From a virus, in the IMG/VR virus record IMGVR_UViG_3300048930_000661, positions 1-49,315 of that record: DNA of 49,315 nt, one strand, 5' to 3'. How positions within the stretch are numbered: position 1 is the stretch's first letter; each line of letters opens with the position of its first letter. Both the position numbers and the translations under genes were made by a program. The notes under the pieces are model-generated. The model ran no database searches. It had not been told where the DNA came from and was given only the letters and a program-made list of their open reading frames with translations. This document shows positions 1-49,315 of this stretch, piece by piece.

Positions 1-489
1 GTCGGCACCCAGAACCGCTAGACCCTGTTTCCCGTTGACGCTGGTGACTAGGTTGGTCGCGGGATCGCCGGCGGGGCCGGTCGCACCCACATCGCCCGTG
101 TCGCCCTTCACGCCCTGCGGGCCTTGCGCACCCGTCGCGCCCTGCGGTCCCGAGGGGCCGGTCGCGCCCACGTCGCCCGTATCGCCCTTCACGCCCTGCG
201 GGCCTTGCGCACCCGTCGCGCCCTGCGGTCCCGAGGGGCCGGTCGCGCCCACATCACCCGTGTCGCCCTTCACGCCCTGCGGGCCTTGTGCACCGGTCGC
301 GCCCTGCGGACCTGCGGGACCGGGCGGCCCCATGTCGCCATCGTTCCCTGCGGCGCCGGGCGTCCCCATGAACGCCTGCAGCACACGCACCGGCGGCGCG
401 CTCTGGTGCACGATCACCGGGCGCGATGCCGGCTGCGCAATCACGCGGACGCTGTACCAGGGACGCACGGTGGCGGTCACGGCGCTCAT
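1..489 (-). CDS. Collagen-like tail fibre, N-terminal part (gene crosses the contig ends)
   Basis: This is the first 163 codons of a fibre gene that runs off base 1 and continues at 49183 on the other end of the circle, giving about 446 residues in total. The ATG at 489 overlaps the upstream stop as ATGA. About 40 N-terminal residues are followed by Gly-x-y triplets with a 27-residue unit (GPQGVKGDTGDVGATG...) repeated about three times. Such triplets form collagen-like trimeric shafts in phage fibres. The last codon here (GAC, bases 3-1) is the same codon as 49186-49184, so the frame is kept through the circular join. Assignment as a fibre rests on the repeat and on position beside tail genes; the receptor is unknown. 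Confidence 0.8.
   Translation of the reverse strand, partial: MSAVTATVRPWYSVRVIAQPASRPVIVHQSAPPVRVLQAFMGTPGAAGNDGDMGPPGPAGPQGATGAQGPQGVKGDTGDVGATGPSGPQGATGAQGPQGVKGDTGDVGATGPSGPQGATGAQGPQGVKGDTGDVGATGPAGDPATNLVTSVNGKQGLAVLGAD
73..312 (-). repeat. 81-base tandem repeats coding collagen-like Gly-x-y units
   Basis: The segment gccttg recurs at 121, 202 and 283, an exact 81-base period (27 codons). The units differ at a few bases, for example gccttgcg in the first two and gccttgtg in the third. The other contig end carries the third-unit version directly after first-unit flanking sequence, which suggests copy-number differences. Confidence 0.85.
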
Positions 490-827
490 GCGACGTTCGC
501 CCCCGACTCCACGTCCAACGCGATCAGATCCAGCGGGATGCGCTCGGCAGTGGGGGAAATCAATGCGGGCCGGGTAGCAACGCGCTTCACGTCGGCCGCA
601 AGCGCGGCGGTGACGGCCGCCGGGATGTGCAGCCTGGCGACGCCGCTGGCCTGGTCTGCCCAGGACATCAGGCCACTGGCGATGACGCTGCCCACGCCCG
701 CGAGTTCCAGCGTGAACAGGTCCGCATCAACGCTCCATCCGGCGCCACTGCCAACGCCATCGATCGCCACGTCCAGCGCCAGGACGTAGTCGAAACCGCG
801 CACCACCGGGGGCAGCGTTCCGAGCAT
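486..827 (-). CDS. Hypothetical protein upstream of the tail fibre
   Basis: A 113-residue protein starts at ATG 827, overlapping the preceding stop as TGATG, and ends in an ATGA overlap with the fibre gene. I do not recognise a family. It is acidic, has no signal peptide or membrane segment, and is rich in beta-prone Val/Ala/Leu stretches. Tight coupling to the fibre suggests a virion component or fibre assembly helper, but that is inference only. Confidence 0.65.
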   Translation of the reverse strand: MLGTLPPVVRGFDYVLALDVAIDGVGSGAGWSVDADLFTLELAGVGSVIASGLMSWADQASGVARLHIPAAVTAALAADVKRVATRPALISPTAERIPLDLIALDVESGANVA

Positions 828-1213
828 CAGGGCTTCGCCTCCGTGCCGGACAGGGCGCGAGTGGCGCGGCGGTCGGCGTTCGCCTTCTCAATGGTCTTGC
901 GGCGCTCGGCGGCCACCATCGGGCACTGAGAAAGCGGGCCCTCGGCGATGGGCAATGGGTCAGTGAGTTCGGCTGGCACGCGCACGTATTCGGTGCGGGT
1001 GACGGTGACCACCTTGGGCTTGACGATCACGCCGTGCGGAACGTCTGGTTTCGTGTCCCGCGCGCACCCGGTGTTGAGCATGGCGGCGCAAGCCATCAGC
1101 CCCGCCAGCACGCGAATGGCGATGTTGCGCTGGCGCTGGAAATCCGGGGGCGCAAACAAGGCCAGCAAGATCACTGCGGCCACGGCGAGCAGGATGGAAA
1201 TCAGGCTCAGCAT
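827..1213 (-). CDS. Rz1-like outer-membrane spanin
   Basis: This 128-residue protein begins at ATG 1213, immediately after the Rz-like stop. Two hydrophobic stretches (residues about 2-20 and 35-46) lead to a lipobox-like LNTGC, after which comes a Pro/Val-rich segment (KPKVVTVTRTEYVRVPAEL) and CP-EGPLSQCP-type text typical of Rz1 proteins. Rz1 spanins are outer-membrane lipoproteins that pair with Rz to fuse the two membranes at lysis. The frame is open far upstream, and a later start close to the lipobox (MACAAMLNTGC) is possible. Function is inferred from motif and from position after the Rz-like gene. Confidence 0.75.
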   Translation of the reverse strand: MLSLISILLAVAAVILLALFAPPDFQRQRNIAIRVLAGLMACAAMLNTGCARDTKPDVPHGVIVKPKVVTVTRTEYVRVPAELTDPLPIAEGPLSQCPMVAAERRKTIEKANADRRATRALSGTEAKP

Positions 1214-1214
1214 G

Positions 1215-1655
1215 TCAATAGTCCCCCAGCGTCGGGCAGACGCGATCCAGTGCCAGCAGCGCGGCGTCGCAATCCTTCGGGCGGGCACCGAACGTACGGC
1301 GGTACTCACCGAGTTCGCGCTCCGCCTTGGCCTCGTCGCGCTTCGCGGTGGCGACCTCGGCGGCAGCCTTGTGCGCGGCAGCATCAGCCAGGCGCTGCTG
1401 TTCCTCTGCGGCGGCCTGCAGCTGGTCGAAAGCGGTGTCGTAGGCGCGGTTGGCGGCCAGGGCGTCGGCAGCTTTCGCCTTCCACGCATCACGCTCGGTG
1501 ATGGCCGCCTTCCGCTCGGCCAGCGCCGTAGCCTTGTCGGCGACGGCGAGGTCGCGCGCACGGTCCAGTGCGCAGCCCTTCGCGCCAAGACCCACGCATG
1601 CGACCAGCATCACGCCGGCGATCCACTGCATGACCTTCGCGGTGAGCCAGTTCAT
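1215..1655 (-). CDS. Rz-like inner-membrane spanin
   Basis: This 146-residue protein has an N-terminal membrane segment (residues about 10-28) followed by a long, Ala/Glu/Lys/Arg-rich region predicted to be coiled coil, and two cysteines near the C terminus. This is the usual plan of phage Rz i-spanins, which span the periplasm and bind Rz1. ATG 1655 overlaps the endolysin stop as ATGA, and the Rz1-like gene follows directly. Confidence 0.75.
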   Translation of the reverse strand: MNWLTAKVMQWIAGVMLVACVGLGAKGCALDRARDLAVADKATALAERKAAITERDAWKAKAADALAANRAYDTAFDQLQAAAEEQQRLADAAAHKAAAEVATAKRDEAKAERELGEYRRTFGARPKDCDAALLALDRVCPTLGDY

Positions 1656-2572
1656 GCAGCACTCCGTTCAATGAGGTCGGCGGTGTCGTTGAAGCGCTTG
1701 CACAACCCGGCCTGATCCTTGCGGCCGGCAAAGCGCGGGCACATGGCGCGGTGTTGCGCGGCGAGGCAATGCACGTCGGCACCGCAGGTGTCGCGCATGA
1801 CGCGCATTTCCTTGCGCTGCTGGGAGCCTGGCGCGTCTTCCATGCCCGCACCGCGCACGTACACGGTGGCGGTGAGTCCGCCTTGCGCGTCCGGAGGCAA
1901 CAGGTGCCAGGACTTGCGGAACGCGTGCGCAGCCATGCGGTAGTAGCGGGGCAGCAGCTTGCCGGCGAACACCTGCTGAGCGATGGGCAACGGCGTGCGG
2001 ATATCGCGATGGTCGGCGCGCCACGCCTTGCACGCGGCGAATCCGATCTGCCGACTGGCGGTGGTCATGCGTTCCACCTGCGGGTGGATGGACCACACGG
2101 CGCGGATGGTGGCGCGGGTCTGCACGCCCAGGTCGCTGCCGATGCCGGCGGTGGGGCCGCTGCGGTCGCCGGGGCAGGCGAAGCCCTGCAGGGCGCGCGC
2201 GTAGTACGTCGGCCCGATGATCTCGTGACGCACGATCAGCGCCACCGCTGCCGGCGACACGGGCGAACTGACAGGTTCGACTCCCGCACCCCGTGCTGCC
2301 GGCTGCGGCAACGCGTTCTGCACGGCCTCGCGCACCGCGACCACCGCGGGCACCACCGCTTGCGCGAGGTCGCGCTGGGCGATACCCGCCGCAGCCGCCA
2401 CTGCCGCGCCACCGCCGGTACCAGACGGCGGCTGCGCAGCAACAGCGGCCGCGGGCTCGGCGGCTGAGGCGCGCGGCGCGCATCCGGTGCCTAGACACAC
2501 CAGGGCGGCCAGCAGCAGCACGATCAGCGCAGCGCCGTGCGGAGTGAATTCAGCGGGCAGGCGGCGCAGCAT
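1652..2572 (-). CDS. Endolysin (peptidoglycan hydrolase) with N-terminal export or anchor segment
   Basis: A 306-residue protein starts at ATG 2572 in a TGATG overlap with the upstream membrane-protein gene. It opens with a hydrophobic segment (residues about 14-32) ending in LGTGC, either a signal-anchor or a weak lipobox. An Ala/Pro-rich linker follows. The catalytic part begins near residue 110 with RHEIIGPTYYARALQGFACPG and then a D-x-SGPTAGIG segment, resembling the Glu and glycine-rich elements of phage lysozymes. It lies between holin-like and Rz/Rz1-like genes, so peptidoglycan cleavage at lysis is the likely role. The exact hydrolase family is uncertain. The frame is open to 2650, but the upstream overlap favours 2572. 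Confidence 0.7.
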   Translation of the reverse strand: MLRRLPAEFTPHGAALIVLLLAALVCLGTGCAPRASAAEPAAAVAAQPPSGTGGGAAVAAAAGIAQRDLAQAVVPAVVAVREAVQNALPQPAARGAGVEPVSSPVSPAAVALIVRHEIIGPTYYARALQGFACPGDRSGPTAGIGSDLGVQTRATIRAVWSIHPQVERMTTASRQIGFAACKAWRADHRDIRTPLPIAQQVFAGKLLPRYYRMAAHAFRKSWHLLPPDAQGGLTATVYVRGAGMEDAPGSQQRKEMRVMRDTCGADVHCLAAQHRAMCPRFAGRKDQAGLCKRFNDTADLIERSAA

Positions 2573-2952
2573 CAGCGCACCGGCCAGAAGAAGGCGAGGA
2601 ACAGCGCGAGCAGGCACGCCCAGCGCAGATCGTTGCGCACCAGCAGCCAACGCGCGTCGCGGTTGCCGGCCAGCGCCAGGCCGTGCCAGCCGGCTTCAAT
2701 GCCTCGGCTCGGCTCATAGCAGAACAGGTTGTTGAAACCGGCGGCCATCACGACGGCACAGCCCGCCTGCACACACAGCACGGGCAGCGCGGACAGCCGA
2801 TTGATCAGGTCCGGGGACAGTTCCACCCCGGGCAGTGCGCCCAGCACGATCCAGCCGGCAATCGCCAGCGCGGTCAGCATGGGCAACAGCACCCACGCAG
2901 ACAGATTCATGCCGAAGGTCTTGCGTGGCGGCTTGATCGCGGCATCGGTCAT
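2572..2952 (-). CDS. Small membrane protein, candidate holin
   Basis: This 126-residue protein has about three hydrophobic segments (residues about 18-40, 56-74 and 108-122) and basic ends. It overlaps both neighbours (ATGA upstream, TGATG downstream) and sits directly before the endolysin. Small multi-pass proteins in this position are commonly holins, which open the inner membrane at a set time. No named family is recognised with confidence. Confidence 0.6.
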   Translation of the reverse strand: MTDAAIKPPRKTFGMNLSAWVLLPMLTALAIAGWIVLGALPGVELSPDLINRLSALPVLCVQAGCAVVMAAGFNNLFCYEPSRGIEAGWHGLALAGNRDARWLLVRNDLRWACLLALFLAFFWPVR

Positions 2953-3296
2953 GGCGTGTCCACCGTGCGTTCCAGCACCTGCAGGCGCTGTTCGTGGTCA
3001 TGAATCGCTTCGGCGTTGGTGTTGACCTGGCGCACCACGCCCTCGGTCATGCGCGTGTTGAGGTCGCGCACGTCGGACTTGATCTGGGAAATATCGTCGC
3101 GCTGCTCTTCCTGTCGGCTCAGCGCTGCCTGCCCGAGCCAGAGCACTACGCCCAACAGCGCGGTCAACAACATCGGGGTGACCACGCGGGCAATGACCTT
3201 GGCCTGCGTCGACTCCACAGCTTCCAGCACGCGGTGGCGCTGCCCGTCCTGCGGGTCGTCGCTGCGGCGGTTGAGGTGTGCCATGGGATCGCTCAC
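2949..3296 (-). CDS. Single-pass membrane protein with C-terminal coiled coil, lysis cassette
   Basis: A 115-residue protein has a membrane segment at residues about 38-56 followed by a charged heptad-like region (QEEQRDDISQIKSDVRDL...). The GTG at 3296 has GGAAG eight bases upstream; ATG 3284 is an alternative. It overlaps the next membrane gene as ATGA. It may be an antiholin, a second holin, or a lysis accessory protein. Assignment is from topology and place only. Confidence 0.6.
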   Translation of the reverse strand: MSDPMAHLNRRSDDPQDGQRHRVLEAVESTQAKVIARVVTPMLLTALLGVVLWLGQAALSRQEEQRDDISQIKSDVRDLNTRMTEGVVRQVNTNAEAIHDHEQRLQVLERTVDTP

Positions 3297-3338
3297 GTGG
3301 CGGGCTTCCTTGCTCGGTGTGGTAATAGGTCACCCCAA

Positions 3339-3370
3339 CCGCCGCGCCCTGACGAGGCGCAACGCGGCGG
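3339..3370 (-). terminator. GC-rich hairpin after the major capsid gene
   Basis: Arms 3339-3346 and 3363-3370 (ccgccgcg / cgcggcgg) form a perfect 8-base-pair stem around a 16-base insert. It lies in the 93-base gap between capsid and lysis genes and has no U-tract. It could be a weak terminator or an mRNA 3' stabiliser that raises capsid message over lysis message. Confidence 0.35.
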
Positions 3371-3389
3371 CGGGATGGGTACAGATGGA

Positions 3390-4424
3390 TCAGGTGCGCT
3401 TGCCCTTCATCAGCACCTTCGGCCGGGTGCAGTAGTTCAGCGCGTTCATCTGCACTTCCAGGTGGCGGCCCTTGCCGTTCTGGGAGGCGTACTGCTTCGC
3501 GTAGCGCGGCAGGCCATTGGTGTTGACGGTCTCTTCGTAGTCCGCCGGCGCGTAGATCGTGCGGTACAGGCCCGGGACGCCCACCGGGAACAGGTGGCAG
3601 GCATTGGTGCCAACGAAATCGACCGCGCCCACCTTGCCGCGGTAGTTCTCCCAGACGATGCCGCCGAACTCGAACACGCCGTACACGGTGCCGTTGGGGA
3701 GCACGTAGCCGTCGCGCAGCACGGAGGCCATCGGCGTGCCCTTGTAGGACTCCACCACTTCCGGATGCGCCAGCAGATCGTCGAAGAACGCATCGCCGCA
3801 CAGCGCGAACACGGTGCCCATCTGCACGCCGCCCAGATTGCCGGCCACCTTGCGCACGACACCCGCGCACGCCTTGCGCAGCGCGCCACTGGCCGGGCTG
3901 GCGTTGTCCAGGTCGAAATCGACCTCGGATTCCTGCGTCACGCCGAACTCGGAGAACAGGTCGTAGAGCGTGCTGCCGTCGCCATTGAGGATCACGCCCT
4001 TCAGCGCGCCGATGCGCTGATACTCCAGGGTCGGGTCAAGCTTCCAGCTCACGTGCTGCTGCAGGCGGCTGTTGACGCGGTCCTGCAGGGCTTCCAGCTG
4101 GTTCGCCTGGCCGAACGCGCGCACGTTCTGCACGCTGTCCGCCGGAATGAAGTCGTCGAACTGGTAATGCGGCACGACCAGGCTGCGCGCATTGCGGCCG
4201 GATTCGCTGCCGGTGCTGCCAGGGCCGCCGCGGGGGGATGGGTTGATCAGCTTCAGTTCGCCATCCTGCTGTTCCAGCATGATGGTGGTGGTCGGCACGC
4301 CCTCTTCCTGCCAGCCCGCGATGGTGCCGGCACGGCCGGGCACGAACGGGATCTTGTTGATGGCGTCGGTCAGCGCGACAACGCCGAAGGCGTCGCCATT
4401 GAACACATCGGATGCGAGTTGCAT
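3390..4424 (-). CDS. Major capsid protein, lambda gpE family
   Basis: This 344-residue protein matches lambda gpE-type capsid proteins in length and text, including the N-terminal VALTDAINKIPFVPGR segment, TTTIMLEQQDGELKLI, and the C-terminal GNLGGVQMGTVFALCGD and related regions. It forms the icosahedral shell. AAGGAG lies just upstream of the ATG, and the decoration-protein gene precedes it by 15 bases, as in lambda's D-E order. Confidence 0.93.
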   Translation of the reverse strand: MQLASDVFNGDAFGVVALTDAINKIPFVPGRAGTIAGWQEEGVPTTTIMLEQQDGELKLINPSPRGGPGSTGSESGRNARSLVVPHYQFDDFIPADSVQNVRAFGQANQLEALQDRVNSRLQQHVSWKLDPTLEYQRIGALKGVILNGDGSTLYDLFSEFGVTQESEVDFDLDNASPASGALRKACAGVVRKVAGNLGGVQMGTVFALCGDAFFDDLLAHPEVVESYKGTPMASVLRDGYVLPNGTVYGVFEFGGIVWENYRGKVGAVDFVGTNACHLFPVGVPGLYRTIYAPADYEETVNTNGLPRYAKQYASQNGKGRHLEVQMNALNYCTRPKVLMKGKRT

Positions 4425-4439
4425 GGGGTTCTCCTTCGA

Positions 4440-4799
4440 TCAGCGCAGGACGATGTCCAGCTGGTTAAGCTGGCCGATCGCGGTGGTTTTCTGGGGGCTG
4501 GTGATGCCGACGGGCCACACCAGGGCGTCGGCCTTGACCTCAGCAGTGCGGGCGATCACGACGATGGCGGCATCGGCGGCGGTGGCATCCGCGCCATCCC
4601 ACAGGATGGCGGCGGCATTCTGGGAGCCATCCGATGCGCCGGGCGCGAGAATGACGTACTTGCCGCTGGCCGTGATCTTGCCAAGCACTTGACCTGCGAC
4701 CAGCGCCCCGGTGTCGAGGATGGCGTTTTCGCGGCTCAGGGTGCCGTTGGCTTCCGACAGCAGGAAGTCGCCGGTGCGGGGGTTCTCGTTGAGTTCCAT
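4440..4799 (-). CDS. Head decoration protein, lambda gpD family
   Basis: This 119-residue protein is typical in size and composition for lambda gpD, a trimeric protein that caps three-fold sites of the expanded capsid. It has an N-terminal arm (MELNENPRTGDFLLSEANG) and a beta-rich core ending QLNQLDIVLR. It lies between the protease/scaffold gene and the capsid gene, the lambda order. Confidence 0.9.
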   Translation of the reverse strand: MELNENPRTGDFLLSEANGTLSRENAILDTGALVAGQVLGKITASGKYVILAPGASDGSQNAAAILWDGADATAADAAIVVIARTAEVKADALVWPVGITSPQKTTAIGQLNQLDIVLR

Positions 4800-4811
4800 G
4801 GTGGCGTCTCC

Positions 4812-5282
4812 TTACTTCGCGGACTGGCCGGCCATCGCCGCCTGGCGATTGCCGAAAATGGATTTGGAATCGATGCGCGGCTCGCTCTTGCCGTCGTTGT
4901 CGGCGGGTTTGCCACCGTGCGCGGCCTTCGCCGGCGCGTCCTTGCGGATGGCATCGAGGGTGATGCCGCGCTCGTTCGCCGCCTTCATCAGGCTCAGCGC
5001 GAACGCTTCCGGCGACTGGCCGTCGTCGATGGCCGCCTTCAGTTCGTCATCGAAGCCGGCGCGCGCCAGCGCCTGCACCTCGGCGATGCGCTGGCGTTCC
5101 GCCTTCACGGCACCCTCCGTGGCGGTCTTCTTGCCTTCCTCGACGCCTTCGCTACGCGCCTTGGCAATGGCGGCATCGCTGGACGCGATCACGATCTGCT
5201 CGCTGGCGTCGTAGCCGGCGGCGACCGCTTGTCGCAGGTCTTCGGTGGTCGAAACCGTGACCTGCCCGGACTTGCTGGACAT
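4812..5282 (-). CDS. Nested scaffold protein (Nu3-like, internal start within the protease gene)
   Basis: An internal ATG at 5282 begins MSSKSGQVTVSTTEDL and has an AAGAGGAA ribosome binding site about eight bases upstream. It would give a 156-residue, charged, helical protein identical to the protease C terminus. This reproduces lambda's C/Nu3 arrangement, in which the scaffold is made from an in-frame internal start at higher level than the protease. The start is seen directly; use of it is inferred. Confidence 0.7.
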   Translation of the reverse strand: MSSKSGQVTVSTTEDLRQAVAAGYDASEQIVIASSDAAIAKARSEGVEEGKKTATEGAVKAERQRIAEVQALARAGFDDELKAAIDDGQSPEAFALSLMKAANERGITLDAIRKDAPAKAAHGGKPADNDGKSEPRIDSKSIFGNRQAAMAGQSAK

Positions 5283-6119
5283 GGTGGTATTCCTCTTGGT
5301 TGTGCTTGCGGAACCGGCAAGCTCGGCGATCACGGTTTCAAGTGATCCGATGCGGTCGGCCATGCGCGCCTTGACGGCGTCCTTGCCCACCAGCACGCCG
5401 CCCTGCCCGAAGTCGGACAGCACGGTGGCGGTGGTGACCTTGCGATTGCGGGCGACGGCGGCGACGAACACGTCAGCCAGCGCGTCCACGATGGTCTGCA
5501 CCTTGGCGCGGCCATCGTCGCCATTGATATCCAGTCGCTTGTCCGGCGATTGGCTCGACACGATCTGCACCGTGCGCACGCCGCTCTTGGCGTCGCGCTC
5601 GGTGGTGTCCTGTTGCGACATGACCACGCCGATGGAGCCCACCAAGCCGGTGGAACTCATCACGATTTCGTCGCAGGCGCTGGCCAGCCAGTAACCGGCG
5701 GACGCCGCCAGCCCGTCCACGTAGGCCTTGATCGGCTTCTTCGCGCGGCCGGCATGGATGGCGTCCGCCAGCTCGTTGATTGCGGTCGCTTCGCCGCCCG
5801 GCGTGTTGAATTCCAGCACAATCGCGCGCACGTACGGGTTGTCGATCGCGGCTTGCACGTCGGTGGCCAGGTCCTGCGTGGACGTGGCGCCGGAAATGCG
5901 GGTGAACAGGTTCGCGTAGCGGAACACCGGGCCGGTGACCGGGATGATCGCCACGCCATCGCGCATACGCACGTTGCGCGCGTTTTGCAGCGGCTGGCCG
6001 AGGCGGGTTTCCAGTGCCTCCGGATCGCCCTGCCGCTGGGCGATGCTCAGGATGTTTTCCAGCGCGTCCGCCTGGATCAGCCAGGGGCGCGAGGACGCGA
6101 TGGTGAAGGCGTCGATCAC
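4812..6119 (-). CDS. Capsid maturation protease, S49/ClpP-like (lambda gpC type)
   Basis: A 435-residue protein has an S49 peptidase domain at residues about 50-270. Visible motifs are the oxyanion-region text EFNTPGGEA, the nucleophile region ASAGYWLAS and GSIGVVMSQQD. The last 155 residues are hydrophilic and helical and contain the scaffold. In lambda, gpC and the scaffold Nu3 share a C terminus in the same way. It degrades the scaffold and processes portal or capsid during prohead maturation. ATG 6119 overlaps the portal stop as ATGA. Confidence 0.9.
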   Translation of the reverse strand: MIDAFTIASSRPWLIQADALENILSIAQRQGDPEALETRLGQPLQNARNVRMRDGVAIIPVTGPVFRYANLFTRISGATSTQDLATDVQAAIDNPYVRAIVLEFNTPGGEATAINELADAIHAGRAKKPIKAYVDGLAASAGYWLASACDEIVMSSTGLVGSIGVVMSQQDTTERDAKSGVRTVQIVSSQSPDKRLDINGDDGRAKVQTIVDALADVFVAAVARNRKVTTATVLSDFGQGGVLVGKDAVKARMADRIGSLETVIAELAGSASTTKRNTTMSSKSGQVTVSTTEDLRQAVAAGYDASEQIVIASSDAAIAKARSEGVEEGKKTATEGAVKAERQRIAEVQALARAGFDDELKAAIDDGQSPEAFALSLMKAANERGITLDAIRKDAPAKAAHGGKPADNDGKSEPRIDSKSIFGNRQAAMAGQSAK

Positions 6120-7801
6120 GCGGTTTCCTCCTGTTCGGCGGTCTCATCCGCGATGTCTTTCGCGGTGTCATCCGCCTTGTCGCCTGCATCCTTGCCCGCG
6201 TCGTCGCCTTCCCCGCCGGGGCGCTCCCCCGCGGGTTGGGCGGGCTTCGCGGGGGGGGTATTCGAATCCTTGGGCTCGACCCAGGTACCGTCGGCCTTGC
6301 GCTGATTGATTTCGCGCAGGCGCTGCGCGTAGACCGCATCGCGGTCTTCGCCGGTCATCGCGGCGGCTTCCATCTGCTCGTTGGACACGCCGATTTCGAT
6401 GCGCGTGCGCGCGGCGCGCGCCTCTTTCTCTTCGTCCATCGAGCCCTTGGCCGGGCCGGTCCAGATGGCGCGCAGCCAGGCGCGGCGCTTGCTCGGGTCG
6501 TCGTAGCCCGGCAGGCGGATGCGGCCGGCGGCGACCTCTTCGTCGACCAGCAGCGCGTACACCGGCTGGCAGAACTGTTGCACCAGCCACCAGCGCCGGG
6601 TCAGGAACATGCGCCAGGCTTCCAGCATGGCGGCACGCGCAGCGGAATAACTGGAGTTGAACTGCAGCAGCAGCACGTCCAGCGGGATTTCCAGCGCTGC
6701 GCCGATCTGCTTGGCGATGGCCATGAAAAACGGATCGAAGTTGACGTTCGGGCGCTTCGGGTCGAAGGCGTTGGCCTTCTCGCCTGGCGCCAGGTCCACG
6801 ATGGCACCATGCCCCAACGCGACGTTGCCTTCGGCGTCGGTGCCGTCGATAGCCTCTTCATCGCCACCACCGGCCGATGGATCGCGCTCGATGAAGACGG
6901 TCATGAACGAGGTCAGCACCGAGGCCATCAGCTCGGCATCGGCAAGCCGGGTGATTTGCTTCAGCGGTTCCAGGATCGGTGCGAGGAACGGCACGCCGCG
7001 CACTTGCCCGGGGCGTTCCTTGTCGTTCCAGACGTGCAGCACGCGGCGGCGGCCGGTGGCGTTCCCGATGTACGGGTAATACGCCCAGCTGGGCATGCGG
7101 GTGTCGATGGCATCGCCCGGATGCACGTTGCGCACCCAGCAACCGACCGGCGTGGGGCCGGCATACTCCACGCCATCGATGCAGGTGACGGTGTCCGCCT
7201 GGTCGTTCTTGTTGCAGACGCGGTCGGCCTCGATCAGCTGCAGTTTCAGATCGTTGACGCCGCCCGGACGCAGTTCGCCCGGGGTCAGTGCGAAGCAGTC
7301 GCCGGATGACAGCGCAGACAGCAGCGCCAGGCCCTGTAGGCCGTAGAAATCCAGGGTGGATTCGATGTCGCATTCCAGCGGGTCTTCCGCCCAGCGCGTG
7401 AACGCGGCCAGCAGCTGCGTGTTGTAGGCCTGCGCGGATTCCGCCGTGATGCCGAGGGCGTCGTGGTCGACGATGGGCCGGCACACCAGGCCGGTGCCCA
7501 CGATGCTGGTGCGGCTGCGCATGATGCCGGCGCGCGCCAGCGGATGGTTGCGGCCGGCGTCGCGCGAGCGGGCGCGCAGGGTGCGCAGCTCAGTGGTGGG
7601 CGTGTCTGCGGTTGCGCTGCCAACCCGCGCGCCCCAGTTGACCATGCTGCGCAGGGTCTGCGACGCGCCGCGCCAGCGCGTGCCCTGCACTTCCGTGGCG
7701 GCGCGCGGCGCGGACAGCGATTCATGCGCGCGGACGGCGCGATCCGTGCCAATGGCCACGGCCAGGCGGTTGCGCGCGATGCTGGCGCTGCCGTCCGCCA
7801 T
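6116..7801 (-). CDS. Portal protein, lambda gpB family
   Basis: A 561-residue protein has the diagnostic flow of phage lambda-type portals: RSRDAGRNHPLARAGI, then VGTGLVCRP, RVLHVWNDKERPGQVRG, and LLLQFNSSYSAARAAMLE. The portal dodecamer is the DNA entry channel and the binding site for terminase and head-tail proteins. The C terminus is a low-complexity acidic tail (residues about 510-561). It directly follows gpW and overlaps the protease gene. Confidence 0.93.
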   Translation of the reverse strand: MADGSASIARNRLAVAIGTDRAVRAHESLSAPRAATEVQGTRWRGASQTLRSMVNWGARVGSATADTPTTELRTLRARSRDAGRNHPLARAGIMRSRTSIVGTGLVCRPIVDHDALGITAESAQAYNTQLLAAFTRWAEDPLECDIESTLDFYGLQGLALLSALSSGDCFALTPGELRPGGVNDLKLQLIEADRVCNKNDQADTVTCIDGVEYAGPTPVGCWVRNVHPGDAIDTRMPSWAYYPYIGNATGRRRVLHVWNDKERPGQVRGVPFLAPILEPLKQITRLADAELMASVLTSFMTVFIERDPSAGGGDEEAIDGTDAEGNVALGHGAIVDLAPGEKANAFDPKRPNVNFDPFFMAIAKQIGAALEIPLDVLLLQFNSSYSAARAAMLEAWRMFLTRRWWLVQQFCQPVYALLVDEEVAAGRIRLPGYDDPSKRRAWLRAIWTGPAKGSMDEEKEARAARTRIEIGVSNEQMEAAAMTGEDRDAVYAQRLREINQRKADGTWVEPKDSNTPPAKPAQPAGERPGGEGDDAGKDAGDKADDTAKDIADETAEQEETA

Positions 7802-8016
7802 CAGTCCGGCACCCCGTAGCGCACCCGGTTGCGGGTGGGCGTGCGGCCCGCGAGCTGCGCTTCCAGCTTCGCGATGTAGCGTTCCAGCTTGCCCTGGTCG
7901 GCCTTGTTGAAGCTGACTGTCCTGTCGCCGTAGCCCACCGACACGCGCAGCGCGCCGGTCACCAGCTTGTGCAGGGCGGTCTTGGCTTCGTCGAGGAGTT
8001 GTTGCGTGGTGGGCAT
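7801..8016 (-). CDS. Head-tail joining protein, gpW family
   Basis: From ATG 8016 this is a 71-residue protein (MPTTQQLLDEAKTALHKL...) with the gpW pattern: an N-terminal helix with LHKLVTG, a short beta hairpin, and a C-terminal helix LERYIAKLEAQL. gpW seals the filled head and gives the docking site for the tail. The frame is open to an ATG at 8043 (MPAPVDGWHM...), but the family's usual length of about 68 residues favours 8016. Neither start has a strong ribosome binding site. It abuts the portal gene. Confidence 0.85.
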   Translation of the reverse strand: MPTTQQLLDEAKTALHKLVTGALRVSVGYGDRTVSFNKADQGKLERYIAKLEAQLAGRTPTRNRVRYGVPD

Positions 8017-8112
8017 GTGCCAGCCGTCAACCGGTGCTGGCATCCCATCATTGGCAGATCGCGTCCGGACGCAACCGCCGCGCCGGGCTTAGGTTTCAGC
8101 GCATGCGCGTGG

Positions 8113-8562
8113 TCAACCCGGCTCCGGCAGCACGTACGCGCCCACGGCTTGCAAGGCCTTGCGCACCTTCGACGGCGTGCCGCCGCCGTGTCCCCGCGCC
8201 CAGAAGTCGCGCCCGACCTCGAACGCCGCCGCTTGCGCTGCCAGCGGCAAGGTCTTCAGCCGTTTCACCAGCGCGGCCTCATCGATGGTCCAGCCGCCAA
8301 CGCTGTGGTCGACGCTATCCAGCACGCCGTTCCAGGCATCGTGCAACACGGCCTCCGGCCCGCGCTCGTAATTCGGTCGGCAGTCGCGCACCGCCGTGAC
8401 GATGGCCACCCACTCCCCGAACGTGAACGCAGGCATGGCGTCCAGCGCCACACGATCCGCCAGCGCCACCAGGTAACCGACGCGTCCGGAATAGGACTCG
8501 CCCTCGCTGGCATCGATGATGGCGTCGATGGCGTCGGGGATGTAAAGCGATTTCTTGGGCAT
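8113..8562 (-). CDS. Hypothetical protein
   Basis: A 149-residue protein beginning MPKKSLYIPDAIDAI. It is predicted mainly helical, with no signal peptide, membrane segment or metal motif. I do not recognise a family. It lies between the SprT-like gene and gpW in the minus-strand operon. The 96 bases between it and gpW hold nothing I can identify. Confidence 0.65.
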   Translation of the reverse strand: MPKKSLYIPDAIDAIIDASEGESYSGRVGYLVALADRVALDAMPAFTFGEWVAIVTAVRDCRPNYERGPEAVLHDAWNGVLDSVDHSVGGWTIDEAALVKRLKTLPLAAQAAAFEVGRDFWARGHGGGTPSKVRKALQAVGAYVLPEPG

Positions 8563-8585
8563 GGTGCGATCCAGTGATGGTGGGC

Positions 8586-9998
8586 TCAGGCGGCCAGCGG
8601 CCGCCCGAGGATGGCGCGCGGGCCGCGACCCAACAAGCGGGACAGCTTCAGTTCGATCAGGTCCAGCCCTTCATCGCGGGACCAGCGTCCGATGACGTTG
8701 TAGTCCCCGCGGTGTTCGGTGAGCCGATCATACGTGGCCTGCGCGTCTGCGCAGGCGGCCGGCCAACCGTGGATGGCCCCTGCCGCCGGTGCGGCCAGCG
8801 CCACGCGCAAGGCCTGCGGCGCGAGAATCCGGCTTTCAAAGCCCTCGTACAGGCCGAGCAATTCGATGTCCTCGTCGAACACCGCCAGCACCAGGCGGCC
8901 ATCCGTGGTCTCGATCGCTTCCACGTGTTCCACGGCATCCGCGCGCAGGGCCGGCACGGGTGAAGGCGGCACCGCGCGCAACGGCCGCGCAGGTACTGGC
9001 GTGGGCGCGGGCGCGGGTGCCGCCGTAGGTTCCAGCCGGCTTAGCCGCTTGCCGTTGCCGCCCAATGCCACGCAGATAGCCCGCCAGTGCGCGCAGTGCC
9101 GGAAGCCGTGCCCCGACGCATCCGCCACAAGGTGCGCCACCTCGTGCGGGATCGTGCTACGCAATACGTGCTCCGGATGCGATGCGAGAAACGCCAGATT
9201 GAACCGCAGCGAGTAGGCCTTGCCCTTTCGCACGGCCTGCGCCAGGCATCGCTGGCCGCGCACGTCGAAGCGGACGGCAGGCATCAGCCGCCCGACCTTC
9301 GGGTAACGCTGCGCCGCATCATCTAGGCAGGCATTCAGCGCGGCCAGGATGGCGGTTTCCGCCGCGTCACGTGCGGACACGGACGTGGGCGCGGGTGCCC
9401 GCGTGGCCTCTTCGCACTCCGGTACATCCTCCCGCACTGGTTCCGCGTTGACCTTGTCGTGGTCGGTCGCGTCGAGCAGGCCACGGCGGACCATTTCCCG
9501 CTGCACGCCTTCAATATCCCGCGCCAGGCTCAGGCGCGTGGCCGGACCGCAATCCTCACCGTCCCAGCGCTGCCGCATGATCTTCAGCGCGTAGGCTTTG
9601 CGTTCCACGCACAAAACGGCAAGCGCCTCGTCTGAGTAGGTGCCGAACCGGTGGGCATCCCGCGCCGTGGCAGCCTGGAATGCCGGCCACGCTTCGCGGT
9701 CGCGCGCAGGGCCGTGCGGCTTGCCGGGCCGGTAGCCGCCGCAGCGCTGCACGTCGCGCGCAAAGCGCTCCAGGCGCGTGCGCGCATTGATCACGCGGGC
9801 GTGCCCGAACACCGTGCGGAAGGTCGCGAAGCCGCAGCGCTTCGCGTACGCCTCCCAGCGCTGCCCGAACGCCGCTTCACCTTCGGTACGCTGGCGCACC
9901 GGCGCGGCTTCCGTGCTGGCGTTGTGCATGACCACGGACACCGCGGATAGCAGGTCAAGCTCTGCCGTGCGGTGCGCGGCGGCATCCCAGCGGGTCAT
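8586..9998 (-). CDS. SprT-like zinc metallopeptidase domain protein
   Basis: This 470-residue protein carries a SprT-like core near residue 275-310 with the zinc-binding HExxH in STIPHEVAHLVADASGHG and further histidines (GHGFRHCAHW). A helical N-terminal half, an Ala/Pro-rich linker (PAPAPTPVPARP) and a C-terminal domain of unknown type surround it. SprT/Spartan domains cleave proteins crosslinked to DNA or act on DNA-bound proteins. ATG 9998 overlaps the upstream stop as ATGA; the frame is open to 10055, but that start would sit inside the neighbour. The phage role is unknown; DNA-protein handling is inference. Confidence 0.75.
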   Translation of the reverse strand: MTRWDAAAHRTAELDLLSAVSVVMHNASTEAAPVRQRTEGEAAFGQRWEAYAKRCGFATFRTVFGHARVINARTRLERFARDVQRCGGYRPGKPHGPARDREAWPAFQAATARDAHRFGTYSDEALAVLCVERKAYALKIMRQRWDGEDCGPATRLSLARDIEGVQREMVRRGLLDATDHDKVNAEPVREDVPECEEATRAPAPTSVSARDAAETAILAALNACLDDAAQRYPKVGRLMPAVRFDVRGQRCLAQAVRKGKAYSLRFNLAFLASHPEHVLRSTIPHEVAHLVADASGHGFRHCAHWRAICVALGGNGKRLSRLEPTAAPAPAPTPVPARPLRAVPPSPVPALRADAVEHVEAIETTDGRLVLAVFDEDIELLGLYEGFESRILAPQALRVALAAPAAGAIHGWPAACADAQATYDRLTEHRGDYNVIGRWSRDEGLDLIELKLSRLLGRGPRAILGRPLAA

Positions 9999-10201
9999 TG
10001 GCCACCGCCGTACACGCGAGCGAGGGCGGCGCTCAATTTGTCGCGCTGTGGGCACGGTGGAAGGGTGTCACGCGCGAGCATGGCCGCGCGCGTCAACCCT
10101 TCAAAAGCATAGAGAATTTCGATCACGTCCTTTGGTAGCACCGGCGTTCCATTCCCTTCCGGGCAGCTGGCGATCACGCGCAGCAATTCCAGGGCGTTCA
10201 T
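9995..10201 (-). CDS. Hypothetical small protein
   Basis: A 68-residue, largely helical protein ([16 protein letters not shown]...) in an ATGA-overlap chain between two other genes. No family is recognised. The overlaps on both sides are the main evidence that it is real. Confidence 0.6.
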   Translation of the reverse strand: MNALELLRVIASCPEGNGTPVLPKDVIEILYAFEGLTRAAMLARDTLPPCPQRDKLSAALARVYGGGQ

Positions 10202-10458
10202 CGCGCACCCCCGCCTGCGGCGGCGATTGCTTTTTGCAAGCGCTCAGCAAGTTTCACCGCGTCCCGGGATGGTGCGATGCCCTTCCGCGCGGCGCGATGC
10301 AGCGCACCAGCTGCCGAAGACGCCGCCTCGATCAACTCCGCAAACACCGCTTTGGCCTCGATGGCGCGCGCGTTGAATTCTTCGTGAGAGGCTCCAAGGC
10401 TGCTTTTGAAAATTGCGTCATCGAGCACCAAACCCACACTTACGGCGCGGGGCTTCAT
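10198..10458 (-). CDS. Hypothetical small helical protein
   Basis: An 86-residue, Ala-rich, helical protein ([17 protein letters not shown]...). It overlaps the RadC-like gene upstream and the 68-residue gene downstream by four bases each. No family is recognised. Confidence 0.6.
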
Positions 10459-10952
10459 ACCAGCCCCCGGGCGGCCATGGACAAGGCCGGCCCATCGCCG
10501 ACGATGAAATGATCAAGCACGCGCACGTCCAACAGCGCCAGCGCTTGCTTCAGGCGCATCGTCACGGCGCGATCAGCGGCCGATGGGTCCGGATTGCCGC
10601 TTGGGTGGTTGTGCCCGAGGATCACCGCACTGGCGTTGACCGCAAGCGCGCGGCGCGCAACCTCACGCGGGTGGACTTCGCAGCCGTCGGTGCTGCCAGC
10701 AAACAGGTCTTCGCACGCGATCAGCCGATGGCGGCTGTCCAGGAACATGACCGCGAAGACTTCGCGCGTGAGTCCGCGCAGCCGCGCGCTCATGTACAGG
10801 CCGGCGCGGGCCGGGTCCGCATAGGCGTCCCCGCGCTGCATTTCCGCGTGCAGCAATTCCGCGGCCCGGGCAATGATGTCCGCATCGCTGGCGGACTGCC
10901 GGGTGTGCGCCCCCCGCGCGCAATCTTCGATGCGCTGGGCGGCGCGGTTCAT
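10455..10952 (-). CDS. RadC-like JAB-domain protein
   Basis: A 165-residue protein with a JAB/RadC domain: the zinc-binding [14 protein letters not shown] motif at residues about 113-126 and the preceding VILG strand are clear. Full-length chromosomal RadC also has N-terminal helix-hairpin-helix repeats, which are absent here, so this is the short form found on phages, plasmids and islands. The biochemical role is not settled; it often travels with antirestriction and accessory genes. It overlaps both neighbours. Confidence 0.85.
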
Positions 10953-11374
10953 GCGGCCACCTGCAGCGGCTGCGCGGCGCAGGTGAACGGCTTGTCCCAG
11001 CGGCCGATGTTGACCTCAACGTACCAGCCTACGTCGAAGTAGTCGGTCATCGTGTCGCTGCGGTCGTGATTGCCGCGATTCAGCGCCTCGAAAATGGGCG
11101 CGAACACGTCAATGTCCAGCCCGCTTTCGCGAAAGTAGTAGGGATTCAGGCGGGCATGACTGGCGTGCGCCAGGTAGTCTTCGCGCTGGCCGTGGGCGGC
11201 GCGCTGCGCGCTGACGGCCTTCAGCTGCCCCAGCAGGTCAACCGGTGCTGAGGTGATGTTCAGCACGATGGTGCTGCGATGCTGGACGGCTAGGCTGTAT
11301 TTCCAGCCGCGCGGGATGACGCGTTTCAATTCAGCAGCGATGCCGGCTTTACGCGCTTGACTCATGAAGGCCAT
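10949..11374 (-). CDS. Hypothetical protein, possibly related to LPD29-type mobile-element domains
   Basis: A 141-residue protein with AGGAG eight bases before ATG 11374. The N-terminal text [20 protein letters not shown] followed by TIVLNI resembles a domain often found beside RadC and antirestriction genes on mobile elements. The middle has many aromatic residues ([19 protein letters not shown]). The family assignment is weak. It is the first gene after the candidate promoter at 11.47 kb. Confidence 0.6.
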
Positions 11375-11466
11375 TGCTTGATCTCCTGCGCCATCCGGGC
11401 AAGCCCGCCGGCGTATTGGATGCCGGTTGCCCCGGCTGGCTGGCCGCTCGCTGCGGCTTAGGTAAT

Positions 11467-11495
11467 ACCTTATCGCACCTTATCCTACCATGCAA
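11467..11495 (-). promoter_or_regulatory. Candidate promoter with paired 8-base direct repeats
   Basis: On the minus strand TTGCAT (11495-11490) is separated by exactly 17 bases from TAAGGT (11472-11467). The octamer GATAAGGT occurs twice, ten bases apart (11484-11477 and 11474-11467), one helical turn, overlapping the promoter. This is the most AT-rich piece of an otherwise very GC-rich late region. It lies between the antiterminator-like gene and the RadC/head operon, so it could start that operon. Activity is inferred. Confidence 0.5.
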
Positions 11496-11517
11496 GCGAT
11501 TCGCTTATGAATTTACG

Positions 11518-11886
11518 TTATATGCCGGCCGGCAGGCGGTGCAATGCGACCTCCAGGCAAGCGTGCGCCGCGTCCAGGTAGACGTAATAGGCCGTCCGGC
11601 TCACCGGCAGGCCCAGCCGCTGCAGCCGGTGCAGGCGCAGCGCTTCTGTGGCGTCCGGCATGGCGTACTCGACCAGCAATACACGGGCCTCTTTCCAGCG
11701 GCCGGCGGCCAGCATTCGGGTCACCACCGAATCGATGTCGGCGTCTGCGCGGGTGTCGCCATCGTTTGCCGCCGGCTGCGCCACCGCGCGCAGGATGTCC
11801 AGCGACAACCGGCCGTGCGCGGCGCAGTGGCGTTCCGCCCAGCGGCACAGGCGTTCGGCCAGCTCGGGCGTGGTGCCTCGGCTCAA
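11518..11886 (-). CDS. Helix-turn-helix protein, candidate late antiterminator/activator
   Basis: From a TTG at 11886, which overlaps the large-terminase stop as TTGA, this is a 122-residue protein. The frame is open further upstream inside the terminase. The C terminus has LGLPVSRTAYYVYLDAAHACLEVAL, split here as LGLPVSRTAYYVY and LDAAHACLEVAL, which looks like the sigma-region-4-type helix-turn-helix of phage Q/DUF1133-like regulators. It sits just before a promoter and the head operon, the expected place for a late regulator. Similarity is judged by eye only. Confidence 0.5.
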   Translation of the reverse strand: MSRGTTPELAERLCRWAERHCAAHGRLSLDILRAVAQPAANDGDTRADADIDSVVTRMLAAGRWKEARVLLVEYAMPDATEALRLHRLQRLGLPVSRTAYYVYLDAAHACLEVALHRLPAGI

Positions 11887-14135
11887 TGCACGCCCCGACT
11901 GCGCACGCTTCGCCCTGCCCGCTTGCGCGGCCCACCATGCGCCACCGGCAGGCCGGCCAGATAGCGGCGGCACTTGTCCAGCACATCGGCGGGCAGCGCG
12001 GACGGCACGCCATGCGCGGGTCCCAGGGCGCCCATCAGCTCCGCGTGCAGGGCGCGCTCATCAGGATGCGCGGCCTGCGCGGCCTGCCACGCCTGCAAGG
12101 CATCCGCCGTGGCCACGGCCTGCGGCGCCCGCTCGGCCATGCCGACCACCGCGAACACCACGCTGCGCACGCCCATTGCCGGCGGCGGCGGGGCCATGGA
12201 TTCCCGTGAAACATCCGCAGCGGCCTCCGCCGACGGCGCGTGCGGTGCGCCGGTGGCGTGCTGCGATGTTTCACGGGAATCCATTGCAGTGGCGCCCAGC
12301 GCCTTGGCGCTGTCCAACAGGCGCTTTTCGCGCGCGTCCCAGTCGGCGGCGGTGAGCCGGTGAAGGCGCAGTTCGTGGTGGTGGCCGGCGGCGGTGGCGT
12401 ACTTCCACGTATCCAGCGGTTCGTTGCGCGGCGAGCCGCGGCGCTTCTCGTATCGGCCCTTGCGCGGGTTCCAGATTTCGGAGACCAGGCCGCCCAGGAA
12501 GGCGTCGTCCAACTCCTCGCTGAAGTGGATGCGACGGTCGGCGGGCTCTTTCTCGGTATCCGCGCCGAGCACGGCGTACAGGTCGTGAGTGATGCCGATG
12601 CCGCCGACCTGGTAGGTCTGCACGCCCTTCTTGTCGGTCTTACCGTTGCGGGTCACGTCCTGCCACACCGGCCGCCCCAGCGCCGGCGCATTGGCGTTGC
12701 GGGACCCGAAGATCGCCATCGGTCGGCGCACGCGGGACTGGCGTGCGAAGTGCTTCACATCTTCGGTGCGGTGGCCGCCCGCATCGATCGCCACCGCCTC
12801 GACCCGCATCATCGCCCCGCAGGCGTGCTGCAGCGGGCGGTTCAACAGCTCGGTGAGCGCGTTCCAAACGTCGTCCTCGGCCGGATCGCCCTGCAGTTCG
12901 ATGTAGTCCAGGACCCAACGGCTCTTGCCACGTCCCCAGCCAATCAGCTGGACGGCCAGGCGATCATCCTGCGTGTCCACACCCGCAGTGACCGCCAGCA
13001 CGCCATGCGGCGCGGTGCGCAGCTTGTAGGGCTCCGTGCGGTCGCGCAGTTCGGCTTCCTTGGGCGTGGACTTCGATTTCCACGCTTCGGCCAGGCGGTC
13101 GTTGACGAAGGTTTTCAGCGCGGCCGGATCATTCAGCGCGGCCAGGAATTCGCGCACCATGCCCAGCCAGGTCAGGCCCAGCCCCGCCGGGTAGTACAGG
13201 CCATTGGCGCGATAAGCGCGCGCCTTGCGGTTCGGATGCGCCGGCACCCAGCCGATGCCGGGCTCGCCGGCGCGGTTGCGACGGAACGCGTCCGCGATCA
13301 GCGCGGTCTTCTGGTGCTCGCGGATGACGGCGGCACAGTGGCGGCAGCAGTACCAGCAATCGCTGGCGTCCGGCGTCCACTGCAGGCCAGACCATTCCAG
13401 CGGCTGCTTGTGCTTGCACTCTGGGCACTCGACGTGGAACAGGCGCTGGTCGGACTTGTCCCAGGCCTCGGTGAGCCGGCAGTTGCCTTCGGTTTCCGGC
13501 GTGCCGACCTTGAACCGCTTGGCGCGCCAGAACGCCGTGGTGCGGCCGTCCAGCAGGGCCACCGGATCGTCGCCGGTCTTCAGTTCGTTGGCGAAGCTGG
13601 AGAACTCGTCCCCCAGCACCATGCCGGCCGAGGTGGACTTCAGGCGCTTGGCATCGCCGGCATGCTCGAAGTAGAGCTGGCCGCCTTCGAAGTCCTTGAA
13701 GGTCCGCCGGTTGGAGGTTTCGCGGCTGTTGAGGCTGACCAGCACGGCCTGGATGGCGGGCGTCTCGTCGATCAGCGGATTCAGCTTCTGGTCGATGAAC
13801 TTGTTCATCGACACTTCGCCCGGCAGCGCCACGATGATGGGCATCGGGTTTTCGCACATCGTGTAACCGAGGATGTTGGCCTCGATTTCCGACTTGCCGA
13901 ACTGGATGGGCAGGATCGCCGCCATGTCGGTGACGCTGCTGCTGGCGCTGCCGCAGTCCATGATTTCGACCTGCAGCGGGTTGCGCATGTTGTTCCAGGG
14001 GAATGGCTCCGCGCTGCCCTTTGCCGACAGCACGCGGTTCGCCGTGGCCCATTCGGACACCAGCGTTTTCTTGCGCGGCGCAACGGCGCGCGCGAACGCG
14101 GACAGCATCAGGTCGTGGGCGGAGGCAAGGGCCAT
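11883..14135 (-). CDS. Terminase large subunit, lambda gpA family
   Basis: A 750-residue packaging ATPase/nuclease. Visible features are the Walker-A-like region ILPIQFGKSE, the Walker B GMVLGDEF, a zinc-binding set (CPECKHKQP then CWYCCRHC), and the nuclease start AVTAGVDTQDDRLAVQ. gpA-type terminases make cohesive (cos) ends. The conserved part ends around residue 610 (DTWKYATAAGHHHEL). The last about 130 residues are an Ala/Pro-rich extension of unknown role that contains a 20-base inverted repeat. It overlaps the next gene at its stop. Confidence 0.92.
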   Translation of the reverse strand: MALASAHDLMLSAFARAVAPRKKTLVSEWATANRVLSAKGSAEPFPWNNMRNPLQVEIMDCGSASSSVTDMAAILPIQFGKSEIEANILGYTMCENPMPIIVALPGEVSMNKFIDQKLNPLIDETPAIQAVLVSLNSRETSNRRTFKDFEGGQLYFEHAGDAKRLKSTSAGMVLGDEFSSFANELKTGDDPVALLDGRTTAFWRAKRFKVGTPETEGNCRLTEAWDKSDQRLFHVECPECKHKQPLEWSGLQWTPDASDCWYCCRHCAAVIREHQKTALIADAFRRNRAGEPGIGWVPAHPNRKARAYRANGLYYPAGLGLTWLGMVREFLAALNDPAALKTFVNDRLAEAWKSKSTPKEAELRDRTEPYKLRTAPHGVLAVTAGVDTQDDRLAVQLIGWGRGKSRWVLDYIELQGDPAEDDVWNALTELLNRPLQHACGAMMRVEAVAIDAGGHRTEDVKHFARQSRVRRPMAIFGSRNANAPALGRPVWQDVTRNGKTDKKGVQTYQVGGIGITHDLYAVLGADTEKEPADRRIHFSEELDDAFLGGLVSEIWNPRKGRYEKRRGSPRNEPLDTWKYATAAGHHHELRLHRLTAADWDAREKRLLDSAKALGATAMDSRETSQHATGAPHAPSAEAAADVSRESMAPPPPAMGVRSVVFAVVGMAERAPQAVATADALQAWQAAQAAHPDERALHAELMGALGPAHGVPSALPADVLDKCRRYLAGLPVAHGGPRKRAGRSVRSRGVH
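12196..12284. repeat. Perfect 20-base inverted repeat inside the terminase C-terminal extension
   Basis: Arms 12196-12215 (atggattcccgtgaaacatc) and 12265-12284 are exact reverse complements separated by 49 bases. Each arm carries CGTGAAACA, the same as one half of the usual bacterial parS site. In the coding strand the arms encode MDSRETS and DVSRESM. Confidence 0.8.
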
Positions 14136-14166
14136 GCGATGTCGATGAGGTCAGGGGTGGGCAGAC

Positions 14167-14190
14167 GTGCCCGCCGCGAACGGCGGGCAC
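14167..14190 (-). terminator. Perfect 10-base-pair hairpin upstream of the large terminase gene
   Basis: Arms 14167-14176 and 14181-14190 (gtgcccgccg / cggcgggcac) flank a four-base loop, UUCG on the minus-strand RNA. It lies between the 34-residue gene and terL with no U-run. It may be an attenuator or mRNA-processing barrier rather than a full terminator. Confidence 0.45.
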
Positions 14191-14210
14191 GGGTTCAACA
14201 CCGGAACGGA

Positions 14211-14315
14211 TTACCGGTAACGCGAACGCGCCTTCTGCAACGACTCGCCGCGGCGCTGGAAAAACCGCGTGCCGCTGCGCTTGGTGCTGTGGAATCGACC
14301 GCCTGCACTGGCCAT
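14211..14315 (-). CDS. Very small basic protein
   Basis: A 34-residue Arg/Ser-rich protein (MASAGGRFHSTKRSGTRFF...) starts at ATG 14315 with an AAGGAG site seven bases upstream, inside the last codons of the radical SAM gene. It ends before the hairpin and terL. No homologue is recognised. The strong ribosome binding site and its fit in the gap are the evidence. Confidence 0.5.
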   Translation of the reverse strand: MASAGGRFHSTKRSGTRFFQRRGESLQKARSRYR

Positions 14316-14316
14316 G

Positions 14317-15561
14317 TCATGTCTCCTTAATTGCGGTGGGGCCCTGCTCTTCCAGTAGCCCGAGTTCGGCTGCGCACGCATCGATGTCGAAGCGTCCGCT
14401 TTCGTCGTCGGGGTAGCCCGGGGCGTAGACCAGGACAAAGCGCCCCTGGGAATCGGTTGCGATGTTGCCGTCCTGCGTGCCGATGTAGATGTCGTCGTGG
14501 CGCAGGCGCGTGGGGAACTCATGCAAGCGCCATAGGAATTCGTGGGCCTCGCGCAGGGTGTTGCAGCGCTGATCCGCATCCACGTTGCGCAGGCTGCGGC
14601 CGATGCCGGCGTTGTATTCCTTCCACGCCGACGACTGGAAGCCGGCCGTGCGGTCCGCCCAGGCCTGGAACGCTTCGAAGGTGAACGCCACGGACTGCCC
14701 GAGTGTGCGCAGGTGATCGAACCAGGCTTCCAACGTGGGCCACTGCGGATAGCCGAGCGCAAAGTACGAATCCCAGAAATGTCCGTTCGCGCTGGTGGTA
14801 CCGGTGAACGTGTTGATGCCGACCTGGTCGCACAACTCACGCAGGTGCGGCCAGGCCGGCGGGCGCAGGGTGTGGCCGGCCTTGAAGTAGGTGATTTCCC
14901 CGGCGAAACGCGCGCGCACCTTGTTCGTCATGGCGCGTTCCTGCATGTAGTTCAGGTGCGGCTCGCCGATCCATGCATGGCGGATGTCGTGCGCGGCCAG
15001 CCAATCGAGGAAGCCTTCGATGTCGTCCCACCATGGCGGGAAAAACGGATTGATGCCGGCCACCACGTGATGGCCCGCCGCTTTCGCCGCCAGCGCCAGT
15101 TCCTTGCGCGCGGCGAACGATGGCGCGCCGGGCTCTGCCTGCTTGCGCGTGGACTCCTGGTCGGTGGTGAAGCTGATGTAGATCATGGTCGGCGGGTGCC
15201 GCTCCATCATCGCGATGGCGCCGTCGCCGCCGCGCGTCTGGAAGCTGAAGCGCAAACCCAGGTCCATCATCGCGTCGATCAGGGCGATGTTCTGCTCGCC
15301 GTTGGACTTCGCGAACGGATCGCTGTCATTGCTGGCCAGGATGGTGTGGCCGCCCAGCGCCAGCATGGTGGCGATGTCTTTGCCCGCCTGCTTGCGCTGC
15401 ACCTTGCCGAGGAATTGCTGGATGCCGGGGTAGTCCGCGCGACGGCCGGGCCGGTTGAGGTTGGCGAAGCAGTAGAAGCAGCCGTGCGTACACCAGTTCA
15501 GACCCATGTGCAGGGCAACGGGCGACACGAGGTATTCGCCGGTGTAGGGGCGGATGCTCAT
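14317..15561 (-). CDS. Radical SAM enzyme of unknown substrate
   Basis: A 414-residue protein with the iron-sulfur cluster motif CxxxCxxC in NWCTHGCFYCFANLN (cysteines near residues 24-31). Later barrel text (TILASNDSDPF, RFSFQTRGGDG, MIYISFTTD) is typical of the SPL-like radical SAM group. The reaction is unknown. It overlaps the ParB-domain gene (ATGA) and precedes the terminase, so a role in modifying DNA or in packaging is possible but unproven. Confidence 0.85.
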   Translation of the reverse strand: MSIRPYTGEYLVSPVALHMGLNWCTHGCFYCFANLNRPGRRADYPGIQQFLGKVQRKQAGKDIATMLALGGHTILASNDSDPFAKSNGEQNIALIDAMMDLGLRFSFQTRGGDGAIAMMERHPPTMIYISFTTDQESTRKQAEPGAPSFAARKELALAAKAAGHHVVAGINPFFPPWWDDIEGFLDWLAAHDIRHAWIGEPHLNYMQERAMTNKVRARFAGEITYFKAGHTLRPPAWPHLRELCDQVGINTFTGTTSANGHFWDSYFALGYPQWPTLEAWFDHLRTLGQSVAFTFEAFQAWADRTAGFQSSAWKEYNAGIGRSLRNVDADQRCNTLREAHEFLWRLHEFPTRLRHDDIYIGTQDGNIATDSQGRFVLVYAPGYPDDESGRFDIDACAAELGLLEEQGPTAIKET

Positions 15562-16274
15562 TGCGCGCTCTCCGCGCCCGCGTCCTGCGCCGCTGCATCG
15601 CGCTGCGCAAGCAGTTCGGCGATGGCCTCGCTGTCGCTGCGCTGGCCCTTGAACTTGCGCCACTGCTGCAGCGTGGGCTTGTTGAGCTGCAGGATCAGCG
15701 GGTACTGAATGCCCTTGCCTTCGTTCGCGGTGGTCGCGCCCTGGCCGATGTCGGCGTAGTCGTCGGCGGTGGGCGTGCGGTCGTCGTCGCCATCGGTGGC
15801 GGCGGCCGGCTTCGGGGGCTTTGCCTTGCGCGCCGGCGTGGGATCGAGGTCCGGTAGGTGCGCGGCCAGCCCGGCGAAGGCGTCGTCATCGAAGCCGATG
15901 TCGGACAGCTCGATGCCGAGGTCGCCATCCATCAGCAGCTCTTCCACCTCGCTGGCCAGCGTGGACATGTCCCAGCCGGACAGTTCGCCCAGGCGGTTGT
16001 CGGCGATGACGTAGGCGCGGCGCTCGTCGTCGCTGAGGTGCGCCAGGCGGATGCAGGGCACGGTGTCCAGCCCGGCCAGCGCGGCGGCCAGTACACGGCC
16101 GTGGCCGGCAACGATGGTGCCGTCGGCATCGATCAGCACCGGGTTGTTGAACCCGAACCGGCGGATGGAGTTGGCCAGCGCCTGCACCTGCTCCGGCGAA
16201 TGCGTGCGGCTGTTGCGCGCGTACGGCGAAAGCTGCGCGAGCGGGAGGTACTCGATGGCGAGGGTGGTGGTCAT
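15558..16274 (-). CDS. ParB/sulfiredoxin-fold domain protein
   Basis: A 238-residue protein whose N-terminal 100 residues are a ParB-type nuclease/CTPase-fold domain: YLPLAQLSPYARNSRTHS, then FGFNNPVLIDADGTIVAGHG and the DERRAYVIADNRLGELSGWD segment. This exact form usually sits in front of a DNA methyltransferase in phages and islands, but no methyltransferase domain is fused here. The C terminus is acidic and Pro/Lys-rich. ATG 16274 overlaps the small-terminase stop. It may assist DNA recognition at packaging; this is inference. Confidence 0.82.
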   Translation of the reverse strand: MTTTLAIEYLPLAQLSPYARNSRTHSPEQVQALANSIRRFGFNNPVLIDADGTIVAGHGRVLAAALAGLDTVPCIRLAHLSDDERRAYVIADNRLGELSGWDMSTLASEVEELLMDGDLGIELSDIGFDDDAFAGLAAHLPDLDPTPARKAKPPKPAAATDGDDDRTPTADDYADIGQGATTANEGKGIQYPLILQLNKPTLQQWRKFKGQRSDSEAIAELLAQRDAAAQDAGAESAQ

Positions 16275-16882
16275 GCGGATTCCTTGCGGGCCATGCCGCG
16301 GCTGAAGACGCGTTCCAGGTCGGCGAGCGCTTGCTCGACGATGTCGGTGATCTGGGTATAGACGCGGTCGCGGTCGCGCTCGTCGATCTGCGCGGAGACC
16401 AGCGGTGCCAGCGATTCCAGCCGGCGGCGGACGGTGGCGCCCATGTCTGCGGCAGCGGCGCGTACCTGGGCGGCATCCACCAGCTTGCCGATGCGCACCT
16501 CGTAATCGAGCTTGGCTTGCAGGGCCTTGTACTGCTCGTTGGCGGCGCGGGCACGCTGGTAGCGGCTGCCGCCGGAGTCGTCGTCGCCGCTGACACGTGA
16601 GTCGTTGTGGCCGGCCGATGCGAACACCGAGGCGTCCGAGTCCACTGCCGCATCCGCGACCACCTTCGCTGCGCGTTCGGCGGCATGACGCTCGGCAACA
16701 CCGGACTTGGACGGGTCCTGCGTCTGCTCGATTCGCGCCAGGCTTTCGCGCACCTGCACGCGGCCCGTGTCGGTGAGTACCAGCCGACCGGCCAGCTTCA
16801 GTTCGGTGACGTAGCTCGGCCGCCAACCCTTGTACCGGGCGAACTCGCTCAGGCTCAGCGTGCCATCGCCGGACTCAGACAC
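16271..16882 (-). CDS. Terminase small subunit (Nu1-like DNA-packaging protein)
   Basis: The chosen start is GTG 16882 because AAGGGAGG lies five bases upstream; ATG 16900 also exists, and the frame is open through the repeat element beyond that. The 203-residue protein has an N-terminal helix-turn-helix (SLSEFARYKGWRPSYVTELK, as in Nu1) followed by a long helical region for oligomerisation. Small terminases bind the packaging site and load the large subunit. The neighbouring ParB and radical SAM genes separate it from terL, unlike lambda where A follows nu1 directly. Confidence 0.75.
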   Translation of the reverse strand: MSESGDGTLSLSEFARYKGWRPSYVTELKLAGRLVLTDTGRVQVRESLARIEQTQDPSKSGVAERHAAERAAKVVADAAVDSDASVFASAGHNDSRVSGDDDSGGSRYQRARAANEQYKALQAKLDYEVRIGKLVDAAQVRAAAADMGATVRRRLESLAPLVSAQIDERDRDRVYTQITDIVEQALADLERVFSRGMARKESA

Positions 16883-17221
16883 GCCGACCTCCCTTTCCAT
16901 TTTTTTTCGGGAACAGGAATGAAGCGGCGCGCGCGTGCGCGCGACCGCGGCTGTGCGGCGTCCGCCTGCGCCGTGCGGGGACGTGTGCGGGCACGGACGT
17001 GCACGGGACCGCGTGGGCGCTGGCGTGTGCGGCGTGTGCGGGGTGTGCGGGCACACCGCGCGTGGGCGCATGCAGGCGCGCGCCTGCCCGCACGGGCGCG
17101 CACGCACCCGCCCACGGGGGAAACACGAAAACCCCGCACACCCCGCACAAGCGCGGCGCAGAGCCATTCTTGCCCGCACGGGTGCCCGCACGTGTGCGGG
17201 GACTACGCCGCACAAGGCCGG
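16883..17221. repeat. Non-coding GC-rich element with divergent GTGCGG repeats around a palindrome
   Basis: The 339 bases between the primase-helicase and the small terminase contain 13 GTGCGG hexamers: six forward copies at 16953-17050, six reverse copies at 17088-17213, plus one forward at 17194. The turning point is a perfect 16-base palindrome at 17072-17087 (gcaggcgcgcgcctgc). No believable protein is encoded. Lambda's cos lies just upstream of nu1, and phage origins also carry iterons, so this is a candidate cos/terminase-binding region or replication origin. Confidence 0.7.
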
Positions 17222-19621
17222 TCATCGAATGCCTCCACGCGTGCCCTTGACGTGATCCTTCAACCGCTGGACGTACTTGCCGAGCCACACCAGCTCTTTT
17301 TCGCCAGGCGGGCAGGACAGGACGAACAACAAGACGCTGTGCGGGCCGACTTCCTTGATCCCACCCAAGGCAACTTCGTCTGTCACGTAGTAGCGCTTGC
17401 GCACGGCGCGCAAGTTGCGGCGCTTCTCCAACGCACTCACGAATCGCTTCAGTGACGCCGGCTTGACGCCGACCTGCGAGCACCAGGTGCGGTAAGCGTC
17501 GAACCAGTCCTGCGTCAGGCCCGGACACGGGAACTCACCCTTGTCCTCGCCGAACTCATCCACCGAAGTCATCACGCCGGCCACATCGCCGCGCAGGACT
17601 GCGTCGACGAACTCGACCGGGCTGTCCTGGGCGAGGTCTATCAGCTCGCGTTTGGCCTCGGTGTCTGGCGGCATGCTGCCGGGGTTGAATTTGCCGAGTG
17701 GCAGGTTCAGCAGGTAGTCGTGCAAGGCTTCCACGCCACCGGATTCGATTTCCACCATCAGCGATTCGTAGAACTCGGGCGGCTTCTTCGGCGGCGTCCA
17801 CAACACGCAATGGCGGCGGTCGTCCTCTTCCAGCACCACCGGCATGGATTCGTTCGACAGGAACACCAGGTTGACGTGATTGGCTTCCTCGTACGCGGCG
17901 ACGTGCTTGGGATTGATCCGTATCCATGTGCCGGTGATCAGCGTCTTCAGCAGGTTCTTGATGTCGTAGCGCTCTTTCTGCGCGATGACTTCGTCGGCGA
18001 TCATGAACAGCTTTCGGCTGAAGCAATCGTTGTGTTTGTCCTGCAGCGCGCTCTGGTCGAGGATCCGCCCGTACTTTCCGTAGATCGACATCACCGACTC
18101 GAAGAACAGATTCTTGCCGGTGCCCTGCGGGCCGTGGACCACGACCGTGGTCTTCATCTTGGCGCCGGGGTGCTGGATCGGGTAGGCGATCCACTTCAGC
18201 ACCCAGTCGAACAGCTCGCTGCTGTTGCGCTCTCCGCTGCACATGTGGCGCAGGGTGTCCAGCAGTAGGTCGCACGTACCCGGTTTCGGCATGGTCGGCC
18301 AGCCACCCCACAGGTTGCAGGTGACGGCGGTGTCCGTGCAGGCGGGGTCGAAACCGACTTCGTCCAGCCGATGGATGCGGCGGTCCGGATGTTCCTTCCA
18401 GGCCTTGAACAGCTCGGACCGCGCGCACAGGTTGCGCACGTCGGTTTCGCTGACGATGGCATGGTCGACGCCGTCGAACACGCCTTCCTTGCCGCCATAC
18501 AGGGTGGCAAAGCGCGGCAGCAGTTCGTCGAGCGACTGCATCGCTTTCAGCTTGTACCCCGCCCCCCCGGTGGAGGAGGATGAGACGCCGCGCAATTCCG
18601 GAGGCCCCCAGCGGAGTTCCGTGATGCGGGCGGAGACCTGGGCGCGCACGGCGGCGGCGCCTTCGATGGCTTGCAGGTCGTTGAAGTCGGTGAGCTTGCG
18701 GCCGTTGGCTTCGTACGCGGCACGGCGGGCGGCATCGTCCGCGAAGACCGGGCGCATCCACTCGCCCGACACAGCCATGGCCGCGGCGCTGGCGGCGGTC
18801 ACGCCGGGGTTGCCGTCGGTGAAACAATCGTCGTCGGCGCAGACCAGGATGCGGGTTTGCTTCCATCGCTTGCGGAGGGCTTCCGCGACGGGCGGCAGGT
18901 TTCCAGCATCGAAGGCACAGACCACGGGGTAGCCAGTGGCCTCGTGCAGCGAGGCGGCGGTGGCGTAGCCTTCGGCGAGCAGCACGATCCAGTGCGGCTC
19001 GTGGCCGAGCAGGTGGAAATGGCCTTTTTTGGCCAGGCCGGGCGGCCAAAATTCCTTGGCGTGGCGGCCGGATTCCTTCGCTTGCGCGGGCGTGCGCAGG
19101 AATTGCAGGCCGTGCACCTTGCCGGCGGTGTCGTTGAGCTGCAGCACGGCGGTGCCGTGCTCGGTGTACTTCACCCCGTGGCCGATGATGCCCTTGGATG
19201 CGAGGTAGGGCGAATCGCCGTCCGGCAGCAGGCGCGCCCACACGCGGCGCGCGCGCTCAGCGGCGGTTGCGGTTTCTTTCTCGCGCTGGAGTTCCGCAGC
19301 CTTCGCGGCTTCCGCGTACATGCGCTTCATCGCGGCGCGTTGTTCGGGCGTGATGCGGCCGACATCATCCTTGGGCAGGATCACCTTCTGCGCGTGTTTC
19401 TCGTTGCCGCGCCACACGCCGAAACTGCCGACGATCAGGAGGCGGTCAACGGACGGGGACCACTCTTTCAGCAGGTACCAGCCACGCCGCTCGCGCCCGC
19501 CGTCCTGAGTGAACTCGCGCACCGGCTTGTGCGTGCCGATGCGCAGGCCTTCGCCGGGCGGGATGATCAGGCCGGCATCGAGCAATTGACCTAGTACGTC
19601 GTCATAGTTGGCCGCGTGCAT
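17222..19621 (-). CDS. Primase-helicase with TOPRIM and superfamily 3 helicase domains
   Basis: ATG 19621 is chosen because GGAG lies eight bases upstream and it follows the previous stop by one base. The roughly 799-residue protein has a TOPRIM domain near residues 210-290 (VLLAEGYATAASLHEATG with the conserved Glu, then RILVCADDD) and an SF3 helicase near residues 480-620 (Walker A VVHGPQGTGKNLFFES). It would make primers and unwind DNA for phage replication. Phage and plasmid D5/VapE-like proteins share this order. It heads towards the repeat element, a possible origin. Confidence 0.88.
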   Translation of the reverse strand: MHAANYDDVLGQLLDAGLIIPPGEGLRIGTHKPVREFTQDGGRERRGWYLLKEWSPSVDRLLIVGSFGVWRGNEKHAQKVILPKDDVGRITPEQRAAMKRMYAEAAKAAELQREKETATAAERARRVWARLLPDGDSPYLASKGIIGHGVKYTEHGTAVLQLNDTAGKVHGLQFLRTPAQAKESGRHAKEFWPPGLAKKGHFHLLGHEPHWIVLLAEGYATAASLHEATGYPVVCAFDAGNLPPVAEALRKRWKQTRILVCADDDCFTDGNPGVTAASAAAMAVSGEWMRPVFADDAARRAAYEANGRKLTDFNDLQAIEGAAAVRAQVSARITELRWGPPELRGVSSSSTGGAGYKLKAMQSLDELLPRFATLYGGKEGVFDGVDHAIVSETDVRNLCARSELFKAWKEHPDRRIHRLDEVGFDPACTDTAVTCNLWGGWPTMPKPGTCDLLLDTLRHMCSGERNSSELFDWVLKWIAYPIQHPGAKMKTTVVVHGPQGTGKNLFFESVMSIYGKYGRILDQSALQDKHNDCFSRKLFMIADEVIAQKERYDIKNLLKTLITGTWIRINPKHVAAYEEANHVNLVFLSNESMPVVLEEDDRRHCVLWTPPKKPPEFYESLMVEIESGGVEALHDYLLNLPLGKFNPGSMPPDTEAKRELIDLAQDSPVEFVDAVLRGDVAGVMTSVDEFGEDKGEFPCPGLTQDWFDAYRTWCSQVGVKPASLKRFVSALEKRRNLRAVRKRYYVTDEVALGGIKEVGPHSVLLFVLSCPPGEKELVWLGKYVQRLKDHVKGTRGGIR

Positions 19622-19622
19622 T

Positions 19623-19841
19623 TCAGTAACTCCGCGACCCACTGACTACACAGAAAATGCGCCTCTCATTACCCGCTACGCCCCCCCCAAGGGGAGGACC
19701 CACATCCGGCCCGCTCAAATCCAACTTCGCGCGCGCCGCGCCGCCATACCTCGCATGCGCGAAGCTCTTCCCGCATCCCTGGGGGAGCGGGGGCAAGACG
19801 GGACTGGGAAGCCCGCGCGAAGGCGCACACATTGGCCTCAT
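19623..19841 (-). CDS. Hypothetical small protein
   Basis: A 72-residue frame starts at ATG 19841 in an ATGA overlap with the preceding gene and stops one base before the primase ATG. It is rich in Gly/Pro/Arg, with CGKSFAHARYGG in the middle. The gapless fit on both sides argues it is real. Its function is unknown and no family is recognised. Confidence 0.5.
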   Translation of the reverse strand: MRPMCAPSRGLPSPVLPPLPQGCGKSFAHARYGGAARAKLDLSGPDVGPPLGGGVAGNERRIFCVVSGSRSY

Positions 19842-20035
19842 GCGGACAGATCGAATTCCTGCTGTGGATGCTTGCGGTAAGGCGCAAGGGCCAATTCCCG
19901 TTCCAAGGCTGCAGCTCGCTCGGGAGCTACAGGCGCATCCGAGAGCAGTAGACCCATGCACTCGCTGAGGCGTTGCGCCGTGCCGGGATAGCCCGGCTTG
20001 TGTACTGCGCGATACTGGCGTCGCGCGGCTGGCAT
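19838..20035 (-). CDS. Hypothetical small protein
   Basis: A 65-residue protein (MPAARRQYRAVHKPGYPG...) with an AGGTGA ribosome binding site just before ATG 20035. It contains ECMGLLLSDAPVAPERAAAL and a short helical C terminus. No family is recognised. It is part of the leftward early operon. Confidence 0.55.
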   Translation of the reverse strand: MPAARRQYRAVHKPGYPGTAQRLSECMGLLLSDAPVAPERAAALERELALAPYRKHPQQEFDLSA

Positions 20036-20038
20036 GCG

Positions 20039-20269
20039 TCACCTGCGCCCCCATGTTCCGAGGTGCGTCGCCCTAGCCTCTGCGACCCTCTGGCAATCCA
20101 TGCATAACCGCGCACCATCCGCGGTGCGGTGCGGTGCGATGGGTTCCCCGCAGCCGTCATCCTCGCAATGGGTCAAGCCTTCGGGCCTTGCCCGCCGTGC
20201 ATGCGCTGCCACCGCATCGCTTGCCCGGTCAGCGGCCAATTGCTGGGCTTCATCCAAGCGATCAGCCAT
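20039..20269 (-). CDS. TraR/DksA-type C4 zinc-finger protein
   Basis: From ATG 20269 this is a 76-residue protein with an N-terminal helix (MADRLDEAQQLAADRASD) and a CxxxxC...CxxC cluster: CEDDGCGEPIAPHR and LCMDCQ. Short TraR/DksA relatives are common in phages. Some bind the RNA polymerase secondary channel and mimic ppGpp plus DksA, others are uncharacterised. GTG 20278 is an alternative start. It overlaps the CII-like gene's end. Confidence 0.8.
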   Translation of the reverse strand: MADRLDEAQQLAADRASDAVAAHARRARPEGLTHCEDDGCGEPIAPHRTADGARLCMDCQRVAEARATHLGTWGRR

Positions 20270-20723
20270 CGCTGGCACCCGCCGGCTGGGCCATTCCTTC
20301 CAACCTCTTGACCAGTGCCGCGATCCGCTCTTGCGCGCAATAAGCGGACGCCTTGATCGACGAAAGCTCCTGCTGCGTCAAATCCCGGTCAACTAATGCG
20401 AGATGAACCGCTTGCCCCAGGTCCCCATTGCGAGCCCATACCGAAGCGATCAGCTCCAACACCGCCATATCGTCCGCCGGCTCGCCATCAGCCATCGGAA
20501 CAAACACGCCAGCGAATTCCGCACAGAGCGCATGCAATGGCCGCAGGTCTCCCGATAGCGTCAAGGCCCTGCGAAGATCACGCACGGACGCCAGATGCGT
20601 CGCGCACTCCGGGTTGGCCTTGTTGCGCAATACCGCAGCGGACATCCCCATCCGAGGCGCAAGCGATTCGCTCCCGCCGGGGTAGTCGTGCACCAACGCG
20701 TGGAAAGCGTCCTCCACGTTCAC
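20262..20723 (-). CDS. CII-like phage regulatory protein
   Basis: A 153-residue protein starting GTG 20723 (GTGA overlap). It has the pattern of the phage regulatory CII family: an N-terminal segment FHALVHDYPGGSESLAPRMG, then AAVLRNKANPECATHLASV containing the helix-turn-helix, and a helical C terminus. It probably activates or represses early or lysogeny promoters. It lies two genes after the Cro-like gene, as CII does in lambdoid maps. Confidence 0.8.
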   Translation of the reverse strand: MNVEDAFHALVHDYPGGSESLAPRMGMSAAVLRNKANPECATHLASVRDLRRALTLSGDLRPLHALCAEFAGVFVPMADGEPADDMAVLELIASVWARNGDLGQAVHLALVDRDLTQQELSSIKASAYCAQERIAALVKRLEGMAQPAGASDG

Positions 20724-20974
20724 GGGGCGGCCGACCGAACGTGGTTTGAGCTGCCGCCTTGCGGGACGCTGCAGCCATGCACAACGTCCTGCCCTTCCCC
20801 GTCCGCCTGGCCTTCACCCCGCTCCGCGCGTTCCACGCTGAGCGGGGCATAGGCGAAACAGTGGCGATGCTTTTCCAGGTGACGTTCGATCACCCACAAT
20901 ACCGCCGCGCCCACCATGACCAGGGTCAGCAGCAGCGCTGCGAATGTAAAGACGGGGCGCAGGAATGAACGCAT
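20720..20974 (-). CDS. Small membrane protein in the early left operon
   Basis: An 84-residue protein from ATG 20974 (TGATG overlap with the Cro-like gene) with one strong membrane segment at residues about 8-30 and a basic, hydrophilic C terminus. The AGGTGG just upstream suits this start. No family is recognised. A role in superinfection or host membrane function is possible. Confidence 0.6.
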   Translation of the reverse strand: MRSFLRPVFTFAALLLTLVMVGAAVLWVIERHLEKHRHCFAYAPLSVERAERGEGQADGEGQDVVHGCSVPQGGSSNHVRSAAP

Positions 20975-21222
20975 CACGCCACCTGCCCGGCTTCAGGCCG
21001 CCCGCCAATCGCAGCAGGCGGTTCGCCAAACACATCAGGCCGCAGTTCGTAACGCGTAACACTGCCTGCGGTCGCCCGCTCGATGGCCACGCACCTTTCC
21101 ACGGGCACCCGGCCAGCCTGACGCCAGCCGGAAATGCTGGGCGACTTGATATCCAAAGCGTCGGCCAGCGCCTGCTGGCTCCCGACGGCCTCGATTGCGC
21201 GATTCAGAGGGTCTTCACTCAT
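20974..21222 (-). CDS. Cro/YdaS-like DNA-binding repressor
   Basis: An 82-residue protein with a YdaS-type helix-turn-helix: LNRAIEAVGSQQALADALD then IKSPSISGWRQAGRVP. It is divergent from the CI-type gene across a 76-base operator region, the classic immunity arrangement. It probably binds the TTAGG-N5-CCTAA sites and opposes CI. There is no clear ribosome binding site before ATG 21222. Confidence 0.85.
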   Translation of the reverse strand: MSEDPLNRAIEAVGSQQALADALDIKSPSISGWRQAGRVPVERCVAIERATAGSVTRYELRPDVFGEPPAAIGGRPEAGQVA

Positions 21223-21229
21223 GCGGACT

Positions 21230-21260
21230 ATTTTAGGTCTGTCCTAATATTGTTTGTCAA
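21230..21260 (-). promoter_or_regulatory. Candidate leftward early promoter (PR-like, for the Cro-like operon)
   Basis: A perfect -35 TTGACA lies at 21260-21255 on the minus strand and TAAAAT at 21235-21230. The 19-base spacing is longer than ideal. Two operators overlap it, one touching each hexamer, so repressor binding would block polymerase. Confidence 0.6.
21233..21247. promoter_or_regulatory. Repressor operator 1
   Basis: TTAGGTCTGTCCTAA is a perfect match to the shared dyad TTAGG-N5-CCTAA and overlaps the -10 of the leftward promoter. Confidence 0.75.
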
Positions 21261-21274
21261 TAGGGCATTCCTAA
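21260..21274. promoter_or_regulatory. Repressor operator 2
   Basis: ATAGGGCATTCCTAA differs at one position from the TTAGG-N5-CCTAA dyad and abuts the -35 of the leftward promoter. Confidence 0.7.
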
Positions 21275-21291
21275 TTCGCAGCGCGGGAACA

Positions 21292-21306
21292 TTAGGGAAT
21301 GCCTAA
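21292..21306. promoter_or_regulatory. Repressor operator 3, over the repressor start codon
   Basis: TTAGGGAATGCCTAA is a perfect dyad that includes the ATG of the repressor gene (21299-21301). Binding here would shut the repressor's own expression. The gene also lacks a normal leader ribosome binding site. Confidence 0.75.
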
Positions 21307-22018
21307 GACAAAGCACGCGACTACCAAAGAAAATCTGGCCTTCGGCCACCGGCTAGTGGAACTTCTGGCCAAGTCCGGCCGCGCACGGCATGGGGCCGGC
21401 ACCTACCTCGCCAACCGCTACAAGGTCAGCACAGTGACCGCGAATGATTGGCTCAACGGCCGCTTCCGGCCCGCCACAGACCTGGCACGGCGCATCGCTG
21501 AAGACCACGGCGCGTCATTCGATGAACTCTACTTCGGCGATAAGGCCAGCAATGCCAAACCCGCCGGCTATGGCGTGCAGGAAGCTCCAGACGGATACGC
21601 CGCGGGCTCGATTGCATTTACGGAGGCTAGAGGTTCGTGCGGAGGCGGCAGCATCAACTGGGATGACGAAGCGCGGTCGCCATTAATCAAGGAGCCGGGA
21701 TGGTTCCGCCGTTACAAGGTAAAGCCGGAAAATGCGCTGGCAATCTGGGCCGACGGGGAAAGCATGGCGGAGTTCATCGTCGATGGTGACATCGTGATTT
21801 TTGACAAGTCAAAAACACGTCCGAGGTCCGGCGCGATTTTCCTCATCGAACATCCGGATGGCCTGAAAATCAAACGCATCAGGCGCGGCATTGACGGAAG
21901 CTGGGTGCTGGAAAGCGACAACCTCGACAAGAAGCGATTCCCCGATGAAATCATTGGCCCGGACCAAGCTGAGCTGCTGAAAATCCACGGAGAATTCATC
22001 TACCGCCAAGGGGGCTGA
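21299..22018 (+). CDS. CI-type repressor with S24 (LexA-like) peptidase domain
   Basis: A 239-residue protein with an N-terminal helix-turn-helix region (LANRYKVSTVTANDWLNGRF) and a C-terminal S24 peptidase/dimerisation domain. The catalytic Ser is S155 in ADGESMAEF, and the Lys lies in GLKIKRI at about 190-192. An Ala-Gly (KPAGYG, near residue 90) is a likely self-cleavage site, giving induction by RecA during DNA damage. It keeps the prophage silent by binding the TTAGG-N5-CCTAA sites on both flanks. The start lies inside operator 3, and the message may be nearly leaderless as in lambda PRM. Confidence 0.9.
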   Translation: MPKTKHATTKENLAFGHRLVELLAKSGRARHGAGTYLANRYKVSTVTANDWLNGRFRPATDLARRIAEDHGASFDELYFGDKASNAKPAGYGVQEAPDGYAAGSIAFTEARGSCGGGSINWDDEARSPLIKEPGWFRRYKVKPENALAIWADGESMAEFIVDGDIVIFDKSKTRPRSGAIFLIEHPDGLKIKRIRRGIDGSWVLESDNLDKKRFPDEIIGPDQAELLKIHGEFIYRQGG

Positions 22019-22019
22019 G

Positions 22020-22640
22020 ATGGGTGCGATTCGTGAGTGCCTGAAATGCGGCTTCGCCAACAAGCAGGCCACCGGGGACACGAACGAAGAATGCCCGCAA
22101 TGCAGTGCAATCTACAGCCGCGTTGCATTGCAGATGGCGAAGGCCGCTGCCACGTCAAGCGGGTCGGTGAAAGCTGCGCCAGGCAACCCCGGAACTGCTG
22201 CGACGATCATTGCCGCCATCATCGTCTACATCTTGTTCCGCTCGTGTTCTTCCGACACGCCCTCGCCCACTCCGGCAACACCACCAGCCGCACCCACCAC
22301 TGCAGCATCAACCAATTCCTCCGCCGCTTCGGCGGCACCAATTCGCGTGACCGCATCCGAATTGTTCGATGCCTACAACGCAAACGAAATCAGTGCGGAC
22401 ATGGAATATCGCGGAAGGGCGCTGATCGTCTCCGGGGCAATTCAGAGCATCGATGCGGGGTTGACTGGCGGCGCCATTGTTTCTCTTGCGACGATCAATG
22501 AATTCATGCCCGTGCGAGCGAGCGGCCTGCGCCCAGGATTGGCTGCCACCCTAAGAAAGGGCCAATCGTTGACCGTGTTGTGCATCGGGGAAGGCGCAAC
22601 GGGAGGCTCCCCGTGGCTCGCAGATTGCACCATCGATTAA
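22020..22640 (+). CDS. Zinc-ribbon membrane protein with tRNA_anti-like (OB-fold) domain
   Basis: A 206-residue protein one base after the repressor gene, with AGGGGG upstream. The N terminus has a zinc ribbon (CLKCGF...CPQC), then a membrane segment (residues about 58-74), a low-complexity Ser/Thr/Pro/Ala linker, and a C-terminal domain starting TASELFDAYNANEISADM that resembles the tRNA_anti-like/OB fold of exported proteins. It is probably co-expressed with the repressor in the lysogen, so it may alter the host surface or exclude other phages. Function is not known. Confidence 0.7.
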   Translation: MGAIRECLKCGFANKQATGDTNEECPQCSAIYSRVALQMAKAAATSSGSVKAAPGNPGTAATIIAAIIVYILFRSCSSDTPSPTPATPPAAPTTAASTNSSAASAAPIRVTASELFDAYNANEISADMEYRGRALIVSGAIQSIDAGLTGGAIVSLATINEFMPVRASGLRPGLAATLRKGQSLTVLCIGEGATGGSPWLADCTID

Positions 22641-22644
22641 ATTA

Positions 22645-22659
22645 TTAGGCATGACCTAT
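22645..22659. promoter_or_regulatory. Repressor operator 4
   Basis: TTAGGCATGACCTAT matches the shared dyad at all but its last base and abuts the -35 of the rightward promoter. Confidence 0.7.
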
Positions 22660-22687
22660 TGACATCCATTAGGTAGTACCTAATTAT
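22659..22687 (+). promoter_or_regulatory. Rightward early promoter (PL-like)
   Basis: TTGACA at 22659-22664 is followed after 16-17 bases by TAATTAT (22681-22687). Operator 5 fills the spacer and operator 4 abuts the -35. It should drive the rightward operon (22.8 kb onwards), including the DGR. Confidence 0.7.
22669..22683. promoter_or_regulatory. Repressor operator 5
   Basis: TTAGGTAGTACCTAA is a perfect dyad lying between the -35 and -10 of the rightward promoter. Confidence 0.75.
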
Positions 22688-22688
22688 T

Positions 22689-22789
22689 GCTCTGCCAGGC
22701 ACCCGTCTGGCAGGGCACCCGGGATCGTTGGCCACCCCCTGACCAGCATTCCGGCGCCAAGGCAGTCCGCGTCCCCGGCCTGCCTTGGC
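22689..22789 (+). promoter_or_regulatory. Untranslated leader with two RNA hairpins
   Basis: Directly after the rightward promoter, 22689-22716 folds into a ten-pair stem (with one G-U pair) and an eight-base loop. Then 22756-22765 and 22780-22789 (gccaaggcag / ctgccttggc) form a perfect ten-pair stem with a 14-base loop. Neither has a U-tract. Two hairpins at this place resemble antitermination or attenuation leaders, such as put RNA of phage HK022; that parallel is inference. Confidence 0.5.
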
Positions 22790-22815
22790 AGCCCTCCACC
22801 ACGTGGAGGCGGTCA

Positions 22816-23214
22816 ATGCTTACCTACCTGTCCCTCGCGCTAAGCCTGATTGCGCTCGCGCTCAACGCATACGTGCTGGTCGTGAACCGCCGTCGGCACG
22901 CGGCAGCACTGCTCGTGGAGGGCTATGCCAGTGCGGCCGCGGTGCACTCCGCCACCGGCCGGCCCGTCGTCGTCGCGCCCGATCCGTGGGTCGAAACCAT
23001 CCGCGCCTGGCTTGAAACCGACTGCACCGCGCCGCTGACCACCCACGCCATCCTTGATGGGGCGCTGCCCGGCACACCTGCCACGCGATCCGCGTCAATG
23101 CGCATCACGGCCGCCATGAACGCCCTGGGCTACCGCGCCAGCCGCGTACGCCTGCCAAACCAGCCAACGCCAACCCGCGTATTCCAGCGTGCGCAGATGG
23201 GCGGCACCGCATGA
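22816..23214 (+). CDS. Membrane-anchored protein with TOPRIM-fragment and VapE-C-terminus-like text
   Basis: From ATG 22816 (GGAGGCGG upstream) this is a 132-residue protein. An N-terminal membrane segment (residues about 3-22) is followed by LLVEGYASAAAVHSATGRPV, which closely matches the TOPRIM text of this phage's own primase (LLAEGYATAASLHEATGYPV), but the later acidic TOPRIM motif is missing. The C terminus (THAILDGALPG...MNALGYRASRVRL) resembles the end of VapE-like replication proteins. It looks like a recombined remnant reused as a small membrane protein; the role is unknown. Confidence 0.6.
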   Translation: MLTYLSLALSLIALALNAYVLVVNRRRHAAALLVEGYASAAAVHSATGRPVVVAPDPWVETIRAWLETDCTAPLTTHAILDGALPGTPATRSASMRITAAMNALGYRASRVRLPNQPTPTRVFQRAQMGGTA

Positions 23215-23540
23215 ATGCCTTCGCCACCCTCAGCCTGACCCCAGACACCGTGCGCGTGGCTGGCAAGCCGCTCGACCTGACCGCAATGGAATATGCGCTC
23301 CTTCGGGCACTGGTCGCCACGCAGGCGAATGCCGGTCGCGACATGACCACTCTCCAGGCGCTGGAACTCGCTTTGGACGAAGCCTTCCCGCAGCGCAAGG
23401 ACGCAGCGTCGAACGTCACTCAGGTCATGCTTAGCCGCATCCGTCGGAAGCTGCGCGATGCGCAGGCTGGCGTGGATATCCAATCCGTGCGAGGGCGCGG
23501 CTACATGCTGCGCGCGGCCCTGCCGGAGCCACGGGCATGA
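23211..23540 (+). CDS. Stand-alone OmpR/PhoB-type winged-helix protein
   Basis: A 109-residue protein that is essentially only the effector domain of a response regulator: PLDLTAMEYALLRALV, then NVTQVMLSRIRRKLRD (recognition helix) and the wing VRGRGYMLRA. No receiver domain is present. It overlaps the previous gene (ATGA). It may regulate phage or host promoters independently of a sensor kinase. Confidence 0.75.
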   Translation: MNAFATLSLTPDTVRVAGKPLDLTAMEYALLRALVATQANAGRDMTTLQALELALDEAFPQRKDAASNVTQVMLSRIRRKLRDAQAGVDIQSVRGRGYMLRAALPEPRA

Positions 23541-23653
23541 AGCGCCTGGCCGGTCGGATCATGGCCATCGACACCATCAACGCCGCCATTGTGCTGGGGG
23601 CCATTGGTGCGCTGATCGTGGGCGCAGGCCGCGTGGCGGGCGTGATCGCATGA
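23537..23653 (+). CDS. Very small membrane protein
   Basis: A 38-residue protein (MKRLAGRIMAIDTINAA...) with a single hydrophobic segment (AAIVLGAIGALIVGAG). It overlaps both neighbours as ATGA. The function is unknown. Confidence 0.5.
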   Translation: MKRLAGRIMAIDTINAAIVLGAIGALIVGAGRVAGVIA

Positions 23654-24027
23654 GCCGCCCCGCGCCACTGGAAATCCACGTGATGAACCCCGCTTACCCG
23701 GGCGGCAAACACTTCGCAACGCTGTACGACGGCGACCGTGGCAGGGTGCTGTTCACCGCACAGGGAAGCGGACATGACGCTGCAGTGGAGCAATTGCTGA
23801 CGCGCAAGCGTTATTCGCGCGTGTCGCGCCGTCGCTACGTGGTGAAGAGCAATCGCCCTGCGGCAGTAGTCGGCCTGCTGGAATTAATCGACAAAGCGGA
23901 ATTCACCGTCGACGCCGATGACGATACGGAAGCCGTCCATGTGGCGCTTCCCATGGAAGGTTTCTTGCGACGTGTGCAGGCAGCAGTCACGGCCATCGAA
24001 CCCGGCAGCACCTTCCCGCCGACCTAA
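23650..24027 (+). CDS. Hypothetical protein
   Basis: A 125-residue protein (MSRPAPLEIHVMNPAYPGG...) of mixed alpha/beta type with a basic middle (TRKRYSRVSRRRYVVK) and an acidic segment after it. No family is recognised. Position suggests an early accessory function. Confidence 0.6.
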   Translation: MSRPAPLEIHVMNPAYPGGKHFATLYDGDRGRVLFTAQGSGHDAAVEQLLTRKRYSRVSRRRYVVKSNRPAAVVGLLELIDKAEFTVDADDDTEAVHVALPMEGFLRRVQAAVTAIEPGSTFPPT

Positions 24028-24083
24028 CCCGGCGCGCCAGCGCCGCCCTTCGCCGCGCCCCGCGGCATCCACCAGAGGTCACC

Positions 24084-24425
24084 ATGAACCAGAAAGCAAC
24101 CCAAGCGTTCGGAGAACTCATCGGCGAATTCGACGCCGGCGTCTTCGAACAGAAAGTCACCGCGGCATTGCGCGAAGCCGCGGAGGGTGCCATCACCCAC
24201 CGCAAGACCGGCAAGGTCTCGCTGTCCTTCAGCATGAAGCCCATCGGCGACTCCAACCAAGTCGCGGTTACCCACAAGCTCTCGTACCTCAAGCCCACCG
24301 CCAAGGGCAGCGTGACCGAGGACGACGCCACCAACACGCCGATGCACGTCAACCGCAGCGGCTACCTCTCCATCTTCCCGGACACCCAGCAGAACTTGCC
24401 GCTGGGCCAGAAGCAGGAGGCCTGA
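24084..24425 (+). CDS. Conserved phage-type hypothetical protein
   Basis: A 113-residue protein with AGAGGTCACC before ATG 24084. Text such as KTGKVSLSFSMKPIGDSNQV and VTHKLSYLKPTAKG recurs in small phage proteins found next to DUF2303 genes. It is followed two bases later by the DUF2303 gene, so the two probably work together. No biochemical role is known. Confidence 0.65.
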   Translation: MNQKATQAFGELIGEFDAGVFEQKVTAALREAAEGAITHRKTGKVSLSFSMKPIGDSNQVAVTHKLSYLKPTAKGSVTEDDATNTPMHVNRSGYLSIFPDTQQNLPLGQKQEA

Positions 24426-24427
24426 GC

Positions 24428-25258
24428 ATGGAAGCGCTCACGTCAAGCACCGCCATCGCGGAAGTTCGCGACCTTGCCATCGCCGCGACTGAACACCTCA
24501 ACGACGCCAACCACAACATCGCCATGCGCATCGCTCCGGACAACTTCCGCGCGATCGACACCGAGCAATTCCAGCTTCATCGCCGCCGCTTCCGCGGCAG
24601 GCTCGCCACCAACTCGCTTTCAGATTTCATTCTCTACGTGAAGAGTCGCGTCAGCGAAGGTGAAAAGGCCCCGGGCTTCATCGACGGCGACAAGCTGTCC
24701 GCCACCATGCTGTTCAATCTCGGCACGCCGGAAAGGCCAGGCCACGGCGACGATACCGCCCACCTTGCACTGAAGGCATCGCCGGCCTATTCCGCCCTCA
24801 TCGGCGCGCACGGCAGCACCCTCCAGCACCTGGACGCATTGAACTGGCTGCAGGACTGGGCGGACCACATCACGTACGCGGACGATGAAGGCAACGATCT
24901 GCCAACGCTGCCCACGTACAACGCCCTGCGCAAGCTGACCATCAGCGCCACCAGCGAAGCCACCAGCGAAGAACGTACCCACGGCACCAGCCGCAGCGCC
25001 CTGGAACAGGTGGAAGCCCGTGGCGCCAGCACCCTGCCGGCATTCATCCGCTTCACCTGCACCCCGTACGCCGGGCTGCCGGAACGCGGGCTTTGGCTGC
25101 GCGTGAACGTGCGCGAGGCTGGCGGCAAGGCAGCGCTCCAGTTCCGCATCCGCAACCTGGACGGCGAGAAGGAAGCCATCGCCCAGGACTTCAAGACCGC
25201 GTTGCTGGCCGAACTAGAAAGCCATGCCGCGCTCGTCATCGGCACCTTCACCCCGTGA
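24428..25258 (+). CDS. DUF2303 family protein (YfdQ-like)
   Basis: A 276-residue protein fitting DUF2303 in length and text (FSDFILYV-like LSDFILYVKSR, then FNLGTPERPGHGDDTAHLAL). Such proteins are found in early operons of many temperate phages and prophages; the E. coli member is yfdQ. Function is unknown. The start MEALTSSTAIAEVRDL is adjacent to the preceding gene. Confidence 0.8.
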   Translation: MEALTSSTAIAEVRDLAIAATEHLNDANHNIAMRIAPDNFRAIDTEQFQLHRRRFRGRLATNSLSDFILYVKSRVSEGEKAPGFIDGDKLSATMLFNLGTPERPGHGDDTAHLALKASPAYSALIGAHGSTLQHLDALNWLQDWADHITYADDEGNDLPTLPTYNALRKLTISATSEATSEERTHGTSRSALEQVEARGASTLPAFIRFTCTPYAGLPERGLWLRVNVREAGGKAALQFRIRNLDGEKEAIAQDFKTALLAELESHAALVIGTFTP

Positions 25259-25264
25259 CCAACG

Positions 25265-25288
25265 CGCCCCGGCGTGTGCGCCGGGGCG
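25265..25288 (+). terminator. Perfect 10-base-pair hairpin after the DUF2303 gene
   Basis: Arms 25265-25274 and 25279-25288 (cgccccggcg / cgccggggcg) flank a TGTG loop, seven bases after the stop. There is no U-tract, so it may act as partial terminator or 3' stabiliser within the operon. Confidence 0.5.
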
Positions 25289-25317
25289 CTTCACGGCCCA
25301 CTACCACGGAGGCTGAC

Positions 25318-25557
25318 ATGCGCGCCCTCGCTGCCGTCAAAACTTCGAGCACCATCGTTCGATTGCTTCCGAAACCGGCGATCAAGCGCTGGACCCAACT
25401 CAGCGAACCGGTGTTCCCGTCGGAAACCGATGCGCGAATGCGCGCGCAATCCCTGCTCACCGGACTGTCATTCCAAGACAACACCCGCACGCCGGGCGGG
25501 CTGACATTCGCCCAGGCGCAGGACGTGCTGCGCTGGGCCACCACGAGGATCCTCTAA
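25318..25557 (+). CDS. Hypothetical small protein
   Basis: A 79-residue protein with CGGAGG before ATG 25318. It is basic at the N terminus and ends LTFAQAQDVLRWATTRIL. No family is recognised. It overlaps the next gene as TAATG. Confidence 0.6.
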   Translation: MRALAAVKTSSTIVRLLPKPAIKRWTQLSEPVFPSETDARMRAQSLLTGLSFQDNTRTPGGLTFAQAQDVLRWATTRIL

Positions 25558-25931
25558 TGGAACTTACCCCCAAGCTGCGGGAAGCCCTGCAGTGTGCCGC
25601 AGCTGCCCCGAACGCCACGCTGGTGCGGGGCTGCAAGGGCTTCCGCCCTACCGGGCAAATTGCCGAGCGCCAGGTGGTCACCCGTCGCACCGCCAACGCG
25701 CTGGTCAACGCGATGCTGGCCAGCTTCAACGACCGTACCCTGCCCAGCGCCATAACGCTGACACCGCGCGGCATCGAGACCGTGACCGAGTTCAAGGCCC
25801 GCGGCGGCGTGGTCCAGGTGCTCGGCCCCTACGACAGCGGCAACCCGCTGCGCTTCGATCACAGCCGCACAGAAGTGCCACCCCTCCGCCGCCCTTCGCA
25901 ACGCCGCCGGCCCGCAGCTGGCGCCATCTGA
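25557..25931 (+). CDS. Hypothetical protein, possible winged helix
   Basis: A 124-residue protein (MELTPKLREALQCAA...) whose spacing of helices (VTRRTANALVNAML) and strands (AITLTPRGIETV) resembles a small winged-helix domain; that is a guess. The C terminus is Arg/Pro-rich. It is coupled to the upstream gene by a TAATG overlap. Confidence 0.55.
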   Translation: MELTPKLREALQCAAAAPNATLVRGCKGFRPTGQIAERQVVTRRTANALVNAMLASFNDRTLPSAITLTPRGIETVTEFKARGGVVQVLGPYDSGNPLRFDHSRTEVPPLRRPSQRRRPAAGAI

Positions 25932-25951
25932 CCATGCCCGGAGACATTGCC

Positions 25952-26164
25952 ATGTACCACGCTACCGCCATGAGCGGGCCCGAGTTCCTTGAAGCCGTTG
26001 CCCACGCCGAACGCGGCAACAGCAACGACATCAACGCCGACATCTACGAGCAGCGCGCCGCCGAATGGAAGCTGGACAAGCGCGCCATTGAAACGCTGCA
26101 GCAAGACCTGCAGGCAGCCAAAGACAAGCTCGCAGGCATCGCCACAACGCTGCTGGGGCACTGA
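25952..26164 (+). CDS. Hypothetical small helical protein
   Basis: A 70-residue protein from ATG 25952, chosen because GGAG lies nine bases upstream; ATG 25934 is in frame. It is charged and helical, ending in a coiled-coil-like stretch (RAIETLQQDLQAAKDKLAGI). No family is recognised. Confidence 0.55.
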   Translation: MYHATAMSGPEFLEAVAHAERGNSNDINADIYEQRAAEWKLDKRAIETLQQDLQAAKDKLAGIATTLLGH

Positions 26165-26319
26165 TGGAACGCCTCACCGCCAGCCGTGCGCGCGCCCTGG
26201 GCGAGTCCCTGCGCACGCTTGACCTGACCACGTCCGCCACGGTTGTCGCGCTGCGCGACCGCATCGATGCGCTGTTGGACAGTGTCCTACAGCCGATCAG
26301 CCAAAAGGACATTTCCTGA
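26164..26319 (+). CDS. Hypothetical very small protein
   Basis: A 51-residue protein (MERLTASRARALGESLRTLD...) joined to both neighbours by overlapping stop/start codons (TGATG on the left, TGATG on the right). It is predicted helical. No family is recognised. Confidence 0.5.
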   Translation: MERLTASRARALGESLRTLDLTTSATVVALRDRIDALLDSVLQPISQKDIS

Positions 26320-26528
26320 TGCCGCGCTGGTACGCCCTCTGCCGCGGCAATGATCTGCCGGCTTGCGCCATCTGCCGCCGCCACGTGGACCACAACGGCA
26401 GCGCCCAGCACGAAGCCAGGCAGGGTTTCACCGGGCCGGACCTGGTAGGCACGCACTGCAACCGCTTCATCGAACTTCCGCCGGTGCTGGGCGTGGCCGG
26501 TGCCGTCACCCCAACCGATTCGCGCTAA
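26319..26528 (+). CDS. Hypothetical small Cys-rich protein
   Basis: A 69-residue protein with several Cys and His residues (LPACAICRRHVDHN, GTHCNRF) that may bind zinc. It is the last of the overlapping small-gene chain before the DGR. No family is recognised. Confidence 0.5.
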   Translation: MPRWYALCRGNDLPACAICRRHVDHNGSAQHEARQGFTGPDLVGTHCNRFIELPPVLGVAGAVTPTDSR

Positions 26529-26547
26529 GCGCACACAAGAGGCCACC

Positions 26548-27012
26548 ATGAACCAGTTCAATGTCCGCGTCACCCACCGCACAGAGCTTGGCGACCGCGC
26601 GATCGAGCACACCATCGAAATCGACACCGGGAAGGCTGAGAGCCCTGCACTCCCTCAGGCCAGCGTCACGGCGGTGAACAGCACCCTGGAGTGGAGTGCC
26701 ACGCTCTGCGACGGCGAGCGCGCGACCTACAAGAAGGCCGAGGCCGCATGCGCCGCACTTGGCGAAGGCTGGCGCCTGCCCACGCGTATGGAGCTGGAGT
26801 CGATTCTCGACCTCTCGCGTCACGGCCCCGCCGTCGACCCCGCCCGGTTCCCTGACACGCAGTCCAGCTGGTACTGGAGCAGCACGCCGTGCGCGTGGTC
26901 TTCCGATCACGCGTGGGTCGTCAGCTTCGTCAACGGCTACGCCAGTTACGACCACCGCGTCAACTACAGCGCCTTCGTGCGCGCGGTGCGTGCGTCGCCT
27001 TCCGGCCAGTAA
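26548..27012 (+). CDS. DGR target protein 1 (DUF1566/C-type-lectin-like fold)
   Basis: A 154-residue protein starting at ATG 26548 with AAGAGG upstream. The N-terminal 45 residues are unlike the second target. From LEWSATLCDGERATYKKAEA on it follows DUF1566 proteins (EGWRLPTRMELESI...SWYWSST...FVRAVR), the lectin-like fold used by many DGR targets. The last 38 residues are VR1. It differs from the template at ten bases, all template adenines, changing nine residues. Unlike in phage BPP-1, the target is not fused to a fibre and has no signal peptide, so its ligand and location are unknown. Confidence 0.88.
   Translation: MNQFNVRVTHRTELGDRAIEHTIEIDTGKAESPALPQASVTAVNSTLEWSATLCDGERATYKKAEAACAALGEGWRLPTRMELESILDLSRHGPAVDPARFPDTQSSWYWSSTPCAWSSDHAWVVSFVNGYASYDHRVNYSAFVRAVRASPSGQ
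26893..27006 (+). repeat. DGR variable region 1 (VR1)
   Basis: A 114-base match to the TR at 27991-28104. All ten differences sit where the TR has A (five A to G, five A to T). The last 36 bases contain no variation and end in GGC followed by CAG, whereas the TR has GAG there, as expected for an IMH versus IMH* distinction. Confidence 0.93.
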
Positions 27013-27046
27013 CTCGGCCTTTCTGATCTAGCCCAAGGAGTCAGCC

Positions 27047-27475
27047 ATGAACGCCACCGCAGCCGCGGTTTCCACCCCCGCCTCTCCGCGCTTCGTCGAC
27101 AACGCCGACGGCACCGTTACCGACAACACCACGGGCCTCATGTGGTCGAAGGCGACGCTCAGCGCGGAGAATGTTACCCACCGCCAAGCCGAGAACATCT
27201 GTACTGACCTCGACCTCGCCGGCCACAAGGACTGGCGCTTGCCGACCGTGGGGGAATTGTTCGCGCTGGCGGACCACTCGCGGTATTCGCCGGCGATCGA
27301 CACTGAGGCATTCCCGGGCACGCACTCCGATTGGTACTGGAGCAGCACCATCACGGCGTGGTCTTCCGATCTCGCGTGGGTCGTCTGCTTCAGCTACGGC
27401 AACGCCGTTAGCAGCCGCCGCGACTACTACAACGCCTTCGTGCGCGCGGTGCGTGCGTCGCCTTCCGGCCAGTGA
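27047..27475 (+). CDS. DGR target protein 2 (DUF1566/C-type-lectin-like fold)
   Basis: A 142-residue protein with AAGGAG before the ATG. It opens with a short Ala/Pro stretch, then the full DUF1566 signature: NADGTVTDNTTGLMWSKA, a Cys at ENICTDLDLAG, DWRLPTVGELFALAD, and WYWSST before the variable end. VR2 forms its last 38 residues and differs from the template at 12 adenines. It follows target 1 by 34 bases, so one template serves two targets. The domain is cleaner DUF1566 than target 1, which suggests duplication or capture followed by divergence. Confidence 0.9.
   Translation: MNATAAAVSTPASPRFVDNADGTVTDNTTGLMWSKATLSAENVTHRQAENICTDLDLAGHKDWRLPTVGELFALADHSRYSPAIDTEAFPGTHSDWYWSSTITAWSSDLAWVVCFSYGNAVSSRRDYYNAFVRAVRASPSGQ
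27356..27469 (+). repeat. DGR variable region 2 (VR2)
   Basis: A 114-base match to the TR. All 12 differences are at TR adenines (A to G or A to T), including the CAC to CTC and AGC to TGC sites that VR1 leaves unchanged. The other 90 TR positions, which are not A, are identical. Confidence 0.93.
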
Positions 27476-27496
27476 CTTTGCCTCTCTGAGCTGATC

Positions 27497-27937
27497 ATGG
27501 CCTACGAATTGCCACCTATCGCCAAAGCGTCTCGCACCATGCTGGTCATGGTGGAGCAGGCCGCCACGACGTTCCCGCGCCGGCACCGCTATGGCCTGGG
27601 CGAAGAGCTGCGGGCCAACGCCCGCGAGGTGGCGCGGCTCTGCAACCGCGCGTGGCGTGATCGCGCACGGCAGCTCTACTGGACGGAGCAACTGCGGTGG
27701 GCAGTCGATGAAATCAAGACCACCCTGCAGCTTGGCCAGGAACTGAAGGCGTTCCGCAGCTTCAAAGAGTTCGATGCCCTGATCCGCAAAGCGGAAGACC
27801 TGGGTAGGCAAGCCGGTGCATGGCACCGGCACCAGCAGCACCCCAACGGCCAGAATGCAGCGCCCCACAAGGCACCGCAGCGCGCCGAGACACTGGGCAC
27901 GCGCCCCGCCTCCGCTAATGCAGGGGCCAACCAATGA
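27497..27937 (+). CDS. avd: Accessory variability determinant (Avd)
   Basis: A 146-residue protein whose first 115 residues are the helical bundle typical of DGR Avd proteins, rich in Arg/Lys (RRHRYGLGEELRANAREVAR, YWTEQLRWAVDEIKTTLQLG, FKEFDALIRKAEDLGRQAG). Avd forms a pentamer that binds the RT and TR RNA and is required for mutagenic cDNA synthesis. The C-terminal 30 residues are low-complexity. Its stop overlaps the RT-frame ATG as ATGA. It appears intact. Confidence 0.88.
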   Translation: MAYELPPIAKASRTMLVMVEQAATTFPRRHRYGLGEELRANAREVARLCNRAWRDRARQLYWTEQLRWAVDEIKTTLQLGQELKAFRSFKEFDALIRKAEDLGRQAGAWHRHQQHPNGQNAAPHKAPQRAETLGTRPASANAGANQ

Positions 27938-29076
27938 CAACGCCGTCCTACCCGTTTGGCTGGCCGGCGAAGTTGCAAGTGGGCGCGGAGGCGTGGTCTT
28001 CCGATCACGCGTGGATCGTCAGCTTCAACAACGGCAACGCCAATAACAACCACCGCGACAACAACAACGCCTTCGTGCGCGCGGTGCGTGCGTCGCCTTC
28101 CGGCGAGTGTCAGGGTGCAGGTGCGCAGGGCATTCCCTTGCGCGCCCTTTACAACGCCTGGCGCGCTGCGCGCCGAGGCAAGAAGCCCAGCCGCAACCAG
28201 CTGGCCTTCGACATGCAATGGGCGGATCGCCTGCTGCAGCTACAGCGCGAGGTCAACGCCGGCCGGTGGCAACCGCGTCCCAGCACCTGCTTCATTGCCA
28301 CCCGCCCGAAGGCGCGCGAGATCCACGCGCCCGACTTCGGCGACCGCGTGGTGCACCACTGGCTGGTCCCGCAGCTGGAAGCGGTCTACGAGCCGCGCTT
28401 CATCTTCGACAGCTACGCCAATCGCCGTGGCAAAGGTAGCCATGCCGCCGTGCGGCGACTGCAGTGCTTCGTTCGGCAGGTGGCCAGCGGGCAAGGCGGC
28501 GGGTACTACCTCCAGCTCGACATCCACAACTACTTCAATTCGATCCATCGCGCCACACTGTGGCGGCTGCTGAAGCCGGTACTGATGCGTGCCGGCGTAT
28601 CACACCAGGCGCTGCAGGCCACCCATGCGCTACTCCGCCGCGATCGCAAACAGTTGGTCGCCTGGCAACGCCAGATTGAGCAATTTCTCGCGCAACGCCT
28701 GCGGCTCTCCCTCAAGGCCGACGTGAAGCTGCGCCCGCTGGGCGACGGCATCGACTTCCTTGGCTACGTGATCCGCCCCACGCACACGCTGGCACGCCGC
28801 CGCGTGGTCGCCCATGCCTGCGAGGCCTTCGCTGCATGGGAAGCGCGCCATGTGCACAACGGCCATATCTGCGCCACCCCAAGCGCGCTTCGCGCCCTGC
28901 AGGCAACCGCCGCCAGCTATGCCGGCCACCTGAAACACGCCAGCTGCCACCGTCTGCAGAACGCATTGCATCGCCGGTTCGCTTGGCTTGCCATCGCGGC
29001 AACACCGCGCCGCTTCCCTGCCCGGCAAGAGGGCCGGGCAGTCACGCTCCGCTTCAAGGAAGTCGATCATGACTGA
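27934..29076 (+). CDS. DGR reverse transcriptase, lacking catalytic motifs through an in-frame deletion
   Basis: A 380-codon frame. Residues 20-57 are the translated TR. The RT proper starts near residue 65 (GIPLRALYNAWRAARRGKKP); a TTG there could be the native start. Motifs seen are KAREIHAPDFGDRVVHHW, FDSYANRRGKGSHAA, motif A YYLQLDIHNYFNSI with D196, and the thumb region GIDFLGYVIRPTH. Normally some 65-75 residues holding G(I/L)PIGxLTSQ and the YxDD box stand between the helix after motif A and the helix DR-QL-W. Here HALLRRD (231-237) runs straight into RKQLVAWQRQIEQFL. The frame stays open, so the product would fold without an active site. It looks like a recent deletion in a once active enzyme. 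Confidence 0.9.
   Translation: MTTPSYPFGWPAKLQVGAEAWSSDHAWIVSFNNGNANNNHRDNNNAFVRAVRASPSGECQGAGAQGIPLRALYNAWRAARRGKKPSRNQLAFDMQWADRLLQLQREVNAGRWQPRPSTCFIATRPKAREIHAPDFGDRVVHHWLVPQLEAVYEPRFIFDSYANRRGKGSHAAVRRLQCFVRQVASGQGGGYYLQLDIHNYFNSIHRATLWRLLKPVLMRAGVSHQALQATHALLRRDRKQLVAWQRQIEQFLAQRLRLSLKADVKLRPLGDGIDFLGYVIRPTHTLARRRVVAHACEAFAAWEARHVHNGHICATPSALRALQATAASYAGHLKHASCHRLQNALHRRFAWLAIAATPRRFPARQEGRAVTLRFKEVDHD
27991..28104 (+). repeat. DGR template repeat (TR), in frame with the RT
   Basis: The 114-base TR holds 24 adenines, concentrated in nine AAY codons between 28024 and 28068. It is transcribed to RNA and copied with errors at A before replacing VR. Both VRs differ from it only at these adenines. 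No stop codon separates it from the RT, so it is translated as residues 20-57 if the ATG at 27934 is used. Confidence 0.94.
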
Positions 29077-29353
29077 CGGCACACAACACGCCGCTCCTAT
29101 CATCGCGGCTAGCGCCATAGAAGGCCTCATCGTGACGCTCCCCGATGGACGCCCGGCACGCCTGGCGGTCATCGATGAAAGCGGCGGCGTCATCACAAGT
29201 GATGCAGGCATCACCCGCCAAGCCTTCGACGCCAGCTGTCGCGCCTATCGAAATTTCCTGCAGGGGCTCGGCCACATTCGCGTGGTTTCGGATTCTGCGG
29301 GAACCACTGATTCAGATTGCACAGCCCCATCCGACCATCGAGAACACGCATGA
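29069..29353 (+). CDS. Hypothetical protein after the DGR
   Basis: A 94-residue protein whose ATG 29069 lies inside the end of the RT frame. The middle reads GLIVTLPDGRPARLAVIDES and then ITRQAFDASCRAYRNFL. No family is recognised. Overlap with the RT suggests co-translation, but a DGR role is unproven. Confidence 0.55.
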   Translation: MTDGTQHAAPIIAASAIEGLIVTLPDGRPARLAVIDESGGVITSDAGITRQAFDASCRAYRNFLQGLGHIRVVSDSAGTTDSDCTAPSDHREHA

Positions 29354-29520
29354 AAACGATGACGCTATGTCTGGTCGCCTACATCCTGCTGGCCGTCCTA
29401 CTCGTAGTGGGGCAGGTGAACGCGGTCTCGATGGCCTTCTGGTTGACCGCCGCAGCGATGGCCTGGGCGCTGGTCATGTGGAACGAGACGCCTGAACCGC
29501 CTGATGTGGAAATCGAGTAG
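29350..29520 (+). CDS. Small two-segment membrane protein
   Basis: A 56-residue protein with two hydrophobic segments (residues about 4-22 and 27-45) and an acidic C terminus (ETPEPPDVEIE). ATG 29350 overlaps the previous stop. Its stop lies three bases before attC1, so it may be the last gene of a cassette whose left end has been lost. Confidence 0.6.
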   Translation: MKTMTLCLVAYILLAVLLVVGQVNAVSMAFWLTAAAMAWALVMWNETPEPPDVEIE

Positions 29521-29523
29521 CGG

Positions 29524-29583
29524 GCTTAACACCGAGTTAAGCCGCACCGCGTAGCGGTGTCGGCCTTGAACGCCTTGTTAGAT
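29524..29583 (+). repeat. attC site 1
   Basis: This 60-base site begins with R'' GCTTAAC (consensus RYYYAAC) and ends with R' GTTAGAT (consensus GTTRRRY). The arms between them (GTTAAGCCGCACCGC and GCGGTGTCGGCCTTGAAC) are imperfectly complementary around a short GTA loop, the layout of an integron attC. Cutting would be after G29577. Confidence 0.85.
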
Positions 29584-29601
29584 CCCACTCTTGGAGCCCC
29601 A

Positions 29602-29844
29602 ATGCAGCAATCACGACTTGAATCAATGGCCGAAACCGCGATCAACACAGCGATCGGCTACGTGATTGCGCTGGGGTCGCAGTTGGTGATCTTCCCGGCG
29701 TTTGGAATTGCGGTTTCTCTTTCCACGAACCTTTGGATAGGCGCGTGGTTCACGGCAATCAGCCTGGTGCGCGGGTACGCGATCCGCCGCTGGTTCAACG
29801 GACGGATTAAGCGGGCAGCCGCGAGGATGGCAGCGTGGGACTGA
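29602..29844 (+). CDS. DUF7220-like small membrane protein (cassette 1)
   Basis: An 80-residue protein with TTGGAG before ATG 29602 and two hydrophobic segments (GYVIALGSQLVIFPAFGI and NLWIGAWFTAISLV) and a basic C terminus. It resembles DUF7220, a family of small phage proteins of unknown function. The next gene overlaps its end by ten bases. Confidence 0.75.
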   Translation: MQQSRLESMAETAINTAIGYVIALGSQLVIFPAFGIAVSLSTNLWIGAWFTAISLVRGYAIRRWFNGRIKRAAARMAAWD

Positions 29845-30323
29845 GCGGACACCAAAGCGCCAGGATGAAGAACGACGAATGGCTGACGCCGCCGGAGATC
29901 GTCTCTGCGCTGGGCGCGTTCGACCTGGACCCGTGCAGCCCGGTCAACAGGCCGTGGGCCACAGCGTCGCAGCACTACACCGTGCAGGACGATGGACTGG
30001 CGCAGCCGTGGCACGGGCGCGTGTGGTGCAACCCGCCGTTTGGCCGCGAGGCGGTGAAGTGGCTGCGGCGGATGCGCGACCACGGCAACGGCGTGGCGCT
30101 GATCCCGGCGCGCACCGAAACCGCAATGTTCTACGAGACGGTGTGGGGACACGCAGCCGGCGTGCTGTTCCTGCGCTCACGACCACATTTCCACTACGTG
30201 GACGGCCGCCGAGCGCCGTTCAACAGCGGTGCGCCGATATGCCTGGTGGCGTATGGCGCGAGGAACCTGGACGCGCTCATGGAGAGCGGGCTGGGTTTCA
30301 CCGTAGTGGGATCTAACAGTTGA
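29835..30323 (+). CDS. Dam-like DNA N6-adenine methyltransferase (cassette 1)
   Basis: From GTG 29835 (AGGA eight bases upstream; ATG 29865 is possible) it encodes 162 residues. EWLTPPEIVSALGAFDLDPC is the opening of phage-type adenine methyltransferases, and WCNPPFG is the catalytic (D/N)PP(Y/F) motif. It may protect phage DNA from restriction. Its stop lies inside attC2's R'' arm, normal for cassette genes. Confidence 0.85.
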   Translation: MGLSGHQSARMKNDEWLTPPEIVSALGAFDLDPCSPVNRPWATASQHYTVQDDGLAQPWHGRVWCNPPFGREAVKWLRRMRDHGNGVALIPARTETAMFYETVWGHAAGVLFLRSRPHFHYVDGRRAPFNSGAPICLVAYGARNLDALMESGLGFTVVGSNS

Positions 30324-30402
30324 GTTAAGCCGGCCCGCTGGCCGGAAGTTTCAATCCGCGCCGAGACCGCGAAGCTGGCTCGGCTTGAACGAATTGTTAG
30401 GC
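30311..30402 (+). repeat. attC site 2
   Basis: A 92-base site with R'' ATCTAAC and R' GTTAGGC, both matching consensus. The inner arms include GAGTTAAGCCG and CGGCTTGAAC. It differs from attC3 at only five of about 78 inner positions. Confidence 0.88.
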
Positions 30403-30730
30403 GGCAACCACACGGAGCGATAAACATGGCGCAGGAAGAACGAATCAGCGGGGAATGCGGGAAGTGCGGCGAGGCGGTGACGCTGGTGCGAAATAGCGTT
30501 GCCAAGACGTGCCGGAGCGACGGCAACCGATATATCTACCCCGACCGCCAGGACATGCAGCACAGCGGCTGGTGCATCTTCCGGTGCCGTGGTTGCCATG
30601 AGGTTATCGACAACAACTGGCGGGCGTTGCAGACCCCGATTGCCGCCTAACGCCTGAGTTAAGCCGGCCCGCTGGCCGGATGCTTCAAACCGCACCGAGA
30701 CCGCGAAGCGGGCTCGGCTTGAACGAATTG
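30397..30730 (+). mobile_element. Integron gene cassette 2 (334 bases)
   Basis: Starts (G)TTAGGCGGCAA and ends at G30730. Its R'' region (TTGCCGCCTAAC, 30640-30651) is the exact 12-base complement of its own start, the hallmark of a genuine cassette. It carries one gene. Confidence 0.85.
30426..30650 (+). CDS. Small zinc-ribbon-like cassette protein (cassette 2)
   Basis: A 74-residue protein with GGAG before ATG 30426. Two Cys pairs (ECGKCGE and FRCRGCHE) plus single Cys residues suggest zinc binding. The function is unknown, as for most cassette proteins. The stop is within attC3's R''. Confidence 0.7.
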   Translation: MAQEERISGECGKCGEAVTLVRNSVAKTCRSDGNRYIYPDRQDMQHSGWCIFRCRGCHEVIDNNWRALQTPIAA

Positions 30731-30736
30731 TTAGAG
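30645..30736 (+). repeat. attC site 3
   Basis: A 92-base site with R'' GCCTAAC and R' GTTAGAG (the last base departs from the Y of GTTRRRY). The inner sequence is nearly identical to attC2. Confidence 0.85.
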
Positions 30737-30745
30737 GGCGGACAC

Positions 30746-30991
30746 ATGCAACAGCAAATCGAAATTGCCGCGAAACTCTACAAGTGCCGTGATAGCGCCA
30801 GATTCCTGCTTGGCGAACGTTACACGGAAAAGATGACTGATTACGGCACCGCCATAAAGCGTGCGGCGATAAAGATGCATTGCAGCCACTTAAAGGCAGC
30901 GATGGCAATGGCCGAGAGAACCGATGACGGCATGTTGCAGATGTTGATCTTTGCAGCTGCCGTAGAACTGGCCGAGCCCTCTAACAAGTGA
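30746..30991 (+). CDS. Hypothetical cassette protein (cassette 3)
   Basis: An 81-residue, mostly helical protein with GAGGGCGG before ATG 30746. It has Cys/His residues (KLYKCRDSARF, KMHCSHLKAAM) but no known motif. Its G+C is visibly lower than the phage backbone, a sign of transfer. No family is recognised. Confidence 0.65.
   Translation: MQQQIEIAAKLYKCRDSARFLLGERYTEKMTDYGTAIKRAAIKMHCSHLKAAMAMAERTDDGMLQMLIFAAAVELAEPSNK
30979..30991 (+). repeat. Truncated attC (R'' only) at the end of cassette 3
   Basis: GCCCTCTAAC (30976-30985) is the exact complement of cassette 3's start (G)TTAGAGGGC, so it is its R'' arm. The hairpin and R' that should follow within 60-100 bases are absent. Confidence 0.65.
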
Positions 30992-31180
30992 TTGACTCGC
31001 ACAATTCCAGAATAACCCCGCCAGATTCAGCCAACCCGCAGCACTGGCGCGGCGATCCGAGAAACGGGCCGGGGATGTTCCGCAGAAACACTATGAACAG
31101 GGATAGCGGAATTAGTAGTAATCATGTGAGGTTGAAAGAGCCGGGTCGGCGCGAGTCCGCGGGGCGTTTGAAATGAGTAA

Positions 31181-31257
31181 AGCGAGGCCCTGCAAAGTAT
31201 AGGAAAGCGAACTTATGGGCACCCCAAGCTTATAAACCCTATACTTTTACGCTCGCT
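31181..31257. promoter_or_regulatory. Candidate attP for the serine integrase
   Basis: The region just before the integrase has nested inverted repeats: AGCGAG (31181-31186) with CTCGCT (31252-31257), and AAAGTATAGG (31194-31203) with CCTATACTTT (31238-31247), centred near 31220. Large serine integrases recognise symmetric half-sites next to their gene. TATACT (31240-31245) could also serve as the integrase -10. The rest of 30992-31264 holds nothing else I can identify. Confidence 0.5.
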
Positions 31258-31264
31258 GACTGTC

Positions 31265-32938
31265 ATGGGCCCGACTGTGGCTGCAAAACCCAAAGTTTAC
31301 AGCTACTTGCGATTCTCCGATCCGAAGCAAGCGGCGGGCAGCAGTGCGGATCGGCAACTGCAGTACGCCCGGCGATGGGCGGCCGAGCGCGGCATTGAGC
31401 TGGATGCCAGCCTTACCATGCTGGACGAAGGGCTGTCCGCCTATCACCAGCGGCACGTGACCAGGGGCGCGCTCGGCGCGTTTCTGGCGGCCATCGATGA
31501 CGGCGCGATCGCGCCCGGCTCGGTGCTGATCGTGGAGGGTTTGGATCGCTTGTCGCGCGCCGAACCCATCCAGGCGCAAGCGCAGCTGGCGCAGATCATC
31601 AATGCCGGGATTACCGTGGTGACTGCGTCCGACGGACGCGAATACAACCGCGAGGGCTTGAAGGCGCAGCCGATGGACCTGGTCTACTCGCTGCTGGTCA
31701 TGATCCGCGCGCACGAAGAATCCGACACCAAGAGCAAGCGCGTGCGCGCGGCCATCCATCGACAGTGCCTGGGATGGATGGCAGGCACGTACCGCGGAAA
31801 GGTGCGCAGTGGTCGGGATCCGCACTGGCTGCAAGAGGCAGTCGATGGCGGCTGGGAACTGGCACCGGAGCGCGCCGAGGCGGTGCGTCTCGCAATCCGC
31901 ATGTTCAGCGGCGGCCACGGCGGGATCAAGACCGTGCGCAGGCTCAGCGAAATGGGTATGCAGTACACCCGCAACGGCAATGCGTCCCAGCACCTCTACA
32001 AGCTGTTCCGCAACCGAGCGCTGGTCGGCGAGAAGGTGCTCACGGTCGACGGCACCGAATATCGACTTGCCGGCTATTACCCCGCGCTGCTGTCCGTGAC
32101 GGAATTCGACGCCCTGCAGCAGCTCGCCGCGCAGCGGCGCGGCCAGCGCGGCGTGGGCACCATCCCGGCGCTGATCACCGGACTGCGCATCGCCTGCTGC
32201 GGTTACTGCGGCGGGGCGCTGGTCAGCCAGAACCTGATGACGCGCAAGCGGCGCGAGGACGGCGGCCCGCAATTCGGTCATCGGCGGTTGATATGCGCCA
32301 ACACCAGCAACGGCCCGGGCTGCCCCGGTGGCGGAAGCTGCAGCACGGTACCGATTGAACACGCCCTGATGCACTACTGCGCGGACCGCATGAACCTTGC
32401 CGCCCTGCTGTCCGGCGGCGACAACGGCCAAATCTTTGCCGCACAGCTGGCAGCGGCACGCGTAGAGGCTTCCACGCTCCAGGCCAAGCTGGACCGGATC
32501 ACCGAAGCCCTGGAAACAGGCGACTCAGGGCAAGCGCCGGCGGCCTTCCTGCGCCGCGCGCACGTATTGGAATCAGAACTGGCGTCCGTCAATGCCCGGA
32601 GCCACGATCTGGAGGCCGCGCTCGCGGCCGTTGCCACGGTCAGCACGCCGGCCCTGTCAGACGCCTGGGCCGCGCTGGCGGAGGGCGTAACGGCGCTGGA
32701 AACAGATGCGCGGTTGCGCGCAAGGCAACTGGTGGCCGACACCTTCAGCCGTATCGTCATCTACAACCGCGGCGTCACCCCCGGCCCGAAGCGCAAATGG
32801 GGCGGCATCATCCACATGCTGCTGGTGACCAAGCGGGGTGGCTCGCGCCTGCTGGAAATCGACCGCCGCACCGGCCACCTGCGCACCGCCGAAGACGTGG
32901 CCGCCGCTCTCCCGCTGCCGCCGGCAGCTCTGACCTGA
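31265..32938 (+). CDS. Large serine recombinase (phage integrase)
   Basis: A 557-residue protein: an N-terminal resolvase-type catalytic domain (YSYLRFSDPKQ with likely nucleophile S18, EGLDRLSRAEP, and ITVVTASDGREYN), then the recombinase domain near residues 160-290, a zinc ribbon (ACCGYCGGALVSQN ... CPGGGSC) and a coiled-coil region near 395-450. It integrates the phage into the host chromosome at attB and needs a directionality factor to excise; none is recognised here. It is convergent with the tail operon, with only two bases between the stops. Confidence 0.92.
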   Translation: MGPTVAAKPKVYSYLRFSDPKQAAGSSADRQLQYARRWAAERGIELDASLTMLDEGLSAYHQRHVTRGALGAFLAAIDDGAIAPGSVLIVEGLDRLSRAEPIQAQAQLAQIINAGITVVTASDGREYNREGLKAQPMDLVYSLLVMIRAHEESDTKSKRVRAAIHRQCLGWMAGTYRGKVRSGRDPHWLQEAVDGGWELAPERAEAVRLAIRMFSGGHGGIKTVRRLSEMGMQYTRNGNASQHLYKLFRNRALVGEKVLTVDGTEYRLAGYYPALLSVTEFDALQQLAAQRRGQRGVGTIPALITGLRIACCGYCGGALVSQNLMTRKRREDGGPQFGHRRLICANTSNGPGCPGGGSCSTVPIEHALMHYCADRMNLAALLSGGDNGQIFAAQLAAARVEASTLQAKLDRITEALETGDSGQAPAAFLRRAHVLESELASVNARSHDLEAALAAVATVSTPALSDAWAALAEGVTALETDARLRARQLVADTFSRIVIYNRGVTPGPKRKWGGIIHMLLVTKRGGSRLLEIDRRTGHLRTAEDVAAALPLPPAALT

Positions 32939-32940
32939 AG

Positions 32941-33207
32941 CTACCTCGCCTCGGAAATCGAGGTCACGCGCCCGCCAGTGATGTAGAACGACACCAGCTT
33001 GTCATCGATGTAGTAGTCCCAGCGCTCGCCCACGGCCGCGCCAAACCTGTTTTCCAGCTGGACGATTCGGCTGGGCTGGCCCGCGTGCTTGATCAGCGTG
33101 GCGACGGAATCACCATCCATGACCAGGCCGCCGCTGAAGCGGTAGGAATCTGCGTGCGCAGCGGCGCAGGCGATGACAAGGGCGAGGCCCAAGAGGATGC
33201 GACGCAT
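32941..33207 (-). CDS. Secreted DUF2845-like protein
   Basis: An 88-residue protein from ATG 33207 (GGAG upstream), chosen over a longer frame because it then begins with a clear signal peptide, MRRILLGLALVIACAAAHA. The mature part (GGLVMDGDSVATLIKHAGQP...WDYYIDDKLVSFYITGGRV) resembles DUF2845 periplasmic proteins. It is the last gene of the tail operon and probably a lysogenic-conversion gene rather than a virion protein. Confidence 0.7.
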   Translation of the reverse strand: MRRILLGLALVIACAAAHADSYRFSGGLVMDGDSVATLIKHAGQPSRIVQLENRFGAAVGERWDYYIDDKLVSFYITGGRVTSISEAR

Positions 33208-33261
33208 GGTCCAATCTCCGTTCTGAAAATCAACGGTACCGCCGGGTGCGGCACAACGCAA

Positions 33262-33498
33262 TCAGACTTCCAGCTGCAACAGCGTCAGATTCGGCGCAGC
33301 CGCCTCCAACTTCCCTTCCGCCACGAACACGTTGTAGGGAATCGTGGCGCCGTCCAGCTGGCCCCAAGCGCGCAGGGATTGGCCGTCGGCGGTGACTAGC
33401 GAGCTGGTGCCGTCGGCGTTGTGGGCGACGACGGTGGCCAGCAGCCGCGGGCGAGCGGGCAGCAGGCCGGAGAATTGGCGCCAGAGGTCAGTCGGCAT
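33262..33498 (-). CDS. Small tail-operon protein
   Basis: A 78-residue protein whose ATG 33498 overlaps the end of the hub gene. The text GLLPARPRLLATVVAHNADG...SLVTADGQSLRAWG suggests a small beta-barrel, as in carriers or spike-related phage proteins. No family is recognised. Confidence 0.6.
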   Translation of the reverse strand: MPTDLWRQFSGLLPARPRLLATVVAHNADGTSSLVTADGQSLRAWGQLDGATIPYNVFVAEGKLEAAAPNLTLLQLEV

Positions 33499-35293
33499 CG
33501 GTGTAGCGCCTCTCGATGGTGACGGTTTGAACGATATCGATAGCCTTGTCTTGCCGGGTGGCGCTGATGCGCACGCCGCTGGCCAAGCCGTGCCACGTGC
33601 CTTCCCCAGCGATGCGGCGCACCAGCTGCAACGGCTGCACAAGGCCTGGCTGGCCGCTGCCGAGTGGCGCGGCGAACAGCGGGATGTCGTGTTCGATGCT
33701 GGCCTGGCCACCGCGGTCACTCAGCACGTTGCGGCCGCGCTCGCGCGCGCCATCGGCGTGAGTGATGAGCTGGTCCACCTGCTGCGGCGCATAGGTCTGC
33801 CCGGCTTCGCCCTCGCGGACCACGCGCGCCGCCACACCGACCTTCTCGCCGGCCACGATCACCGCATCGAACGGCGGCCGGCTCTGCAGCTGCAGGCGCG
33901 TACCGGTCACGATGTCGTCCTGGATCTCGACATCCGGCGCGGTCGTGGTCCAGTCCCACGGCGACACCGGGTAGCGCGGCGCGATGGTCACCTGCGGCAG
34001 CGAGGGATGCGACTGCACCACCCCGCCGCCGGCCTCGGCAATCCGGATCAGCGCGGCCATCGGGGTCAGGCCGTCGTAGTACCAGGCACCGCCGGTCACC
34101 AACCAATCGACGCCCGCGAAATCCAGCGCGATCGCACTACCGTCCACTTCCGCATCGGCTAGCTGGTGCAGGGTGCGCGCGGCGGCTTCCTCGCGCGCGC
34201 GCGGCGCGGCGTACGGCTCCGCCAGCTGCGCGGTCACGCTGCGGCCGCGTAGGTTGACGCTGGTCTGCCCAAACACCTGGCCCTTGTCGAACGCCTCCAC
34301 CGCGATCACCCACACGTAGCCGTTTAGCGTGATACGCAATTGCCGCGGGCCGGCCACGGTCGGCTGCACCTGCGCCAGCTGGCCCGGGTCCGCCAGCTGC
34401 ACCTGCGCCTCCCAGCACCAGGCGTCGCGGCCGCTGGCCAGAGCCACCGCATCCACCGCAATCGGCAGCAGGTCCGGAAGGCGGACAACTTCGATTTCAT
34501 TCAACACGACGTATGCCCTCGCAAGCGGGCGTGCCGCGAAGCACGCCAAGTTTCCAAACCGCACCGGCACACGCCGCCCGGAATGCGGGTATTCGTGACA
34601 GCGGAAATGCAGCCCCACCTGCCGCCCGACAACGGGCTTGGCCACGAACGGCGGCGTCGGGCTCGGCGGCGGCCGCACCACCCATTCCAGCCCGTGTCCG
34701 TAGCCCCACGGGATGCGCTTGGGTGCCTGCAGCTTGGGCGGCACCGACCACGGCATGCGCCCGGTGCGCGTGCACGCCAGCAATCCGCCCCACGGCAGCC
34801 TTGTCGCACGCTCCTGGCTCGGCGGCACCGTCCACAGCGCCGTGCTGCTGCGTTCCAGAGAGGCTCCCCAACCGTGCCAGGCGGCGCGCGTACCATTCAA
34901 CACCGGCGGCGGCGTATCCCACGGACTGCGCAGCGCGGCGACCGCCAACGGCTGGCCATCGCCCCAGCACAATGCCGCCTGCTTGCGCTGCGGCTGCATG
35001 CCGCCCCACAGCACTGCCAACCGGGACACCTGCGCGCCCAGCCCGCCCCAGTCCGCGCCCACGTACGGCGTGATCTGCTCGAAGGCCAGTGGCGCCATGC
35101 ACACGGAGCGCAACTGCGGGGCAAGCCCACCCCAGCGCAGCCGCGGGCCGGCGGTCACATCGCCAATGATTTCCGGGGTCGGCGGCGGCGGATCGGGCGG
35201 CCCCAGGCGCGCCGCCACACGGCGCCCCACCACGGACAGCCAGGCTTGCGTAAATGTGATCCCGACGCGGCGCCCGGTAGGAATGACCAGCAT
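33488..35293 (-). CDS. Tail tip/baseplate hub-like protein
   Basis: A 601-residue protein. The first 260 residues are rich in Trp-Gly repeats (LRWGGLAPQLR, VLWGGMQPQRK, LPWGGLLACT, IPWGYGHG), an unusual pattern of unknown structure. The C-terminal half (DLLPIAVDAVALASGRDAW...QLRITLNGYVWVIAVEAFDK) follows the plan of phage hub proteins, including WYYDGLTPMAALIRIAEAGGG. It probably sits at the tail tip. Family naming is tentative. Confidence 0.6.
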   Translation of the reverse strand: MLVIPTGRRVGITFTQAWLSVVGRRVAARLGPPDPPPPTPEIIGDVTAGPRLRWGGLAPQLRSVCMAPLAFEQITPYVGADWGGLGAQVSRLAVLWGGMQPQRKQAALCWGDGQPLAVAALRSPWDTPPPVLNGTRAAWHGWGASLERSSTALWTVPPSQERATRLPWGGLLACTRTGRMPWSVPPKLQAPKRIPWGYGHGLEWVVRPPPSPTPPFVAKPVVGRQVGLHFRCHEYPHSGRRVPVRFGNLACFAARPLARAYVVLNEIEVVRLPDLLPIAVDAVALASGRDAWCWEAQVQLADPGQLAQVQPTVAGPRQLRITLNGYVWVIAVEAFDKGQVFGQTSVNLRGRSVTAQLAEPYAAPRAREEAAARTLHQLADAEVDGSAIALDFAGVDWLVTGGAWYYDGLTPMAALIRIAEAGGGVVQSHPSLPQVTIAPRYPVSPWDWTTTAPDVEIQDDIVTGTRLQLQSRPPFDAVIVAGEKVGVAARVVREGEAGQTYAPQQVDQLITHADGARERGRNVLSDRGGQASIEHDIPLFAAPLGSGQPGLVQPLQLVRRIAGEGTWHGLASGVRISATRQDKAIDIVQTVTIERRYTDAD

Positions 35294-35305
35294 GCGTCAT
35301 CGGCC

Positions 35306-35839
35306 TCACGTGACCACAACGGTATATGCGCGGGAGCCAGACTCGCCGAACTCGTCGACCACGGTCACCACTACCGGCGTGCTGCCGGCGGTTGGGGTGC
35401 CGCTCCACAAGCCGCCAGGACTCAGGCTCAGGCCCGGCGGCAGCACATCAATGCTCCACGTCAATTCCGCGCCGCCGTACAGCGCGGCCATCTGCGTTGT
35501 GGCCGGGTTGCCGGCGGCGAAGGCAAGCGAGGCGTTGCTGATTTGCGGCGGCGCGTACGGCTGCACGCGCGACACGATGACATCGCCCCAGGTGTTGGTG
35601 AGGTCACGGCCGATGATGTCGTACTCAACGCCGAGCGGTATTGTTGAAAATCGGTACGTGCCATTGCTCTGACTGTACTGCCGCCGCAACCACACATGAT
35701 CCGACCGGCGCAGCAGGTCGACAGCGGCCCGCCCCGGTACGTTGTCGATTGTGACAATGCCCGGTGACTCGCCCGCGACATAACCATAGCCAGGCTGGGC
35801 TATCGCAATCATGGGATCGCTGTAGACCACCACGCTCAC
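35306..35839 (-). CDS. Tail protein with Ig-like domain
   Basis: From GTG 35839 (GTGA overlap) this is a 177-residue protein. The C-terminal 80 residues match a putative-Ig (He_PIG-like) domain: LTWSIDVLPPGLSLSPGG, then LWSGTPTAGSTPVVVTVVDE. Such domains decorate phage tails and bind carbohydrate or cell surfaces weakly. TTG 35845 is another possible start. Confidence 0.65.
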   Translation of the reverse strand: MSVVVYSDPMIAIAQPGYGYVAGESPGIVTIDNVPGRAAVDLLRRSDHVWLRRQYSQSNGTYRFSTIPLGVEYDIIGRDLTNTWGDVIVSRVQPYAPPQISNASLAFAAGNPATTQMAALYGGAELTWSIDVLPPGLSLSPGGLWSGTPTAGSTPVVVTVVDEFGESGSRAYTVVVT

Positions 35840-36774
35840 GGCCAAGGCCCCAGAGTGTCGATGGCGATCTGGCCGTAGTAGTTGGCGTTATTAGAAAAAT
35901 TCATCTTGACCCCCACGACCACCGCGCCTGTATACCCCGGGAGCGCTACACCTTGGGTAAAGCTGATCATGCTGTGGTACGGGAAAATCAACCCGCGGAT
36001 TGCGCCCACCAGTCGCGTGCCGACGCGCATCTGCGGGTTGGCCTTGTAATACGAATCCCCACTGATTGGGTGCAAGGGCGCGGCGTAATCGCTGCTGCCA
36101 ATCGCGCCCCCAGACCCGTACCAGTGAGCAAAGGCCGGCGTCAGGATTCCGCTGACACCGTCCTCGGCATAGATGGAGAAGGCTGCAGAAACACTCCCCA
36201 TGGCAAAAGCCGCGGTATCTGCACCGGCATTTGCGCTGTTGGTGGTGAGGGCGCCTAGGCAAAAATAGCGGTGGCTGGTATTGGACACGCACGCGTAATC
36301 GCCAAAGCCTGCGAGTCGATTTTTGTTGCCGTCAATCGCACCATCGCCGGTGTCCAGCACATAGACCCAGGCGGTCAGACCGTCCGCCACTACCAGCCAT
36401 GGTCGCGCCGCGTTGCTCAACGCAGCAGACTTGCGGAACCACGGCGTATTGGTGCCAGCCACCCCTGTGTTGATGTCGGTCATTGCGGCGTAGACAGTGA
36501 TTTGCGCCTCACGCGCCCCCGCTGCACCCGGCGCATTGTCGTTCACGCGGACGTAACACCCGCAGCCGCCCTCGCTCTCGTTGTTCTTGAACACGGCGAT
36601 ATTGCTCGCCGCGCCGATGAATTCCTCGCTCCAACCCGCGCTCGGCACAGCCCCATACGCAACGCCGCCCACGCCCACCAAGCACTTGCGCAGCAAGTTG
36701 GTCAGCGACCCGACTTCGCCGCTCAGAGTGGGCGCGCCGGCATCATCCGAGCGAAAATAGCGAACAGTGCTCAC
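35836..36774 (-). CDS. Tail-associated virion protein
   Basis: A 312-residue protein beginning MSTVRYFRSDDAGAPTLSGE, an opening I recognise from uncharacterised proteins in siphovirus tail operons. It is Gly/Ala/Ser-rich and beta-strand rich. GTG 36774 overlaps the previous stop. It may be a fibre or tip component. No catalytic motif is seen. Confidence 0.65.
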   Translation of the reverse strand: MSTVRYFRSDDAGAPTLSGEVGSLTNLLRKCLVGVGGVAYGAVPSAGWSEEFIGAASNIAVFKNNESEGGCGCYVRVNDNAPGAAGAREAQITVYAAMTDINTGVAGTNTPWFRKSAALSNAARPWLVVADGLTAWVYVLDTGDGAIDGNKNRLAGFGDYACVSNTSHRYFCLGALTTNSANAGADTAAFAMGSVSAAFSIYAEDGVSGILTPAFAHWYGSGGAIGSSDYAAPLHPISGDSYYKANPQMRVGTRLVGAIRGLIFPYHSMISFTQGVALPGYTGAVVVGVKMNFSNNANYYGQIAIDTLGPWP

Positions 36775-39700
36775 GGATTTGCGTCTCCAATGGTTTCATA
36801 GCGGAACCCGTCATACGGCGCTTCGGCTTCGCCGGCCAGCACGGTGCGGATAAACCACACCGGCGCCAAGCCTCCGACGGTGTTGAAGCGCAGCACGTTG
36901 CCGGTGCTCCAGCCCGCGCCCCAGCCGGCAGCGGGGATCGTGAAATACGGCGCGCCAGTGCGCGGGTTGAGCGGCGCGCATTCAGTGGCCAGGTTGCCGG
37001 TGGCAATGATGCCGCTGGCCTCGCCGATCACTTCGTAATTGCTGGCGCTGGTGAAGTTGATGGCCCAGCGCTCGGTGATCGCGTTGCTGTTGTCAACTAG
37101 AATCGGATACACCACGTCGTTGTACTGCGCATCGGTGCCGTTACCGATCCGCGCATCGGAAAACACCGCCGTCCAGGTCTGCTGGTCGAAGATATTTTCC
37201 ACGCGCGCCTGCAGGTCCTGGCTGCCGTTCTGCTCGCCCAGGATCAGGCACGTGCTCAGGAATCCGCCGTCCGGGTAGTCGTGGGACAGGCCGCGATTGA
37301 TGGCAATTTCGCCGGTGATCTGCGCATCGGCCACCAACACGCGGTCTTCGATGCGGTCGCGGATGACGACCGGCAGCGTGTAGCCGGTGAGGTTCAGCGG
37401 ATCGCTGAAAGTGACGGTGCCGGCGGTCTTGTTGACCGTGTACCAGCTGGACAGAATCGGCGTGCCGGCGCTGTCGCGCACCTCCACGCGCGTGAGGTGC
37501 GGGCGGCCCAGATTGACCAGCTGCCCGGGCGTCGGCGAGGCGACTTCCGTCTCCTGCGTGTGATGGATGAGCACGGTCTGGCCCGGCTTGAAGACCACCA
37601 CGCGGCCGTCCTCCGGCAAGCGTACCGGATCCAGGCCGAGCAGCGACGGATTCAGCGGAATGTTGCGATAGACCACGGTCCCGAAGTAGGCCGTGGCGGG
37701 ATTGATTGCCATCGGCATGCGCACGTTGCCGCCCACCACTTCGCTGGGGTCGTACCAGCTTTCCGCCTCGTTGCCGGCGGCGGGCACCATGTAGCTGAAA
37801 CCGATGCGAGCGAAGCCGGTGCGCCAATCGATTTCGCCGCTGACGCCATCGCCAAGGATGTTGCCGTTGAGGTCGGCGGTGGCGGTCAGCAGCTCACCGC
37901 TCAGCGAGGTGGCGCGGAAAATGAAGCTGCCAGGCCGCAGCGGGGCGCCCGGCGTGCGGAAGGCGATGAACTGCTGGCCCATCTCGTTGAACTTCACCAG
38001 CAGGGACACGACGTTGAGCGTGTTCGCACCCGCACCCTTCTCCCACTTTACGATATCCAGCTTGCCTGTGGCGTAGTCGATGGTGCCGGCATAGGTGCCG
38101 CTGCCAGAGACCGGATCGATGGTGTGGTACAGCGCACCGCTCCGATCCACGTAGGTCTTGCCGCGATAGATGAAGCGCACGCTGCCGGGCACGATGGGAT
38201 CGTCGGTGCCGGGGGTCAGATCCAGGTCCAGTTCAATCGGCGCAGGTGGCGGCACGTTGACTGGGGGCGGCTCCGGCTCGCCTTGCGGCGGCAGCACAAT
38301 AGGCGGCGGATTTTCCGGCGGCGGCGGGAGTGGGTCCCCGGGAGGCGGATAATCGATGATGACAGGTCCGGCGGGTGCACCCTCTACCTGCCAGGTCGCG
38401 TTGATCGGCGTTCCGACCGTGGTGGTCACCAAGCCGGCAATCATTGCTGGGCCACGCAGGCGCCAGTTGTCACCACCCGCATCGCTTACCCATTCCCACC
38501 AATACGCTGGCAGCGTATTGGCGAACAGCTGAGTGATCTGCCAGGACGCAATGCCCGTGGCGTACGTTATCGCGCCCAGGACATCGCTCATCGCCTTGGA
38601 GCCGACTTGCGTGCAGACAATGTTGCCAGCGCCATCATCCACAACAGTGACGGCAACGGTCTTTGCAACCTGCGTGGGGGTCGGACTACCAGGAGGGTTC
38701 TTTTGCGGGTTATCGGCGGCCACCATCTGCTGCGCCAGCCACGTGGCCTTGAAGCTGCCAGGGATGACCTCGCTGGCGAGATCCAGGTTGACGATGTTCG
38801 CCGGGAAAGCGACGGGAACGAACGTATCATTTTCGGTTTCGACGACTGCAGCCTGCACTTCGACGGGCGCCGCGATGTCCGGCATCACTGCGGGCCGCAG
38901 CTGCACCGTGGCGGCGGAATAGTCCACCGCGCCAACTTCCACCGCGCCAATCTTCAGTACGCCGGGAGATGCGGTATCCGTGGCAATCTGCGGCGAGCCC
39001 GATACGGTGTAGGTCACACTCACACTACCTGGCCTCACGGCAGTGTTCGGGATCGTCGGCACCTGCAAGCCCATCGTCGGCGGCTTCAGGGTGATGTCCT
39101 GATCGCGGCGCTCGGTCACGATCCCCGTGCCATAGCTCACGATGATCGCGCTGTTGATATCGGGCAGCGCACCAAGGGTGGCGATCAGGCTGCCGGTGGC
39201 GTAGTTGACGCTGCCGCCGCCCTGCCCTGGATTGCCCACCAGCTGGCCGGTGCCATTGTCGGTCAGGCGAATCCACTTGCCCAGCGCCATGTAATCGACG
39301 GTTACCGTCGCGGCGTACGGAAACGGCTCCAACTGCATCACGTAGTTGAGCTGGCGATTGAGTTCGCTAATGTCGATGTACTGGCTGTAGCCCTGCATGA
39401 GCACCGGGCCGGCCGGGGTGGCGGTCAGGGTCGCGGGCGTACTGCCGAAACCGGCGCTATGGCTCAGCGTGATGCTGCCGGCCAGGTAATCGACGCTGCC
39501 GCTCCACAGGCTTTCGGTTTCTGCGCGCAGGGTGCCGCGGCCGTCGTCGGTCAGAGTGGCGCCACCCACGGTGACCGACACCGAGCCTTTCGTCATCGGA
39601 CTGCCGACGAACCGCGTGACCAGTGCGCCTGCGCCGTAGCTGGTGGTGAACGCCAGGCCCAGGCTGCCCGGTTCGCCGGCTTCGATGTACGCCAACGCGC

Positions 39701-40520
39701 CCATGCCTGCCAGTACATCGACCACTGGCGTCTCCGCCTGCGTGGTGGGCACCAGGTGAATGTACGGGTCTTCCACTTGTACCGTGGTATCGCCGGCCTC
39801 CGGATTCGCGGTCAGCGGCTTGATGCTGTAATAGCTGGATGCATCGGCCACGTTGGTCTTGCGCACACGGGTCGGCGGCTTCAGCTGGGTATAGCGTTTG
39901 ACTTCTTGGCCGCTGAAGTCGAACAGCAGCGGCGTAGTGATGCCGATGATGATCACATCGCGCTGGAACTCGCTATTGTCGTCCACGAACGTCTGCGTCA
40001 CCCGCGAGAGCATTTCTTCAACGCGGACGTACTGGATGTTGGCCACGTAACCAGCCGCCTCCACGCTCAGGCAGTAGGTTTCGTTGATTTCCGGATTCGG
40101 CGAGTCCTGCATGGTGTAGACCATGATCGACCGCTGACCCGCGAAATGGTCGCCAAATAGGGTGTAGCGCGACTCCACGCCCTTGGTGATGTAATTCTCG
40201 ATGCGGTTGCGCGCATCGGTGCGGGTGTCGGCGTACTGACCGGTGGAGAACATCGACATCGAGACGTTGCCGTCCTCCGGCGGATCGATGATCACACCCA
40301 CCGCGCCATACAGCAGGTCGGTATTGTCGGTGTCCACGTGCACGAACGCCTTGCGCATGCTCACGCGGCCGGCCACGCGATCCTGCGTGCTGATGTCGGG
40401 GAACAGGTTGTTCAACTGTCCGTCGACCACTTCAGCCGCAACCATGCGGCCGCCGCCATCGGGGAAGTCGGTGAGGCGTTGGGACTTGCGCAGTTTGATG
40501 TCGGTGGCAACGATGCCCAT
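36771..40520 (-). CDS. Giant tail-tip protein with poly-proline linker
   Basis: A 1249-residue protein after AGGTG. It is almost wholly beta-strand text with recurring modules of the form PGSVSVTYTVSG, LRPGSFIFRATSLSG and YATG(S/K)L(I/D), spread over residues about 300-900, suggesting repeated Ig- or barrel-like domains. Residues about 720-760 are a proline-rich linker (PPPGDPLPPPPENPPP and similar). Its size and position after the tape measure suggest the central tail tip or tail-fibre network protein. The family is unknown. Confidence 0.65.
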   Translation of the reverse strand: MGIVATDIKLRKSQRLTDFPDGGGRMVAAEVVDGQLNNLFPDISTQDRVAGRVSMRKAFVHVDTDNTDLLYGAVGVIIDPPEDGNVSMSMFSTGQYADTRTDARNRIENYITKGVESRYTLFGDHFAGQRSIMVYTMQDSPNPEINETYCLSVEAAGYVANIQYVRVEEMLSRVTQTFVDDNSEFQRDVIIIGITTPLLFDFSGQEVKRYTQLKPPTRVRKTNVADASSYYSIKPLTANPEAGDTTVQVEDPYIHLVPTTQAETPVVDVLAGMGALAYIEAGEPGSLGLAFTTSYGAGALVTRFVGSPMTKGSVSVTVGGATLTDDGRGTLRAETESLWSGSVDYLAGSITLSHSAGFGSTPATLTATPAGPVLMQGYSQYIDISELNRQLNYVMQLEPFPYAATVTVDYMALGKWIRLTDNGTGQLVGNPGQGGGSVNYATGSLIATLGALPDINSAIIVSYGTGIVTERRDQDITLKPPTMGLQVPTIPNTAVRPGSVSVTYTVSGSPQIATDTASPGVLKIGAVEVGAVDYSAATVQLRPAVMPDIAAPVEVQAAVVETENDTFVPVAFPANIVNLDLASEVIPGSFKATWLAQQMVAADNPQKNPPGSPTPTQVAKTVAVTVVDDGAGNIVCTQVGSKAMSDVLGAITYATGIASWQITQLFANTLPAYWWEWVSDAGGDNWRLRGPAMIAGLVTTTVGTPINATWQVEGAPAGPVIIDYPPPGDPLPPPPENPPPIVLPPQGEPEPPPVNVPPPAPIELDLDLTPGTDDPIVPGSVRFIYRGKTYVDRSGALYHTIDPVSGSGTYAGTIDYATGKLDIVKWEKGAGANTLNVVSLLVKFNEMGQQFIAFRTPGAPLRPGSFIFRATSLSGELLTATADLNGNILGDGVSGEIDWRTGFARIGFSYMVPAAGNEAESWYDPSEVVGGNVRMPMAINPATAYFGTVVYRNIPLNPSLLGLDPVRLPEDGRVVVFKPGQTVLIHHTQETEVASPTPGQLVNLGRPHLTRVEVRDSAGTPILSSWYTVNKTAGTVTFSDPLNLTGYTLPVVIRDRIEDRVLVADAQITGEIAINRGLSHDYPDGGFLSTCLILGEQNGSQDLQARVENIFDQQTWTAVFSDARIGNGTDAQYNDVVYPILVDNSNAITERWAINFTSASNYEVIGEASGIIATGNLATECAPLNPRTGAPYFTIPAAGWGAGWSTGNVLRFNTVGGLAPVWFIRTVLAGEAEAPYDGFRYETIGDANP

Positions 40521-40523
40521 GGG

Positions 40524-40940
40524 TTACACCTGGATGAGTCGAAGGGTGGCGATAAACCAGTCGCCGGCTTCCGCCGGGACCTGGTACTTAATCGGCCGCG
40601 CCTCGATGGCCGGGCCATCGGTGCGGCGAAAGCGAACGGTGAAGCTGCGCGTGGTGTCGCCCGCGGCCAGCAGCACCAGGGTCATCGGCGCCGCGCCGGC
40701 CACTTCCTCCAGCGCCTGCAACGCCTGCAACTGCGCCAGGGTGATCGGTGCGACAAAGCGGTTGCTGCCGTCGTCGAAGCCCTGCAGGGTGATCGGCCGG
40801 CCGGCCTGCAACGCGGATTCCTGCACGATCAGCGCGCCGGTCAAGGTGGGTCGGATCAGCTGGCCCACGCGCCACGCGGTGAACTCGTCGACCCACTGGA
40901 TGTCATCTGGCAGGGCGATGCCGGCAAGGGTCGCGGTCAT
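40524..40940 (-). CDS. Tail protein between tape measure and tip
   Basis: A 138-residue protein overlapping the tape measure stop (ATGA). The text includes PDDIQWVDEFTAWRVGQ and RPITLQGFDDGSNRFVAPIT, typical of small distal-tail-type proteins that attach the tip to the tube. Assignment is by position and general character. Confidence 0.65.
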   Translation of the reverse strand: MTATLAGIALPDDIQWVDEFTAWRVGQLIRPTLTGALIVQESALQAGRPITLQGFDDGSNRFVAPITLAQLQALQALEEVAGAAPMTLVLLAAGDTTRSFTVRFRRTDGPAIEARPIKYQVPAEAGDWFIATLRLIQV

Positions 40941-43900
40941 GCGCTCACGCTCCGGGATTGATTGATGATGCGGACCACGGCGCTGGCGATTTCCTGCAAC
41001 TGCGCATATGTCAGGGTGACCTGCGCGCCGCTGCTGCTTTCCGTGACCACGCGCAACACCACTTCATTGCTGCCAGCACTGGCCGACGCGTCGCTGCTGC
41101 CGGTGGTCGCGGCAGGTGTGCTCTGGCTCGTTGAGGAAGCCGCCGGGGTGCTGCGCGTGGTCAGGCCGTTGCTGCCTTGGGTCAGGCCGCCAGCGGCGGC
41201 AGCCTCCTGCGCGTCAGCTGCCTCGGTGGCGGCCTCGGACAGGGCAGCATACGCATCCAACTGCGCCTGCACGCTACTGCTAGCGCTGGCGGCGCTCTGT
41301 TCGCGCAGTTCTTTGAGCCTCACCTCGGCCTGGAACAGTCGCTGGATTTCTTCCTCGGCCAAATAGTGGTACTGCTGGCGCAGTTCTTGTAACAGGCCGT
41401 AGTTCTCGTCCATTTGCTCGGCTTCGCGTTCAAGCTGAGCGATCCGAGCATCCAAGGCCTTGCCTTGCCTTTCGACCGCCTCAGTAACACGGTTCACGCC
41501 CTCTGCAAAACGCCGGCTGGAAATGCCGATCAAGCCGATCGACAGCTTGTTGCAGGACAAGTAGGCTTCCAGTGCGGCATCACTCAGCTTGCGGGTCGTG
41601 ATGGCAACGCCGCTTGCTGTGTTCCCATAGCCCCCAGTGGCCTTGTCCGCGCCGGCGGCCGCATCGCCGGCCTGCTCCACGCTGCTGGCCGCCGCCGCCG
41701 CCGCGCCCGCCATGTTCCCCAGCGCGCTGCTGGCCTGCCCGGCACCCGCGGCAACCTCCGTGCCCATCCGTTGACCAGTGCCGCCGACTTCCGCCAGCTT
41801 CGCGTCCACCTGGTCCACACGTTCGCTGAACTCCGCGAAGCCGATATCGCCCGCTGACAGCGCATCGATGATTGCAGCCTTCAGCGCCTGCAGCTCCGCC
41901 TTGGTGCTGGCCTGCTTGAAGGCGTTGTCAAACGCCTGTGCGATGGCGCGGCTGCGCTGCTCGACGGTCAGGCCCAGCTTGTCCACTTCCAGAATGGCAC
42001 CGCGGAACGCATCGACCGCGCTGCGCCCAACCTCGGTGAACCCGGTCTTGATGGCGTTGATGTCCACACCAAGGCGCTGCAGATTGACCTGCGCGACCGC
42101 ATCGGCGAACGATCGCGCGCCCGCCTGGCCGGCCGCCATCGCCGCGTCGGCGGCGGCCTTCACCGCCGGCAGGTCCTGCTGCGCCACCTTGCTCAGCGCC
42201 GTGGACAGCTCCGCGCGCACCGCCTCGCCCGCCGCCTTGCCGCGCGCGCCCACCTGCTCCAGGATTTCGGAGGCTTGGCGCACGCCTTCGGCACGGCTCA
42301 TGTCCAGCCCGTCGAAGATCCCCGATACCGCTTCCTTCGCGCCACCGGCCTTGACGGCGAGTTCATCGAACTTGGCCACGGCCGTATTGACGAACGCCTC
42401 AATTCCACTTTGCCTTGTCGCCGCCGCGTTGAGTTCTTCCAGGCGACTCTTGACGCCATCGATAGCCGCGCCGATCTCCTGCATGCGCTCGCGCGCGCCA
42501 GCGAGCTTCATTGCGTCGCCAGTCGCCACTGCCTCGTTGACGACCCCACGGTAGTACAGGCGAGCTTGCTCCAGCGCAAACTGGTAATCCTGCGCCTGCG
42601 CGCGGGTCATCTTGCTGACGGCATCGCCGGACTGGACCGCGATGGCAGCGCTGCTCTGGTAAAGCTGCTGGAGCTGTTGCCCGAGCCGCAGCTGATCCTG
42701 TTGCTGCGACCGCTGCGCCGCCTGAGACTGCCACAACTTCAAATTGGCTTCGGCCACACCTTCATAGGCCTTGGTGAGTGCCACCACGCCTGTGATAACC
42801 GCCGCAGGAATGCCGAGCACGCGCACTAGTTGAACGGCGGCAAGCGCGGTTGCGGCCACGCGCGCGGAAAGCGCCGCGAACAGCCCGCTCAACCCGCCCA
42901 CCGCCGCTCCGGCGCTTGACGTGGCCGCGAGCGCGGCGTTCTGCGCCACCAGTGCGGTGGTGCTGGCGATGATGGATTGGGTGATCTTGCCAAAGCCGGC
43001 TGCAATCTCGATCGCCCGGAACAACGCCCACGCCTTGATGACGTTGAGCACAGACTCCGCATGCCTCGCCAGGAACAGGGTCAGGCCCCCGACCGCTGCG
43101 CCAATCGGTGCGAGCTGCGTCCCAAGGTTCCGCAGCGCTTCCAGCATGCCAATGACGCCATCGGCGACGCGCTTCGCCAATGCATCCAGGCTACTGGTAC
43201 TGCCCAGCAGGCTCTGGATTCGTTGCTTCAGGTAGTCGGTCACGCCGTTGTCGGCCACGGCCTGCAGGAACGCTTCCCAGCGCGCCCGGGCCTGCGACAA
43301 CAGACCGCTCAGGCTGGACAGGCCGCGCTCGGCCGCGCCGCTGTTCGCCCGCCCCAACTCTTCGTACAGGCCTTTGATGACCTCGCGGCCCAGCTTGCCT
43401 TGCTCGCTGAGCTTCTGCAGTTCCTGCACATTCTTGCCGGTGGACTTCTGGAGCAGGTCCCACACCGGCACGCCGCGCTCGACCAGCTGCAGGATTTCTT
43501 CGCCCTGCAACTTCTGCTTGGCCCAGGCCTGACCCAGCGCCAGCACCTTGCCGGACAAGTCCTGCTGCGAGCCGCCCACCGATGCGTTCTGGTCAATCAG
43601 CGCCTGCAGGCTGCCATTCAGCGGGTCCAGTCCGAAGGCTTTCAGCTTCTTGGCATCGGCCACCAGATCGGCGAACGCCAAGCCCGACTGCCGGGCCATA
43701 TCCCGCAGACCTTCATACGCGCGATTACCCGCTTCGGTGCTGCCGTACAGGTTGACCAGGGCGCGGCGCGCATCCTCGGCCGCAGCGCCCACGCCCGCCA
43801 GATTCTTGATGCCCTGGATCGCGGTGCTGAAACTGAGGTAGGCCAACACCGGGCCAATCAGCCCGCGCAAGCCATCGAACATGCCGCGCAGGCGTCCGCC

Positions 43901-44566
43901 TTCGTTGGCCAACTCGCGGCTGCCAGCCGCCGCCCCCTTGGTGCCGGCCTCGACCTTCTTCAGCGCTTCGGCGCTGGCGGTGCCGGACTGGACGAATTTG
44001 CGGAACGCCTCATCGGCGTCTGCCGTCGCCTGCTTCTGCTTGCGCGTGGCGGCGACTTCCGCATCGATCACGCCCACCTGTTTTTGCAGCGCGGTGGTCA
44101 CGCCTTCCACGTTTGTGCGCAACGTGCGCTCGGCGGTGGCCAGTTTGGTGGCGTCTACCCCGGCTTCGCGCAACTCGCGGCCCACGGCTTCCTGCGCCGT
44201 AGCCTGCTTCTTCTGGACAGCCTCCAGACGCGTCACTTCCTCGCGCAGGGCTCGGTACTCGGCCTGCATCTTCTTCGAGGGTTTCTCGGTTTCCGCCAGC
44301 TCCAGGCCGAACTGGATCGCCTCGCGACTGGCATGGTCCAGCGCCTGCGTGGTCTTTTCCAGCTCTTCTGACAGCGCCTGGAAGCTCGTTGCCTTTGCCG
44401 CAGTGGCGTTCAGCTCGACCAGCGAATCCAACAGGCGGTCGGTGTCTGCCACGGTATCTGCGGACACGTCGCCCACCGCGCCCAAGGCCTTGCGCAGCGC
44501 ATCGATGCCCTCCCGGCCCTCGGTCTCGATGACCAGCCGAATGGCTTCCTTCAGCGCGTCAGCCAT
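40937..44566 (-). CDS. Tape measure protein
   Basis: From ATG 44566 (GAGGGG upstream) it is 1209 residues, Ala/Gln-rich and helical, with long coiled-coil stretches and hydrophobic segments near residues 500-640. Residues about 230-420 contain the tape-measure domain text (MFDGLRGLIGPVLAYLSFS, VERGVPVWDLLQKSTGKN, REVIKGLYEEL). It sets tail length: about 1200 residues suggests a tail of roughly 180 nm by the usual 1.5 angstrom per residue. It is injected or displaced when DNA leaves. Confidence 0.9.
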   Translation of the reverse strand: MADALKEAIRLVIETEGREGIDALRKALGAVGDVSADTVADTDRLLDSLVELNATAAKATSFQALSEELEKTTQALDHASREAIQFGLELAETEKPSKKMQAEYRALREEVTRLEAVQKKQATAQEAVGRELREAGVDATKLATAERTLRTNVEGVTTALQKQVGVIDAEVAATRKQKQATADADEAFRKFVQSGTASAEALKKVEAGTKGAAAGSRELANEGGRLRGMFDGLRGLIGPVLAYLSFSTAIQGIKNLAGVGAAAEDARRALVNLYGSTEAGNRAYEGLRDMARQSGLAFADLVADAKKLKAFGLDPLNGSLQALIDQNASVGGSQQDLSGKVLALGQAWAKQKLQGEEILQLVERGVPVWDLLQKSTGKNVQELQKLSEQGKLGREVIKGLYEELGRANSGAAERGLSSLSGLLSQARARWEAFLQAVADNGVTDYLKQRIQSLLGSTSSLDALAKRVADGVIGMLEALRNLGTQLAPIGAAVGGLTLFLARHAESVLNVIKAWALFRAIEIAAGFGKITQSIIASTTALVAQNAALAATSSAGAAVGGLSGLFAALSARVAATALAAVQLVRVLGIPAAVITGVVALTKAYEGVAEANLKLWQSQAAQRSQQQDQLRLGQQLQQLYQSSAAIAVQSGDAVSKMTRAQAQDYQFALEQARLYYRGVVNEAVATGDAMKLAGARERMQEIGAAIDGVKSRLEELNAAATRQSGIEAFVNTAVAKFDELAVKAGGAKEAVSGIFDGLDMSRAEGVRQASEILEQVGARGKAAGEAVRAELSTALSKVAQQDLPAVKAAADAAMAAGQAGARSFADAVAQVNLQRLGVDINAIKTGFTEVGRSAVDAFRGAILEVDKLGLTVEQRSRAIAQAFDNAFKQASTKAELQALKAAIIDALSAGDIGFAEFSERVDQVDAKLAEVGGTGQRMGTEVAAGAGQASSALGNMAGAAAAAASSVEQAGDAAAGADKATGGYGNTASGVAITTRKLSDAALEAYLSCNKLSIGLIGISSRRFAEGVNRVTEAVERQGKALDARIAQLEREAEQMDENYGLLQELRQQYHYLAEEEIQRLFQAEVRLKELREQSAASASSSVQAQLDAYAALSEAATEAADAQEAAAAGGLTQGSNGLTTRSTPAASSTSQSTPAATTGSSDASASAGSNEVVLRVVTESSSGAQVTLTYAQLQEIASAVVRIINQSRSVSA

Positions 44567-45191
44567 TGCCGCCCCTCGCAAGCTTCCATTGCCGGCGCAG
44601 TTCGCCGAGGTAGAACGCGCGCAGTTCAGTGACGATGCCGCTCTTCACATCTCGCGATGCGTGGTGGTCAAGCCCTGAAATCATTTCGAACGGACTGGGG
44701 CCGCGCAGGATGCGCAGCGGACCCCGACCGGCGCGTTTGCCGCCCACGAATTGGCGTACACGGATCGAGCGCAGGCCGCGCACGGTAGCGATGAAGCTGC
44801 TGCCGTAGGTTTTCGACGCGTCCGAGGTGATCGCCGCGGTCGCGCCCGGTGTCTTGCGGCCGCCCCAGCGCCCACCGAACGCAATCAGCGGCATGCGCCG
44901 CGTGCTGGCCCAGATGCTGATGAAGCCGCTGCGGTCGCCACCGCGACCGCTCACGCCGTCCTCGATGCGGAATTTGCCGGACAGGTCGCCTGCCTTGACG
45001 TTGTAGAGCGAGCGCACCACGCGCTTGGCCGCCGGCTCGGCTCGGCGTTTCAGGCTGCTCACGGCGCGCACGGTGGCGGTCTCGTACGCGGACAGCGTGC
45101 GGTCCAGTGGATCGACCAGCCCATGCAGGGATTTGGCGCGCTGGCCGTCCACGTAGAACTTCAGCCCGGAGTTGCGGCGGCTGTAGGCCAT
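44559..45191 (-). CDS. Minor tail protein Z-like
   Basis: A 210-residue basic protein from ATG 45191 (GGAG nine bases upstream). Text such as AVSSLKRRAEPAAKRVVRSLY, GKFRIEDG and SIWASTRRMPLIAFGGRWGG follows the gpZ pattern of phage lambda, a protein for tail completion and DNA positioning. In lambda Z precedes U and V; here it follows the tube gene and takes the place where G/GT chaperones are expected. Confidence 0.75.
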   Translation of the reverse strand: MAYSRRNSGLKFYVDGQRAKSLHGLVDPLDRTLSAYETATVRAVSSLKRRAEPAAKRVVRSLYNVKAGDLSGKFRIEDGVSGRGGDRSGFISIWASTRRMPLIAFGGRWGGRKTPGATAAITSDASKTYGSSFIATVRGLRSIRVRQFVGGKRAGRGPLRILRGPSPFEMISGLDHHASRDVKSGIVTELRAFYLGELRRQWKLARGGNG

Positions 45192-45215
45192 CACTTTTCA
45201 CTCCGCGCAGCGAAA

Positions 45216-45239
45216 GCCGGCTGCGTTACCGCAGCCGGC
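45216..45239 (-). terminator. Hairpin terminator after the tail tube gene
   Basis: Arms 45216-45225 and 45230-45239 (gccggctgcg / cgcagccggc) form a perfect ten-pair stem with a four-base loop, followed on the minus strand by TTTCGC. It lies between tube and gpZ genes and could raise tube message relative to downstream genes. Confidence 0.6.
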
Positions 45240-45273
45240 CAGGTTGCCGCGTTGTCGGCGCGGCGGGTCATGC

Positions 45274-46068
45274 TCAGGCGGCCTTGTACAGCGTGAACGT
45301 GTACGGCGCGCTCTCGCCCGCCGCGATCACGGCATCGCCGGTCATTTCCGCCTGAATCGGCTCGGCACTCAGCCAGTCCACATCGCCATTGACGCTCAGG
45401 TTCACCTGCGGGATGCGCAGCTCGCCGTTTTCGTGGCTCACGCGGTCTTCCATGTCACCGGTGATGTAGAACTTCTTGGTCGGCGTGGCACCGCCCACGA
45501 TGTGCGTGCTGACGTGCGCGCCGTAGCTGTAGCTGATGGTGATGTCGGTATCGCCGGCATCCACCGCCGCGCCCTTGAACTTGATCTGGCCACGACGCAG
45601 GTCGATCACGTAATCGGTGCCAGCCACCAGTGCGACGTTGTTTTTTTCCACCACCGGAACCGGGGTGGCCAGCAACATGCGGTGCGGCAGCTGGATGGGC
45701 AGGTCGACGGTGGGCACCGCCAGCGTGGCATCGGCCACACTGCCGGCGACAACGGTCGCGGTACTTCCCTCGCCGAACAGGATGCGCGCCAGGATCAGCG
45801 GCGGCAGTTCCAACAGCGTGGCGCTGACCTGGGTGGTGCCCGGCAGGGTTTCGCTGTGGATGGGCTGGTTGTAGCGGGCATCGCGGCGCTTGCTGATGAC
45901 CTTCTGCTCGTCGCCGGCTTCGTAGCCGAAGTTCAGCGTGTTGCATTCAATCGGCTGGTTGCCGGTGGCATCGGTGGCGTCGGGGATGACCGGGATCGGA
46001 TCGCCGTTGGAATCCAGTTCCCAGAAGCGGATATCGCCGGCGAATTGACGTACTGCGGGTGCAGGCAT
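45274..46068 (-). CDS. Major tail tube protein
   Basis: A 264-residue protein rich in beta text (MPAPAVRQFAGDIRFWELDS...) with the hexameric tube-type core: FGYEAGDEQKVISKRRD, SATLLELPPLILARILFGE, KFYITGDMEDR, VNLSVNGDVDWLSAEPI. Tube proteins stack as hexamers around the tape measure. It is larger than lambda gpV without its Ig domain. A terminator hairpin follows. Confidence 0.82.
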   Translation of the reverse strand: MPAPAVRQFAGDIRFWELDSNGDPIPVIPDATDATGNQPIECNTLNFGYEAGDEQKVISKRRDARYNQPIHSETLPGTTQVSATLLELPPLILARILFGEGSTATVVAGSVADATLAVPTVDLPIQLPHRMLLATPVPVVEKNNVALVAGTDYVIDLRRGQIKFKGAAVDAGDTDITISYSYGAHVSTHIVGGATPTKKFYITGDMEDRVSHENGELRIPQVNLSVNGDVDWLSAEPIQAEMTGDAVIAAGESAPYTFTLYKAA

Positions 46069-46090
46069 GGTGGTTTCTCCAGTCGCGGGG

Positions 46091-46555
46091 TTAGGTGGAT
46101 TCCGCCAGGCCGGCCCGCGCCGTCACCTGAGCGATTACGGAAGTGGCGCCGTCGGCGGGTGTGCCGATGCGGCGGCTGGTGATGGTCAGGGAGCGCAGGC
46201 CGGCAGCCTCATTGCGGATGCCGCTGCGCAGGCAGCGCGCCAGATCGAACATCGCCTTGTGCGCCAGCAGTTCGGCATCTTCGATATCCGCGAACGGCAC
46301 CGCGAATTCGATAGTGATGTCCATGCTGGAAATACTGGTACGGTTGCCGCTGGACTCCGGAACATCGGTGATGTCACCGCCGACGACCACGGTGAACGGC
46401 TGTTTCGGTTCGTCCTCGATTTCGGACGGATCAGTGGTGACGATGCCCGCGCCGAGGTCGGTGTAATAACCGGCGGACTGGGCAATCGTCCTGATGCGGT
46501 CGCGGATCGCCAGCAGCGCACTCCACGACGGCGGGAAGATGGGCAGGTCAGCCAC
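46091..46555 (-). CDS. Tail terminator-like protein (gpU-like)
   Basis: From GTG 46555 it is 154 residues; ATG 46576 is also possible. The fold text (LAIRDRIRTIAQSAGYYTDLG, DITIEFAVPFADIEDAELL) suits the small alpha/beta tail terminators that cap the tube. It lies between the head-tail protein and the tube gene. Identification is by place and size. Confidence 0.65.
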   Translation of the reverse strand: MADLPIFPPSWSALLAIRDRIRTIAQSAGYYTDLGAGIVTTDPSEIEDEPKQPFTVVVGGDITDVPESSGNRTSISSMDITIEFAVPFADIEDAELLAHKAMFDLARCLRSGIRNEAAGLRSLTITSRRIGTPADGATSVIAQVTARAGLAEST

Positions 46556-46865
46556 GGCGCACCACCCAGCTGGCAATGCCGTTGCGCTCGTAGAGCTTGT
46601 CGGTGAGCACGTAATCCGCGCCCTCGACCCGAAGCGCGCCCTTGACCTTCGGGTCCACGTCAGCCGTCAGGAAATCCGCCTCGGTGCGGTAACCGGTGAT
46701 CTGGCCGAACTCGCCCAGCACCTCACTGTCGTAACGCATGAACACCCGTGCAGGCACGAAGCTGTCGGCGCCTGGCGCGCGATACTCGGCGGTGTCCGCG
46801 CCCACGCCGTCCAGCCCTGCGTGGATGTCCGCAAGCAGTTCATCCTGGAACGCGCGCAGGCCCAT
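46548..46865 (-). CDS. Head-tail joining protein (lambda gpFII-like position)
   Basis: From ATG 46865, preceded by GGAGG, this is a 105-residue protein (MGLRAFQDELLADIHAGL...) with a beta-barrel-like C-terminal half (FLTADVDPKVKGALRVEGAD). It fits head-tail connector proteins such as FII/gp17-type. The frame is open further upstream, but the ribosome binding site fixes this start. Confidence 0.65.
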   Translation of the reverse strand: MGLRAFQDELLADIHAGLDGVGADTAEYRAPGADSFVPARVFMRYDSEVLGEFGQITGYRTEADFLTADVDPKVKGALRVEGADYVLTDKLYERNGIASWVVRRG

Positions 46866-46932
46866 CACGCCTCCTCCCGGCCGGAAGGCACATACGAAGT
46901 AGCGGACACGGTTGAGGGGATGCGCATCTTCA

Positions 46933-48330
46933 TCACGTGTAGGCAATCGCCACCTTGTGTTCGCCTGCCGCCACCGCGCCGGTGTCGCTGTCCGCAGCGC
47001 CGCTGGTCAGCGCCCAGGCGATGCCGGTGCCGAAGCGCAGGCCGTTGCTGGACAGGTTCAGGCTGGTCACCTGCCCAGGCGGGAGCGGGATGACCACGAC
47101 CGGGATATCGGTACCCACGGTGGGCGCGCTGGCCTTGTTGTAGAGCTTCAGGTAGCGCACCGCGGCGTTGATGTTGCTGGCCACCACGTTCCAGACCGTG
47201 CCGGCGCTGGCCTTGGTGCTGGTGGCGTTGGTGGTGGCGGCGGAGTTGGTGAAGGCCTGGGCGGGTGTGACCGGGGTGGCGGTTGCGCTGACTGTGCCTG
47301 ACACCGGTTGTGTGCCCAAGGCGGCCCCACCCATCACCTGCACCGGCAGCGCGTGCGCGCCGCCAGGGTCGGCGCCGGCCATGCGCACCTTGTTGCGCCC
47401 TTGGTCTTCAACCGCCAAAAATCCGACCCTCCACGTGGTGGTGCTGGCGGGCGCCGTACTGCCGTTCTGGGCGATGATGAACAGATACAGGTCGACGCCC
47501 GGGTCCGGCATGTTCTCGATGCGGCTGGCACGCTGTGTCCACTGGTAACCGGTGCTGCTCGCCACCAACGCATCCGCAAGCCCAGCGGTGTGCACGTCGT
47601 AGTTGAGTTGCGCCACGTGACCCGGGCTGGCGGTGGTGTTGATCGTCGCGGTGGTGTTGCCGCTGTTCCAGCCACGGCGCTGGGCATCGAAGCTGGCATT
47701 GGTGGCGGTGGTGCCGCTGTATTCCAGCGCGATGTAGTTCCAGCCATGCAGGCTCAACGTGCCGCTGCCCGATGCAGGCCACGCGGCCACCGTGAACGTG
47801 ACGGTCAGGCCGGAGACGCTGGCAATGGCGAAGCGGCCTGGAATGCCTGCAGCACCCGCGATACGGGACAGCCGCACCGACTGCCCCACATTGGCCGCGG
47901 TGAATGGGTTACTGGTCGGGAAGGTAACGGTGACGCTGGTGGCCGAATTGATGGTGAAGGCCAGGCCATCGCCCACCAGGTCCGCTAATTCGTAGCGGAA
48001 GGTGTTGTTGGCGATGCGCTGCGACAGGATGGTCTTGATCCGCGCCAGCAGCGCGCCGTTGAACGTGGTCAGCGAGCGGATCACCGTTTCCGCATTGGTG
48101 GTGGTGCCGGTGGTGATCACCAGATTGCCGCCGCTCTGGTTGACGGCCATGCCGCTGCCAGTCTGCAGCACCGAGAATTGCTCCGCCGCACCGCCCTGCA
48201 ATCCCACCCCAACCTCCGCGAACCCAACGCGCAGGTAGGGTGCGCTGCGGATATCGCGCAGCACGGATTCGACCGCCTGCACGTCCACGGTCTTGGCGAT
48301 GGTGCTGGGGACGATTTCTTGCGCGGGCAT
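46933..48330 (-). CDS. Virion structural protein between fibre and head-tail genes
   Basis: A 465-residue protein, Thr/Ala/Ser-rich with strong beta content. The N terminus (IVPSTIAKTVDVQAVESVLR) and middle (VQLSRIAGAAGIPGRFAIAS-like text) and C terminus (SNINAAVRYLKLYNKASAPT) look like a trimeric receptor or fibre-associated protein. It starts one base after the fibre stop. The C-terminal 150 residues, with VPTVGTDIPVVVIPLPPG-like text, are common in phage particles, but I cannot name the family. Confidence 0.65.
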   Translation of the reverse strand: MPAQEIVPSTIAKTVDVQAVESVLRDIRSAPYLRVGFAEVGVGLQGGAAEQFSVLQTGSGMAVNQSGGNLVITTGTTTNAETVIRSLTTFNGALLARIKTILSQRIANNTFRYELADLVGDGLAFTINSATSVTVTFPTSNPFTAANVGQSVRLSRIAGAAGIPGRFAIASVSGLTVTFTVAAWPASGSGTLSLHGWNYIALEYSGTTATNASFDAQRRGWNSGNTTATINTTASPGHVAQLNYDVHTAGLADALVASSTGYQWTQRASRIENMPDPGVDLYLFIIAQNGSTAPASTTTWRVGFLAVEDQGRNKVRMAGADPGGAHALPVQVMGGAALGTQPVSGTVSATATPVTPAQAFTNSAATTNATSTKASAGTVWNVVASNINAAVRYLKLYNKASAPTVGTDIPVVVIPLPPGQVTSLNLSSNGLRFGTGIAWALTSGAADSDTGAVAAGEHKVAIAYT

Positions 48331-48331
48331 C

Positions 48332-49315
48332 TCAGGGGCTCCCAGTGATCAGCACGACTTGCCCGGCGGGCGACACCCACAGGCAATCGACCTCTGGCTG
48401 GGTTGCGTCATGGCGGACGACTAGCTGCTGCGGGTTCTCGGTGAGCAGCCTCCCGCCGACCCGCGGCATCCCCACAAGCACGAGGTCTGCGATTGGAGCT
48501 GGGTCATACCCATACAGCCTCCACGCTCCACCCTCGGGATTGACGAAATCAAAACCCAATCCGCTCATCACCAACTTGTCAGCACCGTACGCGCGGAAGT
48601 GGATTGATTCGTGCGTCGAAAACTCATTGCCCACCTTGACCCCAGAGAGGCATGTGTCTCCCAGAGAAACAATGTCGGCAACTGTGGCAAGCGTTCCGGA
48701 TTTCGCTGGCAGCTCGACCGCGAAACTGTCCTCTGGGTCGAGGATTGAGAGATCAGGCGCGGCCAGACGAAGGGAGCGGGAACCGTCCGGCGATACCGTC
48801 TTGAAAACAAGTTCCGTACCGCCCAATAGCGCAACGCTTCCATCCGTTGGCACCCCAGCATCGTCAAACGACACCGCCCCCACGGTCAGATATTCGCTGC
48901 TGCTCCGGGAGTAGACCGAATAGGTGCTTCCGTCTACGTACTCCGTCGCCACCGACACCTCAACGCCGTAAGCGTTGGAGACGACTTGATGCGTGTAGTA
49001 GTAGCCGTCCTCCTCGACCACAACAACGTGCTGCAACGACGAATTATCGGCCACCACACGCGACGTACCGATCGGCGGGTCACCCAGGTCGCCGCTGCTG
49101 GTAATGACGATCTCGGCGAACGCCACCGGGTCGGCAACGGCATGCCCGCCGGTGATCGCCGGCGCCGGCAAGGCACCGACATCGTCGGCACCCAGAACCG
49201 CTAGACCCTGTTTCCCGTTGACGCTGGTGACTAGGTTGGTCGCGGGATCGCCGGCGGGGCCGGTCGCACCCACATCGCCCGTGTCGCCCTTCACGCCCTG
49301 CGGGCCTTGTGCACC
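48332..49315 (-). CDS. Collagen-like tail fibre, C-terminal part (continues at base 489-1)
   Basis: The frame is open to the contig end and continues, through the circular overlap, into the N-terminal part at 489-1. After the Gly-x-y shaft it reads TNLVTSVNGKQGLAVLGADDV, a motif frequent at the start of phage fibre heads. About 270 residues of beta-rich sequence with many Tyr/Ser (YYYTHQVVS, YSVYSRSSSEYLTVGA) follow, a probable receptor-binding tip. A GTG at 49294 is merely a Val codon in the repeat. Full length is about 446 residues. Confidence 0.8.
   Translation of the reverse strand, partial: GAQGPQGVKGDTGDVGATGPAGDPATNLVTSVNGKQGLAVLGADDVGALPAPAITGGHAVADPVAFAEIVITSSGDLGDPPIGTSRVVADNSSLQHVVVVEEDGYYYTHQVVSNAYGVEVSVATEYVDGSTYSVYSRSSSEYLTVGAVSFDDAGVPTDGSVALLGGTELVFKTVSPDGSRSLRLAAPDLSILDPEDSFAVELPAKSGTLATVADIVSLGDTCLSGVKVGNEFSTHESIHFRAYGADKLVMSGLGFDFVNPEGGAWRLYGYDPAPIADLVLVGMPRVGGRLLTENPQQLVVRHDATQPEVDCLWVSPAGQVVLITGSP
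49184..49315. repeat. Terminal redundancy with bases 1-132
   Basis: Bases 49184-49315 match 1-132 with one difference (C at 127, T at 49310). The first 126 positions are identical. This shows the contig is circular or circularly permuted, and that its ends diverge inside the collagen repeat. Confidence 0.95.

Follow-up and report, generated by a model that had tools for sequence, protein, structure and literature searches.

A cluster of three integron attC sites without an integron integrase (a CALIN) lies in what looks like a complete temperate siphovirus, IMG/VR virus record IMGVR_UViG_3300048930_000661, and was very probably built by the integron integrase (IntI) of a host at a lone GTTRRRY site in the phage DNA. 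The whole record, 49,315 bases long, was analysed and is called the window here. In the mechanism that we propose, host-supplied integron integrase would have inserted cassettes into the site CACTTG|TTAAGC, by the phage integrase gene, and further cassettes would have been added at attC sites or have arrived with the first. The array reads c3, c2, c1 on the minus strand while its genes lie on the plus strand, matching the neighbouring phage genes. Several unrelated phages have attC arrays with cassettes of the same methyltransferase lineage, and the enzyme probably masks phage DNA against host restriction.

A preliminary description of this DNA had named three attC sites, and all three were found exactly where it placed them (Table 1). 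It had also reported that the R'' arm of each cassette is complementary to that cassette's own first bases; these matches are contiguous, exact and of the lengths it gave, and for the 10-base match of c3 the next best chance candidate was far lower. A covariance model, R1, was trained on 21 attC sites, none from the window, which a pattern search had picked out in bacterial genomes and in a single viral record that bears an integron; because most were picked with a pattern modelled on the window's sites, R1 is independent of them in data, not in type. Run over the whole window with filters off, R1 strongly accepted all three sites (E 2e-13 or better) and returned no others, the next match reaching 12.6 bits (E 0.5); rejection of all sites, which the preliminary description had named as counting against it, did not occur. 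No match was found with Rfam in the window at gathering scores. On the minus strand, each of the three sites forms a stronger fold than shuffled sequence does (z −2.8 to −3.1), and the boxes of attC1 read GCTTAAC ... GTTAGAT on the plus strand. A second model, R2, whose training includes the window's sites, recovers the three published attCs of Tetrasphaera phage TJE1, as well as one of phage H101, which the paper calls PH101.

A CALIN has at least two attC sites close together and no integron integrase nearby; the window has three within 1.2 kb, and both the integron integrase family TIGR02249 and the tyrosine recombinase family PF00589 are absent from its whole record, in agreement with the preliminary description. 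Its label of a CALIN-like array in a phage fits. A complete integron has intI and attI, and here intI is absent from the record and a bare G|TT stands at the beginning of the array. The cassettes have the core-site boundaries and mutually complementary ends of mobile cassettes. Across 38 cassettes from the window and eight other viral loci, the own-end run averaged 7.4 bases vs 3.9 for non-own ends (p 4e-10).

Table 1. Features of the cassette array and the adjoining recombinase gene in the window.
Feature	Coordinates	Strand	Evidence
attC1, canonical 3' end of array	29524..29583	-	R1 54.3 bits, E 2e-13
attC2	30311..30402	-	R1 61.6 bits, E 1.3e-15
attC3	30645..30736	-	R1 67.3 bits, E 2.7e-17
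Cassette c1, canonical polarity, 787 bp	29530..30316	-	own-end complementarity 13 bases
DUF7220 / phrog_4276 gene, 80 aa	29602..29844	+	PF23858 E 1.3e-29; PHROG E 5.5e-28
Dam-like N6-adenine DNA methyltransferase, 162 aa	29835..30323	+	PF05869 E 5.7e-11; phrog_111 E 1.5e-43
Cassette c2, canonical polarity, 334 bp	30317..30650	-	own-end complementarity 12 bases
c2 gene, 74-aa cysteine-rich protein	30426..30650	+	phrog_19024 E 4.8e-5
Cassette c3, canonical polarity, 334 bp, first of array	30651..30984	-	own-end complementarity 10 bases
c3 gene, 81 aa	30746..30991	+	no Pfam or PHROG match
Bare insertion junction, CACTTG/TTAGAG on minus strand	30979..30991	-	sequence; no R1 match here
Large serine recombinase (presumed phage integrase)	31265..32938	+	PF00239 + PF07508; phrog_95 E 2.6e-61

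The termini of the record repeat over 131/132 bases, with one mismatch, within collagen-like repeats, and joining the ends gives a single continuous collagen-like tail-fibre ORF, so the window is most likely a complete circle of ~49.18 kb. The repeat and the ORF running across the join also led us to reject the window as a prophage edge. Its structural and packaging genes include a terminase, portal, head protease, major head protein and tape measure; a primase, a CI-like repressor and a serine integrase were found as well. The large serine recombinase adjoining the array is presumed to be this phage integrase, not an integron integrase. No close relative of it was found in viral_contigs, and the closest relative of the phage, L278, has a tyrosine integrase at the same position. 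The isolated phages searched included no near match to the window phage. The preliminary description had held that conservation of the region as ordinary backbone in related phages would count against a cassette array; this was not borne out, as the whole records of relatives G422-G431 are without attC. It is very hard to credit a chimeric contig, bacterial integron DNA wrongly taken for viral, or a prophage with host flank. Such a case does occur in the same collection: among 20 viral records tested, only L003 (IMGVR_UViG_2834908352_000001) has IntI above the family cut-off (489 bits), together with a long row of attC sites, and is itself an integron, most likely bacterial DNA. In the window, by contrast, phage genes stand on both sides of the array and the ends close with a continuous ORF, and similar arrays of the same phage were recovered from separate metagenomes (L148/L151 and L142/L143).

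Several other features of the window were observed. A diversity-generating retroelement lies directly before the array (26500-29076), so that the two stand side by side in one phage; it comprises two variable genes (VR 26891-27002 and 27354-27465), bAvd (27497-27937), a template repeat near 27989-28100 and a reverse transcriptase to 29076, with 24/25 TR/VR mismatches at template adenines. Within the packaging gene cluster lies a minus-strand gene (14317-15663) whose protein matches DNA repair photolyase weakly in PHROG; this protein is kept at ~75–82% in relative L120 and appears radical-SAM-like by eye. An ARAGORN tRNA-Ser call (anticodon act; 5633-5726, minus strand) inside the head protease gene is probably a false positive.

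Cassette c1 carries the DUF7220 and Dam-like methyltransferase genes, both antisense to the attC, and the end of the methyltransferase extends a few bases past the cassette boundary. The c2 gene has a GC content of 0.56/0.49/0.80 by codon position, and no minus-strand ORF exceeds 40 aa. On the minus strand the order is phage CACTTG / c3 - attC3 - c2 - attC2 - c1 - attC1 / TTAAGC phage, with predicted recombination points at AA|C of the boxes (29529/30, 30316/17, 30650/51 and 30984/85).

This direction of reading follows from the polarity of aadA cassettes and chromosomal arrays, set against that of the window genes. In canonical aadA cassettes, the sequence after the pattern sites is the reverse complement of the aadA end, which puts the pattern on the strand opposite the gene. 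Likewise, when each cassette between attCs at 65 chromosomal loci was represented by its longest ORF, this ORF was on the strand opposite the pattern in 441/508 cassettes, leaving 13% reversed. In the viral arrays it was on the same strand in 35/44 (35:9 vs 67:441, Fisher p 1.8e-20), uncorrected counts from a test that miscalls c1 of the window, whose methyltransferase gene is shorter than a spurious antisense ORF of 164 aa. The window genes thus lie on the attC-model strand, reversed relative to canonical cassettes, and the usual, not obligatory, arrangement with the gene's 3' end towards its own attC is found neither in the window nor in most arrays here. Reversed orientation does not exclude cassette membership, given the 13% in the chromosomal set, and an antisense gene is a known exception among bacterial cassettes (PMC12444791).

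The array therefore reads from 30985 to 29524 on the minus strand, opposite to the polarity that the preliminary description had assumed. This reading accounts for the lack of an attC beyond the last plus-strand R'' and for the lack of a cassette start ahead of attC1. For the third cassette, the 10-base complement reported earlier stands, but no attC follows its R'' (ending 30985). The bare box had been considered first as a truncated attC and then as a trace of recombination at R''; both readings were dropped when comparison with aadA cassettes and the chromosomal arrays showed model and pattern to be the reverse complement of the canonical orientation. The box is thus an ordinary array start. 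Most viral arrays were found via the methyltransferase, and genes facing the same way within an array are to be expected. Among arrays found otherwise, reversal was seen in L002 (located through its attC pattern), in L123 and L127 (located through DUF7220) and in H101, while TJE1 is canonical, so reversal is not a rule for phages and may be less general than the methyltransferase-based sampling suggests. It was also observed that the phage contig L145 has two attC arrays on opposite strands (minus sites 3071-5643, plus sites 9594-13142), and that in both of them most genes lie on the strand of the attC model.

The two ends of the window array differ: its start is a bare G|TT (30984/30985) with no attC beyond, and its far end is a full attC (29524). 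Rejoining the phage flanks gives CACTTG|TTAAGC, a perfect GTTRRRY, and the array thus looks like an insertion made by an integrase in trans at a lone secondary (attG-like) site. In the window this reading rests on the rejoined site; the comparison of filled and empty sites comes from the Mu-like phage L127. There, a single attC-DUF7220 cassette is flanked by a small ORF that follows the head gene and by gp36, so named from the gene order of Mu-like phages. The flanks of L301 and L302, relatives of L127 without the cassette, align with short gaps once the insert is omitted, and the junction agrees with G|TT insertion. The start junctions of nine arrays have G|TT alone in common, with unrelated flanks; because starts were searched for with a plus-strand AAC as a requirement, the G|TT is in part a product of the search, and what counts as evidence is own-end complementarity, which is weaker in two of the nine (L202 and L205). 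By their sequence, these starts would fit secondary sites of an integron integrase or attG sites. Loot et al. are said, in a paper citing their 2024 work (PMC12444791), to have described attG sites as cassette insertion targets. GNT/GTTRRRY secondary sites of integron integrase have also been described (PMC10127599). The insertion proposed for the window resembles these cases in using a lone G|TT that belongs to neither attI nor attC, but they are known from bacterial genomes and plasmids, whereas the target in the window would be phage DNA.

That the array came from a host integron through homologous or illegitimate recombination, or through imprecise prophage excision, appears improbable by comparison. 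For known phage integrons, Qi et al. 2023 (PMC9892861) describe excision of prophages at attC sites and put forward illegitimate routes, and the array does adjoin the phage serine integrase gene. Such routes sit poorly with array ends falling on G|TT in the window and most arrays examined, with the perfect GTTRRRY restored in the window, and with the clean insertion of L127 relative to L301/L302, which lies in a structural operon far from integrase genes.

We surveyed 80 viral loci with the methyltransferase, and those closest to the window enzyme tend to end in attC sites; the stems of these sites differ but are compensated, and L' retains its extra base. Close relatives of the enzyme sit in arrays of up to ~ten cassettes. 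By the models, L145 has 13 sites, L141 and L148/L151 have 8, the L152 contig 6, the L205 contig 6 (one weak) and L146 5, with smaller arrays in L142/L143, L123 and L202. None of these array contigs carries an integron integrase scoring above the cut-off. Among the contigs annotated, the phages are structurally unrelated: terminases are phrog_2/5653 (L148), phrog_38 (L152) and phrog_9 (L205) vs phrog_15 in the window, portals are phrog_156, phrog_1216 and phrog_12 vs phrog_21, and tape measures of various kinds occur in L141, L146 and L205. Phage structural genes of differing types were found in the array contigs L141, L146, L148, L152 and L205/L273, and the L152 contig has a 125-bp exact end repeat. 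L145 has a phage-type single-strand binding protein, and two structural candidates tested there had no named match. On the methyltransferase tree, the attC label changes 5 times vs 10.6 in shuffles (0/500 as low), so the label is clustered, with L202 standing apart. In other phages (L175, L184/185 and L198), DUF7220 and the methyltransferase are neighbours without lying in a cassette, and thus a cassette seems to have captured a pair of phage genes. The L152 phage also encodes a protein of 2,123 aa that gave a DarB-like antirestriction match (L270:11900-18271, on the contig of L152).

The array might instead be a decayed, immobile remnant, with genes that the phage uses and attC sites that are fossils. 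The missing integrase in cis is what such a reading expects, and one apparently decaying site was seen: after the closest methyltransferase relative (~90% identity), the attC at L140:10280-10334 has an intact, compensated L stem and an R' box changed to GCTGGCT. We consider this unlikely for the window, where the sites retain the two boxes and the extrahelical base and the own-end complementarity is unbroken, and compensated stem changes are kept in other phages. The cassettes may thus still be mobile, with a host IntI acting in trans.

The attC sites point to a host. In the proposed comparison with chromosomal integrons they were 82–87% identical to chromosomal attCs of Xanthomonadales (attC3 82–86%, attC1 ~85–87%); the sedentary chromosomal integrons of this order, unlike the window, have IntI, many cassettes and mostly canonical genes (441:67), a polarity also stated for most chromosomal cassettes in PMC12444791. 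Cassette ORFs of the window were not found beside those attCs, apart from distant methyltransferases elsewhere in the genomes; more distant homologues of the enzyme occur in 11/398 Xanthomonadales genomes, and a check of the best two showed no attC. Xanthomonadales also hold relatives of the window's tail protein and serine integrase, which together with the attC identity makes a host in this order probable. A compatible IntI is assumed in this host, itself known by inference.

The window is a further member of a reported kind: in the portions of Qi et al. 2023 (PMC9892861) covered, 17 phage CALINs came from 10,705 phage genomes and 5/6 tested phage attC sites recombined with attI1. Those CALINs, such as that of TJE1, are likewise attC clusters without an integrase, with small cassettes that include DNA methyltransferases. 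The TJE1 genes are canonical to attC, whereas the window and methyltransferase arrays are reversed. Those portions report no methyltransferase lineage common to unrelated phages and no empty-site evidence; within the open literature searched, the common lineage, the polarity and the empty-site evidence are new relative to that study. Outside cassettes, Burkholderia phage Bcep176 gp44 belongs to the same family (phrog_111, 73% identical), and, unlike the window gene, neither it nor other phage Dam-like methyltransferases lie in an attC cassette.

Similar arrays around the same methylation gene in unrelated phages suggest that phages join the bacterial cassette trade. More tentatively, and on balance less likely than not, phages may own a cassette pool of reversed polarity and anti-restriction genes, spread via lone G|TT sites by host integrases, with reversal selected to suit phage operons or strand use. 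The reversed polarity and G|TT insertion sites provide testable predictions. Phage-borne cassettes would be a route for integron cargo between bacteria without plasmids, and in the opposite traffic phages may use the integron trade for anti-restriction genes, at a time when it is becoming recognised that integrons of bacteria store anti-phage genes.
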